Origin: Owenia fusiformis
Taxonomy: Eukaryota > Annelida > Polychaeta > Sabellida > Oweniidae
NCBI GenBank assembly: GCA_903813345.2
Contig: CAIIXF020000001.1
Location: 8,836,598-8,900,597 of the forward strand
DNA length: 64,000 nt
Direction: 5' to 3'
In this document: positions 1-64,000 of the stretch, one piece after another
Position numbering within the stretch: position 1 is the first letter of the stretch
How the letters are laid out: each line of letters starts with the position of its first letter
The notes under the pieces: model-generated
The model's input: the letters and a program-made list of their open reading frames with translations, nothing else
The model's database searches: none
What the model was told of the DNA's origin: nothing
Program-made: the position numbers and the translations under genes

Positions 1-263
1 AATGGTACATGATGAATTCATTTTTTCATGATCTTAATCAGAATTTCTGTACATTTTAATTAATTATGCAGATGAGTTTACATTGTGATAGATAGTAAAG
101 TGAATCTGGTATAGTGTGGACAACCAAGCACACGTACCATCCTGAGTCAGCACTCACTAACTAGGATCAACCTCAACACAACCCAATTAACGTGACAAAA
201 TTATCACATGGAAAGTCATTGCAACTGGTTATAACAAGGCACATGATGTGAACGAGATCACAC

Positions 264-690
264 CATCGAAAAACCTTCAAAATGCCTGGCAGAAAACAAA
301 ATGGCTGCCCAAAAGTTAGTCAGCTCTAGAACTTGATATCCTCTATCATTTGTGCAAATTTGGAGTAAATCCGATGAGCACTTTTCCTGAAATGGCGATG
401 ACGAGATTTGTTGAAAAAACTTCAAGATGGCCACCAGAAAACAAGATAGCCAGCCAAAAGTTAATCAGCTCTAGAACCTATGTTCTTCATCATATGTGCA
501 AATTTGGAGAAAATTGATGAGCGGTCTTCCTGAAATCTCAATGACAAAATTTATCAAAAAAGATGGCCACCCAATAGCTAATCAGCTCTAGAACTAGATA
601 TTCAAATTGGATGTGCAAATTTGGAGAAAATTCGATGAGCGCAGTTTTCCTGAAATCGGATTTTTTCGAAAACATTCAAAATGGCTTTTA
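264..690. repeat. Three-copy tandem repeat, about 142-bp unit
   Basis: Three diverged copies of one unit follow each other. Each carries a 'CAGCTCTAGAAC' block, then 'TGTGCAAATTTGGAG', then 'GATGAGC' and 'TTCCTGAAAT'. The anchors recur at about 322, 468 and 581 for the first block. Units differ by substitutions and short gaps. No coding potential is visible. Confidence 0.8.
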
Positions 691-2010
691 GTTGACAGAG
701 TTTAGTTTACTAGCCCTTGGGCTCAAGACTCAGGATGGTAACTGCTGATAACATACAACCTTTCTCAGTATTTGTATGACTGGCATTCCCCAAATATAAA
801 CATCGACTTCCTGTAAACATGATAAAATTGGTCCCAGTCTAGATGCAGTACTTGATTTTATATAAACAAAATACAAAAACACTTCTTGGTTTTTTTAAAT
901 GATCCTTTACCCAATATCCCTTAAAACATACAATATACCATCATGAAATACCATGGCCCTCTCTTCTTGCATCAAAGAATGGTATGGAATTTGGTATAGG
1001 CCACTTTCGATTTCGAATTGGTGGAATTGATGGACGCATCAAAGTCTTTGTAACAAACACGTGTTTTAAACGTCACAAAATTCTCAACGAATTGCATAGC
1101 AACAGTGTAATAAACAATTTCTGATCACAAAAGTTAATTTCCTTGTAAAATCCTAATTATTCACTTATTTCTAACAGTTCCTATGAATTATCTTATATTT
1201 TTCAAATAAATGAATTCTTATAACATTAGAAATAAACATCTTATAAAATATGGTAAATTTACTAATCCGTAGAAAACGGTAAGAAATTAATTTTTTAAAG
1301 TATGTCAACTTTTTTACAAGAGTTAACTTTCCGGGAACTTCAACATCGTATGGGAAGCCCCACACCCTTGATCAGTGGGATTGGCATGGAAAATCAGAGC
1401 AACTAAACACAGACAGGTTTTTAGATGTGATATGTACCAGAATGACAATATACTGTAAAACTTTATATCTGAACACCTCTATAATCTGATCATCTCTTTA
1501 TTATGAACCTTTTTTGAATCTAATTTAGATTACAATTGTTACAAAATGTGAAATGTGAACATAATCAGATGTTGGCACCACTTTGCTCAAATATCTTAAA
1601 AAATTTAAAGTTGAATAGATTAACATAACAGTTTTTCTGAAGTTTTGATGACAAGATTTAGCAGAGCCTGAGGTACAAAAGTAGAGGTTACAAATGTTAA
1701 TTGCAAAAGACAACAATACAACACATTTTCCAAGTATGATAAAAAGAGAACTTCAATCTTATTCCTTAAAAGAAATGATTCATAATATACATCTGAAGAC
1801 CATTCTTGCTATATGAGTACATAGTCACAATTATTACAAAGATGATTACATTTAATACATCATGTCATAAATCTTCAATTGTCGAATGCGCATGTTCTGG
1901 AAAATATATTTGCGAAATTCGGAAATCGCGAAGAAATGGCTACTGTATTAATAGTAATAAAAATTCCTGGGATCTATCATGCTCTTTTAGCTAAAATTCC
2001 ATGGATAATA
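691..2010. other. AT-rich intergenic DNA, nothing recognised
   Basis: Only short open frames with no family resemblance occur here on either strand. I see no splice-bounded exon, RNA gene or clear repeat. Confidence 0.6.
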
Positions 2011-2017
2011 CTGTATG

Positions 2018-2345
2018 ATTAGCAGTCAACAGTATCTCAGTTGTGGTCAAGGGTACAAAAGTATTGGTCAACAGTATATAATTAGTTGTCAACAGTACCT
2101 CAGTAAGCAAAACTTTATCAGAGGCCAACAGTATATTGCAACAGTCAATAGTATACATCAACGTTTACAAAATGTCCGTCTACCATGTTTTTTTCTGTAA
2201 ACATTATGACATCATGAAAATTATTTTTATAAGTAGCGGTCAACAATACCTAGTAGCGGTCAATAGTACACAATGTTGAACGCTTATCAACCAATCAGAA
2301 TCGATTATTTCAGTTGAGGTACTAACAATCAATATTGTTGACTAC
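2018..2345. repeat. Irregular minisatellite with a GTCAACAGTA core
   Basis: The core 'GTCAACAGTA' and variants (GTCAATAGTA, GCCAACAGTA, GTCAACAATA) recur more than ten times at irregular spacing. Short open frames across it are repeat-driven, not genes. Confidence 0.75.
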
Positions 2346-4218
2346 GATCCAACAAAATCAAATATCAAAACTGAGATATTAACTACAAAATCAATGTTCA
2401 ATCACATAGGGTAACTTTACATGTTCCATGAACAAACTGTTTTAAACTTACACTTTCATGTAACTCCTCCAGTACATCAACAGCTCAGTTGAACAGTAAG
2501 AAACACTACATGTATGTCCGGTTTAAAATCCTCCTTTTCTTTACTACTACTTTATCTGAGTTTTATATCCTGTTCCTGCCTCGTTCTGTGTTCTTTATTA
2601 GCCTAAGGATGGCTAAAGCCTGGATGTTTCTACACATGTGTGTGTGTAACGTCTATGTACTTCTACCAGAACCAACCAGAGCTGCAGTTGGCATCAGTTT
2701 TCATCACTTCAACCCTCACAAAGATTCTGAATATCAAGTTTAACTTCAGAATCATTACTCTCATTTATAGAAACAGAATTAGTCATTCATGATAGTTATC
2801 AAGATCTGTTCAAATCTTTTAAAAATTTCTATTCTACTGGACTGGAAAAATGAACAGAGTTGTATTTCAGGAAAAATGAATGCTTCCTGAAATATGCTTC
2901 AAGGTTATCCTGTTCCTAATAGAACTGCTTCACCAGGTTTATCTCTCAACACCAAAGCTTGACCATCTTGAATTACCTTGCTGTATAGCATACCTGCCAA
3001 CCAAAGACCGAAAGTTTTTGTAAAATGAGGTAGTTTTACGGTAGATTTTGAAAAAATCTGACAAAACTAAATCAGATCTATTTTTCAAAATCTGATATCA
3101 ATAATCAGCTAAAATCATAGATAATAGATATCCTCTCTTTCTCTCTACATTTTTGATTTTAATCAAGAATATCATTCACTTGACTATATCCCTCTTATAG
3201 AAAAGAATATTGTATCTATGCTATCAAACAGTAACACGTTGCTTCTAGATTATAATTTGAGTTCAAATTTCCTATTAAAAAAAGTCTTGCCACCTGATGC
3301 AAATCAAAGTGATCTCTTTTTTGAATGTACCTTTTAACAATCATTATATCTAATAAAATCTAAATGACAACTCATTTTAAGAAAATTCGAGTTATCACCT
3401 TGCAACATTGTTAATGCAAACCAACTTAAATTCCTTCATATACTGTAACTGTAATGTAAAATATACAAACATTAAAAATGTCAAAGACTAAAATCCTCTG
3501 TTCACTAAAATTCATATTAGATGATATGGGGTCATGCCAACATACCAATTGGATCATACACATCACATCATTCACAGTTATAAAAAATTACCCTAAAACT
3601 ACTTGTCTCGATCATAAAAAAACTTCCCAGAATCCCCTATTTGGAGCATATTTTGAAAATGGCCATGAAATTGTGACCATTTGGGAGACCAATAAAAATT
3701 GGTAGAATGAAAGAACATTGAACAAGGTTTAATTGTGGTATTTATTTCAACCCATGATGAATGACTTAGTTTTTAACATACATGTACATTTGTTTGGGTT
3801 ACATTTTTGGCTCACCCTGTACTTATATGTTATGTAAATATCAGTTTTCAAAAGATAGCTACAAAGCAGATATCCAGGGCTGCATCTTCTATTTCTGTCA
3901 ATAAACCATTTACTGAAATTAAATACAATTGGCAGCTTTCAAACAAACCAACGGTTTAACATAAAATGCCCTTTTTGTCATGTTTTGTACATGTTCTGAA
4001 TGGACCAATGAGCATTGCAAATCCATCACTGTTTCGGCACATGTGTTCTAAGTAATTGCCATAATCTATCAGAGCTCTACCCTGTGGTCATCATCAGCTA
4101 GTATACTACACTCTGACTAAGCTCAATCATCTTACGGTTTGGTTTTCAGCCAATCAGATGTTACTGCAGAGCCATGCTGATATGTTTACATATACCATGA
4201 TTCATTGTCATTGATTAA
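2346..4218. other. AT-rich intergenic DNA, nothing recognised
   Basis: Open frames such as 2489-2743 and 3478-3705 lack family motifs and credible context. No exon or RNA gene is supported. Confidence 0.55.
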
Positions 4219-4220
4219 TA

Positions 4221-7200
4221 GCGCAGTCAGATGTCCCTTTGGTAGTTCGACTTTTTCAGGAAAGCAACAAACTTGGCACAGTTGTAGAAACATATGATCT
4301 GAATGAAAAATGATTTCGGGGCAATTGATTCGGGGTGGTCTTCATGGATTTTAAGCCTCTGACCCCCACCCCTATCAGGCGGGGAGGGGGTACATTATAA
4401 TAAAATAAATAAAAATAGTTGTAAAGTATATTTCTTTAAATGACATCATTTGGTCATTGCTTTGACCCTTGAAATTGAGATAAACCTATTTCAGAAGTGG
4501 TGTTTAGGAAGGAAAATACATTTTAACCCAATTATCTAGCGTGAATTCATCTTTCAAAGGGTCAAATATAGGACATCAAGTACTGTATTTCAAGAATATG
4601 ATGTCTGATCATCCTGAAAAAATTCATACTAATAGATATATTGATGTTTATCACTCATATGATATATGGCTTGTGTAGCTCATGTATTTTTTGAGAAATA
4701 AATTATCGAAATTTGGATATTTAAGCCCTTGCGGCCTAGGGGTGACCTTATTTTACCTTAATAATTTTTAAGATACGCAATGTTTGGGCCTCATATGAAT
4801 TCTAAATGTTGCATTAAGTATTGTTTTGTCATATTATTCCTAATTAGATGTAAAAAAATTATTGAAAATAAAAAAAAAATCAAATTTTCATTTTCGGTTC
4901 TAAAGGGCCAGGGGTAACCATATTTTACCCTAATAATTTCCCAGATATGTAATATATGCATCTCAAATTAGCTCAAGATGTTGCATATAGTTCTGTTTTA
5001 TCATACTTCTTCCAATAAGATGTAGAAAATGATCGGATATATCTAAAAAATCAAAATTTCCACTTAAGCTCTTGATGGCCCTGGGGTAACCTTATTTCAC
5101 CTTAATAATTTTCTAAATATGAGACATAGTCACCTCAAATGAGCTTAAGATGGTATATTTAGTCCTGTTTTATCATATCATTCCCAAGGAGTGAAAAAAT
5201 GATTGGAAATTATAAGAAAATTACATTTTCATATTACACCCCTAATCCGCAACATCTTCTTGCAGCACTGTAAACAGTACTGAACAGTGCAGTCAGAGTA
5301 CTGCACTATATAGCAAGGTACAATGCTATTCTAACACCATCTGTTTTGGACAGCGAAGTACAGTACTGTTTTTACAGCTCAGTACTGTTTTAGAAAACAG
5401 CTGTGTACAGTACTGTTTTTACAGCACTGTTTATGAAACCATGCTGTTTGATGCAGTTTGAGATTGGTAGTGTAGTTTATGATAGGTCAGGAATGACCTA
5501 ATTTTACCTTAAAAATTTAAACAAAGATATATCATATTGTCTACTCAAATGAGCTCAAAATAGTGAATATAGTCTAGTTTTGTCATATTATTCCTACTGA
5601 GATATACAATAATGATTAACAGTTATAAAAAAAAAGAACCTCAACAGCCATTTATTCCTTTCTAGTACCAATGGCAATACTATCTAGTTTTATAGAACAT
5701 TTTCTTAGATATGAAAATGTTTGATAAGTCCAGTTCATACTAGCACGAGTAGTAGCATTGTTAAGATTCTGTATATTATCATTTGAGTATAAATCCAAAT
5801 CTATAAAACCTAATCAAAGGAGTCACAATTTATGGATTCTGACAGTCTCTCCTACAGCTACATAGCTCAGAGCAAATCAGATCTGCTTTCAAACATTTGC
5901 ATCTGTTCTCTTGACACAGGTATACCTACATTTTATGTTGTGGCCTCAGTATCAGCAGTGGGAGTAGGCCAGCCACATTCATGTGGTGATAGAAACTGTG
6001 GCTAAGAATGCATCAGAATGAATAAGGACTCTAGTCTTCTAATTTTAGGGTATCAAAAAAGATTTAAAGCTTTAGAACACTTGCGTAACCTCTGGGTACA
6101 CCTGCTATTCCTGCAAATCAGTTGTCTAAGAGTAGTAGCAGAATGCATCTAGAGATTGTATGAAAAATGGTAAGGGCTAAACTTCGTTCATGGCCAAGTG
6201 GCCTTGAAATATCTAAGACAGGTCGTACATTCTGGAGGAATTTCCCCTTACCATAGGCCATATGCAATCCAAATTGACATTTTCAGCACAAGTTACTGCC
6301 AGTTTAAACCACACCAAAATCAACTGTATTGACTATGATTCTTATTAGGTCATGACAGAAGCAGTCTTTGGCACGCTTCTTCATACGAGCGAATGGTGAT
6401 GGCAGATACTTCACTATCGGGCTAAGATATTGCATTACCTCATTGTGAGGTCACAATCTTCTTGCCATCTTCCTCCAGGGTTTCAGTTTTGATGCCTGGA
6501 AGGAAAACAGCTCCCTCTTGTTCCAACTATCTTAGGAAATCTTGCCAATTCCACAGAAGAAAATTAGTAGGATATACTTTCCTCACTGTTCCAGTTTTGT
6601 GCTGTTTGTATCTATGCTCATTAACATCAAAGTTGAATGACTAAGCTACATAGTAGATGCCAAAATAATAGACAGGGCATGAATAGTTAAACATGCTAAC
6701 AGTGATATAAAAAGAAAATTGGGTGATTATGCAAATATGATATTACCCACGTAAAAGTCTGCAAATAGTTCATTGCCTTGATGTCAGCTGGAATGTTTAC
6801 CAGGACACTAGCTTAAAGGGGCAACAAGGTCTGTAGAAGATTCAATTTTTTTACTTTTTCTGAGCTATCAGGGTAATATTTGGCTAAACATCTTCTTTGA
6901 CATACCTATTTTCTTAAAATGTATGGATAAACTATCAATTTTAGCATTAAGAAGTGTAAATTTAGTTCAAAGCTTCTATAAAGGGAGGCCCACTTATAGA
7001 TTTTTAAGATCCAAAACATTTCCAGAGGAATCAGCTGAAATAATGTTCATCCAGGGGGTTTCTTTGGAAAAAAATAAACATATATGTTAGTCTTGATGAA
7101 ATATCCAAACTTGAATATATTTTGACACTGGTCCATGATCGTTGAATCGTTTGCACTAATTGTTGCACCTTTAAAACAGCACTAGAGAGACTTGTGGAAC

Positions 7201-9247
7201 TGGAACAAGGATAGTTTAAGGAGGAAACTGAAACCCTTGAAATGGATGGAAAGAAGATAGTGACCACATAAATTAAGGAGGCAATGCAATGTTTTAGCCC
7301 AACAGTGAGGTTCTGCCCTTGCTCTTAAGAAGAAGCAGATTCAAGGATATTTCTCAATATTTTCAGTAAGACTGCTTCAACCATGGCCTTCAAGAGAAAG
7401 AATAATACTCCTTACATTTAATTCTGATGTGGTTATCCTGGCATATATGTGATGTTAAAAACTGAAAAAGTCAATTTGGATAGCATATGGTAAGGGAGAA
7501 ATCCTATCAATATCTACCTGCCCATGGCCAAAGTTTAACCCTCCCCATTTTTCATACAATCATTGGATGTGATGTTACATCTGTATTGTACTGCTATTGG
7601 TAGTGCTAAAATGGAATAAATGGATTGAGATTTAAATGTGTCACTGAGTTTTCTAATTGTTGTTAATCATTATCTCAATAGGAATTAAGTGAAAAACAGA
7701 CTATTTTCCCCATTTTGAGATCATTTTATCTTGACAATTAATAACATTTGGCATTCTTGTACCCAATCATTGACTGTCATTATTCACTGACAGAATCCTT
7801 GACAGAAGCAGCTCACCTTAACCCCCCCCCCCCCCATCAGGCTAAGGTGACTGGACTTACTACCCTTTGCATTCATTCGACTTTCCTTCTCAAAAGAGAG
7901 CTTCGTCTTCACTATATCAGTTTTCAATAAATCTCTGAACTCACTGCGCTAATCAGAGTTTGTTGTCGAAATAAGGACGGCTTTCTATATGGTCATTTTC
8001 TCTGATGAAATCGCATCATTAATGTACACACATTTAGCACTTGTTCCTCAAGCTCGCTGATTGGTTGAGAATAGGTCAGCATGGTTTATTGCAGCTTGGG
8101 TCATAAATGCTTTAAGACCCAAGCTGCCAATGGCATTGGTCATGGGGACGGGGCTGCTAAACTCACTCCATCCTTTGCTTCTATATTATGGTAATATATG
8201 ATAAAATCACCTCTGACCTGTCAAAAGCTAAAGATGTCATTTTTCAAATTTCCATTATTTTTTACATCTCCTAAGGAATAATATGACAAAACAAGAGTAT
8301 ATGACACAATTTTAAGCTCATTTGAGATGCATACGTCTCATAATTAAGAAAAGTCCAAGATTAAATAAGCCCCCCCCCCACAATCATAAGCTAAAATGAA
8401 AATTTCTAATTTTAAGAAATGTCCAATCATTTTCTATATCTTATTGGAGGTATTATGATTAAACAGAACTATATGCACCATCTTGAGCTAATTTGAGATA
8501 CATATATTACAAACCTTGAAAGTTATCAAGGTAAAATATGGTTACCCCTGGCCCTTCAGAAGTGATAATGAAATTTTTTTTTTTTTGAAAAGTTCCAATC
8601 ATTTTTCAATCCAATTAGGAATAATATGACAAAACAAGACTCAATGCACCATTTTGAGCTCATATGAGACCCATACATTGCATATCTTAAAAATTATTAA
8701 GGTAGAATAAGGTTACCCCTAGGCCGCAAGGGCTTAAAAATTCAATTTTCGATAATTTTTATCTCAAAAAATACATGAGCTACCCAAGCCATATTCTATA
8801 TTTGTGATGAACACCTATACCCCTATTAGTATGATTTTTTCCAAGATGATCAGACATCACATTCTTGAAATACAGTACTTGATGTCCCATATTTGACCCT
8901 TTAAAATATGAATTCACGCTAGATAATTGGGTCAAAATGTATTTTCCTCACTAAACACCACTTCTACAATCGGTTTGTCTCAATTTCAAGGCTCAGAGCA
9001 ATTACCAAATGAAGTCATTTAAAAAAATTTACTTCAAAACCATTTTTATTTATTTTTTATAATGTACCCCCTCCCCGCCTGATAGGGGTTGGGGTCAGAG
9101 ACTAAAAAATCCATGAAGACCACTCCGGATCACTTGCCCCGAAATCATTTTCCACTCAGATCAAGTGTTTCTACAACTGTGCCAAGTTTGTTGCTTTCCT
9201 GAAAAAGTCGAACTATAAAGGGCTCATTTCTGGACATCTGACTGCGC
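4221..9247. mobile_element. Large foldback element with about 1-kb inverted arms and TA flanks
   Basis: The left end reads GCGCAGTCAGATGTCC from 4221 and its exact complement ends at 9247; both ends abut TA (4219-4220, 9248-9249). The inverted match runs inward through 4221-5640 and 8210-9247. Each arm carries several tandem units of roughly 175 bp, recognisable by 'GGGGTAACC.TATTTTACC' followed by 'TGTTTTATCATAT'. Further inverted matches (about 5645-5690 with 7575-7625, and 6160-6295 with 7465-7565) show the palindrome reached almost to the centre and was later broken by insertions. No transposase is readable. TA flanks fit Tc1/mariner-type mobilisation, but the family is not assigned. Confidence 0.75.
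5255..5450. repeat. CAGTACTGTTTT minisatellite inside the foldback left arm
   Basis: Partly palindromic repeats of 'ACAGTACTGTTTTTACAG' occur here. The matching stretch is missing from the right arm, so this is a later expansion or insertion. Confidence 0.6.
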
Positions 9248-11880
9248 TATAAGGATTACAGGATCTGATTGGTTCACTAAGTCTAGAGGTTCATCTGCAA
9301 TGTAAAGAGGGTGAGGAGTCTACCATTCTTACAAAGGGTCTCAGACCCAAAGAACATTTAATCAAGATCGGTGCCTAACAAGATAATTAAGAGTCTCTGA
9401 TTCAATTAGGCAAAGGAAAGCACAAGAAAGAAGGATAATTGTAATTAATAGATACATTCCTTAGGACTTACAATAAATATTTAGTTTTTTTATGTCACTT
9501 CCGTAAGTTCTGTGGTGACATATTGTTACTGTCTCCAACTTTTTATGAACAGTGTGTTCGGTGGTTGGTGTTTGGCAGCCAGCATCTGTAACAAATGGCA
9601 GGTGATAACATTTTGCTTGTTTATGCCTTGTGTTTTACTTACTGCCATTATTCAATATTGTGACCAAGAACATACTTCACCAAGCACCAGTCAAGAAACC
9701 ATTTAAAAACATTTTTACTCAATTATATATGTTATGTCAGTTACGATTGATTTTTCATTTTTTCTAGAAATTAAATGACATAACGAATTCAGAGAACAAA
9801 TTGTAACATAATCATATTGCATTGTTTTTATATTGGTAAACACAGACAACAGACTGGTACTAGAATCTCATGTTTTATTCTCTTGACAAATCTATGGATG
9901 ATTCTTCACTTGAATCAATATCAACACATAGAGAAACATGATTTTGTGTAAATATAAAGATATCTTGTTTGAACATAATTATAGAATTTTCTATCAGATT
10001 CTGATTATGTTTTATTCATATTCGTTTGAGTGAAACGAATTATAATATAAATTATTTTTCCATATTACTACATATTACTATATTACTAGTGTAGCTTTAA
10101 GCGTTACGAAAGTCCTTGTAATTAAACCAACTTAATAAGAATAAAGTATTTAAAAAGAATTAATGTTTTGTTGTAAAGGAATTTGTTAAAAAATAAGCTT
10201 GCATACTATAACATCAATTTTCAAAATAATATTGATGCATAATATTACAAATTCCTTGCACATTTCACCCAATGGCATCAGGGAATGGCCTGGATGTCAA
10301 TTAACCCTTGATTGGTAATCATATTTCAATAAATATATTTTCTCACAACTTTCAATCAAATTGATTATTGAATCACAGGGGAACCTTTTCATGTTTCTTA
10401 CAATAATAGACGAGGGTGGAATCATGGAAATAAAACCTAATAGAAACATTGTGATATAAAATATGATTACTGAAAGAATATGGTTATTAAATCAACATCC
10501 ATCAAAAAATTGTTCCAACTTATTAAACCAACCCTTTTCCCTTAAAGTGAAACTTAACTGTTAATTTGCAAGTTTTGTGCCAACCAATTGCGAGTATACT
10601 GAATATAAAACTTGGGAATACAAGAAATTCAAGTGATATAATATTACTCCAGAAATGCACATAATATTTCTTTTGTCTATATTTCTTAAGAAATAAGAAA
10701 TGAGCTAAGAAAACATGACATTTTGGGGGTTTTAGTGTATTTAAAATTGATTCTTTTAATTTAACTTTTACTGTCCATGTTCAATTTTCTTACATTATTA
10801 TACATTATATGACCTGAGTGAGTGAAGACACATCATGAGAATTCATCAGCTTGATGTAGTATGGCCAATGGCAACACCAGAAAATGTCTAAGAAGTCTTT
10901 TTATATATCCTAAGTCCCAATCAATTAGTCACACTTACCTCTGACTATTAGAGATAATTATACCCTGTGTGCAGAGTCTAGTTATACACTAGAAAGATGA
11001 TGTCAAGTTGAATGAATACAAAGGGTAGTTTGAATGTGAAATGAAAATAGACGGGTGGGATCAGAGACTTATCAAGACTAAGGTACTGTAAAAGCCCAAA
11101 TTTTCAAGGTACCTTATTTTTCACTATTTTCGCTTAAGAGGGTAGACAGTGTAATTAAAGGCACAGTGAAAATTTGATTTAACATTGAATTCAATTGGAT
11201 ATAATTTATTCAAACAGTGGAATTTAATGCCCATGAAACATTTCAGATTGACAAAATAGTGAAATTTTTAAAAAAGAAGTTTGACACAGTATGATCATAC
11301 TAGAGTATGAGAAAAATATTCAATAAGGCATTAACATGCAAAATATCACCACCTGCCATTTTTTTACAGCTGTTGAACTCTAAACCTTGACCACCAGACA
11401 TCGATTGTCAAACACTATCCACAAAATGTTGGAGACTATAACAATATGTCACCACTTGTGGTGACATAACATTGTAAATCTTATAGCAAATTCTCGAGTC
11501 AGGTGAGAAGTATAATTATTTAAAATTCAGGTCATTCAAATGTGAAGTCTACTCTAAGCCATTATTGGTGCAAGGGTATTTCACTATATTTCATAGCTGC
11601 TGTATAGCAGTGAGCAGTGAGCCCGATCTTGAAGGATGTTTCTTAGCATCCTTATGTCATTTCTTGGACCTCAAAGAAAGCAATTTATCCAAGTACAAAT
11701 AAAATTGACAGAATGTTCCTTACTGATGTGTCTGTTTAGGGATAGGACATCATAATGAAGACCATAATGCACTGAAATGTAGCATTAAATCTCCACAGAA
11801 TGTAATTAAGGCGCTCTAATTCACTTATAGAATATTGGAAGTTGCATTAACCTTCTGATTTATTGAAGTTGATGCTCATT
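9248..11880. other. AT-rich intergenic DNA, nothing recognised
   Basis: No exon-like open frame bounded by splice sites and no RNA gene is seen. Short AT-rich runs dominate. Confidence 0.5.
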
Positions 11881-11899
11881 CTAACTTGAGATCAGGATG

Positions 11900-12235
11900 A
11901 ACAAAGATGTAAACTACATAATCATAGATGTAAATCTGCATAATCTGAGTTAAACTGTATAATCTTAGATGTAAAATTGCAAAATCATAAATGTTAAACT
12001 ACAAAACCTTACATGTTAAGCTACAAAATATAGATTTTAAACTGCAGTCATAGATAGTTTTAAAATGCACAATAATTATATAAAATTCCATAATCTTGGA
12101 TGTGAAATACAGTCATAGATGTTAAACCATACAATTTTTGACATAAAAATGTACAATCTTAATATACAAAGTTAAATTGCATAATCATAAATGTTTAACT
12201 GCACAATCTTATATGTTAAACTGCAAAATTATAAA
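11900..12235. repeat. Minisatellite with a unit of about 24 bp
   Basis: Diverged repeats of 'GTTAAACTGCATAATCATAGAT' occur about a dozen times with point changes and small gaps. No function is suggested. Confidence 0.7.
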
Positions 12236-12354
12236 CGAAGACGTTTCAAATAGATTTCAAAAAAAAAATCAAAGTTAACATCTGATGCCAACAACCTTCA
12301 ATTTTCAGATTTTTTACCAGCAGGAGTGTAAATTATTGGCAATATTTGTTAAAT

Positions 12355-13559
12355 CAAGGGCGTTACAATACCCGGGAATTTATCGGTTCGTCCAGTACTT
12401 GTTTGTGATAGCGCCCTCTGTAGGTCACTGTGCTTATAGCCTACAGTAATACGGGGTAGGATATCGGGAATTCGGTCAGTTTCTATCCGTCGATTTCGCT
12501 ATGAATTGAAGCAAGTGTGACCACTTTATCCACTTAAACAATTTGATAATTGATTAAATCTTTAAACAAAATCGATAAACACGTTATACACTTCCTATCT
12601 CCTTAGAAATTAGCATGTATTTATGGATTGTGTTTTCGAACAAGGCTCGACCCACCCCAATAGGGAAATCCTTATGCTAATTAGAATGACGTCATATTTT
12701 CCTGGGGAATCCTAGATTTCAAAGCCTCAGTCTGTTATTGTGTCAAATGTAAACGCTCTTGGGACGCTCTTTTGCAGACAGAAAATTGACAGATTAGCTT
12801 TTAACTTTCAGCTTTGATGTTAAAATATTCTGTATTTCTACCGGACTTCTTGCTGAATATCATATAATGTTATAACTTGATTTGGACCATTGCTTGATTG
12901 ATCATTCTGAAATTTTGATTGTGATTCATGATTGATTGGCAAGAAAAAAGAATTCCTATTGTTTTCCAGCGAAGTCAAAATGTTACAGCATGAGTTATAA
13001 TGTCGAGTTTGCATCATGTTAAATTCTGCTAGTGATTAGAAGTCCATGCACAAGCATACACATAAGAGACAAACACACCCAGGCTCCAGGCCGTGGATGG
13101 AAATATAAAACTATTTAAGGCACAAACTGGTATTAATAGACCGATATGTAGTGTCTGCCATGTATTGAAGGTAAACCAATCTGTATTATTAATGTTTCTT
13201 CTATCAATACATGGATTGTGCAATAGAAAAGCAATGGCACAATCAAAAATGTGCATATCAATCGTGAATATCTCTCGGTTCAAAGCTTATTTCCAACAGA
13301 ATCGTGTCAAAATATGTGTCTGAGTAACAGTTATACATTATAAGATCGCAAACTCTTACCAATTATCAGCCGAATGGCTCATTTTCAACGAAATGTCCTT
13401 AAGACAACAGCCCTGGGTCGCGCCTGAGACCAAAAACTACTTCAAATAGCCCTCCCCTAAATTATATTGGATAATCACATTTATGCGTGCGCGCGCAGCT
13501 CATCCAATGAACGAAACGCCACTTCCCGCTGAAATCACCGAGTATTGATCTTTCCCTTG
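12355..13559. mobile_element. TIR DNA transposon, non-autonomous, copy 1, with 7-bp TSD
   Basis: The element starts CAAGGGCGTTACAATACCC and ends in the inverted form (...CCCTTG); the shared TIR features are CAAGGG at the tip and CAATACYCGG a few bases in. It is flanked by the 7-bp direct repeat GTTAAAT at 12348-12354 and 13560-13566. A second copy in opposite orientation lies at 47574-49351 with its own different 7-bp duplication. No transposase is readable, so it is a non-autonomous or decayed element. The superfamily is not fixed: hAT usually makes 8-bp and P-like elements 7-8-bp duplications. Confidence 0.85.
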
Positions 13560-13863
13560 GTTAAATAGGATTTATGACAGTAGCCAGTGGCCTCACAAAA
13601 TTATATGTACTTCATGGTGTTCTACAGTATTTTTCTCGTCAACTTTTATGAATATGAGACAAAAATCCCATAACATCCTCATCATAGTAAAATAACAAAT
13701 AGATCCAACAATTGTTAAGAATAGAAATCATGCCCAAAGCAGTGTGTTTCATTTCCTTTGATAAACCTACCTTACAATGGTGTCATTTAAAAAAATAAGA
13801 ATACCCATCCACAAATTAACTGAAAACTCAGATTTTAGCTGTTTGGTAGGTAAATACATTAAG

Positions 13864-14333
13864 TAGTGTTGTCGCGATGTGCCATAATCATACATCGATG
13901 CATCGGCAATTTTCAGTAGTAAACATCGATGCACATCGCGATGTACATCGAGAAAAAGTCCGAGAAAAGTGCACTGAAATACCGAACGATAATGCACTAA
14001 AATACCGAACATAACAAATTAATAAGAGTACGCTGGTACATCCGGGAACTTCTACAAACGGTGAAATGAAAGTAAAGTAAATTTCTTTAGATTAATGGTT
14101 CATTTCGACTAGCTAAAACAGTTTTAAAGCGAAAGAATATCAGAAAACATTGGAAAATGAAATAAGACATGAGAAAGGTAAGCGATTTGCGTCAAAATAG
14201 AATAAGAAAGGGTGATTTTTAGCAAATTTAATTTTTTGAAAAACATCAATGTTTTGTTTCAGACATCGATGCATCGCCAGAATCAGCTTTGGCGATGTAT
14301 ATCGCGATGTTTCGATTAATCGCGACAACACTA
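13864..14333. mobile_element. hAT-like MITE with 8-bp TSD
   Basis: The 470-bp element has ends TAGTGTTGTCGCGAT and ATCGCGACAACACTA, and inner palindromic 'CATCGATGCATCG' blocks. It is flanked by the perfect 8-bp duplication ACATTAAG (13856-13863 and 14334-14341). The duplication length and tip sequence fit hAT. No coding capacity is seen. Confidence 0.85.
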
Positions 14334-14341
14334 ACATTAAG

Positions 14342-17300
14342 CACTGATATATACATACTACATGGTTATGAATAAGTGGAACCAAATAAAAGTAACTTAC
14401 CAGCGATGTCTATCTTGATTATGACTTTTTATACATCTATAATATGATATGATCAGACTACACCTTATTGATTTACAACTAGCCAATGGCAGGAATTCAT
14501 AAGCTGACAACTAGCCATCCAAATATTGACTTTTATGTTTGGTCTTTTGCCTCTAGCAAGGCCATTATCCAAAAATTAATTTACCCGATAAATCAATTAA
14601 TAAAAAATGAAATTAATGTGTAAAATTTGCAAATAACTTTTTTCTTTTTTGGCCATGTCCATTTTCTAAATCAGCTGAGGAAATATATTAAATTAAATTA
14701 AATATTAAAGGCTTCGTTCTCAACTAAGTCAACTACACTCTTTCTAGAAACAATCTACCGGTAAATAGAAAAACTTATTCACTATAAAGCACCATCTTTA
14801 TCTGTTTAAAGAGTACAGAATCGACTTCACATATGTTTGTATTGGTACTGTATGTACTGTAAAATCTACCAGATTCATATGTGATTCAAAATACAACAAT
14901 TTATTTATTTATTAGCCTTATCTCCACATTTAATTTGCAAAAACAAAATGAACATGATGCCCTCTTGGTATATTAAGCTTAATGGTGGTGACAGTGCTTT
15001 CCAAGCACTGTGTTACATTCAGTACCATCATATAATAACTATCCTGCCTGAGGTAATTGAAAATGATACACAAGTTTGTGGTTTAGAGAAGGGACTAATT
15101 GTACTATATATTAGTCAAGGAGGGTGGACTCCCATGATTACCTCATGATATTTGTCAAGTGACGTCCAAAGAAATTTGACTTTATATCAAAGTAAATACC
15201 GTATAAAAGTAATCTAAACTTGTGTTAGGTAGTCAAACCATAAATCACAATGAAAATTTAAGTGATAAAATAATACCGGTAATTGAAATTAGTTTTTTTG
15301 CTGAAATAAGATTTTTTTATACCCTGAAAAGCTGGATACCAAATACAAAACCCCTAGATTTGCTTACCTTTGAGCAATGTTCAATCCTGAGTTGTGCTAT
15401 GTTGGCTGAGGTAGTATGTCAATGGATGGTGCTTTTGGTACACTTTCCTCACATCATGTCTGTAACAACAAGGCCATGCTTACTATCACATATTTATCCA
15501 TTAGGTAATATTATGTAATCTGTTGATCAAGCACAAATAAAACACAAATAAAAAATTATAAAGATATTCAATGTCTGGGATATCACTATAATGAAAAAAT
15601 TGGGCCAAACATTTTTAGGGGCCTATAAGTGGGCCTACTTTTTGGTTTAAGGGGCCGAAAGTTTTTTCCGCATTTTTTACTTGTGCGTTCCAAAATCTTC
15701 CCCTATCGAACATTGACTTGTTTAACCCAAGATTAGCATTATAGGTTCAATGAACTATGCTTTGTACATAGTAATTATTCACCTCTTTTGACCACCCTGT
15801 AAATATTATCTATATTGTCCATTTATCCAAGTTACATCACATATAGATATTTTCATAATTTGATTTCCCATATCAGGTTAGCCTAGACATGGCTAAAGGT
15901 AATCATGATTAGTATTACAATCATCACTTGTACTTGTATTGGTACATTAAGATGATGGCGATCTAGCTTATTTCAATGTGCAATAATAACAAGAGGTAAT
16001 CTAAAATATGAACACTTCTGCCAATTTTCATACATCTGCACTTTAAAATTTGAAGTCTTTTTCCGAGCTATAGAATTTTGGGCTTCTATTTTCGTTAGAA
16101 TTTCTAAAGATCTCAAACTCTCTGATAAGGACAATCCATATGTTTTCTCAAAATCGCAGGAAGATCTTAAGATTAACAATTACATTTTTAATGAACCGGA
16201 GAAAACAAAAGGAAAAGATTTTAACTTTAAATTTTTAAGAAAAAATCTTTAAGACTTTTTGTCAAGCGCCAAACGAGTGTAGCACACATAGCTTGGCAAC
16301 ATGGTTGGAGCAGAAACACTTGGTACTTAACAGCTTTAAAATCTACTTAGTTTTTAATTAATATTTTAGATCTTTTTTCATAGACTAATACGCAACATGG
16401 TCATTAACATAAATATCACTTGTTTTTAACGAATATTTGGGGCCGAACGGGGATTAGCTGGCCGAATATTCAGTATGAGAATTTACTATTCGTTTCAGCC
16501 CTAATTCCTACACCTGCACATGTTATTTTTTGGTACAGAATAAACTTTAAGTATGAAGGCATGTGTCATAGATCCCGGCCAGATTCTTTTGTAATAGGAT
16601 CAGTAGCTCAATGAATATTCCTCCAGATGAGACACTAAAAACATTTCAAAATTTTAAATGACGATTGTGCAGCCTTATCCCGTGCCAGGACTATAGTCCT
16701 GTAACGAGCGCATTCTTTTGCCTGTACAATTACAACTTGGGAGAATTATCTACGCCCCTTACACTTAAGATACCTACTTCAATAGATTCCTGGGTATTTT
16801 AGCATTCTTTTCGTGTAGATGAATCCACACTTGTCTGGGTATATCGGCAGAACAAAGAAATTTTCGTTTTTGATCGCAATATTTGCGTGTAATATTTAAC
16901 TTATTCCAACCGTCAAATTCCTCCATTTTTGGTACTCCAAGCGCATGCGCTAAAAACCGAACCTAAAAACGAACCTGGCGCAGATTGCCTCTCATACAAA
17001 CAAGTGTTCTTAACTTTATATTCAAGTATTTTACTCTTATGGATGCCACTGGATTAATCAGCAGTGCTCAGAGGTTACAAGTAAGACCTGCAGATGACTC
17101 TTAGGTGAGTAACCATGTAATCTATATCGGGATTGCCTTAGAATTGTGTGTGTTTTGGCGGGAGACTAAATCGGCGCGCATGCGCAGTCAATCGTTTAAT
17201 ATTCGAATACCACAAAATGCCATTCGAATATCACCTCAGATCTATTTGCAACCGAATACTCGAGTATTCGTTTCACCCCTAGTAGGAATGTTGTTTCATG

Positions 17301-17985
17301 TTTGGAAATATTGAAAATCCTGTGAAAAAACAAAAACAAAACAAAATATAAGATCATATTTAATGTTCTTCCAATCTAAATTTATCATCTTTAGCTTACC
17401 TGATGAGTTAGAACGTTCACTAATGTTGATAACTTGTTATTGTTGTGGCTAATCATATCAATACTCATGGGATTGTAACTAAATTTGCAGAAAACAAACC
17501 AAAACAATTTTCACCACTATATGCTCTGTGATCTGATTGGTCATTTGTAAAGACAGCGACCTCTTTTGAGCATTTCTCCTGAGGATGAATATTTTATATC
17601 ACGAGATACAGTATCATAGTCCATAGTCACGAAATACAACATGAAAATTCAATAGTCAGTAGACTCAGTCGATACCCATCGAGCTCTCTCTCCATCTTTC
17701 GCTGTAGGCCACAACATAGTAATATGTGGCTGGAACAGAAAAATATTCATTGGTAAATGGTTTCAGTAGCAACAACATATACAGTTTTGAGGAATTACCC
17801 TGACGGGAAGAAGTGCTTATCGCATCCTACGACCCCAGTAGTAAGCGACGATGGCAATTACTGAAATTTTTACATGTAGATAAGTTCAGCATGGATGAAA
17901 TTCGCCAAAGTAAAGCTGTATGGTATGAAGATGCGAAAAGATTTTCATTCCTATATCCATGTTTTCTTTTATTAATAAACTTTAT
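14342..17985. other. Intergenic DNA with fragments only
   Basis: No supported gene. Stretches near 16440-16508 and 17215-17282 carry 'CGAATATTCG' and 'ATTCGTTTCA.CCCTA', which look like MITE ends, but I could not pair them into a complete element. Open frames such as 14948-15148 and 15222-15518 show no family features. Confidence 0.4.
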
Positions 17986-18069
17986 TCATTAAATTAAAAC
18001 ATTAATATACTTTAAATGGTACTCACAAGTATACAGAACTTATTGGTTATAGATTTTACTTTTCTTAGT

Positions 18070-19130
18070 TTCCAAAGGATTGGTATCGATATGGTGAACT
18101 TTTTGAACACCGTTTCTCTAAACCAGTCATCAAAAAATACTAAAAATTTACACATCATCAATTAAATGGTCATCTTTTGAATGGTAACAATATCTCTCAA
18201 TATTGTAATATTGCAAAGGAAATTTTGGTTGATTTTAAAAAAGTATCTTGTTAATGAAATAAAAGGTTTATGTTAATTTTTATCTACATATATCCAGTCT
18301 CCGAGCCTTTCGTCCAGTGCCATCCGTACCTCCTGTGCCTTAGTAGTGAAGGTACGCAACGAACGAAATGAATTTTGAGAATGACATATATCTTGAGGGG
18401 TTTTGTTTTAATTTTTTGAATACTTTTTGTTAAATCAACCAAAATTTCATTTGTATAACTATACTATTGAGAGGTCTAAGAAAATGTTTTATATGCTATT
18501 TCGTTCCAACAAGGTTTGGAAAGACATTTTATTTCATTCTCAAGAACTGGTAGAGAGGAACAAAAAACTTACTCGAGTCTCTAGCTTACAGCTAGACGAA
18601 ACTTCATTGATTTCGTATGTACTGTGCTACACGCACCTACACGCACCTAGAACTCATTTTTAATAAATTTTATAAATATTTTTAAGAATATTAATCATAT
18701 TTAGGATGAAGCGTTGCTTGTCTGGATTTAGATATTTCAAAATTTCATTTCGGAGTTTGACACATGGTGAAATTTTCTCGCTGTAGCTAAAAATGGCTTC
18801 CGGTTCTGGACGTGAATAACATTTGAAATTATTCTCGCTTAAAGAAATCAAATATAACAATAGATTCAGACGGGGATGTGAGCTGATGTTCTTCAAATCT
18901 ATACATAAAGGTATATTTCATATTATTATGCCATATTTACTGTGCGTGTGACACAATGATTTACAATATTTATAATACTAAGGCAGCTCAATCTTCCTCC
19001 TCAAAGCCGGAATATAGAGAAGGCTTTGGACCGAAGTAACAAAAAACAATTGCACTAAAAAACAAAAAATGTTTGCATTAAATTGTTGTCAATCAGTCAA
19101 CATTACATAAAGGACCCTGTTTTTTACAGA
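18070..19130. repeat. Dispersed palindromic repeat, copy 1
   Basis: Segments 18070-18260, 18395-18560 and 19040-19130 match, in order, a second copy at about 44170-44815, including 'GAACTTTTTGAACAC', 'GGTCATCTTTTGAATGG' and 'GTCAACATTACATAAAGGA'. Within the copy, 'TTTTGGTTGAT' near 18230 is complemented by 'ATCAACCAAAA' near 18440, so it can fold back. It is probably a MITE; open frames inside it are not genes. Confidence 0.65.
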
Positions 19131-19763
19131 ATGTTTTCAATAATTGGTTTAAGAGAAAAACATTGTTGAATTCGGTTTCAAACCCAGAGACATATAAACC
19201 TATCATGTCTCTGGTTAAACCATGGGCTCCCCCCCCCCCCCCATGGTTAAACACAAGTTGGTTTCTTTGGCATCTTGACACTGGTGTCAAATCTCATGTT
19301 ATTAATTTGTTATATTTTTCATAACACGATAATATACACACTAACACTGTGACTAAGATGAGGAAATGTCTATTCTTCATCGTGGAAATACAGGATGGGT
19401 TTATAACATCCCACTCATGATCTGAGGTGAATTGTTTACACCCTATTTACTTTCACTTTCGGTTACGCCCCCTTTTGTGTAAAACTTATTTTCGTATGTC
19501 GATAAATCAAACAAATGCCTAATAAATGGAAATTAATAAATACAAAAATGATATATACGACACCTTCAAATATTTTAGATAAGATGAGATAAACTTTGAT
19601 GCAATGAATAATCTGATTTAGTCCAACTACCTATTATGTTCTTGCATACGAAACAATTTCATTTGTAGCTCTACCTATACCGGCCAATCAAACATAACCA
19701 CTTTGACCTACTTTCTATTCACGTGTGTACTCAATTAGATAAAAACCCGGTTTGTTTGGAATC

Positions 19764-19872
19764 ATGGCCAGTAGTAGTAAAAAGCGATGTGTCGTACCAG
19801 AGAACATGTCTGTTGGATTCATAGGAGCAGGAAGAATGGCTCAGGCCATGAGCAGAGGGTTCATAGAGTCTG
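19764..19872 (+). CDS. PYCR: PYCR exon 1 (start codon, first half of Rossmann fold)
   Basis: Encodes [16 protein letters not shown] followed by the GxGxxx dinucleotide-binding loop, and ends ...ESG split after the first base of the Gly codon (donor G|GTAACT). It is 109 nt long. Confidence 0.9.
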
Positions 19873-22800
19873 GTAACTAGATTTTAGAGCTTATTCTTCT
19901 TTTTAAATTAATTTTCTCTTTCTGATTTGTTGTTTTGATACACAGAAAGTAAGTATTCTGTGCTTATTGAGTCGAGGCTTGCTCTATTTATTTTTCCTTC
20001 TAGACGAATTCCTTTGGTTTTGATAGTGATAGAAAATGGTAATCTTTACCTATTTCAAAGGCTAGACTGATCTGATTATTCAGCCTTTGCTCCCCAAATG
20101 TTATCCGCCTAGTAATCTTAGGCTACACACAGAAAACTTTCAGGTGCTATGCAATCGAGACTGCTATTTTTATCGATCAAGGTGGAAATTTTATCTGAAA
20201 ATGAAATGGCGGTTTTACAGTTTTAGGTCGCGAAATTTGTCTTCTAAATCCCCGGGGATTTGACCCGGGACTTTTGATATGTTTCGTTCGGCGTAAACAA
20301 TAATTCAAAAAGGGCCTAAAATGTCTAATATTTTGAATTGGCTTATTAGGCCAACAAAGGCAAGAAGTGTTGACGATTATGATATCCTACAAATTGAAGT
20401 TGAAAAAGCCATACAAGAATATTCAAATAAATGCCCTAAACGTGGGAAATACAAACATTATTCGGATTCTGAACGGGCTAAAATAGCCAGATACGCATTA
20501 ATTCACGGTAATCAGAAGGCGTCAATACAACTTGTGTAATCCGCCAAATGTCATCAACTCAAATCTGCGAAATTGCAATTTTGAAAAATCGCGAACTTTT
20601 ATAGCGTCGAAATTTACCAGGAGTACAGTATTCTAAAAAGGAGAAAATTCAGTGACCTACAGTTTTTGTACTTTCTAAAAGTAGGTCATCAAATTTCCTA
20701 AACTTTCATACAGTAGAAAGTTGTTAAAAATGATTTACCCTCAACTTATAATCTAAGTATATCATGTATTCATTGTGGAAAACTGATACAATGTATGAAA
20801 TGGGTTGTGTAAAAAATAACATGGGACTCCCAATTAGAAACCTATTAATTTATGAACATACAGTTTTACGTTATGGCTTCTTATTTGTAGTCCTATTTTA
20901 TTTTCAGTTACACTAACTCAATACATATATGGTCTACATCTCTCCGTTTACCTATATTATTAGGCGAGCAATAAATATCCAAGATATTTAAAAAGAAAAT
21001 TTATATTAACCTGTAATTTTTGTACAAAGTAGGTCATTGAATATTCTTAGTTTTCTTATTAAATTATTTACCCTAAACTATTACTCTACTTCCTTAACTA
21101 ATAATATAGGTACATTTCTTTACTTGTGCAAAACTGAAAGATGCAGACTATGTATTGAATGATATGTCCTTTAAAGTAACATGGAACTCTCATTATGAAG
21201 CCAATAATGCTTCTGAACACACAGAACTACCTTAAACTGAATAGACTTGGTATCATTCTCATAAGGACAAAGAATAATTTGTGTTTTCCTTGAAATAAAT
21301 CTTAAAAATCTCAAAGAGGTATGGTCTCCATGTTGAATAATTTGTCCTATTAAGATTTCAAGATTTCTGTTGTGACATGTTGATAGTTTTTCATATGTCA
21401 TCTCGACTGAATTATTCATATGATTGGCCAATTCAGCCTCCTCCCCTCCCCTGATAAAGTAGGTCACCTTGTTCCTTCTATTTATTGTATTGAATCCTCA
21501 AAAAGAGAAAGGGCTTTGATAAAATAGCAATTTTTGTTATTTCATACAATCAGTTGAATTAGCTGTAGTCTACTGGCTGTTCAACTTATTAATAAAAAAT
21601 CAATGTTAAGTATCTACATGTATCTGAAAGAATATTTTAATTTTAATAAAATGTTAGATCCCATTCAACCTACAAGCTGACACATTTTCATCATCCTTTC
21701 AGTAGTAGGAGTTTCCTCAGGTCAATTGGTGCAGATGTTGTTATGACGGAAATGTGTTTTACGTCTGTGGCTGATGCAATATTTCATAAACCACAACTCG
21801 TCTTGCTTTATTTGTTGTAAATGATCTATGGCAAATATGATATACCCTTTGTTGCATTTGAATAGGATGAAAACGTCACGTTTATTGTCAATTGATGTGT
21901 TTTTTATGAACCTGTTTTTAGCTAAAAATGTAAAATTGCCTATGAAGTATGTGTTTTTTGTATTCCATTGACAGGAGAAGCAAGGGATGCTAATACTATC
22001 AATTTCTACCACCTTTATTCAGATCAGTATAACGTGTCGACACCTTCGTCTCCTCGAGCTTTGACTTTCCAGAGTACCCAACTTGTCATGATAAACAACA
22101 TAAAACAAAACTTGCATTCAATAAAACTTATCTGCAATGAACAGCTTTAGAATGTATTTGTGTGAAGGTCGACCACAAATTTTTTACTGGTCTTAATATC
22201 AGCTTCCAGGTATGACATTTTTTACAGTGACTGTCACGTAGATTCCAGGTATTTTTAAGTCAGAATAATAGGCAAAAAATAATATATTTATGAATCAGTC
22301 ATATTAATACTGAATATTGCCCAGAAAATGTCATTATGTATTTGAGTCCTGTACAGTATTTATAAACTGTCCAAAAAATTATATTTGATGTTTGACAAAA
22401 TTTTCCTGAAATGAGCGAATTAGCATCTATCCTCACTTCTGAGCTGCAAGGCTATTATTTATTTGAACTGTCTAATCAGAATGTCGCTGGGACCAGCTAA
22501 ATCTGTTTGCATTGGGAGTTGTGTAGATAGAGGTTATTTAATGGGAGGGATGGAATATGGATTTTATTCCGAGGGAAAATATGATATTGGCCAAGGAAAA
22601 TATCATACTGACCGAGGGCGATAGCCCGAGTGTCAATATGATATTTTCTGAGGCCAATATCATATTTTCTCAAGGAATAAATCCATATTCCATCACGACC
22701 ATCAATAACCTATTTATTTCATAATATTTTTTTTCAATTTTTGTATGTCATCATCCAATGATTGTGACATAAAATTATACAATTTATCATATAACATTTT

Positions 22801-25800
22801 CAACTTTTATTATCAAGTTTTACTTAAAAATATAAATAATTTATAACAATAAAATGGCTCATAATATGGCAAAATAAACACAATATCCTTTGTCACAGTA
22901 ATAGACGTAAACTAGATGATAATAATTTCAATAATTTCAATTTTCCAAACGATTTTTTTACTTCCTGTAGAGATGTGCTAGACGAAAAGCGTAAAACTCA
23001 AGAGAAATTACCGGGAATATTTCTGATACGGGATCTGATACGGGATTTTTGCTGATACGGGATCTGATACGGGATTTTGGCTGATACGGGATCTGATACG
23101 GGATTTTTCAAATAACACTTTTATTCCCTGTTATTTTCCCAGGGAAAACATGTTATTATGGAATAAATTATTTGTATTTACTTGATCGTTCAGATTAACT
23201 GTACCATATTATATCAGGGTACCTCATTTGAGAATGTCACATTGGGAACATATTTTGAGCACTATGCTACTGCATGACAGGATCCAAATTCCAAAAATTA
23301 AACTTTGTTCCATCTACTTATTTAGCTTGGACTTCAGCCTTGTACCTTTCAGTGCATGTTTTTCAAACTTGAAAATGACATCATTCAATTACTCAGATGC
23401 GAGTAGGTAGTCACCAGTTTCGCCACCAGGCGGCTGATTCGGGGGAATTAACATGGCAGGGTATTAGAAATTTCCCTTAAACTTGAATATGCATTAGTTT
23501 TAGTGGTTCGCTTTTCATATTGCCTTTATGTATCTGATAGTTATACAAATTAAAATATGTCCAGTAAAAGAAAATATTATCTACCCAACACAAGAAAAGA
23601 TATTTCACTTTTTGTGGTTTTACAACATGGAGTCTATGGGCAATCTCCCCGACCTAGAAGTCATATTTTTAAAGAAAATTCAATTTTCAAAGTTGATAAA
23701 CTCTTTTCAAAACCACATTTCTAAATGTAATTTTGCAATTTTTAATGACGTAAATCAAGATTATTTCTACTCGCATCTGGGATATTGCATTGAAATTAGT
23801 CCAGATTATTTTAAAACTTTTCTTGCATTTACATTTTAGGCTTTTACATTAGGCATTTACATTTTAGGTACAAGCTTTTTTTAAGGGGGAGTTGTCATTA
23901 TTGTTTATCCCCGGGAAATCCATTCCCGGAGGTGAGCTTTGCTTAGAAATTTTGATCGAACATTGTATACAAATTTGAGCCCTGTTTTCTCCAAAATGAG
24001 ACCTAAAAATGTCCATTTTGAGGTCTGCAGTCAAAATAGGTAATGGAATTTGTTGATTATTTATCTGAACATTAGATTGGTCGGTACAGATTTTACTTTT
24101 ATAAGGTACTAATTAAAGATTCTGACATTGTTTTTTTTAATAGTACATCTCTAAAAATCCCAAGAGATAAAGCACGATGAAACAGTTTATAGTGTTTTAA
24201 TGTTTACAATTGCAAATATCTTATCATAAATAATATCAAATAAAACCAATAATATGAGGGGTGATCAATAAGTAATGGACTTTTTTTATAGATCAATCCC
24301 TTTGATTTTCCTACCAGTGATACATTATTCAATTATCTATCAATTCTGAAGATTTGAATACAAAATATATAATACATGTTGATATATCCTTATTTCCGTG
24401 AAGGAGGTACAGGTACCCCGGGACCAACATTTACTTCGCATATTAGCCAGTTTGGCAAATTTCAGTAAGATTTCAACTTTTTATATGCAACAAGTGTTGT
24501 GTTGTTTAAAATATTCTGCTGACTGGTAACACATAAACAGAAAGCATTGTGATATTAGAGTGTTGTATGGAAGGGGTTTGCAGGTCAATTTGAGAAAGCA
24601 TTGTGGAAGAAGGGGTTGGTGAGAGAAGGGAACACATATGGACAATGCACCTGCCCACAGATCTCAAAATGTTCAGAAAACAATATCCCTGGACCTCAAA
24701 ATTGAGCCCTTGGCCAATGCACCATATTATCCAGATCTGCTCACGTGTGACTTATTTATTTCTATACTACTTATTATCCCATCGAACAAAGTTCGGAGGG
24801 ATATAGGGAACGCCTCCGTCCGTCCATGCCTACGTCCGTCCGGCCAATAACTCAAATACCGTTGGCCCGATTTTGTTCATATTTTGTACACATATACCCT
24901 ATGGGAGTAGAAGTTCTGCTAAAAAGCCGATTTTCAAAATGGCCGCTCATTTAAAAATGGCGGCCATTTTAGTGCTGATTTTACAGTAATTTAGGTGCAT
25001 TATGTAAAACTGTGATAGTATTATGTTTTAAGTTTAAAAAAATTATATAGGACATTGATAAACCTAGAAATGTAGAAATTAAAATAGCACATGGCAGCAA
25101 TCTTGAAAAATGGCAGCCTTTACTCGTTATTTTACGATTTTTGCTGTAACTCAAGAAGTATTGGAGCGATTTTGTTCATATTTGGTATGTGAATACTATA
25201 AGCATGGCTCACTGTCTAATGACACTTTTGGTAGGAGGCCATTTTGAAAATTTGCCACCATTTTGAAAAGTGGTCGCCATTTTAACATATTTTACTTTAA
25301 CTCAAAAAGTAGTGGAGCGATTTTGTTCATATTTGGTTTGTGAATACTATAAGCATGGCACACTGTCTAATGACATTTTTGGTAGAAGGCGGCCATTTTG
25401 AAAAAATTAAATGGCAAAATCGCTCCAATACTTCTTGAGTTACAGCAAAAAATCGTAAAATGACGAGTAAAGGCCACCATTTTTCAAGATTGCTGCCATG
25501 CATATTAAAGTATTTTACTGTAACTCGAAAAAAGTAGTGGAGCGATTTTGTTCATATTTGCCATGTGAATACTATAAAAAAAAGCATATTACTTCTTCTG
25601 ATGACAAAAAAATGGAATTTGAAAAATGGCCACCATTTAAACGTATTTTACTCGGCCTTTACTCGTTATTTTACGATTTTTGCTGTAACTTGAAAAGTAT
25701 TGGAGCGATTTTGTTCATATTTGGTATTCGAATACTATTAGCATGGCACACTGTCTTATGACACTTTTGGTAGAAGGCGGCCATTTTGAAAAATGGCCAC

Positions 25801-28800
25801 CATTTTAAACTATTTTTTTTACTATAACTCGAAAAGTAGTGGAGCGATTTTGTTCATATTTGGCATGTGAATACTATAAAGCATATTACTTCTTCTGATG
25901 ACAATTTTCTTATGTGTGTTATTTTATGATATTTGCTATATGTTTTGTTTGTAAAAATGCCAGCTATTTCTGTTCGATGGGATTCGCTACGCTTTGGCGT
26001 TGCCGTTGTTCTGGTTTCTATAGAGAAAGGACGCCGGTTTATTGACATTGACGAAATAAAACAACCCGTGCAACTGCATCTTGCTACCATGTCAGAGAAT
26101 GGATTCTGCCTTGTCTCACAATCTTGAGTTAAGAGGATGAGGAATTATGTACATTTAGCACTTGATGGAACCTATGTAGAGGGCCCTGTAGAATGAATGT
26201 GGCATGAATACCACACAGTGATGATAAAATATTCAAAATCAACTATGGCATAACAAAATGGAGTAATTCATGACCATAATGGTTTGTTTTGTTCAGCCTG
26301 CATTCAACTACATTGCATGTTAAACACGCTAAAATAGCTTCAGAATGTTTGACGTCATGTCGGTCCCGGGGTACCTATACATCCTTCATGGAAATAAAGA
26401 TATATTGAAATATATTACATGTTTTGTTTTCAAATCTTCAGAGTTGATAGATAATTGAATGATGTATCACTGTTAAGAAAATCGAAGGGATTGGTCTATA
26501 AACAGCATCTGTGTAAAAAAGTGTCCATTACTTATTGATCACCCCTCGTAGTAAAAGGATTATTATGCAAAGTGCAGGCTCCAAAGTGCTGATTCCAAAG
26601 TACTATGATTCCAAAGTACAGTATTAGATTAAAGTAGTTGGACTTTACTTGCATATGTAGGTTAATGTCATCAAAACTTGTTTTATACCTAGATATTGCC
26701 CTTTGTTCTGTAAGTCCCTAACTTTAGGATACTGTAATCAAGACATGACCTGAAAAAGTCTCCGTGTCCTCTTGAACAAGATAATGGATAAATGATAAAA
26801 TTTAAAATGGGTGCCTAGATGACATAGACAAAGTGACTTTATTTGACGCCAACATAATTAATTTTCTTAATGGTGCCTGGTGGATAGAAAGTATTATTGG
26901 CCAGGAATTCAGTATGGCATAATTCAAAGCAATATAGAAATGTCCCACCCCATGTATTGAGTATTTAGAGAAATGAAATTTTTATATATACAGGGTGGTA
27001 AAAAAAACTGGAAATCCTTACACCAATTTCCTAATATCTTTGTCATTTTAAGAAATAACTTTGCACATTTGTACATCACTCAATTTCTCCACTGCCTACC
27101 TTATTTCATGACCATCAGATTGATAGTCACAGTGTTGCAGCACTTTAAAGAACATTCCTGGTGGCCACTATCTTGCGCTGTAGACCAACCTGCACATGTT
27201 GTCCAAAATGTCCCTACCTATGGGGATATGGCAGAGATAGAGTGTATAAGGATGACCTCAGGACAATTGTAGACCTCAAAAGTGAGATCATTTGTATCAT
27301 TCAGGCCATTCCTACTGAGGAATGCATTCGGATCATTAACAACTGTGCAGGTTTGTCTACAGCGCGATGATGGCCAAACCTGAAGAATGTTGTTCAAAGT
27401 GCTATAAAATTGTGACTATCAGTCTGATGGTCATGAAAATGGTAGGGTTGTAGGAAAATTAATGGTTTACAAATGTGTGAAATATCAGGGAGTAGTTTCT
27501 TAAAATGACAAAGATATGAGGAAAAGGCAGGGTTTCCATTTTTACCACCCTGTATTATATCCAAATAAATGATATATGTAACTACTTTATGTTTCTTTCA
27601 TAGCTGGGCATTTTCATCAAATAAAAACAGTTTTTATGTCACCTCCAAAAAAACATAAAAATTTAATCACTGCCTAATGTTCTTATGTTTGTGTTTGCAG
27701 GAATGATACGTGCCAACAACATAGTTGCTAGTGACCCTGATGCCAGTATGCTAGGGTTTATACAGGTAATTGAGCCATGATAAATAAATATTTAAAACTT
27801 TAAAAATAATCAATCAAAAGTCTAGGTACCTAACTTTTTTTCATAACAATGATTGTTTGTGGTTTGGCTAGCAAATGTGTGACATCTTGTTATTTGATGC
27901 TTTCCTGCCATGTTATTTTTGAAGCATGGCCTCACATTTTCCCAAGTTCCAAGAAGCCACATCTTTACTGCACATGAAACTCATTAAAATATACAAAGGA
28001 GGAGGGAAAGTATCGCAACAGATTTCGGACAGTGCATATGTTAGGCCAATGCATTATCTCCAGGAAGAGCACTCATAGAGACTTCGACTTTGGAACAGGG
28101 AAGATGCAAACAACCTACACACATGTTTTTTAAACCCTTTAAAGGAATAAGTGATTCCTTGTTTTTTTCAAAGATATCCATTATGGGTGACCAAAATTAG
28201 CTGAAATCAATGGATCGCACAAGTTTTTCTAATGGGAAAATAACATGGGAAATATTGTTTTCCACTTTATCGAAGAGGAATTACTTAATATTCCTTAAAG
28301 GGGTCTAACTGTGTCTTAAAATGCAACATATTGATGCAACAAAAATTGAAAAAGCAGGGATGGAAGGGGTTGAAAATCAGGACAACATTTCAGACAAAAC
28401 ATGTGAGTAGGTTGTTTGCATCTCACTTGTTTCAAAATCTGGAGATAATGCATTGGCCTAACAGATCCACCTGTTTAAATCCTCAGAAAATAGCCAAAAT
28501 CCAACATATGACTTTCCAAAATCTGTTGCGATACTTTCCCTCCTCTCAAAAGTTAGTTATCTAAAATGTGATTGTTTGAAAAAGTGCTATATTGTCATTG
28601 TCTTGTGCTTGGTGTGAACTTTTTACAGATACAAGGGCAGACTAACGCCAAGATCTGTTATGGTTTTCTTTGGGCATGCTTGGTAAATTGCACGGGGCCA
28701 TTTAGCTCTTCAGAGTGTGATATTTATCATTTTGGGTCTTGTTCCATATAATATTGCACTGTGATCCTCTGAGTGTTAATTTTTTTTAGGTGTGATTAAC

Positions 28801-31800
28801 TCACAAAAAACTCTAAAATACTAGAAAATATCTCAAGCCCATGTAATTTTTTGTTCTTTCACTACATTTTCCTTATTTTGGATCAAAACTTGATTATAAA
28901 TGACCAACCATATGTCTATGTTTTCAGAAACTTGGTGTAAATACAACAGAAGACAACAAAGAAGTTGTTGCTAAAAGTGATCTCATCTGCATTGCAGTCA
29001 AACCAAATAACGTCTCCAAAGTCCTAGAGGAGGTGGCGCCGGTAGTCACCACCAAGAACATATTTCTCAGTATAGCTGCTGGGATAAAAATTGGGATGAT
29101 AGAAAAAGTATGTTGAACTTTTTATGTTTTCTTTGTGCTCATGTTTGATTTTCTTGTGTGTGCTTTATTTTGTAATGAGAATGGAATGATTTAGTTCTCT
29201 GATTTGTGAATGAATAAATGCACTACAATTCACTGAATCCTCTTGTGCTAAAATTCTTTTCACACATAGCAAACTATTTTGAACAATATTATATTATAAA
29301 AAGATGTGAAATTCTACCAGAAACTTTTTTGCGTGGATAAATATTGCTAGACTGTTTTGATAAGTCAGAAAGTGATATAGAATCTTTAGCTATGTAGGAA
29401 TATTATTTATTCAAAGTCTAATCAAGACTCAGTTCTTAATGTTCTACTGTATTGTATTTGTAATGTTAATTTCAGCTTTTACCAGAGAAGACACGAGTGA
29501 TTCGTGTAATGCCAAACACACCAGCTTTGGTCCAGTCAGCTGCCTCTGTATTTGCCATGGGATCTTATGCACAGAATGGTGATGGTGATCTTGTTGCGGA
29601 ACTACTCAGTAGTATTGGTAAGTGCCATCATTGCACAGTAAAACCTGTCTTAGTGAACACCTCTCTCAAGTGAACACCTGTCTTTAGTGGACACCCTTCA
29701 TCGACACATACTCTACAGATTTTCATTTCTCTGTAGAGAACACCTACCAACAATGAACATTTTTTCTTCAAAATAATGTTCAATATACACATGTCTTACT
29801 GTACATGTACTTGTAAATCCCCAAATCCCTTTAACTTAAAAGCAATGATTTTATCATGAATGAGGCACCAGGAATAGGTGGGACAGTTAACTCAAACTAT
29901 CATAGCTAGCAAGATTTTTTGTTTAGATTCATAGTTTAAATCAGGATGTTGCAGTATGAGAATTATAGACAAATGGTAATATAGGCATGCAGTAGTCATC
30001 TGTTCTGATGTGACTGTATGTTCTTATGCTATTCTAGGTATATGTGAGGAGGGTAAAGAATCTCTACTAGATGCTGTCACAGGCCTGAGTGGCAGTGGTC
30101 CAGCATATGTAAGTACGTTATAAGGCTAAAGTATTCTGAGATTCATGTAAAATCAATTAATTATCTTCCAAAGGAGCTGAACCTTTGTCAATGGCCTAAA
30201 GACTCCACAAAAATGATGTTGTAGCAACCTGCAATTTTACAGGGTGTCTGTGGATAAAAATGCTGTTTCACATACTTTTAGTCCCAGTACATGTTCATGG
30301 GAAAAGATGAACTCAATTGATACAGAATTAACAAAGTGCCAACACCAATCTTGTTAGTTTTAGGACACTCTGTGTCTACATTTAATCATTTATACTGTAT
30401 TTTGGGAATTACAGGCATTTGCCGCGATTGAGTCAATGGCAGATGGAGGAGTAAAAATGGGACTACCAAGAGACTTGGCACAAAAGCTTGCAGCGCAGAC
30501 CATGCTTGTGAGTTTGGACACATATTGTTTATAAAAAATGTGAAATGGTTTATGCATCAATTAGTTTAAACTATTAATTGAAAAGTTGAAAAAGAGATGG
30601 TATGAAATAATATCACTACTTCTTTATGTATCAAGCATATAAAAAACAGGTGGTCCATATTGTGAAAATCAGCTCAAAATTTCAGAAAAGGAAGTTGATT
30701 ATTTGATTGCCAGTACTTGTCTAAGGTTCTGAAAGACTTCATTATAATAGACCAATCCAGTAAATCATGCCATCTATTGGTTATGATGTCATTCTTACAA
30801 TTTCAGTGCAGAAATAGGATTATTAAAATATTAGTTAGTGAGGTAGCACCGAAAAATGTACCCGCTTCTGAACAAATTGAAATTACTTGTTTCTTATGTA
30901 TTTTTATGTGATACTTCAGAAAATTTTTGTCTGATGCGCCGTATCCGGGGCGAAAGTTGTCAAAATTGGGTTTTTGACCCTAAAAAGGAAAATTACAGGG
31001 GGTACATTATCATCATTGAATAATTCATTCAGTTGGTCTTCAATCATCATAATAATTTTATCGAGAGTTGATGAGATCATTTTTAGGTAGTATGCAAAGT
31101 TTCAATGGTCTGTCACTCGTGGTTGCCATGGAAACCACAATTTTTGCTGAGAAAATCCTTAATTTTGGTAAAACCTGTACCTGTACATAATATAGAATGT
31201 GGATTATTTTTCAAATCAACAGATATCAGAACATTTTAGCATTTTCAAAATTACAAGGGCAGTCCAAACATTTATCTAAATATAAAGGATATTGCAATTA
31301 ACTTAACTGGGGAGTGTCAAAGACCATACAATTACATAAGTGATCAAAAGTGGGCGTCGCCCTTATCATAGTAGATGATTGCCATTCTCTTAAAATACAG
31401 AGTTTTACTTGACTTTTGAGATATATTTATAATGATGTTCTTCGGTTATATTAAATATGAAGCATTTTTGGTAAATAATGTACATGTAAGTGTTATACTT
31501 ATTGCATTGGGGAGGGGGTAGATGGGGGGGGGTGTAACAGAATTGGAAGAGGGCAAAGCTAATCACCCTTAAGTATAAATCTCATCTACATAGTTCTGGA
31601 TTTCATAGGGTTCATCTTCTGGGTCTTCTTCACATTCATCTGAATATATAGGATATTATAATTCTGCATCATTGGTAAGTATAAAGACCATAGAATTACT
31701 CAAGTGATCAAAAGTGGGCGTCGCCCTTATAGATTCATTCTCTATAAATACAGAGTCTAAGTTGACTTTTGAGATACATTTACATTACAACTTCTTTGAT

Positions 31801-34800
31801 TAAACTTAATTTCAAGCATTTCTGGTTAGTAATGCACATCTAATTGTAATAGTTCTTGCCTGGGGGAGGATGGGGGAGAGTAGTAACAGAATTGGGAGGG
31901 GGCAGAGGTAATCAGCCTTAAGTATAAATCTCATCTGCATAGTTCTGGATTTCATGGGGTACATCGTCTGGGTCTTCTTCATATTCATCTCAATATATGG
32001 GATATGACAATTTACAGGATTTGTCAAACACCATACAATTACATATTTATAAACGATCAAAAGGAGTGTCACCCTAACAATAGTAGATGATTGGTTCTTT
32101 GTATAAATACAAAATTGAACTTGACTTTTGAGATACATTCATAGTTATACTGAACTCCTGTTATTATAATTTATGTCAAGCATTTCTGGTAAATACATCT
32201 GTGTAAGTATTATAGTTTTTACATTTGGGCAGGGGTGAGTAGTAACAGAATTAGAATGTGTAGATCTAATCTGCCTTTAAGTATAAATCTCATCTTTTTA
32301 ATTCTGGATTTCATAGGGTACATTTTCTGGGGTTTTCTGATTCATCTCCTGGTGTTGCTATATCACCAATCTCTTGTATGAGAATATCAGTCAATACCCA
32401 CTGGAAAGATATGGAGCCATTTAGTTTCCATTCAAGTCCATCTGGTGGTTCACTACGAGGATTTGCAATATGGGCCATACAGACAATAAGTGCTTTATAT
32501 GGATGAGATGGTTACAACAATCAGACAGTCATTCATTAGACCAACTTAGGAAAATTATCTAGAGATGAGATGAGTGTGACACCCATAATGACCTTGGAAA
32601 GGCACAAATAGCAAGTATAGACGAAGACATAAAGATGACAAAAACCGCAATCAAAGACTTTCTTGATCCATTTACCATTGACGATGAAGGTCATCTCTAC
32701 GGTGTATCATAAGGAGAATCTGTGCCAAATGATGTCGCTGCAGATCTCATCTAATTTTAGTCAAAAGGGGAAATTGCATGAAGAGATGCCATCTGAGATT
32801 AGTTGAAAAAAAGATTTTATGATCTAATAAAACATATGAAATTGAAAACTATAGCAGCAAACTACAGCAGCAACAGTGACAGTGACAGTAAAAAAGTACT
32901 CAGAACAAGCTTATACAAATACATTCTGAATGAAACATCTTTGAACAGCTTCGTTCTGCTTAAGAACATAAAATTAGCCTAGAATGTCTCCTGCAGTTCC
33001 TATTGAGCCCTGTGCCTTGGGCTCTAGGAACACTGACTGGACTTCTTGCAAGAACAGAGAAACGCATCCCTATGCATGAACATGTACCCACAAGTGCCAA
33101 AGGGAAAGGACCAAAATTTGTAATAGAACCCAGCAAGAAAAAGAAAACTTCTAAATGTATACAAGTCATAAGGAAAACAAACCCCAACTATCCCAAACCA
33201 TAATTCAACTTGAAAGGTAGTTTTGTTTCTGGATCTGGCGGAGACTGTTTCAAGATTCTACAATTGCAGATTGATTCGTTTTTGTATGTGATAATTACAT
33301 CAAAAATTCTATAAAGGAACCTGAAAGAGGGGAGGGACACCTTGCCCTATTTAAGGTAGAAAAACACGAGTCCCTAAAGATTGGAATTAGTTCTTGTATG
33401 ATGATGAAAACAAAAAGCAAATACAGCAAAGTGTGCTGCTGGATATTTGAGTTGGAAACAAATGAAGACTGATGTCAGTGGTATTTCCTCCAATATAGAC
33501 CCTGACATATATGGGCACCCATATATGCAGCCTTCCTAGCACTCCACACATTCACAGATGAAGTGCCATGCAGAAGGGGCAATAGCACCTTTTTAAAAGG
33601 CAAAGGTGGAGCGCCATATAGATACACTCAACTGAATGACTCTCAAATCTGAAAGTGTAGTGGTATATTCTCCCACATGATATTGTTAATATATTAACAT
33701 CGGGAGGTTTATGAAAATGATCAGCCTATGATATTAATACTTAAGACTGACTGGCCATTGGCTCTGCCCCCTCCCATTTCTGCTACTACCCCCCTTGCCC
33801 CCCACAGGGAATAAATATTACAATACTAAATGTAATCAAAGAAGTTTTAATATAAAAAATAAATCTTGAAGTCAAGTTAAACTCCATATTCATAGAGAAT
33901 GAATTATCTACTATTGTTAGAGCAACACCCACTTTTGATCACTTATGTAATTGTATGGTCTTTGACACTTACCAATCATGTAAATTGAAATATCCCATAT
34001 ATTGAGATGAAGAAGACCCAGAAGTGAAGAAGACCCACAAGATGCACCCCTTGAAATCCAGAACTAAATAAATGAGATTTACATTTAAGGCTTATTAGCT
34101 CTGCCCATTTCCAATTCTGTTACTCCCCCCCCCCTCCTCCACCCCCAGACAATAACTATTACAATTAGATGTACATATATAACTTACCAGAAATGCTTGA
34201 CATTAAGTATAAATCAAAGGTGTTTTTAAGTAAATGTACTTCAAAAGTCAAGTTAAACTCTGTATTTATAGAGAATGAACCATATACTATGATTAGGGCG
34301 ACGCCCACTTTTGATCACATGTGTAATTCTATGGTCTTTGACACTTACCAACCATGTAAATTTATATCTTATATATTGAGATGAATATTATAAGACCCAG
34401 AAGCTGTACCCTATGAAATCTAGAACCATGTAGATGAGATTTACACTTAAGGCTGATAAGCTCTGCCCCCTCCCAATTCTGTTACTACCCCCCCCCCCTC
34501 CCCCCTGTATCCCCATGCAATAACTATAACACTTAGATGTAAAAATGCTTGATATTAAGTATAACCAAAGAAATTCAATATAAATGTATCTCAAAAGTCA
34601 AGTAAAACTCTGTATTTATAGAGAATGGCAATCAACTACTATTATGAGGGCGACGTCCACTTTTGACCACTTATGTAATTGTATGGTCTTTGACACTTAC
34701 CAGTCATATAAATTGCAATATTCTTTCTCTTTAAACAAATGTTTGGACAGCCCTAGTGATTTTTAGAGTGCTAAAATGTTCTGATATCTGTTGATTTGAA

Positions 34801-35650
34801 AAATAATCTACATTCTATATTATGTACAGGTACAGGTTTTACCAAAATTAAGGATTTTCTCAGCAAAAATTGTGGTTTCCATGGCAACCACGAGTGACAG
34901 ACCATTGAAAGTTTGCATACTACCTTAAAATGATCTCATCAACTCTCAATAAAATCATTATGATGATTGAAGACTAACTGAATGAATTATTCAATGATGT
35001 TAATGTACCCCCTGTAATTTTCCTTTTTAGGGTCAAAAACCCAATTTTGACAACTTTCGCCCCGGATATGGCGCGTCAGACAAAAAATTTCTGAAGTATC
35101 ACATAAAAATACATAAGAAACAAGTGATTTCAATTTGTTCAGAAGCGGGTACATTTTTCGGTGCTACCTCACTACCTATATTGCTTATTTTCAAAAACTT
35201 CTTTCAATTTTGTTTACAAACATTGCTGCTTATAAAGTATGACATCATAAATCTAGCCAATATACCCTAGTTTGGTTCACAAATAGGGGTCAGGATTTAT
35301 TGGAAAGGTCTATTGTAGAAAGGTGATAGCATCAATGGACTGGGGGAATCAGCCCATATATGAATTTGAATATATGAATAAAAAAACCAATTTGTTTGTA
35401 CTTTATACACACATGTAATTCTGGGGATTTGGTGGATTGTATTTAAAAAATATTTTTATATATGTTACAGGGTGCTGCTAAGATGGTCCTTGAATCAGGA
35501 AAACACCCAGGAGAATTAAAAGATGGCGTATGTAGTCCAGCAGGAACAACAATTGCTGCTATGCACAAATTAGAAAAGGCAGGATTCCGGGGTGCTCTAA
35601 TAGATGCTGTCGAGGCTGCCACACTCCGAGCCCGAGAACTGGGAAGTTAA
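19764..35650 (+). CDS. PYCR: Pyrroline-5-carboxylate reductase (PYCR-like), complete, 7 exons
   Basis: Spliced from 19764-19872, 27701-27765, 28928-29107, 29476-29617, 30038-30108, 30415-30507 and 35471-35650 (840 nt, 279 codons plus stop; all introns GT-AG). The enzyme reduces 1-pyrroline-5-carboxylate to proline with NAD(P)H, the last step of proline synthesis. The N-terminus has the Rossmann motif [13 protein letters not shown] (residues about 17-29); the C-terminal helical domain holds [21 protein letters not shown] and the P5CR signature [18 protein letters not shown]. The start is the first ATG of the open first exon; the next ATG, 15 codons on, is an alternative. The length is close to the short PYCR3 type and lacks the C-terminal extension of PYCR1/2. 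No clear mitochondrial presequence is visible, so location is uncertain. Intron 1 (7.8 kb) and intron 6 (5 kb) are swollen by transposons. The family call is firm; the paralogue is not. Confidence 0.95.
20321..20539 (+). pseudogene. Short transposon-type ORF relic (possible HTH N-terminus)
   Basis: A 72-codon open frame from an ATG ends in a stop. Its second half, [20 protein letters not shown] then [10 protein letters not shown], resembles the N-terminal DNA-binding region often seen in transposon-derived proteins of marine invertebrates. The frame breaks where a helix-turn-helix would continue. It lies inside PYCR intron 1 without splice context. I judge it a decayed transposon fragment; the family is uncertain. 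Confidence 0.35.
22531..22710. mobile_element. Palindromic MITE or hairpin
   Basis: AGGTTATTTAATGG at the left end pairs with CCATCAATAACCT at the right. Inner arms GGAATATGGATTTTATTCC and 'AATAAATCCATATTCC' also pair, as do 'AAAATATGATATTGGCC' and 'GGCCAATATCATATTTTC'. Nearly the whole 180 bp can fold into one hairpin. Confidence 0.7.
23025..23106. repeat. Tandem array of CTGATACGGGAT
   Basis: The 12-mer CTGATACGGGAT occurs six times, arranged as three longer units each followed by a T-rich spacer (TTTTTG, TTTTGG). It is a recent short minisatellite. Confidence 0.85.
24560..24760 (+). pseudogene. Mariner transposase relic, central part
   Basis: The HDNAPAH-type motif appears as [13 protein letters not shown] and the PYSPDL-type motif as [12 protein letters not shown]. 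The second occurs immediately before an insertion with an 8-bp duplication. Upstream sequence is too decayed for an intact N-terminus. Confidence 0.8.
24767..26014. mobile_element. Repeat nested in mariner: CCCATCGAAC-ended element with internal tandem units, 8-bp TSD
   Basis: It interrupts the mariner reading frame exactly and is flanked by the 8-bp duplication TTTCTATA (24759-24766 and 26015-26022). Near-terminal inverted ends are CCCATCGAAC (24779) and GTTCGATGGG (about 25973). The interior is a run of roughly 130-bp units around 'AGTGGAGCGATTTTGTTCAT', 'GCATGGCACACTGTCTAATG' and 'GGCGGCCATTTTGAAAAATGG'. One unit (about 25395-25500) is inverted and complements 25081-25180. A second copy lies at about 48131-48758. 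No protein is encoded. Confidence 0.8.
26019..26190 (+). pseudogene. Mariner transposase relic, C-terminal part
   Basis: KGRRF, then a [10 protein letters not shown] stretch and [11 protein letters not shown] match in order the C-terminal landmarks of mariner transposase (GRRF, then SDEEV, then LDGDYVEK). It has an internal stop and directly follows the nested insertion. Confidence 0.65.
26991..27552. mobile_element. Deleted Tc1/mariner-type element with long TIRs
   Basis: Starts CAGGGTGGTAAAAA and ends TTTTTACCACCCTG, with TA on both sides (26989-26990, 27553-27554). Inverted similarity extends about 190 bp in from each end. The middle (about 27210-27330, + strand) still reads [20 protein letters not shown] followed by an E.I..IP.E pattern, typical of the transposase C-terminus. 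Confidence 0.8.
27701..27765 (+). CDS. PYCR: PYCR exon 2
   Basis: 65 nt between TTTGCAG and GTAATT. Encodes [16 protein letters not shown] then LGFIQ, part of the Rossmann fold (second beta strand and the cofactor-discriminating loop region). It joins exon 1 in phase 1 and ends in phase 0. Confidence 0.92.
27999..28546. mobile_element. Foldback MITE in PYCR intron 2
   Basis: GGAGGGAAAGTATCGCAACA at the left is complemented at the right end (about 28525-28545). Inverted matches continue through 'GGCCAATGCATTATCTCCAG' (left) and its complement near 28440-28465. The centre has no recognisable coding sequence. Confidence 0.75.
28928..29107 (+). CDS. PYCR: PYCR exon 3
   Basis: 180 nt, phase 0 at both ends (TTTTCAG and GTATGT). 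Encodes [18 protein letters not shown], then the conserved strand LICIAVKP and [10 protein letters not shown] of the NAD(P)-binding domain. Confidence 0.95.
29476..29617 (+). CDS. PYCR: PYCR exon 4
   Basis: 142 nt from a TTTCAG acceptor to G|GTAAGT. Encodes [20 protein letters not shown], the MPNTP motif lining the active site, and ends in the Gly codon of LLSSIG, split in phase 1. Confidence 0.95.
30038..30108 (+). CDS. PYCR: PYCR exon 5
   Basis: 71 nt, phase 1 to 0. Encodes [10 protein letters not shown] and the diagnostic [13 protein letters not shown], which forms the dimer and substrate region of the helical domain. Confidence 0.95.
30415..30507 (+). CDS. PYCR: PYCR exon 6
   Basis: 93 nt, phase 0 to 0. 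Encodes [20 protein letters not shown] then [11 protein letters not shown], conserved helices of the C-terminal domain. Confidence 0.95.
30838..35172. mobile_element. 4.3-kb foldback element with tandem-repeat arms, in PYCR intron 6
   Basis: The left end GTGAGGTAGCACCGAAAAAT (30838) is complemented at the right end (35172), with TA on both sides (30836-30837, 35173-35174). The arms match inversely for about 500 bp and continue as about three tandem units of roughly 350 bp per arm, each with 'GATCAAAAGTGGGCGTCGCC' or a variant (about 31342, 31706, 32046; inverted near 33925, 34290, 34645). The non-repeated centre (about 32580-33470) holds decayed coding-like sequence. The architecture resembles 4221-9247 but the sequence is different. 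No transposase is recognised. Confidence 0.78.
32590..33205 (+). pseudogene. Decayed ORF fragments in the foldback centre
   Basis: Readable pieces include [20 protein letters not shown] (about 32630-32690), broken by a stop, and [17 protein letters not shown] followed by a KKKKTSK basic run (about 33080-33150). The spacing looks like a coding sequence carried by the element and lost to stops and shifts. A stretch at about 60052-60180 resembles the second piece. I cannot name the protein. Confidence 0.4.
35471..35650 (+). CDS. PYCR: PYCR exon 7 (C-terminus and stop)
   Basis: 180 nt including TAA. Encodes [20 protein letters not shown], the P5CR signature core [18 protein letters not shown], and ends in [13 protein letters not shown]. 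There is no PYCR1-like tail after the RxREL helix. Confidence 0.95.
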
Positions 35651-38564
35651 ATGTGAGGACCATTGATAATGAACTATAAAACAGATACAGTTTCATACAT
35701 GGTACCAAAGTTGTGATGAATATCATATTGTTTTTTGTTGTATGACATGAATAGTATGTTTCATCTATCTGTTGGATCAAACGTAAAAATTCATTGAAAA
35801 AGGTACATGGTGAAACAGTATCATGTAAGTTCATTTTAATTATGGACTAACACAGTTGACAGTTTATTGCATGAGTTCAGTTACATATATAGATATGCAG
35901 TTACTAACCTAATCCTGAAATACTATGGGACCATATTGAGCAAGAATATTACAGTTGCACCATGAACATTAGAAAAAAAACAATTTAGGAGAACTTATAT
36001 GAAGCCAATGCTTTGTGCAATAGGCAGGGAAACATCTATAACTCCAATAGATGTAATATGTGATATATGTGTCATTCAGAAATTTTGTTATGTAGTAAAA
36101 CTACAACAAAAATGTGGATGATTTCCATCTATTGTCAGAGACTTTAAACACATGTTTTATCTGTTCACAAGAACTAAGAATACTTTTAAACAACTGAATC
36201 ACACCAGAATAGCCTGACAATGGTAAGGTCAGATACTCTTGTCACAAATGGCGGACATAACCGTCGCTTCAACTCTTTAATCACTTGGTCCTAATTTCAT
36301 GGGATTTTATCGTCGCTAATTCTGTGCATGTAAGCTCTTGTGGTGATGTATCATATGAAATCCCAATTTCAATCAAATTTGGTCATGAATCGCCAGAATA
36401 TAGCCTCTTCGATATCGTCAATGACAACAGAATCTGAATTTGATATAATTTACAAAGATGGCATATGGTAATACAGTGTCCGTTGTCCCGTATCTCATTT
36501 TGATCTGTGGTATTTCGATTGGTAGAACATTATTAACTGTACAATGAGTATAAAGACACTTAAATTGATTGTTGTTCCAAAGGAATTCAGTCTAGGTGCT
36601 CTATTAAACATACAGTTCATGAAAATCTAATTGAAGCGACAGTTATGTCTGCCATTTGTAACAACGGTATTTGACTTTACCGTTGTCAGGCTATTCCGGG
36701 GTGTGAATAATACTTTGGTTTTATTCAGATTCAACTGCGTGTATAGTTCATTTAATGTATGTTAATTAGTGGTGCTACTTCCATGAACTATACATAATCA
36801 ACAAAAAATTATATTTTTTTTTAGTATTAGTTATCATTAATTTATTTGCTTCAAACAGTAAAAATGTATATGCTGACATAGAAGATTGAGAGATAACTTC
36901 AAATGAAAGTATAAAAATTCAACAATATGCAACTATGTAAGCATGTTCGCCACCTTAAAGATTTCTTTTAATTTGTTGTAGAATATTTTATGTACAATCT
37001 GATTTCTGATGTTAAACTTAATAAATTATATGTGAATTATTTTAACAAATTGTTCAGAGAATTGAATATTAATTGTTTGAAAGAAATAAACTTATTGCGA
37101 ATGGGTTAAAACATCTAAAAGGAAATAAAAGACATGAAGATAGTTCTTCAGTTTGCACTTATGAATCAGTTGATAAAATGGTAAAGGTTTGGAACATATT
37201 TATAATTGCATCCTCAACCGACTAAAAGGAAAAATCAGCCTAATGTTTGGGAAGACATTATTTACAGATTCTAACATAGAATGATTTTAAAGTGTCTATA
37301 TATTATGCATGTAAGTGCAAAATGGGTAGCCTATCGAACCAATGATTATTTTCAATTTTCCTTTTGTCACTGATTGTTCATGTAATATACAATCTTGTAA
37401 GGCAAGATTATTTGAAGTATATCCAATAAAATTCAAGAACACATTTACTGCAAAAGAGGCCAAGATATTTACACAATGCGGCAAACTACTATTGAAGCTA
37501 TCCTAATTACTCCCCAGTGCTTTTGTCAAAATATTCTGATCCTCTCCCATTCTCTTACCCACTTGGCTACACATACCTTTTATTTCTTAACTACAAAAAT
37601 TGAACATTTGGGCACTTTGCACAGCTCATTTACTGCAAAAAGTATTGCATCTTAATCTTGAGGAATGAAAATATGTAGCCTGTGTTTTGAGAATTCACCA
37701 GCATATCCTTCAAAGTTTCTTTCACAATAAAGGCATTTGCAAATATCATTTACCAATATCATACCACTGTATGTATTATTTAGAAATATAATCACCTTGT
37801 CTGCATTTTTTCCAAATTTTATATCAGCTCAGAAAAGCTTTGAAAGATTCCTGTAACAGTCTTTTTAAAAAAATTTTGGAGAGAATTCATGTTTGTACCA
37901 CTAAATGTATCTACAGATGAATCAGATTAAATAATACTTACAGTGTTTTATCGGTTGTCCTTTCAATAAGTACATTATGCATATGGTATTTCAAATATTT
38001 TATAATACTCTCAATGATCAGAATATTTTGTGGGAAAGTCAATCCTATATGTCCATTTTTGCTAGGCCTACTAATATACACAATGTACAGTAATTTACAA
38101 TATTTTAAGGAAATGAGCATTTAAATTATATACAGCCATATGCCTGCGCAAACATGTAGTTATAAATGGTTAAAACTTGGAATGAGTAAGCAATTTACAC
38201 AAATCTGAATAAGAAAATTGAAATGAAAGTATGCTAGGAGTTAAAGCTATAGTACAACCACCAAAATTAACAATGTACAATTACACGAATACTTGTCATT
38301 CAAAGTAAAAAGTTTTGACATTTTCCCGCCATAAATTGAGTTTAAACTCAAAGGGCCTCTGATTGTCACCCTTGATCTCATACTGCAGATGTGGCGCATT
38401 TAGCCCATTGCATCTTGCTTTGCTCGGCGGGTGCCACACTACAACATCAATGCATTGCTGTATATAGCATATGTATGAAGCATTTGACCTTAAACCACCA
38501 ATATTGTTGTTTAATCAATTGTGGTAAGTATAGTAATTGCTATCCAAGTAGTTTGGGCTTAAAA
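35651..38564. other. Intergenic space between convergent PYCR and sodium channel genes
   Basis: It should hold both 3' UTRs. Candidate poly(A) signals are AATAAA at about 37019 and 37084 (+, for PYCR) and the complement of TTTATT near 37578 (-, for the channel); none is proven. A TIR element lies at 36199-36706. No other exon is recognised. Confidence 0.5.
36199..36706. mobile_element. TIR/MITE element in the PYCR 3' region
   Basis: TCACACCAGAATAGCCTGAC at the left pairs with GTCAGGCTATTCCGGGGTGT at the right, followed inward by matching 'GGCGGACATAACCGTCGCTTC' versus 'GAAGCGACAGTTATGTCTGCC' segments. No convincing target duplication is seen. It may be transcribed within the PYCR 3' UTR. Confidence 0.7.
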
Positions 38565-39658
38565 TCATACTATGAAGTCAGATCCTTTGTTGAGATTATT
38601 AAGGCTATCTACACCACTGTCCAACCCATTGTCTGATGGTGTCGTGGTTGTGTCACTGGCAGCCTCTCTGGTACCATTCTCTATTAAAACCACTACAAGG
38701 TCACTAAGACCTTTTTTGGGTGTACCTGCTGGGGTACCTAAATCATATTTATACTTTCTCCAGAACTTCTGGATCTTCTTTGCAGCATTGATCTCAACCT
38801 GTCGGTTCAACGTAGTGCTTATCTGCTCATACCCTTCTACATCAGGGACTATTACAGGAACATCTTCTATGTTATCTAGCTCAATCTCCCCTGTGCCAAG
38901 ATAGTCCTTTGTTAATGCATCTAGGATGTCCTTGCAGTACACTCTATCCTCTGTACATATTGGAATATTCAGTGTTACCACTTTATAAAAGTTTGGAATG
39001 GGTTTGCGTAAAGGTTCATCTAAAGCATCTACAAAGTCACAGAGCTGATCTAAATGTATAAAGTGAGTGGCTTCTGGGTCAAACTTTTCCCATGTCTCAT
39101 AGTAAAGATCAAAATCCTCGCCAGTTAATCCTTTCTGAACATCCTCAGTTGCTTGGCTGAAATTCTCCAGAATAACAGCAATGTACATATTCACAATTAC
39201 AAGAAAGTTCAAAATAAGATAGCTGAGGAGATAAGCTACAGCCATTCCACGATTTCCACAATTAGGTGGTACACCATCAATTTCCTCTGTTGTACAGTCC
39301 TCTTCGTTTCCGATCCCTTCTAGGATTGAATTCCAACCTGCTGAAGTGGAAATTTGGAATAGAATTACCATCCCATTCCCCATTGTCTGGAAGTTGAATA
39401 TTTCATCAATTCCCGCATGATACTTGACGTGCATGAAAAAGTTCATACCAAATATGGAATATATGAACATAACTAAGAAAAGTAGTAATCCAATGTTGAT
39501 TAAAGCAGGTAAGGATACAAGTAGCGAGAATAATAAAGTCCTTATTCCTTTAGCTCCCTTTACTAGACGCAGGACACGACCTACACGGGCTATACGCACT
39601 ACTCTTAATAATGTTGGGGAGACGAAGTACTTGGCGATTATATCAGCAAGAAACAAAG
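38565..39658 (-). CDS. Nav1: Nav1 last exon: DIV S3 end to C-terminus
   Basis: 1094 nt after an ATTTCAG acceptor. Contains DIV S4 ([20 protein letters not shown], with Arg/Lys every third residue), S5, the pore loop with TSAGW giving the A of DEKA, S6 ([14 protein letters not shown]), an acidic EF-hand-like stretch ([11 protein letters not shown]) and the IQ motif that binds calmodulin in relatives. It ends ...SDFIV-stop, a hydrophobic C-terminus that could act as a class II PDZ ligand (inference). In the DIV pore the residue three after A is Asn, where vertebrate and insect channels have Asp. Confidence 0.95.
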
Positions 39659-42600
39659 CTGAAATACAGAAATAAATAATTAAAATGATGTTATGTATAA
39701 CATATCTTAGAGTGTGCAATTTTAGAATTTATACCATTTCATAATAATTAATAATGATTCTCTTTAACAAGATATACACATTGTCTTGTCAATGGATTTT
39801 TTCTTGGATTTAAAAATCATAAGTAGCTAATGCTATGCCTACCTAAAATTGACACAATAACAATGATGAAGTCAAATACATTCCAAGGGCTTTTAAAATA
39901 GTGCTGCCTTAGTCCAAACAATTTCAGCACACACTCCATGGTAAATACCACGATGAAGACTGCGTTGATCCAGTAGAGAATGTTGGAGTAAGAATCTGGC
40001 TGGTCATAGTATTCGCATGCCATCAGAACCATGTTTAACATGATGATGGCCATAATTGCGATGTCAAATTTCTGATCCATTACAAAGTCAAATATAGCAG
40101 CTTGGGGTCTCCACTGAAATGAACAATAAAGTGTTTATAATACATTATTGTTGATTGAAAATAAGGTGCTTAGATACTTTAAAACAACCCATTTGCTAAT
40201 ATTATGATTAATTTTGTTGTATCTTTGAATTTATAATGATTTATTAATTGTTATTTGACTTATTTTCACTTCAAAATATGCTTTCCATGGTAGCTAATTA
40301 GGAAAATATCAGATATTACACCATGAACAAAATGCAAGTAGTATGCATTCTAAAGGTGAAATGTATGTGTTATCTTCAGATGCAGAGTGTAAAAATATGT
40401 ACCTTAGGTCTTGGAACAGGTTTCTGTGGTTTTTGGGAGCCCATCTTTTTCATGGCCTGGTAATACCTCCTTTGCTCCTCTGTCATGAAGATCTCCATTC
40501 CTCCTTCGTACAAAAACAAAAGCAACAGTAAGGATCTAACCAACATAAAATGCAGCAGCATGGTTGGTTGATTGATAGAACATGTATTTAGGCTACATCA
40601 AAACATGCTTGTTTTTTGTGAGAGTGTTTTAATAGTCTATGAGTTGATAGAATTAATGTCATCATATAATATATTGATATTATGATATTACCTCATATTA
40701 CAGTGTACAAGGTTTACCGTTTAGCAGTTTAACATTGGTAAACTTTTAATTTATTAATTTCATGAGAGCAAAATGATATCTAATTATATTTAGTCTTTAG
40801 AAAAATAACCAACATGCTTTTAATGGTGTCATAAAAATGTTAATATAATGCAGCAAAATGTCTAGGTTATTTTCTACGCTATGAAAGTATTTCAATCTTA
40901 AATTTTAAAAAATGCTTAACTTCTTTGAAAACTGATTTGTTTGAATTATTTAAAGGAAGAAAATAATTGTTCATTGGTGCGTTCTACCTGGTTGTCACTC
41001 TAAGATCTTGTTTGAATGGGATATGAATGAAATCAATCCATCTGTACAGGACAACTATTCAGAATAAAGGAGGATAACGTTTTTTATTCTCAATTGTCGA
41101 TACCTGACACAATGGCTTCTGAGGCAATCATAATGTTTATGTAGAAGGTGTTGCTTTTATATTTTGTCATTTCTTGGTCAGTGGGGTAATGTATGATGAT
41201 CTCATATCCTGATTGTTTCAATCTTTTTTATTAATCATTTTGGTCTCCTTAAGTTATGATTGATAGAATACAATTTTCAGAATTAACAAAAAAACACTTG
41301 CTTCGGTTTCAGCAACTTTAACATTTTGGAATCACTTTGGAAGTTTACCTTCATTTTATAATTATGTGCAAAATAATTTGATTAGTAGAAATAAAATCAT
41401 AGTATAGCGCTACCCTAATGCAAGCAAACTTAACTTGCTTTCAGATCCATACTGTATTTTCATTTTAAGCATGAAGGGGTTTCCCTGGAATACTAGGAAT
41501 AAATGTGATAAAAATGTGGGAAGTTCTGGTCTCAAGTATATATTGAAATAGTATTGAAAATAGTGCTAGTTATTTAGTTTAAACATCACATGGCATTTGC
41601 AAGCGTATCGATCGGAAAATATTTTGATCAATTGCAATCGTGCAATTATTAATTGAAAGCAGAAAATATTGTGCAGAAAACCAGCCATGCATGTCATACC
41701 TTACAAAATAAAACATTTACAGAATTAGCATCTCCACTGAAAATAAATCAACATATAGTACAAACAGTACATTTAGTTATGTCCTCTGAGGAACCAAGTC
41801 TGATTAGATAGAAGGAAGAATGGATAGTGTGAAATAGAGAAGAAGAATGAATACTGTATTCTCTGTAATTAGCACCCAGGGCGCTTAGGAAATTGAAAAA
41901 AATATTCTTCAGACCATTCTCATAAGCGCCCATATACACTGTATGAAAGAAGTCAAAAATCCCCAATAACTTCATGAATGGCAATTTTTCTTGACAAGAA
42001 TCCCGGGGGGTTCACTGTATGCAAACCTTGACAGGGATCCTTGGCACACATGGAGTACCTTTTTAGCTCATTTGACATTTGGTATGGCAATGGGCCAAAA
42101 TTTTAGGATCTAGCCCCCAAATTATACTTTTAAGGCATGGCAATGGTCAGATTGTAAAACATCAGAAACATCAGTGCTGGAAATTACAATTAATAAGTCA
42201 TTAAACATCATAAATAAATTGATAATCTCTGATGTTATTTTCAAACTTTATAAGTCTCTTCAAAATTGGGAGTCAAATTGTGATGATATTTTGTATTTAT
42301 CAGCTTATTATTAAAGGGGCATTACATTGTCAAAATTATTTGAATTTTGTCAGGAATGAATGAGTATGTTCAATTATTCAATTATTGAGTTTGTATATTT
42401 TACCATCTTTCGTGGATTACAATATGGCGACCAACGTCGACATGTCATCACACTTCCTTGATGCAAAATGGCTCCATCAACTACTCAGTGGGTCAATTGA
42501 TATTATTCTTTTCAATATAATGACTTGACCTAATTATTTTTTTAAAAAGTTTTAGTTTTATTTCCTCAATTACACATAAATCTACTTATAAATTGAACAG

Positions 42601-45600
42601 AGAGCCAGCCATTAGTTTTGCACCTGGTCATTCCTCAATTTCTTGAACTTTTGTGAAGCGGGGTAGAAGCTTATTAGGGAATGGGCGCTAATTTCAGAGA
42701 AAACGGTAACTTTCATTTATTTCCTTAAGCAATTTCCCGAAGTAATTAGATCATAATGTGAGACTTTTGCAAATTTAAGATAAGCCGAAAGGCTAGACTG
42801 TCATTTTTGCTTTTCCATGATTAACAATCACAAACTACTCAAGTACTAGCATGGGTTCAAGCATAATGATTTCCAATATAAATTGGACATTTCAAGTAAA
42901 GAAATAAACAAATTAACCACTCATAATCTACCCTGATCACTCCCTGTAAACTATATCTACCTTTTTTCCAACTGTCTACATTTACCACCCCTATTCACCC
43001 TGACCACATCCTTTCTACCCTAATCATTTCACACATATTCAGACTACTCCCCTGTCTACCCTGACCATCCCTGTCTACTTTCACCACACCCTGTCTACCC
43101 TGACCCTCCCCTGTATACTCTAATCACTCCATTTCTATCCTGACCACTCCCTATGCCCCCTGACCATTCCCTCACCTGCAAATGTTAAGCAACATCAACA
43201 ATTGTTCTGAACCTATAGCAGAATGTTCACACCGAAAATGAAGTCAAACAATGACATCGAATTATAATATTACTAAAGGATACTGAGATGGATATCAACA
43301 TGGAATACTGATTCTTACAGTAATATACATCATCTACAGAGAGAACAACAGTGCACTATAGGTCAAATAGAAACAGTAAGTAAATAAATACTTATCTTTG
43401 ATTTCTGGGCATTGAAGTTATCAATGACAACACCAATGAACAAGTTCAGAGTGAAGAAAGAGCCGAAGATGATGAATATGACAAAGTAGAGGTACATAAA
43501 AACCCTCTCCTCTCTTTTTGGTTGCAACTCAAGGGCTGGATCCTAAAAAATACGATGACACATATTTGACATTGTTTGTGTAACAAAATAGTGGTGTTTA
43601 AAATTGGTAACTCATAATTATAAATTCTTGAAATCTGTTCAGATTAAAATGATGTAATTATGCTGCAATATACTTTCAGAATTCCTAAAAGAAGCATTAC
43701 ATTGCAGTGATGCATGACAATCACCAGACAATTACTGAATGTTATTGGAATTGAAAAGGCATGCATGCTTCATTTGCAGTAAGTATCGTACAATGTACTT
43801 ACACCTCTGCTGTCTATTGCATCATTCATCACCTCTATCCACCCTTTAAATGTAGCCTGAAATTGAAAGCACATGATATACTTCTTAGCCTCAGTGAACA
43901 TACATAATTCCAAAGCAATCAAGTATACATTTAGAGTGTCACTATCGTTGCATATATGCCCCAGGTTTTCAGTGATATATGGCCCGACCTTGGGAGGGAC
44001 ATTGATCACTGAGAACCGAGGGCATATGTGCAACGATATTGAAGCGAATACCAACCGATCTACTGGAGATAAAACTAACCGATCAACTGAAGATAACCTA
44101 ATTGAGCAATTTTTCTTAACACACAACTTTACCAAATTTGGACACAAATTTATCAATAAACACGATTCGCCAATAAAGGATGGGTATCGATATGGCGAAC
44201 TTTTTGAACACACGTTTCTCTTAAACCAGTCATCAAAAAATTCTGAAAATTTTACACAGTGTCAATTTAATGGTCATCTTTTGAATGGAAGCAACATAAT
44301 TTGAAATAGATATATATACTTTTCTTTATATTGTTTTAGAAAACACATTTGTTCTTGGTATCATATGTTCGGTATGAAATGAAACATCTATCCGAATCTC
44401 ATTGGAACAAATTGACATAAACACAACATGATTATGTCTCTCAATATTGTAATTATACAAAGGAAAGTTTGGTTGATCTAAAAAAAGTATCTTGTTAATG
44501 AAATAAAAGGTTTATCTTAGTTTTTTTATTTCGGGGGTTTTTGTTTTAATTTTTTGAATACTTTTTGTTCAATCAACCAAAATTTCCTTTGTACAACTAT
44601 AATACATGTATTGGGAAGTCTAAAAAAATGTTGTTAATGCTATTTTGTTCAAACAAGCTTCGGAAAGATATTTTATTTCATTCTCAAGAAATGGTAAAAA
44701 GGAACAAAAACAAAAAAACAATTGCACTAAATTTCAAAAAATGTTAACAAAAACAGTTATATCGCATTAAATTGTTGTCAATTAGTCAACATTACATAAA
44801 GGATCCTTTATATGAAATTATTTGTGATTAAAATAATTGTCGAAACCTCTGGCGAAATCCATTTTTGTTTGTTTTTGAATTCGGCAGGAATAAAAGTACC
44901 CGGATGTTGGGAAAGTAGTCCCAGCACTTTACCAATCAGAGAGTTACTGGGTGCGGACTTTTCAAACGTTATATTGGCCCTCTGTCTAGTGTACAGTTTA
45001 CACTATACATCATCATAGGTATGTTATAATACTTTATATGTAATATCTCTTATGTGTTTTTTTTAATATTTGCCAATTTATTCAAGGGTAGAATAAATGA
45101 TTAATATTACATGTGACATATACAGATTCATGAATATAGTGTTCATTTGGGATTTTCTACTCTGTGGAGTTGTGGTCTGTTTGACATGTATAAACTCTAT
45201 GTATAAAGTCCCCCATACTCCCCTTCAGTTATCCCTATAATTATTATGTAATATTAAATGCTTTGAATCTTGAATAAAAACACATACCACTTGAAACAGG
45301 GAGAGATATGCATTGAAAACATGGTCAAAGTTGACCTTTGAGTTCACCCAGGTATAGTTGAGCTCTTTGTTGGTTGCATTGTCACATTCTGTTCTGTTTG
45401 CAACAATATCAGTCGTGAGTTTGTTGCCCTCTGCATCCACGCACTTGTAGAATTGGCCTAAAGAAAAGCACAATATAAATCACTCAAGAGTAATAATACA
45501 TGTAATCACAAATATTATGCTATCTTTAAAATAATTAAAACAATATTTTGAATAGATATACAAATTATGACTAGTATTTTAACATTTCTGAATGCATGGT

Positions 45601-48600
45601 GAAGTGAAACATAATCAGAGTTATCAACCCCCATGCAGTGTAGCAGCACTTTCCTTTAAAAAGATAACATACTAAAGGATGTAGTGAAGTATCAACATAT
45701 CACATACAGAATAAATAAAGTTTAGAGTTCTACAGAAACTAGATCTTAGCAAATAGCACTATATTGTGTTTACTTTAGCATAATTTATTTAATATGATAA
45801 AACATATGGTTACCATTATGATGTCATTTTATCTAGATGAAATATATATTCTTGAACTAAGATAGAAATTATGATTTCATGCGGTGATATGAGTTAATAC
45901 GTTGAAGGCAATTAAGTTCATATCTTCTAGTCTACTGCTTAATACTATTTTTCTTATAAAGCCAAAACAAGATTTAGTCCTCATAAGTCATAGGTCTTCA
46001 TTATTATAATGAACTACAGCTACTATACTGTGCATTACAACTACACTAAACTATACAGTATATTTAAAGCCATACTAATATACTATCATGAATTCTATGT
46101 GTGTGTTTTGAACTGATAACTAAGATCTTTGGAAACAAATAAACACTCTGTAATATCTATTTTCATTGAGTGGAGAAAAGTTGTTAATTTGTTCTACATA
46201 ATTCATGGAATTATAGAAAAATGTGTGTCCATAATAATTCAGGTTTAATAAATACTCTTCTAACTTTTATTCATTTTTCCATATAGATAGTATTATTAAA
46301 TTATTTATACTTTGCTATTCGTTTATGTCAATTCTAATCATTAGAATTATACCTCCAAACAGTTGACAGCCCATTATGGCTCCTATTAGCCACATTACTA
46401 GGATGACAAAGCCCACATTGCAAATGGCTGGGATTGCACGGAATAAGGCATTAACAATAATCTGCAAGCAAAGCATGCCAGGCAAAACATAAAAAGCAAA
46501 CCTTTAAACTTGAACAAGCACATATGGGTCCATGAAATAAATCCAAATAGAGAACCTGGGTAGATCTCTGTGGAATTCATGATGGCTCTGTCATTTGTTC
46601 AAAAACAAACATATACACTGGACAGTAGACACTGTATTTAACAACCAATCCCTCTGTTTTAGTGTAAAACCTAAAGACATTACTAAGACAACAAGGCACA
46701 CAAATTATGATTTTAAGCTGCAAATTATAACACATTGTATACCTAAAATAACCAAAGCTAAAATATTAAATATTAATATAAAATGAGGATTAATATATAA
46801 ATGAGGATTATGACAAAGTACTATATAATTACATGTAAGTATAAACATTTTTTTGAATACCCCTAGTCCGTGTATGAGAATATGAATCTTCAATTTAGTT
46901 TATTAAAAATTTCTCAGAGAGTGTTAATGGGTCCATCAATGTTTTCAGATTAGTCAAAAAGGATTGTAAGCTAAATACTATACTCATCGAACCAGGCTGT
47001 GTATTGAATTATAATTGTACAAGAAATGCATTATGTAACAGAGGATGTTTCACCATGAATTGTTTCACATTTGTTTGAAGATTCATATTTTTCCTGTGTT
47101 TTGTGCAGACTATAGGTGACTAGAATAACATACTAGCAGTTGTGCCTTGTTTAAACTGCATCTGTAGATTCTAACAAACAAAAACATGTCTACACACATC
47201 AAGTAAATTGTAATACCCTTCAGTAGCATAACACCAATTATCGCCATAACTAACCAAAACATCAGAATAATGCCACCAACATTAGCGATAGCAGGTACAG
47301 CTTTCACAAGCGAAGTCACTACTCTCTAAAATTGCATCATTTAAAAATAATATTCAACAAAATGCAACAACATGCTTTTGTTAATGTATAGCCTTTTGCC
47401 AATCTTGCAATATATCTATCCATATCCATTGGATTTCATGTTGGTCATGGTTGTTTCACTCAGTAATATCTTAATGAAATAGCTGCCCTTGCCAGTACAA
47501 TTTTTCCAATGACCACTCTCGGTTGACTACTCAAATTCTATGACTCTGTAGTTAGAATACTTTTGTATTTGACCAAGGGAAAAATCAATACCCGGTGATT
47601 CCAGCGGGAACTGGCGTTTCGTTCAGTGGATGACCTGCGCGCGCACACATTGATGTGATTATCCAATATTATTTTGGGATGGATATTCAAGCTTATTTTC
47701 GTCACAGGCGTGACCCGGGGCTGTCAACTTAAGGACATTTCGTTGAAAATGAGCCATTCGGCTGATAATTGGTAAGAGTTTGTGATCTTATAATGTATAA
47801 CTGTCACTCAGATACATATTTTGACACTCTTCTGTTGGAAACAAGCTTTGAACCGAGCGAGAGATATTCACGATTGATATGCACATTTTTGATTGTGCCA
47901 TTGCTTTTCCATTGCACAATCCATGTATTGATAGAAGAAACAATAATGAAGATTTTTTACTTTCAATACATGGCGGATTCACTACCTATCGGTCTATTAA
48001 ATACTATTTTGTGCCCTAAATAGTTTTATATTTCCATCCACGGCCTGGAGCCTGGGTGTGTTTGTCTCTTATGTGTATGCTTGTGGATTGGTGGGGCTGG
48101 TAAGGCCACCCCTGGCCCCGTCCATCCTTTATTATCCCATCGAACGAAGTTCGGAGGGATATAGGGAACGCCTCCGTCCGTCCGGGCAATAACTCAAATA
48201 CCGTTGGCCCGATTTTATTCATATTTTGTACACATATACTCTATGGGGATAGAAGTTCTTTTTGGCCTTTACTCGTTATTTTACGATTTTTGCTGTAACT
48301 CGAAAAGTAGTGGAGCGATTTTGTTCATATTTGGTATGTGAATACTATAGGCATGGCGCACTGTCTAATGACACTTTTGGTAGAAGGCGGACATTTAGAA
48401 AAATGGCGGACATTTTGAAAAATGGCGGACATTTTGAAAAATGGCCGCCATTTTAACTTATTTTACTATAACTTGAAAAGTAGTGGAGCGATTTTGTTCA
48501 TATTTGGTATGTGAATACTGTAAGCATGGCACACTGTCTAATGACACTTTTGGTAGAAGGCGGCCATTTTTCAAAATGGCCGCCATTTTAACGTTTTTTA

Positions 48601-51600
48601 CTATAACTCGAAAAGTAGTGGAGCGATTTTGTTCATATTTGGTATGTGAATATTATAAGCATGGCACACTGTCTAATGACACTTTTGGTAGAAGGTGCCC
48701 GTTTCGAAAAATGTTCGATGGGATTCGCTATGCTTTGGCGTTGCCGTTGTTCTGGTTCTACTTCCCACTTACTCAAGTCTCTAGCCAATTACCGGAATTT
48801 CCAGAGGGCTTGGAAGAAGATAACTTTCCCACCCTCAAACCTCAACCTCCATCAAAATCAGGTTATAACATTATATGATATACAGCAAGAAGTCTGGTAG
48901 AAATATAAAATATTTAAACATCAAAGCTGAAAGTTAAGAAGTTTCTGTCTGCAAAAGAACGTTTACAATTGACACAATAAAAGACTGGGGCTTTGAAACC
49001 CAGGAAAATATGACGTCATACTAATTAACATAAGGAATTCCCCATCGGCTTGGGTCGAACATCATGCGAAAACACAAACCGATAAATAGTGCTAATATCT
49101 CAAGAGATAGGAAGTGTATAACAGATTTATCGATTTTATTTGAAGATTTAATCAATTATCAAGTTAATTAAATGGATAAAGTGGTCACACTTGCTTCAAT
49201 TCATAGCGTAATCAACGGAAAGAAACTGCACCCAAATTCCATATCCCACCCCTTATTACTACAGCCTAATAAGCGCAGTGGCCTGCAGAGGGTACGATCA
49301 CAAACATGTACTGCATGAACCCATTAAATCCCGGGTATTGTAACGCCCTTGATTTGACTAACCAATTTCTTTCTTTAAGATGTAGAAACATGACCAACAT
49401 GACATTTATGAGAATAACATTTTTCTATATTGGGGGCTGCTGTTTAACACTCTGCCTTACACCTGTACTAACATTCAACACCAGGTTGACAATATACAAC
49501 CACACTATGATGCTTACATGTCAGAAAGTTGCCTTTTATAGCTCTGAAATAAAATATTGAAAAATATAATCGAAATATAAAAAAGGTTTAAAATATGGAT
49601 CAAAAAACATGTAATCTTCGCACCACAAAACAATGCTGTATACGAAAGCCATAACCATGCTATGTGTAAATAGTAACGCCACTTATCCAATAATGTAATG
49701 TTGGGACAACACACCATGCAGACAGGGGGTTGTGTAGCATATATACCCACCTTGGAAGAGGTTCACACCCATTATAGCTATGATGAGCCAGAACACTAAG
49801 ATGACTAACATTACATTACTGATAGCCGGGATGGCCCCAATCAAAGCATTCACTACTACCTACAGAAAAACAAACCAAAACATCTACAAAATGTGACATA
49901 TGACATCATCTCCTCCAAGCTGTGAATGTGTTAATTATTGTGATCTTTGAGGAAACTATTGGAGATTATTTTTTCTTGATTTAGTGTCATAAATGATTTT
50001 CATGGATAAATTGATTTTATACAATTTGATTCTAATGTTAGTGAACTATTTAATAGCTGAAAATATCAAAGTGATGATTAATTCATGTGATGCTGATCTG
50101 TGGTCATGCCTCGATCCCATGTGACTAGGTGACAGGTGTCAAATGTGGCCTATAGATGTCCTACCAGCAAACAGCTGAACCCCCATGATGGACAAGATAA
50201 GCCAAAACATAGTTATCACTGCAACTACATTCAATATAGGGGGCGTACTTCTAACTAGTCCTAACACAACCACCTGTAACAGGGTACATACATCATACAC
50301 ATAGCTAGCTACAGTCAGTCCTAAAATAAAGAGATTGGGGGGGGGGGTATCCATGTCCATGGAAGAGTTGGATCTACCTAGAGGACGTAGGGCTCAACCT
50401 GAAATAATAATTATTACAATGTGATGCATTAGACTATGTCTATGTTGGTGATGTAACTTTTGAGGCATTAATGTAAAATGAATGGTAAATGATTTAAGGT
50501 AAGATTAAATCCATATTTGAAAGGCAACATACCTTCATTCCCTCCCATCTTGATACTGCCCTAAGAGGCCTTAATGCACGTAAGGTTCTAAGTGCCTTGA
50601 ATGCACCTATCTTTCCTGCTCCTATCATCTCTGCTACTAAGCCAACTATGGATATCTGAAAAACATTGATTTGCATTAACAGAAATATACTCCTCAAAAA
50701 TATTTAAGGACCAGTCTTTTTCCTCATGTCTGTTTGACCTCTTATTTTCAAAGCCTGAAACAAAAGAAAAACTGATAATGTAAATGGATATGTACCTTGA
50801 CTCTATTCTCTGTATTTCAGAAAATTTGGGTTGGGTTGCCAAAAGTCATATAAGAAAATATCAATCAATTTCAATTGCTCTCAAAAATGGAATGTAAATA
50901 GACAATTGAATTTGCTAACTGTCTACAACAAAAATTGATTTGTTTCTCCAGGTTTTACAAAGTTATGAGTCTCAAAAGTCAATATCATTTCTCATAAAAC
51001 CTCTCATTGAAATAACACAGGGTGTCAAAATGAGTTGTCAAAAATATGTTGATGCTCTATATCGGTAATTCTCACAAAGTAAGCTTAACAAAAAGCATGC
51101 TCAAAGTAAAACAATTCAATTGTCTACTCAGAAATTAGTTTTGATAAATGTTTTTACCGAATACATATCCAAAAATCTGATTTGCCCCTAACCCACCATT
51201 TCCCATTGGTTAACATGGGTTCTGCAATTTTTTTGAAATTCCTCAACTTTGACATCAATTGTTGACCGGACCTATTGTAATAGAGAGATTAAATTGAAAA
51301 ATCCCTGAAATATAGAGAATAGGGTCAAGGTACATATCCATTTACATTATCAGTTTTTCTTTGGTTTCAGGCTTAGAAAATAAAGTTTAAAGATACATAA
51401 GGTTTAACATGTAAACCTTAACTTTTTTTAAGGAGTATATTGTTGCGTTTCTTTAAAGTTTTTAGTCATCCTTCCCTTTTGGCATTTGTGCTTATATATT
51501 CATTGATATTGTACTACTTGATTTTTTTAGTTCGCTAAAATGTTCTTTTTTCTTTGTTAATTTTTTACCCTCTGTGTTTCTGAATGTAATGTTGAAGTAT

Positions 51601-54600
51601 TTCAAATCAAATGTTTTCAATATATATATTTAGTACATACTGCTACAATAACAAAGTCCAACCAGCACCAGGCATCAGTGAAGTACTTCTTGTAGCCATA
51701 AGCGACCCACTTGAGTAACATCTCAAGAATGAATATGATAGTGAAAATTTTGTCCATTATATAAAGAGTGGTTTGTAGCCAGGGCCTATTAACTAGATGT
51801 ATATCTTCAATTGCCTGGAATAAAGATATTTATTATGCAATTAATGCATACTGTACATTTAATAACATTTAATGCTATAACATAAAATATAGAGCAAGGA
51901 TGTCCATTTGAAAATTAATATTGCTTGCAAGAGTAAAATTCTTTTAGATTTTGAAGGGGTTATCTTATATGAACAAGTGGTTATGTGCATGCACTATTGA
52001 GTCAAATCTTTTCTAGGTGTTGTAATATGTTGAATTCTTTATGCTTTGAATCCAAATTTATACAGGTTTTACACAAACACATCAAGAATACTCACCAAAG
52101 CTAGACTGGATAGTAAAATCATAACAATGATAAATGTTTCAAAGTAATTGTTTTCAACCAGCCAGTAAGAGAACACACGTGCCTTCCAGTATTTCTGACC
52201 GATTGGAGTTGATGTGCATGTTTGACAAAATATAAATTTGTCATAACAACCAGGACACCAGCAATCAAATGGGTCTTTGTCCTCTTCTATCTCTGTTTCT
52301 TCCTTGTTAGTGCCATCAGCCTCATCATCTGTCTTAAGTTTAGTATCCTCATTAACCGACAGATCATTAGAAGTATTATCTCCATCATGTTTAGAATCAG
52401 AACCATCTTCAATTTCAATTTTTGTTGACTTCTCAGATACTCTATCTATATCATTTTGCATAGCCTCATTGTTTTCATCATCTATTGCTATTGCATGTTT
52501 GTTTTGCATAATGATTCCATTTACATCATTCAAGCTTTTCTGTGAAGAGCTTTTGTCTCTGCTCTGTGGAAGCAGTGTTTTTGTGTCTTCATTTCCATCT
52601 GTTTCAATTTCACTAGATTTTAAAGACTTTGTCGGACTTTTATGTCCATTTGTTCCATTCTCAATACACTCATTATCACTAGCACCATCTGGGTCACCCC
52701 TCTCTAATCCATTCATCTCAATAGTTTCACTTCTCAATGCCTTCACATTGTTTGGTTCTCTTTTCAATATTAACACACATATACTATACATAATACCATA
52801 TTTTATTTTTGAGCCAACCCATTTAAACCTGTCGATGGCTTCAGCTATTTTATTTGGTTCATCATCATCATCATCTTGTTTTTGCAAACTGTCTGCTCCG
52901 AATGAGCTCAGTAACAAAGCCAGAAACAGATTCAGCACCTAAAATAAAATGATAAGGTTGTTCTAAAGCTCCAATTACAAAAAGGCCAATGTTTCACATA
53001 GGAATTTTGAAATATCCCAAGATTCAGTTTTAACATGGTCTGTGATTAAGAAAATGTTGATGTGTTCTTTTATATTACTACTTTTTATCTAGTTTGTGTA
53101 GTAATGTGAATGTAACTCTTTTATAGAGGCAAATGAATTATACGTACATCCTACATAAACATTCAAATAGTTTGTCTATCAATTAACTTATTTTATTATT
53201 TGTTTGGTACTCATCTTATAATTAGATGCAATGTCTTACCACTAGATTTCCTAATATGACTGTCAGCATAAAGAATGGCACACACATTGCACCAGCTACG
53301 ATCATGCAATCCCACATTGATTCTATCCATTCCCCACACAAAACACGGAACACAATCATAAATGAGTGGAAGAAGTCATGCATATGCCAACGGGGCTTTT
53401 GATCTAAGCCTAGGCGATGGTAGTTCAGTTCGTAATATTGTCCAAACAACTGCATTCCCATGACAGCAAATATGAAGATAAGAATTCCAACAACAAAGGT
53501 CAAGTTCCCAAGGGCACCCAATGTCCTTCCAATTATTCCAAGCAGTAAATTCAATGTTGGCCAGGACTTAGCCAGCTTCAACACCCTCATCTGAAAATTT
53601 ACATTATCATATTACAATAATTAAGCCCTGAGTAAACAAGTGCATTATAAATGTTGATTTTTGAACATTGTCAAGGAAATGCTCAGAAGTATGCACTCAT
53701 TTTTGCCAAGTATACATTAATATTCCACTTGTACATTATCATTTGAAGACTAATGTGATTTACATTCAATTGCTGTTAATTGACATCTGATGATGCTGAA
53801 AACTCGCTGAAAACTCGTACTGAACATCAAATAATTAATTAGGAAATATATTTACCAGACGAAATGACCTGAGTATAGACAATCCTTTTACATTTGCTAA
53901 TCCCAACTCCACTAATGACAGAGTAACTATAGTAAAGTCAAATTTATTCCAGGTATCCTTGAAGTAAAGTTTGGGGCCTAACGCAACCAACTTAATCACA
54001 GCCTCAGCAGTAAACACAGTGGTGAAGAACTGAAAATTCAAATTAGGAACTTATAATGCTGAAAAACTGTTTACTACCAGTGTATCAATAGTAAATGCTC
54101 TATGCTTGTTCAATGATGCTAAAACACAATGAGCAACAGTGGAACAATACTTACATAGTTGCCAATTTGAAGTGTGTAAGCAAACTGTTCTGTCATACCA
54201 TGATGATCTGCAGCCATAAACGCTGTATTGGCAATGATACAAAGCAATACAAACAAGTCAACCCAGCAGTCAAATATGAAGATGTGGCATATCTCTGATA
54301 ACTTATACCAGCATGGGCAGCAGGTCCATGCACAGAATGTATCATTTAGCTTCTTCACTATGTATTCACCTCTAGTTAGTTCATCTTCCTCTTCGTCTGG
54401 CTCCTGTGGCAAACCTGATAAATAGAAAGTAAGGATCATTACTGAAAGCAGGTAGTGACACATTATATAGAACTGATCTATCAGTATTGTGTTTTTCAAA
54501 GTTTATTGTTTAAACACTCTTAATGAAGCTTACAGCATTTTCAATGTGATCAATGCATGAGTTAGGTTAGTAATCAAGTCAGTAGCTCACATAAATAAAT

Positions 54601-57600
54601 AAAAGGGAATAAAAGAGAGGCATGCATTACAAAGAAATGGCCATTGCTTACTTGTATGTTTGGCTTTAAAGAGAAAGTCTAGGTTTTCAGTTTTTGTACG
54701 ACCTTGCTGAGCATCAACCAACAGTGCAACAGTGCAGCTTCCTGTGAGAGTGCAGGTGCATACATGCATTACATGTGTTACCTAGCAACCTTTCCCAAAA
54801 CAACCATGGTGATCACCATTAGCACCACTCTTCTTACATACTATAATGCTATATATCTTTTACATTGTGAAACAGAAAGCTGGCTTGTTGGATTTATTGG
54901 TTGATATGTTGTTTCCTCCAATATAATACCATTTTAAACCTATTGTGCTTCGCATGATCACCATGACCTCTTTTGTTAAGGGTATGTGTTAGTAATTTGA
55001 TTTATTCTGCTTTTGTTATTATTTCTACATACAATTAAGTAAGTTTGTTAGTCATTCCTATGTAGCAAGAATAGATCTGGTATTAGTAAGGGCAATTATG
55101 AAGTAAAGGCAGAAGAGAAAGCAATACGAGAGAAGCAGGCTGTGTCATGCAGGAAATTCATGTTACTTACTTCGCATGGATGCAGCGGTTAATGATTCCA
55201 TCTCCATTGCATCAGGTTGAGCAAGCATAGCATCAAATGTATTGCTGTTCGATATATTTGAACTGGGCAACTTAAATTTCTTCTTCCAAGATTGGCGTTT
55301 CTTGACTGAGTTTGAGCGTGGTGGGTACATTTCCTGTACTTCTGGTGTGACTGCATTGGAGTCATCAGCAAATGGAAATGATAAAGTTGAAAGTCTCATA
55401 TTCTCTTGTAGATTCTTAGGCCTCAAGTTTGGTGAAGCAGGAAGACTGTTGACCTGGAATAAAATTTCAAAATCTAACGACAATGCAGAAGGATTTTAAT
55501 TGTTCACAAAAACAATGCTAACCCTGATACAAAAAAAGAATAATTGTATTATTTACCAGCTATAGACTATAGCTATAGCTTATTTACCAGCTATAGGTAT
55601 GGTCCAAATACATGTAGTGTCACAACAGAACAACAATAGCATTATAAAACATAATTGTAATAATGATAGTAAAAGTCATGATTATTGATGTTAATAATAT
55701 AAATGGTATATGATATAAATATTCAACTATACATATAATTGAAGAACTGTATGTTTACAATTATCCTACTAGCTAGACAAATACTATATTTTGCTGGCTA
55801 AAATCTTTACAATACATCCTCTGGTGTGAAAATTGTACAGGTGTATCTTTAATGTCTGGCTCTCATGCTGATTAGCTGTCCTCATAGGTACCTTATTTGG
55901 TGTTAAGTGCTTTCTTTGTTTAAGTCCCATTCCTGGACTTGATTTAGTACTTGGTGGCTGAGTGACGCTTAGTCTATCATCATCAGCTTCACATGCCTCA
56001 CCAGTATCTGGATCCTTGGCTTTCTCTAACTCTTCTTCAGCTTCAAGTTTCGCATCAGCAAGGTCTTGCTTACGAGCTGCCTCTTCCTAAAATACATTTG
56101 TGTTGTCATTGCCTGCTATGTTAGTATAAAGTTATTACAACATATTGGGGTACAACACAGTTATAAAATTAGTGACTTCGTATTTGAAACAGTATTTCAT
56201 TCATACACTGTTTCTAGTAAATTGTCCATAATCATTGTTGTTATTAAGCCTTTATCAGATACCCCAAAATATGATTTGTAAATACAACATCAATAAAATT
56301 ACAAATACAACATTTTTGATACTATGTCCTAAAGTATAGATGAGATATGTAAAAATCTCTAAAGGGTATGTAACTAGAAAAGATTTATTAAATTAATAAT
56401 TACATTCGATACTAATCTACTACTGAACATATTACACTTAAACAACTATCGAAATGTGTCATTAATTGACCCAAAAAGCAGTGCAATAGGAAAGACTTAT
56501 GGCTGTAAATCTGTGCAATTGGTTAATTGCAAAACTAGGAAATATAAAAATTGAAAAAGGTCAGAACTATATTGTCTATTATTCATGAACCTTTTTGCGT
56601 TGGCAACATGCATAGCAAAGTGGCTAATGAAATCATTTTTAATTTTCATTATCAAATTGATAGTATAAATAGTTGACCTGCAATCTCTTTTTAGATTTTA
56701 GTATCTGTAGGTACCATAATGTATTAGTTTAGTAGTAAAGTAATCTAAAAGGGTCCTCTAAAGTGTAACAACTCTTAAGTGATTCTATGGGGTATGATGC
56801 TAACACGTCTACCACACATGTGCAATAAAAGGTAGATTAATCTGTAGTTATATTTGTAGTATATGATTTAGGGCATAAGTTCTGGTGATTGTTGGTTTTG
56901 GTATTAGCTTGCCTGTAGAATGTGACAAGGTATCATGCATGAATATGTCTACTGAATGTTTCACTCTACAAATTTCACCTCTCTTTCACGTTTTTTTCTG
57001 TCATGACGCAACTGAATGTCAAAGAGCTAAAGAAGAAATGTTAAAATAAAAATAATATTGAACAAAAATGGATGATTTACTTCACCAACATTTTATAGTT
57101 AATGAGTATGGTGGCAAATTGTGCAATTTCAGCTGAAAAAATATAATCTAAATTTTGTATGTTATGGATGCTGTAAAACCAAATACAAAAAATGAAAAAA
57201 AAAAAATGGCTCAATAATCAATGTTGCATCCTCGGTCACGTTGAACAATCACCCTTGAACAAGATTTCGAGTTAAGGAATAGAAGAGCCCTCCACCTGTT
57301 TCTGATCTACATAAGATCTTTAAGGTAAGTAGGAGTATAAAGCAGCTGTAAGCTAATATAGCAGATGTCACTATGGTATAACCTATCAGCTAGGTGCAGC
57401 TGTTTATATTCAGCTCTCTGGCCAGTATGTGGCCCCACCTATATGCCCCTTACCCTCTCTTTCTTTTCCACTTGGTCCTACATTGAACGCATCTGTTATC
57501 ACCTTTATATACAGCTTAACTAATTTTATGTCTAATCCTGGACTAATAATTTATTTTAAAACAATCGAATTACATTAGATTTGAAAGATTTGCTTTTGAA

Positions 57601-60600
57601 AAGGTTGACTGTTAACTTTTACAATGTATATTTTGCAATATCTTTATATTTTAGGTTTTGTTTTTATTACTTGTTAGATGTCTTGTACACAGTGATGGCC
57701 CATACCTTTCTTTCTGCCTCTGCCTCCTCAATGTCAGCCTGTGTCTGTTTTTGCTGCTCATCATACGCCATGGCAACTATAGCCAGAATCAAGTTCAACA
57801 GGTAGTAGGAGCCAAGGAATAGCACCATGATGAAGAATAACATGTGCCAGGGACCCATTGATCTTATCACCTTAGATAATGATTGTATGATTTATTGAGA
57901 ATATTAAAGATGTAGTTAATTCAATCATGCTAGTCAAATCTACTGTTGAGGAAAATTATAAAAGCATATTTATTTAATAGTTTACCATCAGAGTGAATTG
58001 ATTATTGTACCATTTGATATACCTCTTTGTATAAATGTCCATTCTAGATGAGTGAAAAGAAGTTTGAAATAGTTACCAATTGATAAAGATTCTCCCAGAA
58101 GTCCTGTGTCATGAGGCGGAAAGAGGATAGGATTGCCCAGCCAAAGTTATCAAAACTTGTGAAACCATAATTAGGATTTTCACCAATATTGGAGACGCAT
58201 GTGTAGTTTTCTGGGCAGAGACTGAAAAAAGGTATAGTGCATAGATGTACATATGCATTATATTGTGAATCCATTGTTTGCCATTGTTGATATTTTGGAT
58301 TGGTTTCACTATCACAGCAGCAGGCCTGTCAACTTGGGAACACCTAACATGAGTGACTTGGAAATGTTGAACACCTCCCCTCAAAATGTGGACACCTTGG
58401 TCCAAATCTGAACACCTTGATCCAAATTTTGAACACCTTGGTTTCAATTTTATTACATCTTGCCAAATTTTGAACACCTCGCTACGCTCGCGTTTCAAAC
58501 ATCCATCAACGGGGGGGGGGGGGGGGGGGGGTTGGTACAATACGTTCGTATTTTTGCTGTGTAGACGATCTTTTTTAGAAAATTTTCTACAGAAATCTTT
58601 TTGCTTGACAATTACCAGGTAAAATGCGTATTTGCGTGACATTTTCTGTCACGCAAAAATAACTGGCGTGACTTCAAATTCTTCAGCAAATGCGTGACAA
58701 ATACGCAAATTGCGGGACAGTTGACAGGCCTGCAGCAGGCTAATTTTACAGTATATATAGGGAAACAACTCGCTAACTGGTCTGTTTATAATTCAATGAC
58801 CCAGTCCTTGAATGATGCACCCTGTAGCCCTAACTTTTTTGTGTTTCTTTTCTTTGTGTTTCTTTTATAATTTTTCTTCGATGTTTATATTGCTAATAAC
58901 TAAAGGCTCTAAATATCTGAGATAAGCGTCCTTGACTTACATGTTAGATTTGATATATCATAAAATTGTGTATGGTGACTGGTAGCTCAAATATGAAATT
59001 GTTCATGCTGCCACTTACTTTGATCCTGTGCTGTTGCCACAAAGGTAATATTTACCATTTGCAGTACCTGGAAGCCAGTTTGCTAAAAGGAAAAATACTT
59101 AAAATTACAATTATGGTAAATTCCACCCTTCTATTTGTCTTCCTGGCCAGCAATATTTATGCAGTCTTGTTAATATGTTAAAAGAGGTGGTCGCATTTTC
59201 TTAATGATATTCAATATTCTGTTATTTAGTAAGTGATAATAACCATGCATTCATTGATGGTTTTTGCAACTTTAATAAGGATCATGTTGCCTTCATGACT
59301 TTGACTTCATCATACACTTTTTTAAAGATAAGATCTTTTATTTTAAAGTACTACGATTCATTCATGAAATGCAGCTATAATCTTGTTTTCAATGTTATTT
59401 ATATAATTCATTAAGTGCAGAAAAGGGACTGAATGTCATTGCTTAGATATAACTTATTTGTAAACTGCAACTTAAGTTTTTTATACATATTAGTAGTTTG
59501 TGAAGCAAATACACTTACAGTCATTGCTTAGATATGATTTGTTAAGTTCAGCTATTTCTACAGTGTAGTTCAAGCCGAAGCTCCAATCTGGATGTTTTAC
59601 ACATTTACGAGTAAGACATCCCATGTAGACCTACAAAATAAATAAAAAATACCTGTATGAAATCATTATGTGCATACATAGCCAATCTAGTGACGAATTT
59701 TGTTACTCTAATATATTCAAATGACTTTATTTGATGGTCTTTGTTTTGTTATTTCCTAGGTTATTGTCTTCTCTAAACATAAATTATCCAATGTATTTTT
59801 GATTTATTTTGAAATTATCATACTTAGATTTTATTTTTAACCATAGTGGATGCAGAAATGACAGGACAATCATGTGCAGATAACTAACCTGTAGACCAAC
59901 TAAAGCAAAGATATAGAGGAAAAAGCAGGTGAGGATCATGACATCACGGAGACGTTGGACAGAGATGATTACAGCTTGGACAATAGTCTTCAGACCTGCA
60001 AAGTAAAGTAATTTTTATTATAACTATTAGTTACCTACAATATATAATATATAAGCACAAATGCCAAAAGGGAAGGGTGACTAAAAACTTTAAAGAAACC
60101 CAACAAGAAAAGCAAACTGTAAGTGTAAATCTGTCCTAAGAAAAGTAGACCCTATATATCCCAAAACCATGATCTATATGAAAAGAAACAATGTCTTAAA
60201 CATCCCCCTCCCCCCTCCAATCGAGAACCAATATCACAATCCAGGACCAGAACACCAAGGGACATTTCATTCATAATGAAGTCATTACAATACATGTTGA
60301 AGAAAAATTGAAAAAATGATTGCCAATACTCATAACATCAAAAATAGTTGTAGATACTAGTACTCATAAAAGATAGAGTATTCAGTCTCAAATGATGTGG
60401 GATAGATAAAATTCTGTCTCGAAGTCCATGGTCAGTTCAAAGGGTCAACATCCATTCACAAAGCCGTCATCATTATCCATAAAACACAACAATTCACAAT
60501 GGTCATCAGGAGAAAACTATGGCTGGTTTCGATCCCTATTTCTCAACCATTAATGCCATAGCCATCTGTAAGATGCTTATTCAATATGTGATTGCAAATG

Positions 60601-63201
60601 GGCTGGCATTAGTCCCAGGATTGGAACTGGATCTTCTAACAATAGCTAGTTTCTTTGTATTAAGGTTATAAAGTTGATTCAGTAGTGCTTTCATGAGCAC
60701 ATGTTTTCAGTGTTTTCAGAATTTTCATCAAATGAATTCAACATGACATTTAACCTCAAATGACCTACCAGAGTGGCTTGACAATGCATTGAAAACAAAA
60801 TCCCAGTAATTCCAGAAAAGTCTAATTGGCATACCGGTATTTGTTTAAAATGTCATTTTGCAGTATTTCACACAAAAAAACTTAACCCTACCAAATGAGT
60901 AACAAGGAACTGGGTGTCACAGGTCAAATTGAGGTATAATGAGTTACCTGGTACTACTGCTACAGTCTTGAGGGCTCTCAAAACACGGAAGGTTCTCAGA
61001 GCAGATACATTTCCAAGGTCAACAAATTCTGTTAGATACCTGAAAGTGTTGAAAGAGACCTTTATTATGCGCTACCAATATTTTTGTGGATATAACCATT
61101 GGACTTGGTGCATACCATTACAGCATCCACCTGTTTTGTAAGATCAAAGCACCATATGTTTTAAGCTAGACAATACTATTAATACCTAATATACAGGATG
61201 ATGTATCTGGTTGATGCATAAGTTAGTAGTTAAAAGTACATGGTAGTGTGATGTAAACTGTACATGCTTTGCTAGGTTATAATAAAATAGAAATAAACCT
61301 GCATTTTATTACAGTATGTTATACAAATATTGCATGTTTGTTTCCACCAACAGTACAAATCTTGATTTATGATTTTGATGGGTAACACCTATATACTTGT
61401 ACATTTGTAAGTACATTTGTTACCCCAACCATATTATATATTCAATTCTGATGTAGCATGTAGGATATATAATATAAAATGATGATAAATAACCCCACAT
61501 TGCATTTTTATAGATAAAAGTTTTATTAATATTTGGATCACCAGATTTTTGTCTTTCCAAAAATGGGCACATTGATATGTTTATATACTTTAGGAGTATA
61601 TATGGTATGTTTTTTGTAACATGTTTTAATTAACCACCAGCTTGGTTCTCTGAAAAGGTTCTGCAATACAATATACGGTAATCAAAATCATATTCCCTTT
61701 CTAGATTTAAGAATTGTCCAGTAAATGCCCATTCCCATACTTACGCAAGGGAAACAACACAGAAATCCAACCAATTCCAGGCATCCCTGAGATATGTGAA
61801 TGGCCGGAGGATGAATCCCCTTGATAACATCTTCACTAATGCTTCACAGGTATAGATGGCAGTAAATACATACCTAGAAAGTGTAAAAAAAGTTCAATGA
61901 ATTTGAAAGTAAATTAAGGAAAACTTCAATGATGTAGGATTGTAACTTGCTTTTATCTAAAAAATTGCGATTATAAAATTGTGGATATCATATTATAACA
62001 TGCCAATGTTGTTGCTAATCATGCTAATAGTAGGCTTTAATTACACAGATTCATTTGGCAGGAGGCAGTCATTGTGAGTACAATGCAATCGGTAAATTCA
62101 ATGCGTAAACCACATTTGAGTTATCTAGAGAGTTTTGAATCACTGAGGACAGTATTTTCCTCTATCTGATGTAATGTTGAATTTTGTTAAAATTCCCAAT
62201 AGTATTTTTGTTATAACCCAATTGGATTGGTTGATCAATGAACTCATGAATGCACATTATATTGGTACACGGTATTGGTAGTGCTATGTTTTACTTATTT
62301 TGATGACTTTGGCAGTTATATTGTCTTTGAGTGTTATGAATGTATATTTCTAGTTACCAAACACAGAGTATTACCAACTAATGCTTTTGGTTGGTACATT
62401 GAGTGTTATCATTAATGTATCTTTGCAGGTCCCCTCCTGTGTATTACTCACTGTGTTATTAATGTATATTTATGGGTACCCTCCTTAATGTATATCTATG
62501 GGTCCCCTCATGTGTATTACTCACTCTGATGGCTTCGGTGGGTACAGGTACATTGAGTGTTGTTAATGTATATATATATGGGTACCCTTATGCATATAAC
62601 TTACTTTGATGCCTTTGGTGGATCATTGTGAGATACCCAATGCTACTTACTCAGATTCCTTTGGTGGGTTACTGAGAGCCATGAATATGCAGTTCGCCAA
62701 AATTGTCACCATCACAGCCATACTGAACAATGTGCCTTAGTTAAGAAAAATTTAAAGTATACCCCAAAAATATGAATGCTACTTTGTAGACTGTTACGGT
62801 ATAATATATTTTCAGATTGAGCTATATTAAGTTTACAATATGTTTTTGTTTAAAATTATCACTAGTGAATTAGCAAAAGCATCTTGAGTTCTTATTTTCG
62901 ATTAGACATGAAACAAGATCAAATGAGAAATTAAAGATGTATAAATCAAACAGTGAGTTATTACCAAATCTAAAATAATGGCAAACTCAAAAAAGAAATA
63001 GTCCCCTTGGGGGTATAACTTTGTCTGAAAAACATGATGCATTATACAGAAAAGACTGCATATTTATCATTTTAAAGGATATGGATGAGTGAGTATTCGC
63101 ATGGCACCTCGCCTCACTGGATTCAGAGGACCCATTAACCAAAATGCCTTATGAGCACTAAATCTGTAGATCAGTGAGTCTTTCCCAACCACCACATATG
63201 T
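38565..63201 (-). CDS. Nav1: Voltage-gated sodium channel alpha subunit, Nav1 type (5' exon outside window)
   Basis: The pore-forming subunit opens on depolarisation to pass Na+ and drives action potentials. Twenty-three constitutive exons, a fourfold alternative exon and optional exons can be assembled; with the 48- and 90-nt cassettes and one alternative they give 5505 nt, or 1834 codons plus stop. The first exon (start codon, N-terminus) lies beyond 64000. All four domains show S1-S6. The selectivity residues are D (codon 58101-58103, MTQDFWEN), E (53330-53332, CGEWIESMW), K (43845-43847, ATFKGW) and A (39339-39341, TSAGW), the DEKA ring of sodium-selective channels. The III-IV linker has IFM (40484-40492), the fast-inactivation particle. 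The tail has an EF-like region and an IQ motif ([17 protein letters not shown]). Exon sizes 119, 129, 92, 174, 123, 54, 105 and 271 nt match those I recall from vertebrate SCN genes. Two introns are AT-AC. It is convergent with PYCR. Confidence 0.97.
39843..40113 (-). CDS. Nav1: Nav1 exon: DIV S1-S3
   Basis: 271 nt, the same length as the corresponding vertebrate exon. Starts [11 protein letters not shown] in phase 0 and carries S1 ([15 protein letters not shown]), S2 with the acidic gating residue ([13 protein letters not shown]) and most of S3 ([14 protein letters not shown]). The donor is G|GTAGGC. Confidence 0.95.
40403..40507 (-). CDS. Nav1: Nav1 exon: III-IV linker with IFM inactivation gate
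   Basis: 105 nt, the same length as in vertebrates. Encodes [25 protein letters not shown] and [13 protein letters not shown] plugs next to the pore to inactivate the channel. The preceding intron reads ATAAGT...TAC, so the exon starts at GAA directly after AC. A GT-AG reading (exon from 40503) would give the same frame with IRGGMEIFM. Confidence 0.92.
40508..43395 (-). other. AT-AC intron of the U2-dependent type, before the IFM exon
   Basis: The intron begins ATAAGTATTT (43395 downward), directly after ...CAGAAATCAAAG, and ends ...TTTTGTTTTTGTAC at 40508. ATAAGT with AC is the class II AT-AC signature. Vertebrate sodium channel genes (SCN4A intron 21 and its counterparts) are known to have such an intron at this position. 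A possible branch sequence TCCTTACTG lies about 22 nt upstream. The intron also holds a minisatellite at 42930-43177; nothing else is recognised in its 2.9 kb. Confidence 0.8.
42930..43177. repeat. Minisatellite of CCCTGACCACTCCCTGTCTA-type units
   Basis: Roughly twelve diverged units of about 20 bp combine 'ACCCTGACCA' and 'CCCTGTCTA'. It lies within the AT-AC intron before the IFM exon. Confidence 0.75.
43396..43542 (-). CDS. Nav1: Nav1 exon: DIII S6
   Basis: 147 nt, phase 0 to 0. Encodes [20 protein letters not shown] and the S6 helix ([18 protein letters not shown]) followed by [12 protein letters not shown]. The donor side reads AAG|ATAAGT instead of GT. Confidence 0.95.
43803..43856 (-). 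CDS. Nav1: Nav1 exon: DIII pore loop with selectivity lysine
   Basis: 54 nt, the same length as in vertebrates. Encodes [19 protein letters not shown] (43845-43847) is the lysine of DEKA and is diagnostic for sodium over calcium channels. The residue three after K is Ile, where many vertebrate channels have Met. Confidence 0.96.
43946..44039. repeat. Hairpin with 'TATCGTTGCATA' arms
   Basis: TATCGTTGCATATATGCCCC at the left pairs with 'GGGCATATGTGCAACGATA' at the right, and the arms continue inward ('TTTTCAGTGATAT' versus 'ATCACTGAGAA'). It abuts the dispersed repeat copy at 44170 and may be its end. Confidence 0.65.
44170..44815. repeat. Dispersed palindromic repeat, copy 2
   Basis: Same orientation and order of blocks as 18070-19130: 'GGTATCGATATGG', 'GGTCATCTTTTGAATGG', 'AAGTATCTTGTTAATGAAAT', 'TTTTTTGAATACTTTTTGTT' and 'CAACATTACATAAAGGA'. 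It lies in the channel intron between the DIII turret and pore exons. Confidence 0.65.
45288..45457 (-). CDS. Nav1: Nav1 exon: DIII extracellular turret
   Basis: 170 nt; its first two bases complete the Gly codon of the alternative S5 exon. Encodes [13 protein letters not shown], three N-glycosylation sequons (NRT, NAT, NYT), [16 protein letters not shown] and then the pore exon. All four alternative S5 exons join it in the same phase. Confidence 0.95.
46353..46461 (-). CDS. Nav1: Nav1 alternative exon 19d: DIII S4-S5 linker and S5
   Basis: 109 nt between CTTGCAG and G|GTATAA. Encodes [16 protein letters not shown], then [20 protein letters not shown]. The NAL and AIP motifs of the linker are kept, so this is a canonical-type variant; S5 carries extra Cys residues. 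It is the last of four copies in transcription order. Confidence 0.93.
47217..47325 (-). CDS. Nav1: Nav1 alternative exon 19c: DIII S4-S5 linker and S5
   Basis: 109 nt between ATTTTAG and G|GTATTA. Encodes [16 protein letters not shown], then [20 protein letters not shown]. The conserved Asn-Ala of the linker is Thr-Ser, and the usual LF before the turret is LL. It is open, in the same phase, and splice sites are intact. Among the four it is one of the two divergent variants. Confidence 0.88.
47574..49351. mobile_element. TIR DNA transposon, copy 2, with 7-bp TSD, inside the alternative exon array
   Basis: Inverted relative to 12355-13559. Its ends are CAAGGGAAAAATCAATACCC and the complement ...CCCTTG, flanked by a perfect 7-bp duplication ATTTGAC (47567-47573 and 49352-49358). 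It matches copy 1 at about 47574-48085 and 48850-49351; the middle (about 48086-48850) is replaced or inserted sequence that includes the CCCATCGAAC repeat. It separates alternative exons 19b and 19c. Confidence 0.87.
48131..48758. mobile_element. CCCATCGAAC-ended repeat, second copy, nested
   Basis: Matches 24767-26014: the start 'TATTATCCCATCGAACGAAG', 'GGCCCGATTTTATTCATATT', three or four tandem 130-bp units ('AGTGGAGCGATTTTGTTCAT', 'GCATGGCACACTGTCTAATG'), and the end GTTCGATGGGATTCGCTATG through 'GCCGTTGTTCTGG'. It is shorter because it has fewer units. No clear target duplication is seen. Open frames across it are repeat-driven. Confidence 0.8.
49751..49859 (-). CDS. Nav1: Nav1 alternative exon 19b: DIII S4-S5 linker and S5 (canonical)
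   Basis: 109 nt between TTCTGTAG and G|GTGGGT. Encodes [16 protein letters not shown], then [20 protein letters not shown]. It is the closest of the four to the DIII sequence typical of animal Nav1 channels. Confidence 0.95.
50165..50273 (-). CDS. Nav1: Nav1 alternative exon 19a: DIII S4-S5 linker and S5
   Basis: 109 nt between GTTACAG and G|GTAGGA. Encodes [16 protein letters not shown], then [20 protein letters not shown]. The linker Asn-Ala is Leu-Gly and AIP is STP, a strong departure from family consensus, while S5 and the exit LFAG are normal. It is the first copy, 259 nt after the S4 exon. Confidence 0.92.
50533..50655 (-). CDS. Nav1: Nav1 exon: DIII S3 end and S4
   Basis: 123 nt, phase 0 to 0. 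Encodes [18 protein letters not shown] and the S4 voltage sensor ([19 protein letters not shown]), ending EGMK at the donor AAG|GTATGT. All four alternative exons follow this donor. Confidence 0.96.
50685..51440. mobile_element. Foldback element in the channel intron before the DIII S4 exon
   Basis: ATATACTCCT at 50685 pairs with AGGAGTATAT ending at 51440. Further in, 'GCCTGAAACAAAAGAAAAAC' plus 'TGGATATGTACCTTGA' (about 50754-50800) is complemented at about 51320-51372. The outer end lies only about 30 nt inside the intron from the S4 exon acceptor. Confidence 0.72.
51641..51814 (-). CDS. Nav1: Nav1 exon: DIII S1-S3
   Basis: 174 nt, phase 0 to 0. Encodes [13 protein letters not shown]2 ([19 protein letters not shown]) and S3 ([10 protein letters not shown]). 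Size and boundaries match vertebrate counterparts. Confidence 0.95.
52096..52938 (-). CDS. Nav1: Nav1 exon: DII S6, II-III linker, DIII S1
   Basis: 843 nt in one exon, phase 0 to 0. Starts with the end of S6 ([18 protein letters not shown]), then an acidic run (DDDDDEPNK), a low-complexity linker of about 200 residues rich in Asp, Glu, Asn, Ser and Lys, a Cys cluster ([14 protein letters not shown]), and ends in DIII S1 ([15 protein letters not shown]). The linker is poorly conserved across the family and is not diagnostic. Confidence 0.93.
53240..53590 (-). CDS. Nav1: Nav1 exon: DII S4 end, S5, pore (E) and S6
   Basis: 351 nt, phase 0 to 0. Starts [14 protein letters not shown], then S5 ([20 protein letters not shown]), turret ([12 protein letters not shown]), pore loop [15 protein letters not shown] with the selectivity Glu at 53330-53332, and the start of S6. 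The initial ATG is internal, not a start codon. Confidence 0.95.
53856..54029 (-). CDS. Nav1: Nav1 exon: DII S2-S4
   Basis: 174 nt, phase 0. Encodes [18 protein letters not shown] (S2), [18 protein letters not shown] (S3) and [10 protein letters not shown] (first S4 arginines). It continues directly into MRVLKLAK of the next exon. Confidence 0.95.
54155..54414 (-). CDS. Nav1: Nav1 exon: end of I-II linker and DII S1
   Basis: 260 nt, phase 1 to 0. Encodes [17 protein letters not shown], a Cys-rich run ([15 protein letters not shown]), S1 ([18 protein letters not shown]) and [18 protein letters not shown]. The donor is TAT|GTAAGT. Confidence 0.94.
54652..54741 (-). CDS. Nav1: Nav1 candidate 90-nt cassette exon in the I-II linker
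   Basis: 90 nt between CTCTCACAG and CATACAA|GTAAGC. It starts and ends in phase 1, exactly matching the exons on both sides, and is open: [19 protein letters not shown] then [10 protein letters not shown]. Because 90 is a multiple of three and the phases agree, it can be included or skipped without changing frame. The sequence is not a family-conserved segment, so it is supported by splice sites and phase only. Confidence 0.65.
55171..55453 (-). CDS. Nav1: Nav1 exon: I-II linker, Ser/Lys-rich
   Basis: 283 nt, phase 0 to 1. Encodes [20 protein letters not shown] then a basic stretch with possible phosphorylation sites ([18 protein letters not shown]) and ends ASMR. The donor is CGAA|GTAAGT. 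Confidence 0.88.
55892..56086 (-). CDS. Nav1: Nav1 exon: I-II linker, charged helix
   Basis: 195 nt, phase 0 to 0. Starts [20 protein letters not shown], a likely continuation of the charged helix after DI S6, then [18 protein letters not shown] and ends HLTPNK at AAG|GTACCT. Confidence 0.88.
56979..57026 (-). CDS. Nav1: Nav1 candidate 48-nt small exon after DI S6
   Basis: 48 nt between CTTCTTTAG and GAGAGAG|GTGAAA. Encodes [16 protein letters not shown] in phase 0 to 0. The charged sequence fits between ...EAEAERK and EEAARKQ on either side. It can be skipped without loss of frame. Confidence 0.65.
57454..57477 (-). CDS. Nav1: Nav1 possible 24-nt microexon after DI S6
   Basis: 24 nt between ATGTAG and GAGAGG|GTAAGG, phase 0 to 0. 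Encodes DQVEKKER. Charge composition fits the region, but the pyrimidine tract is weak and nothing but phase and composition supports it. Confidence 0.35.
57706..57870 (-). CDS. Nav1: Nav1 exon: DI S6
   Basis: 165 nt, phase 0 to 0. Encodes [39 protein letters not shown] and the charged [15 protein letters not shown]. The donor is AAG|GTATGG. Confidence 0.95.
58077..58221 (-). CDS. Nav1: Nav1 exon: DI pore loop with selectivity aspartate
   Basis: 145 nt, phase 2 to 0. Encodes [20 protein letters not shown], then [17 protein letters not shown]. Asp at 58101-58103 is the D of DEKA; the following aromatic Phe is the residue found in tetrodotoxin-sensitive channels, and the E three after D belongs to the outer ring. 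Confidence 0.96.
58321..58732. mobile_element. Small TIR element in the channel intron, CAGCAG flanks
   Basis: CAGGCCTGTCAACT at 58321 pairs with AGTTGACAGGCCTG ending at 58732. The six-base sequence CAGCAG occurs immediately outside both ends. The interior contains repeated 'GAACACCTTGGTCCAAAT' units and a long G run at about 58510-58530. The tip sequence resembles hAT elements, but no 8-bp duplication is seen. Confidence 0.7.
59019..59082 (-). CDS. Nav1: Nav1 exon: DI turret, second part
   Basis: 64 nt, phase 1 to 2. Encodes [20 protein letters not shown] with a sequon NST. Small turret exons of this kind are normal for the family; phases match both neighbours. Confidence 0.9.
59519..59630 (-). 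CDS. Nav1: Nav1 exon: DI turret, first part
   Basis: 112 nt, phase 0 to 1. Encodes [20 protein letters not shown] with sequons NYT and NKS, and ends LSND. It follows S5 and is extracellular. Confidence 0.92.
59889..59995 (-). CDS. Nav1: Nav1 exon: DI S4-S5 linker and S5
   Basis: 107 nt, phase 1 to 0. Encodes [20 protein letters not shown] and S5 ([15 protein letters not shown]). Confidence 0.95.
60046..60110. repeat. Short dispersed repeat, inverted copy at 51440-51500
   Basis: 'AAGCACAAATGCCAAAAGGG' followed by 'TGACTAAAAACTTTAAAGAAA' is present in inverted form at 51440-51500, next to the foldback element there. Weaker similarity exists near 33080-33200 in the PYCR intron element. It is a transposon fragment. 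Confidence 0.6.
60948..61039 (-). CDS. Nav1: Nav1 exon: DI S4
   Basis: 92 nt, the same length as the vertebrate exon that is alternatively spliced there (5N/5A). Encodes [20 protein letters not shown] then [12 protein letters not shown] searched the flanking introns for a second version and saw none. Confidence 0.96.
61745..61873 (-). CDS. Nav1: Nav1 exon: DI S2-S3
   Basis: 129 nt, phase 2 to 2, the same length as in vertebrates. Encodes [37 protein letters not shown] and CVVSLA. Confidence 0.95.
62285..62648. repeat. Imperfect minisatellite adjoining and resembling the end of the DI S1 exon
   Basis: Units of roughly 80 bp contain, on the minus strand, 'CCACCAAAGGCATCAAAGTA', 'CCACCGAAGCCATCAGAGTG' and a weaker version, all resembling the exon end and donor CCACCAAAGGAATCTGAGTA at 62666-62647. 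GTAAGT or GTGAGT-like decoy donors result at about 62604 and 62524. Confidence 0.6.
62651..62731 (-). CDS. Nav1: Nav1 exon: DI S1
   Basis: 81 nt, phase 2 to 2. The first base completes Pro; it then encodes [20 protein letters not shown] and NPPKESE. The start is set by an AC intron end; joined to the upstream exon it gives ILTHPLFSM, as in other invertebrate channels. Confidence 0.93.
62732..63082 (-). other. U12-type AT-AC intron
   Basis: The intron begins ATATCCTTT at 63082, the exact U12 AT-AC donor consensus, directly after ...CACTCATCC. It ends ...TTTCTTAACTAAGGCAC at 62732; TTTCTTAAC fits the U12 branch site with one change, 8 to 11 nt before the end. The position equals SCN4A intron 2, a known U12 AT-AC intron. 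The 351-nt intron also holds a spurious GT-AG open segment at 62965-63024. Confidence 0.92.
63083..63201 (-). CDS. Nav1: Nav1 first visible exon: N-terminal segment before DI S1
   Basis: 119 nt, the same length as vertebrate exon 2, after an ATTATAG acceptor. Encodes [20 protein letters not shown] then [20 protein letters not shown], the cytoplasmic stretch leading into S1. It starts in phase 0. Confidence 0.95.
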
Positions 63202-64000
63202 CTATAATAAACATGGAAAACATGGTATTGAACTTAAAAATACAATCTACTTTACATCATTATACATCAAGATAAGCTTACATATTGTGTGACTTAATTG
63301 ATTGATTGTGTATCTGAAAATTGATAGATATTATGTTGATATGATGCAGTGCTGTGTATATTATACATGTATATGAAATCATGGAGTAATGTTTGCTAGA
63401 TATTATCATGCATTAGTTCCCAGCTATTATTACAGGTAGCCATAATTATCCCCTAGGGATGTTGTCATTGTTCAACATTGTTCCACAAAGGTAGTTGAGC
63501 TCTCTCACAGATAAAGAATTAATGACTTGATGGTGTGATCATTCTTAATCAAATTATTTTGTTATTACACAGTCATTATTATTAATTGTGATGATCTATT
63601 GGGGAGGCAATGGTCTAATATAATAGGTAAGGTCATATTTCTGGTTATTTTCCTTATATAGACTTAATAGACAATATTAGTGTTTAAACATGAAGAGTCA
63701 TATGCTTTCAGTAGACTCACGAAATGCATTCACCACGCAGTCAAACTTCAAAATAATTTTGTTTCCATAAATGACTTCTTACTGGCAAAGAATCTTAATT
63801 TAATTATACAGTTCTTACTCAGGCTAAATAAGGAATATGATTTTTGTTATTTGATTAATCAATGATATATATTATACGTTTGTATATCACCCATTATATC
63901 TGAACACCTTGGGTTGAATACATGACTTTTTGGTTTTACATCAAAACAGTTTCAGTAATATAAGATGCTGTTCATACATATGATTTATAAGGGCTTATGC
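63202..64000 (-). other. Nav1 intron 1, partial
   Basis: I looked on the minus strand for the N-terminal exon (an FRPFT-type motif and a donor in phase 0) and did not find it. The stretch is AT-rich without other features, so the start codon and promoter lie outside the window. Confidence 0.7.

Follow-up and report, generated by a model that had tools for sequence, protein, structure and literature searches.

In the 64-kb stretch of Owenia fusiformis DNA analysed here (the window), the gene for an annelid Nav1-type sodium channel carries four homologous 109-nt exons, all in one phase and within one 5.1-kb stretch, each of which encodes the domain III (DIII) S4-S5 linker plus S5. Judging from the sequence, we think it rather probable that these exons form a tandem-duplicated, mutually exclusive cassette in this gene, NavA, which would retune fast inactivation. 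The features concerned are:

38565..63201, minus strand: NavA of Owenia (P0001), a gene for a Nav1-type sodium channel; the annotated model has 24 exons
50533..50655, minus strand: common upstream exon, number 17 in the P0001 model, for DIII S3-S4 (41 codons, ending in RWEGMK)
50165..50273, minus strand: copy 1 (v1), 109 nt, starting in phase 0 and ending after one base
49751..49859, minus strand: copy 2 (v2), 109 nt, same phase, with the best-scoring splice sites of the four
47217..47325, minus strand: copy 3 (v3), 109 nt, same phase, the most derived copy, with the weak donor AGG/GTATTA
46353..46461, minus strand: copy 4 (v4), 109 nt, same phase, the copy used in the annotated protein P0001
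45288..45457, minus strand: common downstream exon, encoding the first part of the DIII S5-pore loop
40403..40507, minus strand: fast-inactivation gate exon, motif IFMT, putative partner of the variable S4-S5 residues of the copies

The initial annotation of this DNA had recognized a sodium channel gene, and the match of the window to the annotated Nav1 protein P0001 bears this out. The P0001 model is partial, with its N-terminus missing; the filter residues D, E, K and A and the IFMT gate are present in it when read by eye. With four domains, a DEKA filter, an IFM-type gate and Nav1 channels as its best-scoring relatives, NavA is a Nav1 channel, and trees place it with the protostome Nav1 proteins. 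Owenia fusiformis has another Nav1, P0200 (NavB), whose database protein carries an S5 of the ordinary kind; NavA is the second and divergent one. NavA and NavB are not grouped in free trees, but a constraint uniting the two is not rejected (p 0.19, or 0.25 with three other annelids).

An AG stands before each of the four copies and a GT after it, and in each copy the claimed frame is open and the other two frames contain stops. Their final base is G throughout and completes a Gly codon with the common downstream exon, and the introns between successive copies measure 305, 2425 and 755 nt. Homologous and side by side, of one length and one phase, and set between common flanking exons, they have the layout of a mutually exclusive cluster. 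The initial annotation had the four exons, their coordinates, 109-nt lengths, GT-AG sites and open frames exactly as we find them; its assignment of the DIII S4-S5 linker plus S5 to four homologous exons is supported, and the flanking exons at 50655-50533 and 45457-45288 agree with its single donor at 50533 and single acceptor at 45457.

Any single copy keeps the frame open through the next three exons, while joining 0, 2, 3 or 4 copies leads to a stop 111-150 nt past the insertion point. The earlier claim that inclusion of none or two copies shifts the frame is confirmed by these stops, with one refinement: four copies together have the right length modulo 3, yet a stop is met before the frame returns. 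Under the cassette reading, one copy would be picked per transcript according to cell type or stage, messages with no copy or several would be sent to nonsense-mediated decay, and the frame would act as a filter added to the splicing choice.

To look for further duplicated exons, all 24 model exons were scanned without gaps against the window in six frames; long exons were cut into 45-residue pieces, which left out tails of 4 to 41 residues in six of them. With copy 4 as the S5 exon query, copies 2, 3 and 1 score 114, 94 and 88, against a maximum of 33 for 20 shuffled queries; the next-best match is the DII S5 exon (64). Among the 24 exons scanned, the S5 exon is the only one with intronic duplicates, and for the others the matches above shuffles fell at known exons of the same gene. 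The ungapped scan of the window yields no fifth copy or other duplicated exon, and the flanks of no two copies are covered in the same register by a repeat family of 20 nt or longer. Such a lack of common intron sequence around the copies fits old duplications.

Nucleotide identity between copies is 47-62%, which rules out an assembly artefact or a recent duplication, and the differences lie mostly at third positions (between v2 and v4, 12, 4 and 25 at codon positions 1, 2 and 3, respectively). Codon likelihood over the four-copy tree gives an omega of about 0.07 (0.07-0.08), a rough and saturated estimate with branch lengths at their bounds; a model with omega=1 throughout is 31 log units worse. 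When omega=1 is set on a single tip, it is disfavoured for v1 (2dlnL 3.99), v3 (4.36) and v4 (5.52) and not rejected for v2 (0.18). The dN/dS comparison that the initial annotation had offered as a test of its proposal therefore does not refute it. Neutral simulations started from v2 reach the observed protein identity in 0 of 4000 runs for each of v1, v3 and v4. For v3, 981 of the 4000 simulations stay open, so that its openness is by itself weak evidence. Taken together, the substitution pattern indicates that the copies are old and constrained, and that purifying selection has acted on the protein after they diverged, the signal being weak on single branches.

In human Nav1.5 numbering, V1324, L1327, P1332, I1334, N1336, V1337, W1345, L1346, I1350, G1352 and L1355 are identical in all four copies. 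All four also have I1341, at a position occupied by C in 24 of 24 other distinct S5 sequences; this Ile, common to the copies as against Cys elsewhere, suggests that the array probably arose inside the NavA paralog, with one origin. Copy 2 is nearest to the ordinary Nav S5, sharing 29 of 36 residues with its best match. Copies 2 and 4 keep N1325 and A1326; both residues are changed in copies 1 and 3, and A1330 is changed as well in copy 1, so that the changes in copies 1 and 3 fall on residues linked with the receptor for the IFM inactivation gate. At 1326 v3 has S, and at 1338 v1 has V. Residues absent from the 24 other distinct S5 sequences number 13 in v3, which has R at the first position and K at the last, and 11 in v1; the other S5s, each left out in turn, show at most 6.

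According to passages of PMC7212895, the pocket that IFM binds is built from the repeat III and repeat IV S4-S5 linkers and S6 segments, together with repeat IV S5, and A1326 and G1329 contribute to it. The long QT table in that source includes N1325S, A1326S, G1329S, A1330P/T, P1332L, S1333Y, L1338V and A1357V (its text writes A1326P where the table has A1326S), and N1325S and A1330P in the DIII linker are described in PMC5339511, in the portion available, as altering DIII-sensor movement and speeding recovery from inactivation. The Owenia copies thus vary at positions with human changes listed in long QT syndrome, although without enrichment: they differ at 7 of the 8 listed positions as compared to 17 of the 28 others (Fisher p 0.16). 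As the S4-S5 linker would be part of the IFM gate pocket and would couple the pore to the voltage sensor of DIII, swapping copies may exchange part of the docking site of the inactivation gate. Copies 2 and 4, with N1325 and A1326 kept, are predicted to inactivate much like an ordinary Nav1, and for copies 1 and 3 the prediction is inactivation that is weaker or recovers faster, together with more persistent current.

Splice sites were scored with a matrix built from the 19 other GT-AG introns of the gene, and as those same sites were scored with it their values are flattered. On this scale, the acceptors of all four copies (1.0-5.5) lie below the gene's others (5.9-14.4). Among the donors, those of v1 (5.1), v3 (-0.4) and v4 (3.3) also fall short of the 6.3-9.9 of the other introns; the v2 donor (6.4) is inside that range. 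The v3 donor is close to an average GT, scoring above 46% of all GT dinucleotides on that strand of the window. As for how exclusion might be enforced, incompatibility of U2 and U12 sites is rejected: U12 donors have the motif RTATCCTT, and the copy donors are all GT without such a start, giving no U12 signal. The intron lengths given above make steric exclusion, which would need a very short intron, unlikely. For docking-selector control of the Dscam type, pairing in this one species and in the two layouts scored is not above chance: upstream, 11 of 30 shuffles pair as well, and downstream the initial 0 of 30 was lost at 150 shuffles, 9 of which were as good.

The annotated P0001 carries one copy only, v4, and one could hold that copy 4 alone is real and the others are relics of an old duplication or an assembly error. 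We regard this as scarcely credible: assembly duplicates are excluded by copies that differ at 38-53% of their nucleotides in a window with no N, neutral relics would not retain the observed protein pattern, and it is copy 2 rather than copy 4 that is nearest to ordinary Navs. It is also very unlikely that the extra copies serve mainly as an off switch, with skipping or double inclusion causing a frameshift that silences the channel in some cells. Every combination except one copy does hit a stop within 150 nt, and passages in PMC4309913 and PMC13011093 offer precedents in stop-bearing DIII exons, namely cockroach BgNav G3 and human SCN8A 18N, respectively. However, an off switch needs one stop-bearing extra exon, whereas here three extra copies are open and protein-constrained.

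Less easily dismissed, if still doubtful, is a smaller working switch in which two or three copies are used (e.g., v2 and v4), and v3, possibly v1, is decaying though open. Consistent with this, v3 has the weakest donor of the four and the most changed protein, with v1 next in its count of unseen residues. Yet v3 is open at 56% nucleotide identity to v2 with a protein identity above that of all 4000 neutral simulations, its own tip disfavours omega=1, and regulated exons, too, often have weak splice sites. We prefer the four-copy cassette as the likelier reading.

The search of other species suggested in the initial annotation was made in database proteins, and among those fetched no other species shows such copies. 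Of the 116 candidates obtained with queries consisting almost solely of v1, v3 and v4, P0001 was the sole one to reach E 0.001, a threshold that a 36-residue match must be close to pass; queries of the copies plus flanks gave 328 candidates, 118 of them within E 1. No v1-, v3- or v4-like S5 occurs in the 210 other proteins of the 211 fetched, all of which have ordinary S5s. With a database clustered at 90% identity, and with part of this set being the best 120 of 7981, isoforms differing in 36 residues can stay hidden; insect and oyster isoforms are abundant in the set.

Listings and passages retrieved from open-access PubMed Central mention neither an alternative sodium channel exon for DIII S5 nor the Owenia gene, and the exclusive Nav exons described in the passages concern DI and DIII S3-S4, DII S4-S5 and the I-II loop, in at most three copies. 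If true, the Owenia cassette would extend exclusive exon switching in Nav channels beyond the segments, and beyond the sets of two or three exons, that those passages describe. Four constrained natural S5 versions in one gene would also offer a ready-made experiment on fast inactivation, recovery and persistent current.

The closest parallels, as given in excerpts of PMC4309913, are the alternative Nav1 domain III exons of insects, K/L in para (DmNav) and G1/G2/G3 in cockroach BgNav, used one per message; the fly K/L choice, at the exon before the S5 position, sets persistent current. The insect K/L exon ends in GMK/GMR, which is the boundary of the Owenia exon at 50655-50533, as deduced from insect models that fuse K and L. 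The insect exons cover DIII S3-S4, whereas the Owenia array is the next exon, with the S4-S5 linker plus S5; the 41-codon K/L equivalent is single in NavA, with no duplicate in the window. Further, all four Owenia copies are open, while G3 carries a stop. The same excerpts describe insect para C/D, a mutually exclusive pair in an S4-S5 segment like the Owenia array, but in domain II rather than III and with two copies. Mutually exclusive Nav1 pairs of vertebrate SCN genes, as presented in parts of PMC13011093, are 5N/5A and 6N/6A (DI S3-S4) and SCN8A 18N/18A (DIII S3-S4); these differ in lying in the voltage-sensor S3-S4, in having two copies, and in the stop of 18N. Among spiralians, exons 5 and 7 of the oyster Nav1, CgNav1, are likely mutually exclusive according to the authors (PMC5295241, in part); they differ in encoding 9 and 135 residues of the I-II cytoplasmic loop, and variant C has neither. 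More than two exclusive copies, as in Owenia, are known from insect Dscam and human clusters of 3 to 10 (passages of PMC6071210 and PMC5740500); Dscam differs in being a non-channel gene with docking and selector RNA pairs. Invertebrate NALCN, another four-domain channel, has mutually exclusive duplicates of exon 15 or exon 31, which differ from the Owenia array in changing the selectivity filter, in having two copies and in belonging to a different gene family; in the sections of PMC4436565 available, the exon 15 pair is present in annelids and molluscs.

The window holds a Nav1-type sodium channel gene, NavA, on the minus strand (63201 to 38565). The top database match of our hand-joined query, at 95% identity across its DIII-DIV part, is P0001 of Owenia fusiformis, an annotated protein of 1788 residues marked partial. 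Twenty-four exact-match blocks place P0001 on the window, with only the intron-split residues 214 and 235 outside them, and 23/23 junction translations agree with it across 21 GT-AG and two AT-AC introns, which identifies the window as Owenia DNA. In the model, the D, E, K and A of the filter can be made out, as can the IFMT motif of the inactivation gate. A second Owenia Nav1, NavB (P0200), lies on a separate contig and has an ordinary S5. Downstream of NavA, Pfam (ten frames) and Rfam tests recognised no gene: ten of the longer reading frames in 1-38000 gave no Pfam match at E 0.01, and no Rfam family reached its gathering score in the whole window.

The initial annotation claimed four 109-nt exons for the DIII S4-S5 linker and S5 between shared flanks, and the coordinates, AG/GT sites and open frames are all borne out:

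Exons of the DIII S5 array
50655-50533, minus strand, upstream flanking exon
50273-50165, minus strand, copy v1, 109 nt
49859-49751, minus strand, copy v2, 109 nt
47325-47217, minus strand, copy v3, 109 nt
46461-46353, minus strand, copy v4, 109 nt, the copy present in P0001
45457-45288, minus strand, downstream flanking exon

All four copies are preceded by AG and followed by GT, end in G, and are open in the shared frame only. Ungapped comparison of every NavA exon (24 in all) with the six window frames, omitting the 4-41-residue tails of six long exons, revealed intronic duplicates for the DIII S5 exon only. These scored 114, 94 and 88, where shuffled sequences reached at most 33; the next-best match of this exon, at 64, was the DII S5 exon. 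Any single copy spliced in silico leaves the frame open through the next three exons. As had also been claimed, inclusion of none or two breaks it: scripted joining meets a stop 111 nt past the insertion point with zero copies, and at 117 or 150 nt with two, three or all four, so the protein can come from single-copy inclusion only. The Owenia annotation used RNA-seq via Mikado, Augustus and PASA (PMC9977687, in excerpt), and hence reads may lie behind the annotated v4.

The copies share 47-62% of their nucleotides and 17-24 of 36 residues, differing most at third and least at second codon positions. A custom codon model, whose figures are rough as branch lengths hit their bounds, gives an omega of 0.071-0.079 over three topologies, 31 log units better than omega 1. 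The earlier view that every copy is functional is not refuted by these values. When tips are freed singly, omega 1 is disfavoured on v1, v3 and v4 (2dlnL 3.99, 4.36 and 5.52) but not on v2 (0.18), for which alone neutrality is not rejected. Neutral simulations started from v2 and run to matching nucleotide divergence (n=4000 each) were still open in 855/4000 cases for v1, 981/4000 for v3 and 1105/4000 for v4, and kept the observed protein identity in 0/4000 for each. By these sequence comparisons, the four-exon array is real, old and constrained.

Among the matches listed, each of the 211 compared proteins has one DIII S5, and the 210 besides P0001 present 24 distinct S5 sequences, one of them common to 147 proteins. 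At residue 1341, numbered as in human Nav1.5 through chain 8vyj_A, 4/4 copies have Ile while 24/24 of these other S5s, that of NavB included, have Cys; hence, the simplest reading would be that the array grew inside NavA. The closest copy to the other listed S5s is v2 (best match 29 of 36 residues), followed by v4 (23), v1 (22) and v3 (19). Residues absent from the 24 number 4, 7, 11 and 13, respectively, against at most six for any of the 24 in a leave-one-out reference. The branch of NavA is long and sits close to the base of protostome Nav1 in one tree or of lophotrochozoan Nav1 in another; a test of uniting it with NavB gives no rejection (p 0.19). Separately, 14/211 proteins, all insect (P0005-P0015, P0018, P0037, P0152), carry the para K and L exons fused, probably an annotation error; they contribute no further distinct S5.

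The alternative exon spans residues 1322-1357. According to the parts of PMC7212895 drawn on here, IFM binds a pocket to which repeats III and IV each contribute their S4-S5 linker and S6, and repeat IV also its S5; A1326 and G1329 take part in forming this pocket, and the long QT table lists N1325S, A1326S (A1326P in the text), G1329S, A1330P, A1330T, P1332L, S1333Y, L1338V and A1357V. With N1325S and A1330P, activation of the DIII sensor is shifted and channels recover faster from inactivation (PMC5339511, in excerpt). Among the copies, v1 has L for N1325, G for A1326, S for A1330, P for S1333 and V for L1338, and v3 has T for N1325, S for A1326, A for S1333 and G for L1338; at the last two of these sites v2 has A and M, and v4 has A and G. 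A1326 is invariant across the 24 other distinct S5s among the matches listed. Because the copies differ at such residues, our leading functional guess, and only a guess, is that copy choice might retune inactivation: besides 7/8 listed long QT positions, the copies also vary at 17/28 others, no significant enrichment (p 0.16).

Under a splice-site matrix from the 19 other GT-AG introns of NavA, scored on its own training sites, the acceptors of all four copies and three of their donors (v1, v3 and v4) fall below NavA's other sites, v2 ranking best and v3 worst. The inter-copy introns, of 305, 2425 and 755 nt, are long enough for splicing between copies. Docking-selector pairing did not clearly exceed chance for an upstream site (11/30 shuffles as good) or for a downstream one (0/30, then 9/150). 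Regulatory proteins likely select among these weak exons, with frame and decay likely acting as a filter on the choice. The 2.4-kb v2-v3 intron contains a 135-nt repeat (48190-48720), tandem-like and bearing long inverted arms; it may be a mobile or satellite element whose presence lengthened the intron.

Exclusive exons known from the consulted parts of the literature comprise C/D at DII S4-5 and K/L at DIII S3-4 in Drosophila and G1, G2 and a stop-bearing G3 in cockroach (PMC4309913), vertebrate SCN pairs at DI and DIII S3-S4 (a 2026 review, PMC13011093), and oyster Nav1 exons 5 and 7, which encode I-II loop sequence and are termed likely mutually exclusive, beside an alternate II-III loop exon (PMC5295241). 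Relative to these, the NavA array is new in its position and its four open copies. Unlike in insects, the K/L-equivalent NavA exon is single in the duplicate scan of the window.

The first intron of the annotated part of NavA (62732-63082, minus strand) is AT-AC; its donor reads ATATCCTTT, and TTCTTAAC lies close to the 3' end. It has the look of a U12-type intron and resembles intron 2, also AT-AC, of the vertebrate SCN genes. A second AT-AC intron (40508-43395, minus strand), between the DIII S6 and IFM exons, has a U2-like donor ATAAGT and ends in TAC, and it resembles SCN4A intron 21. Given these resemblances, both AT-AC introns may have been kept in an annelid.
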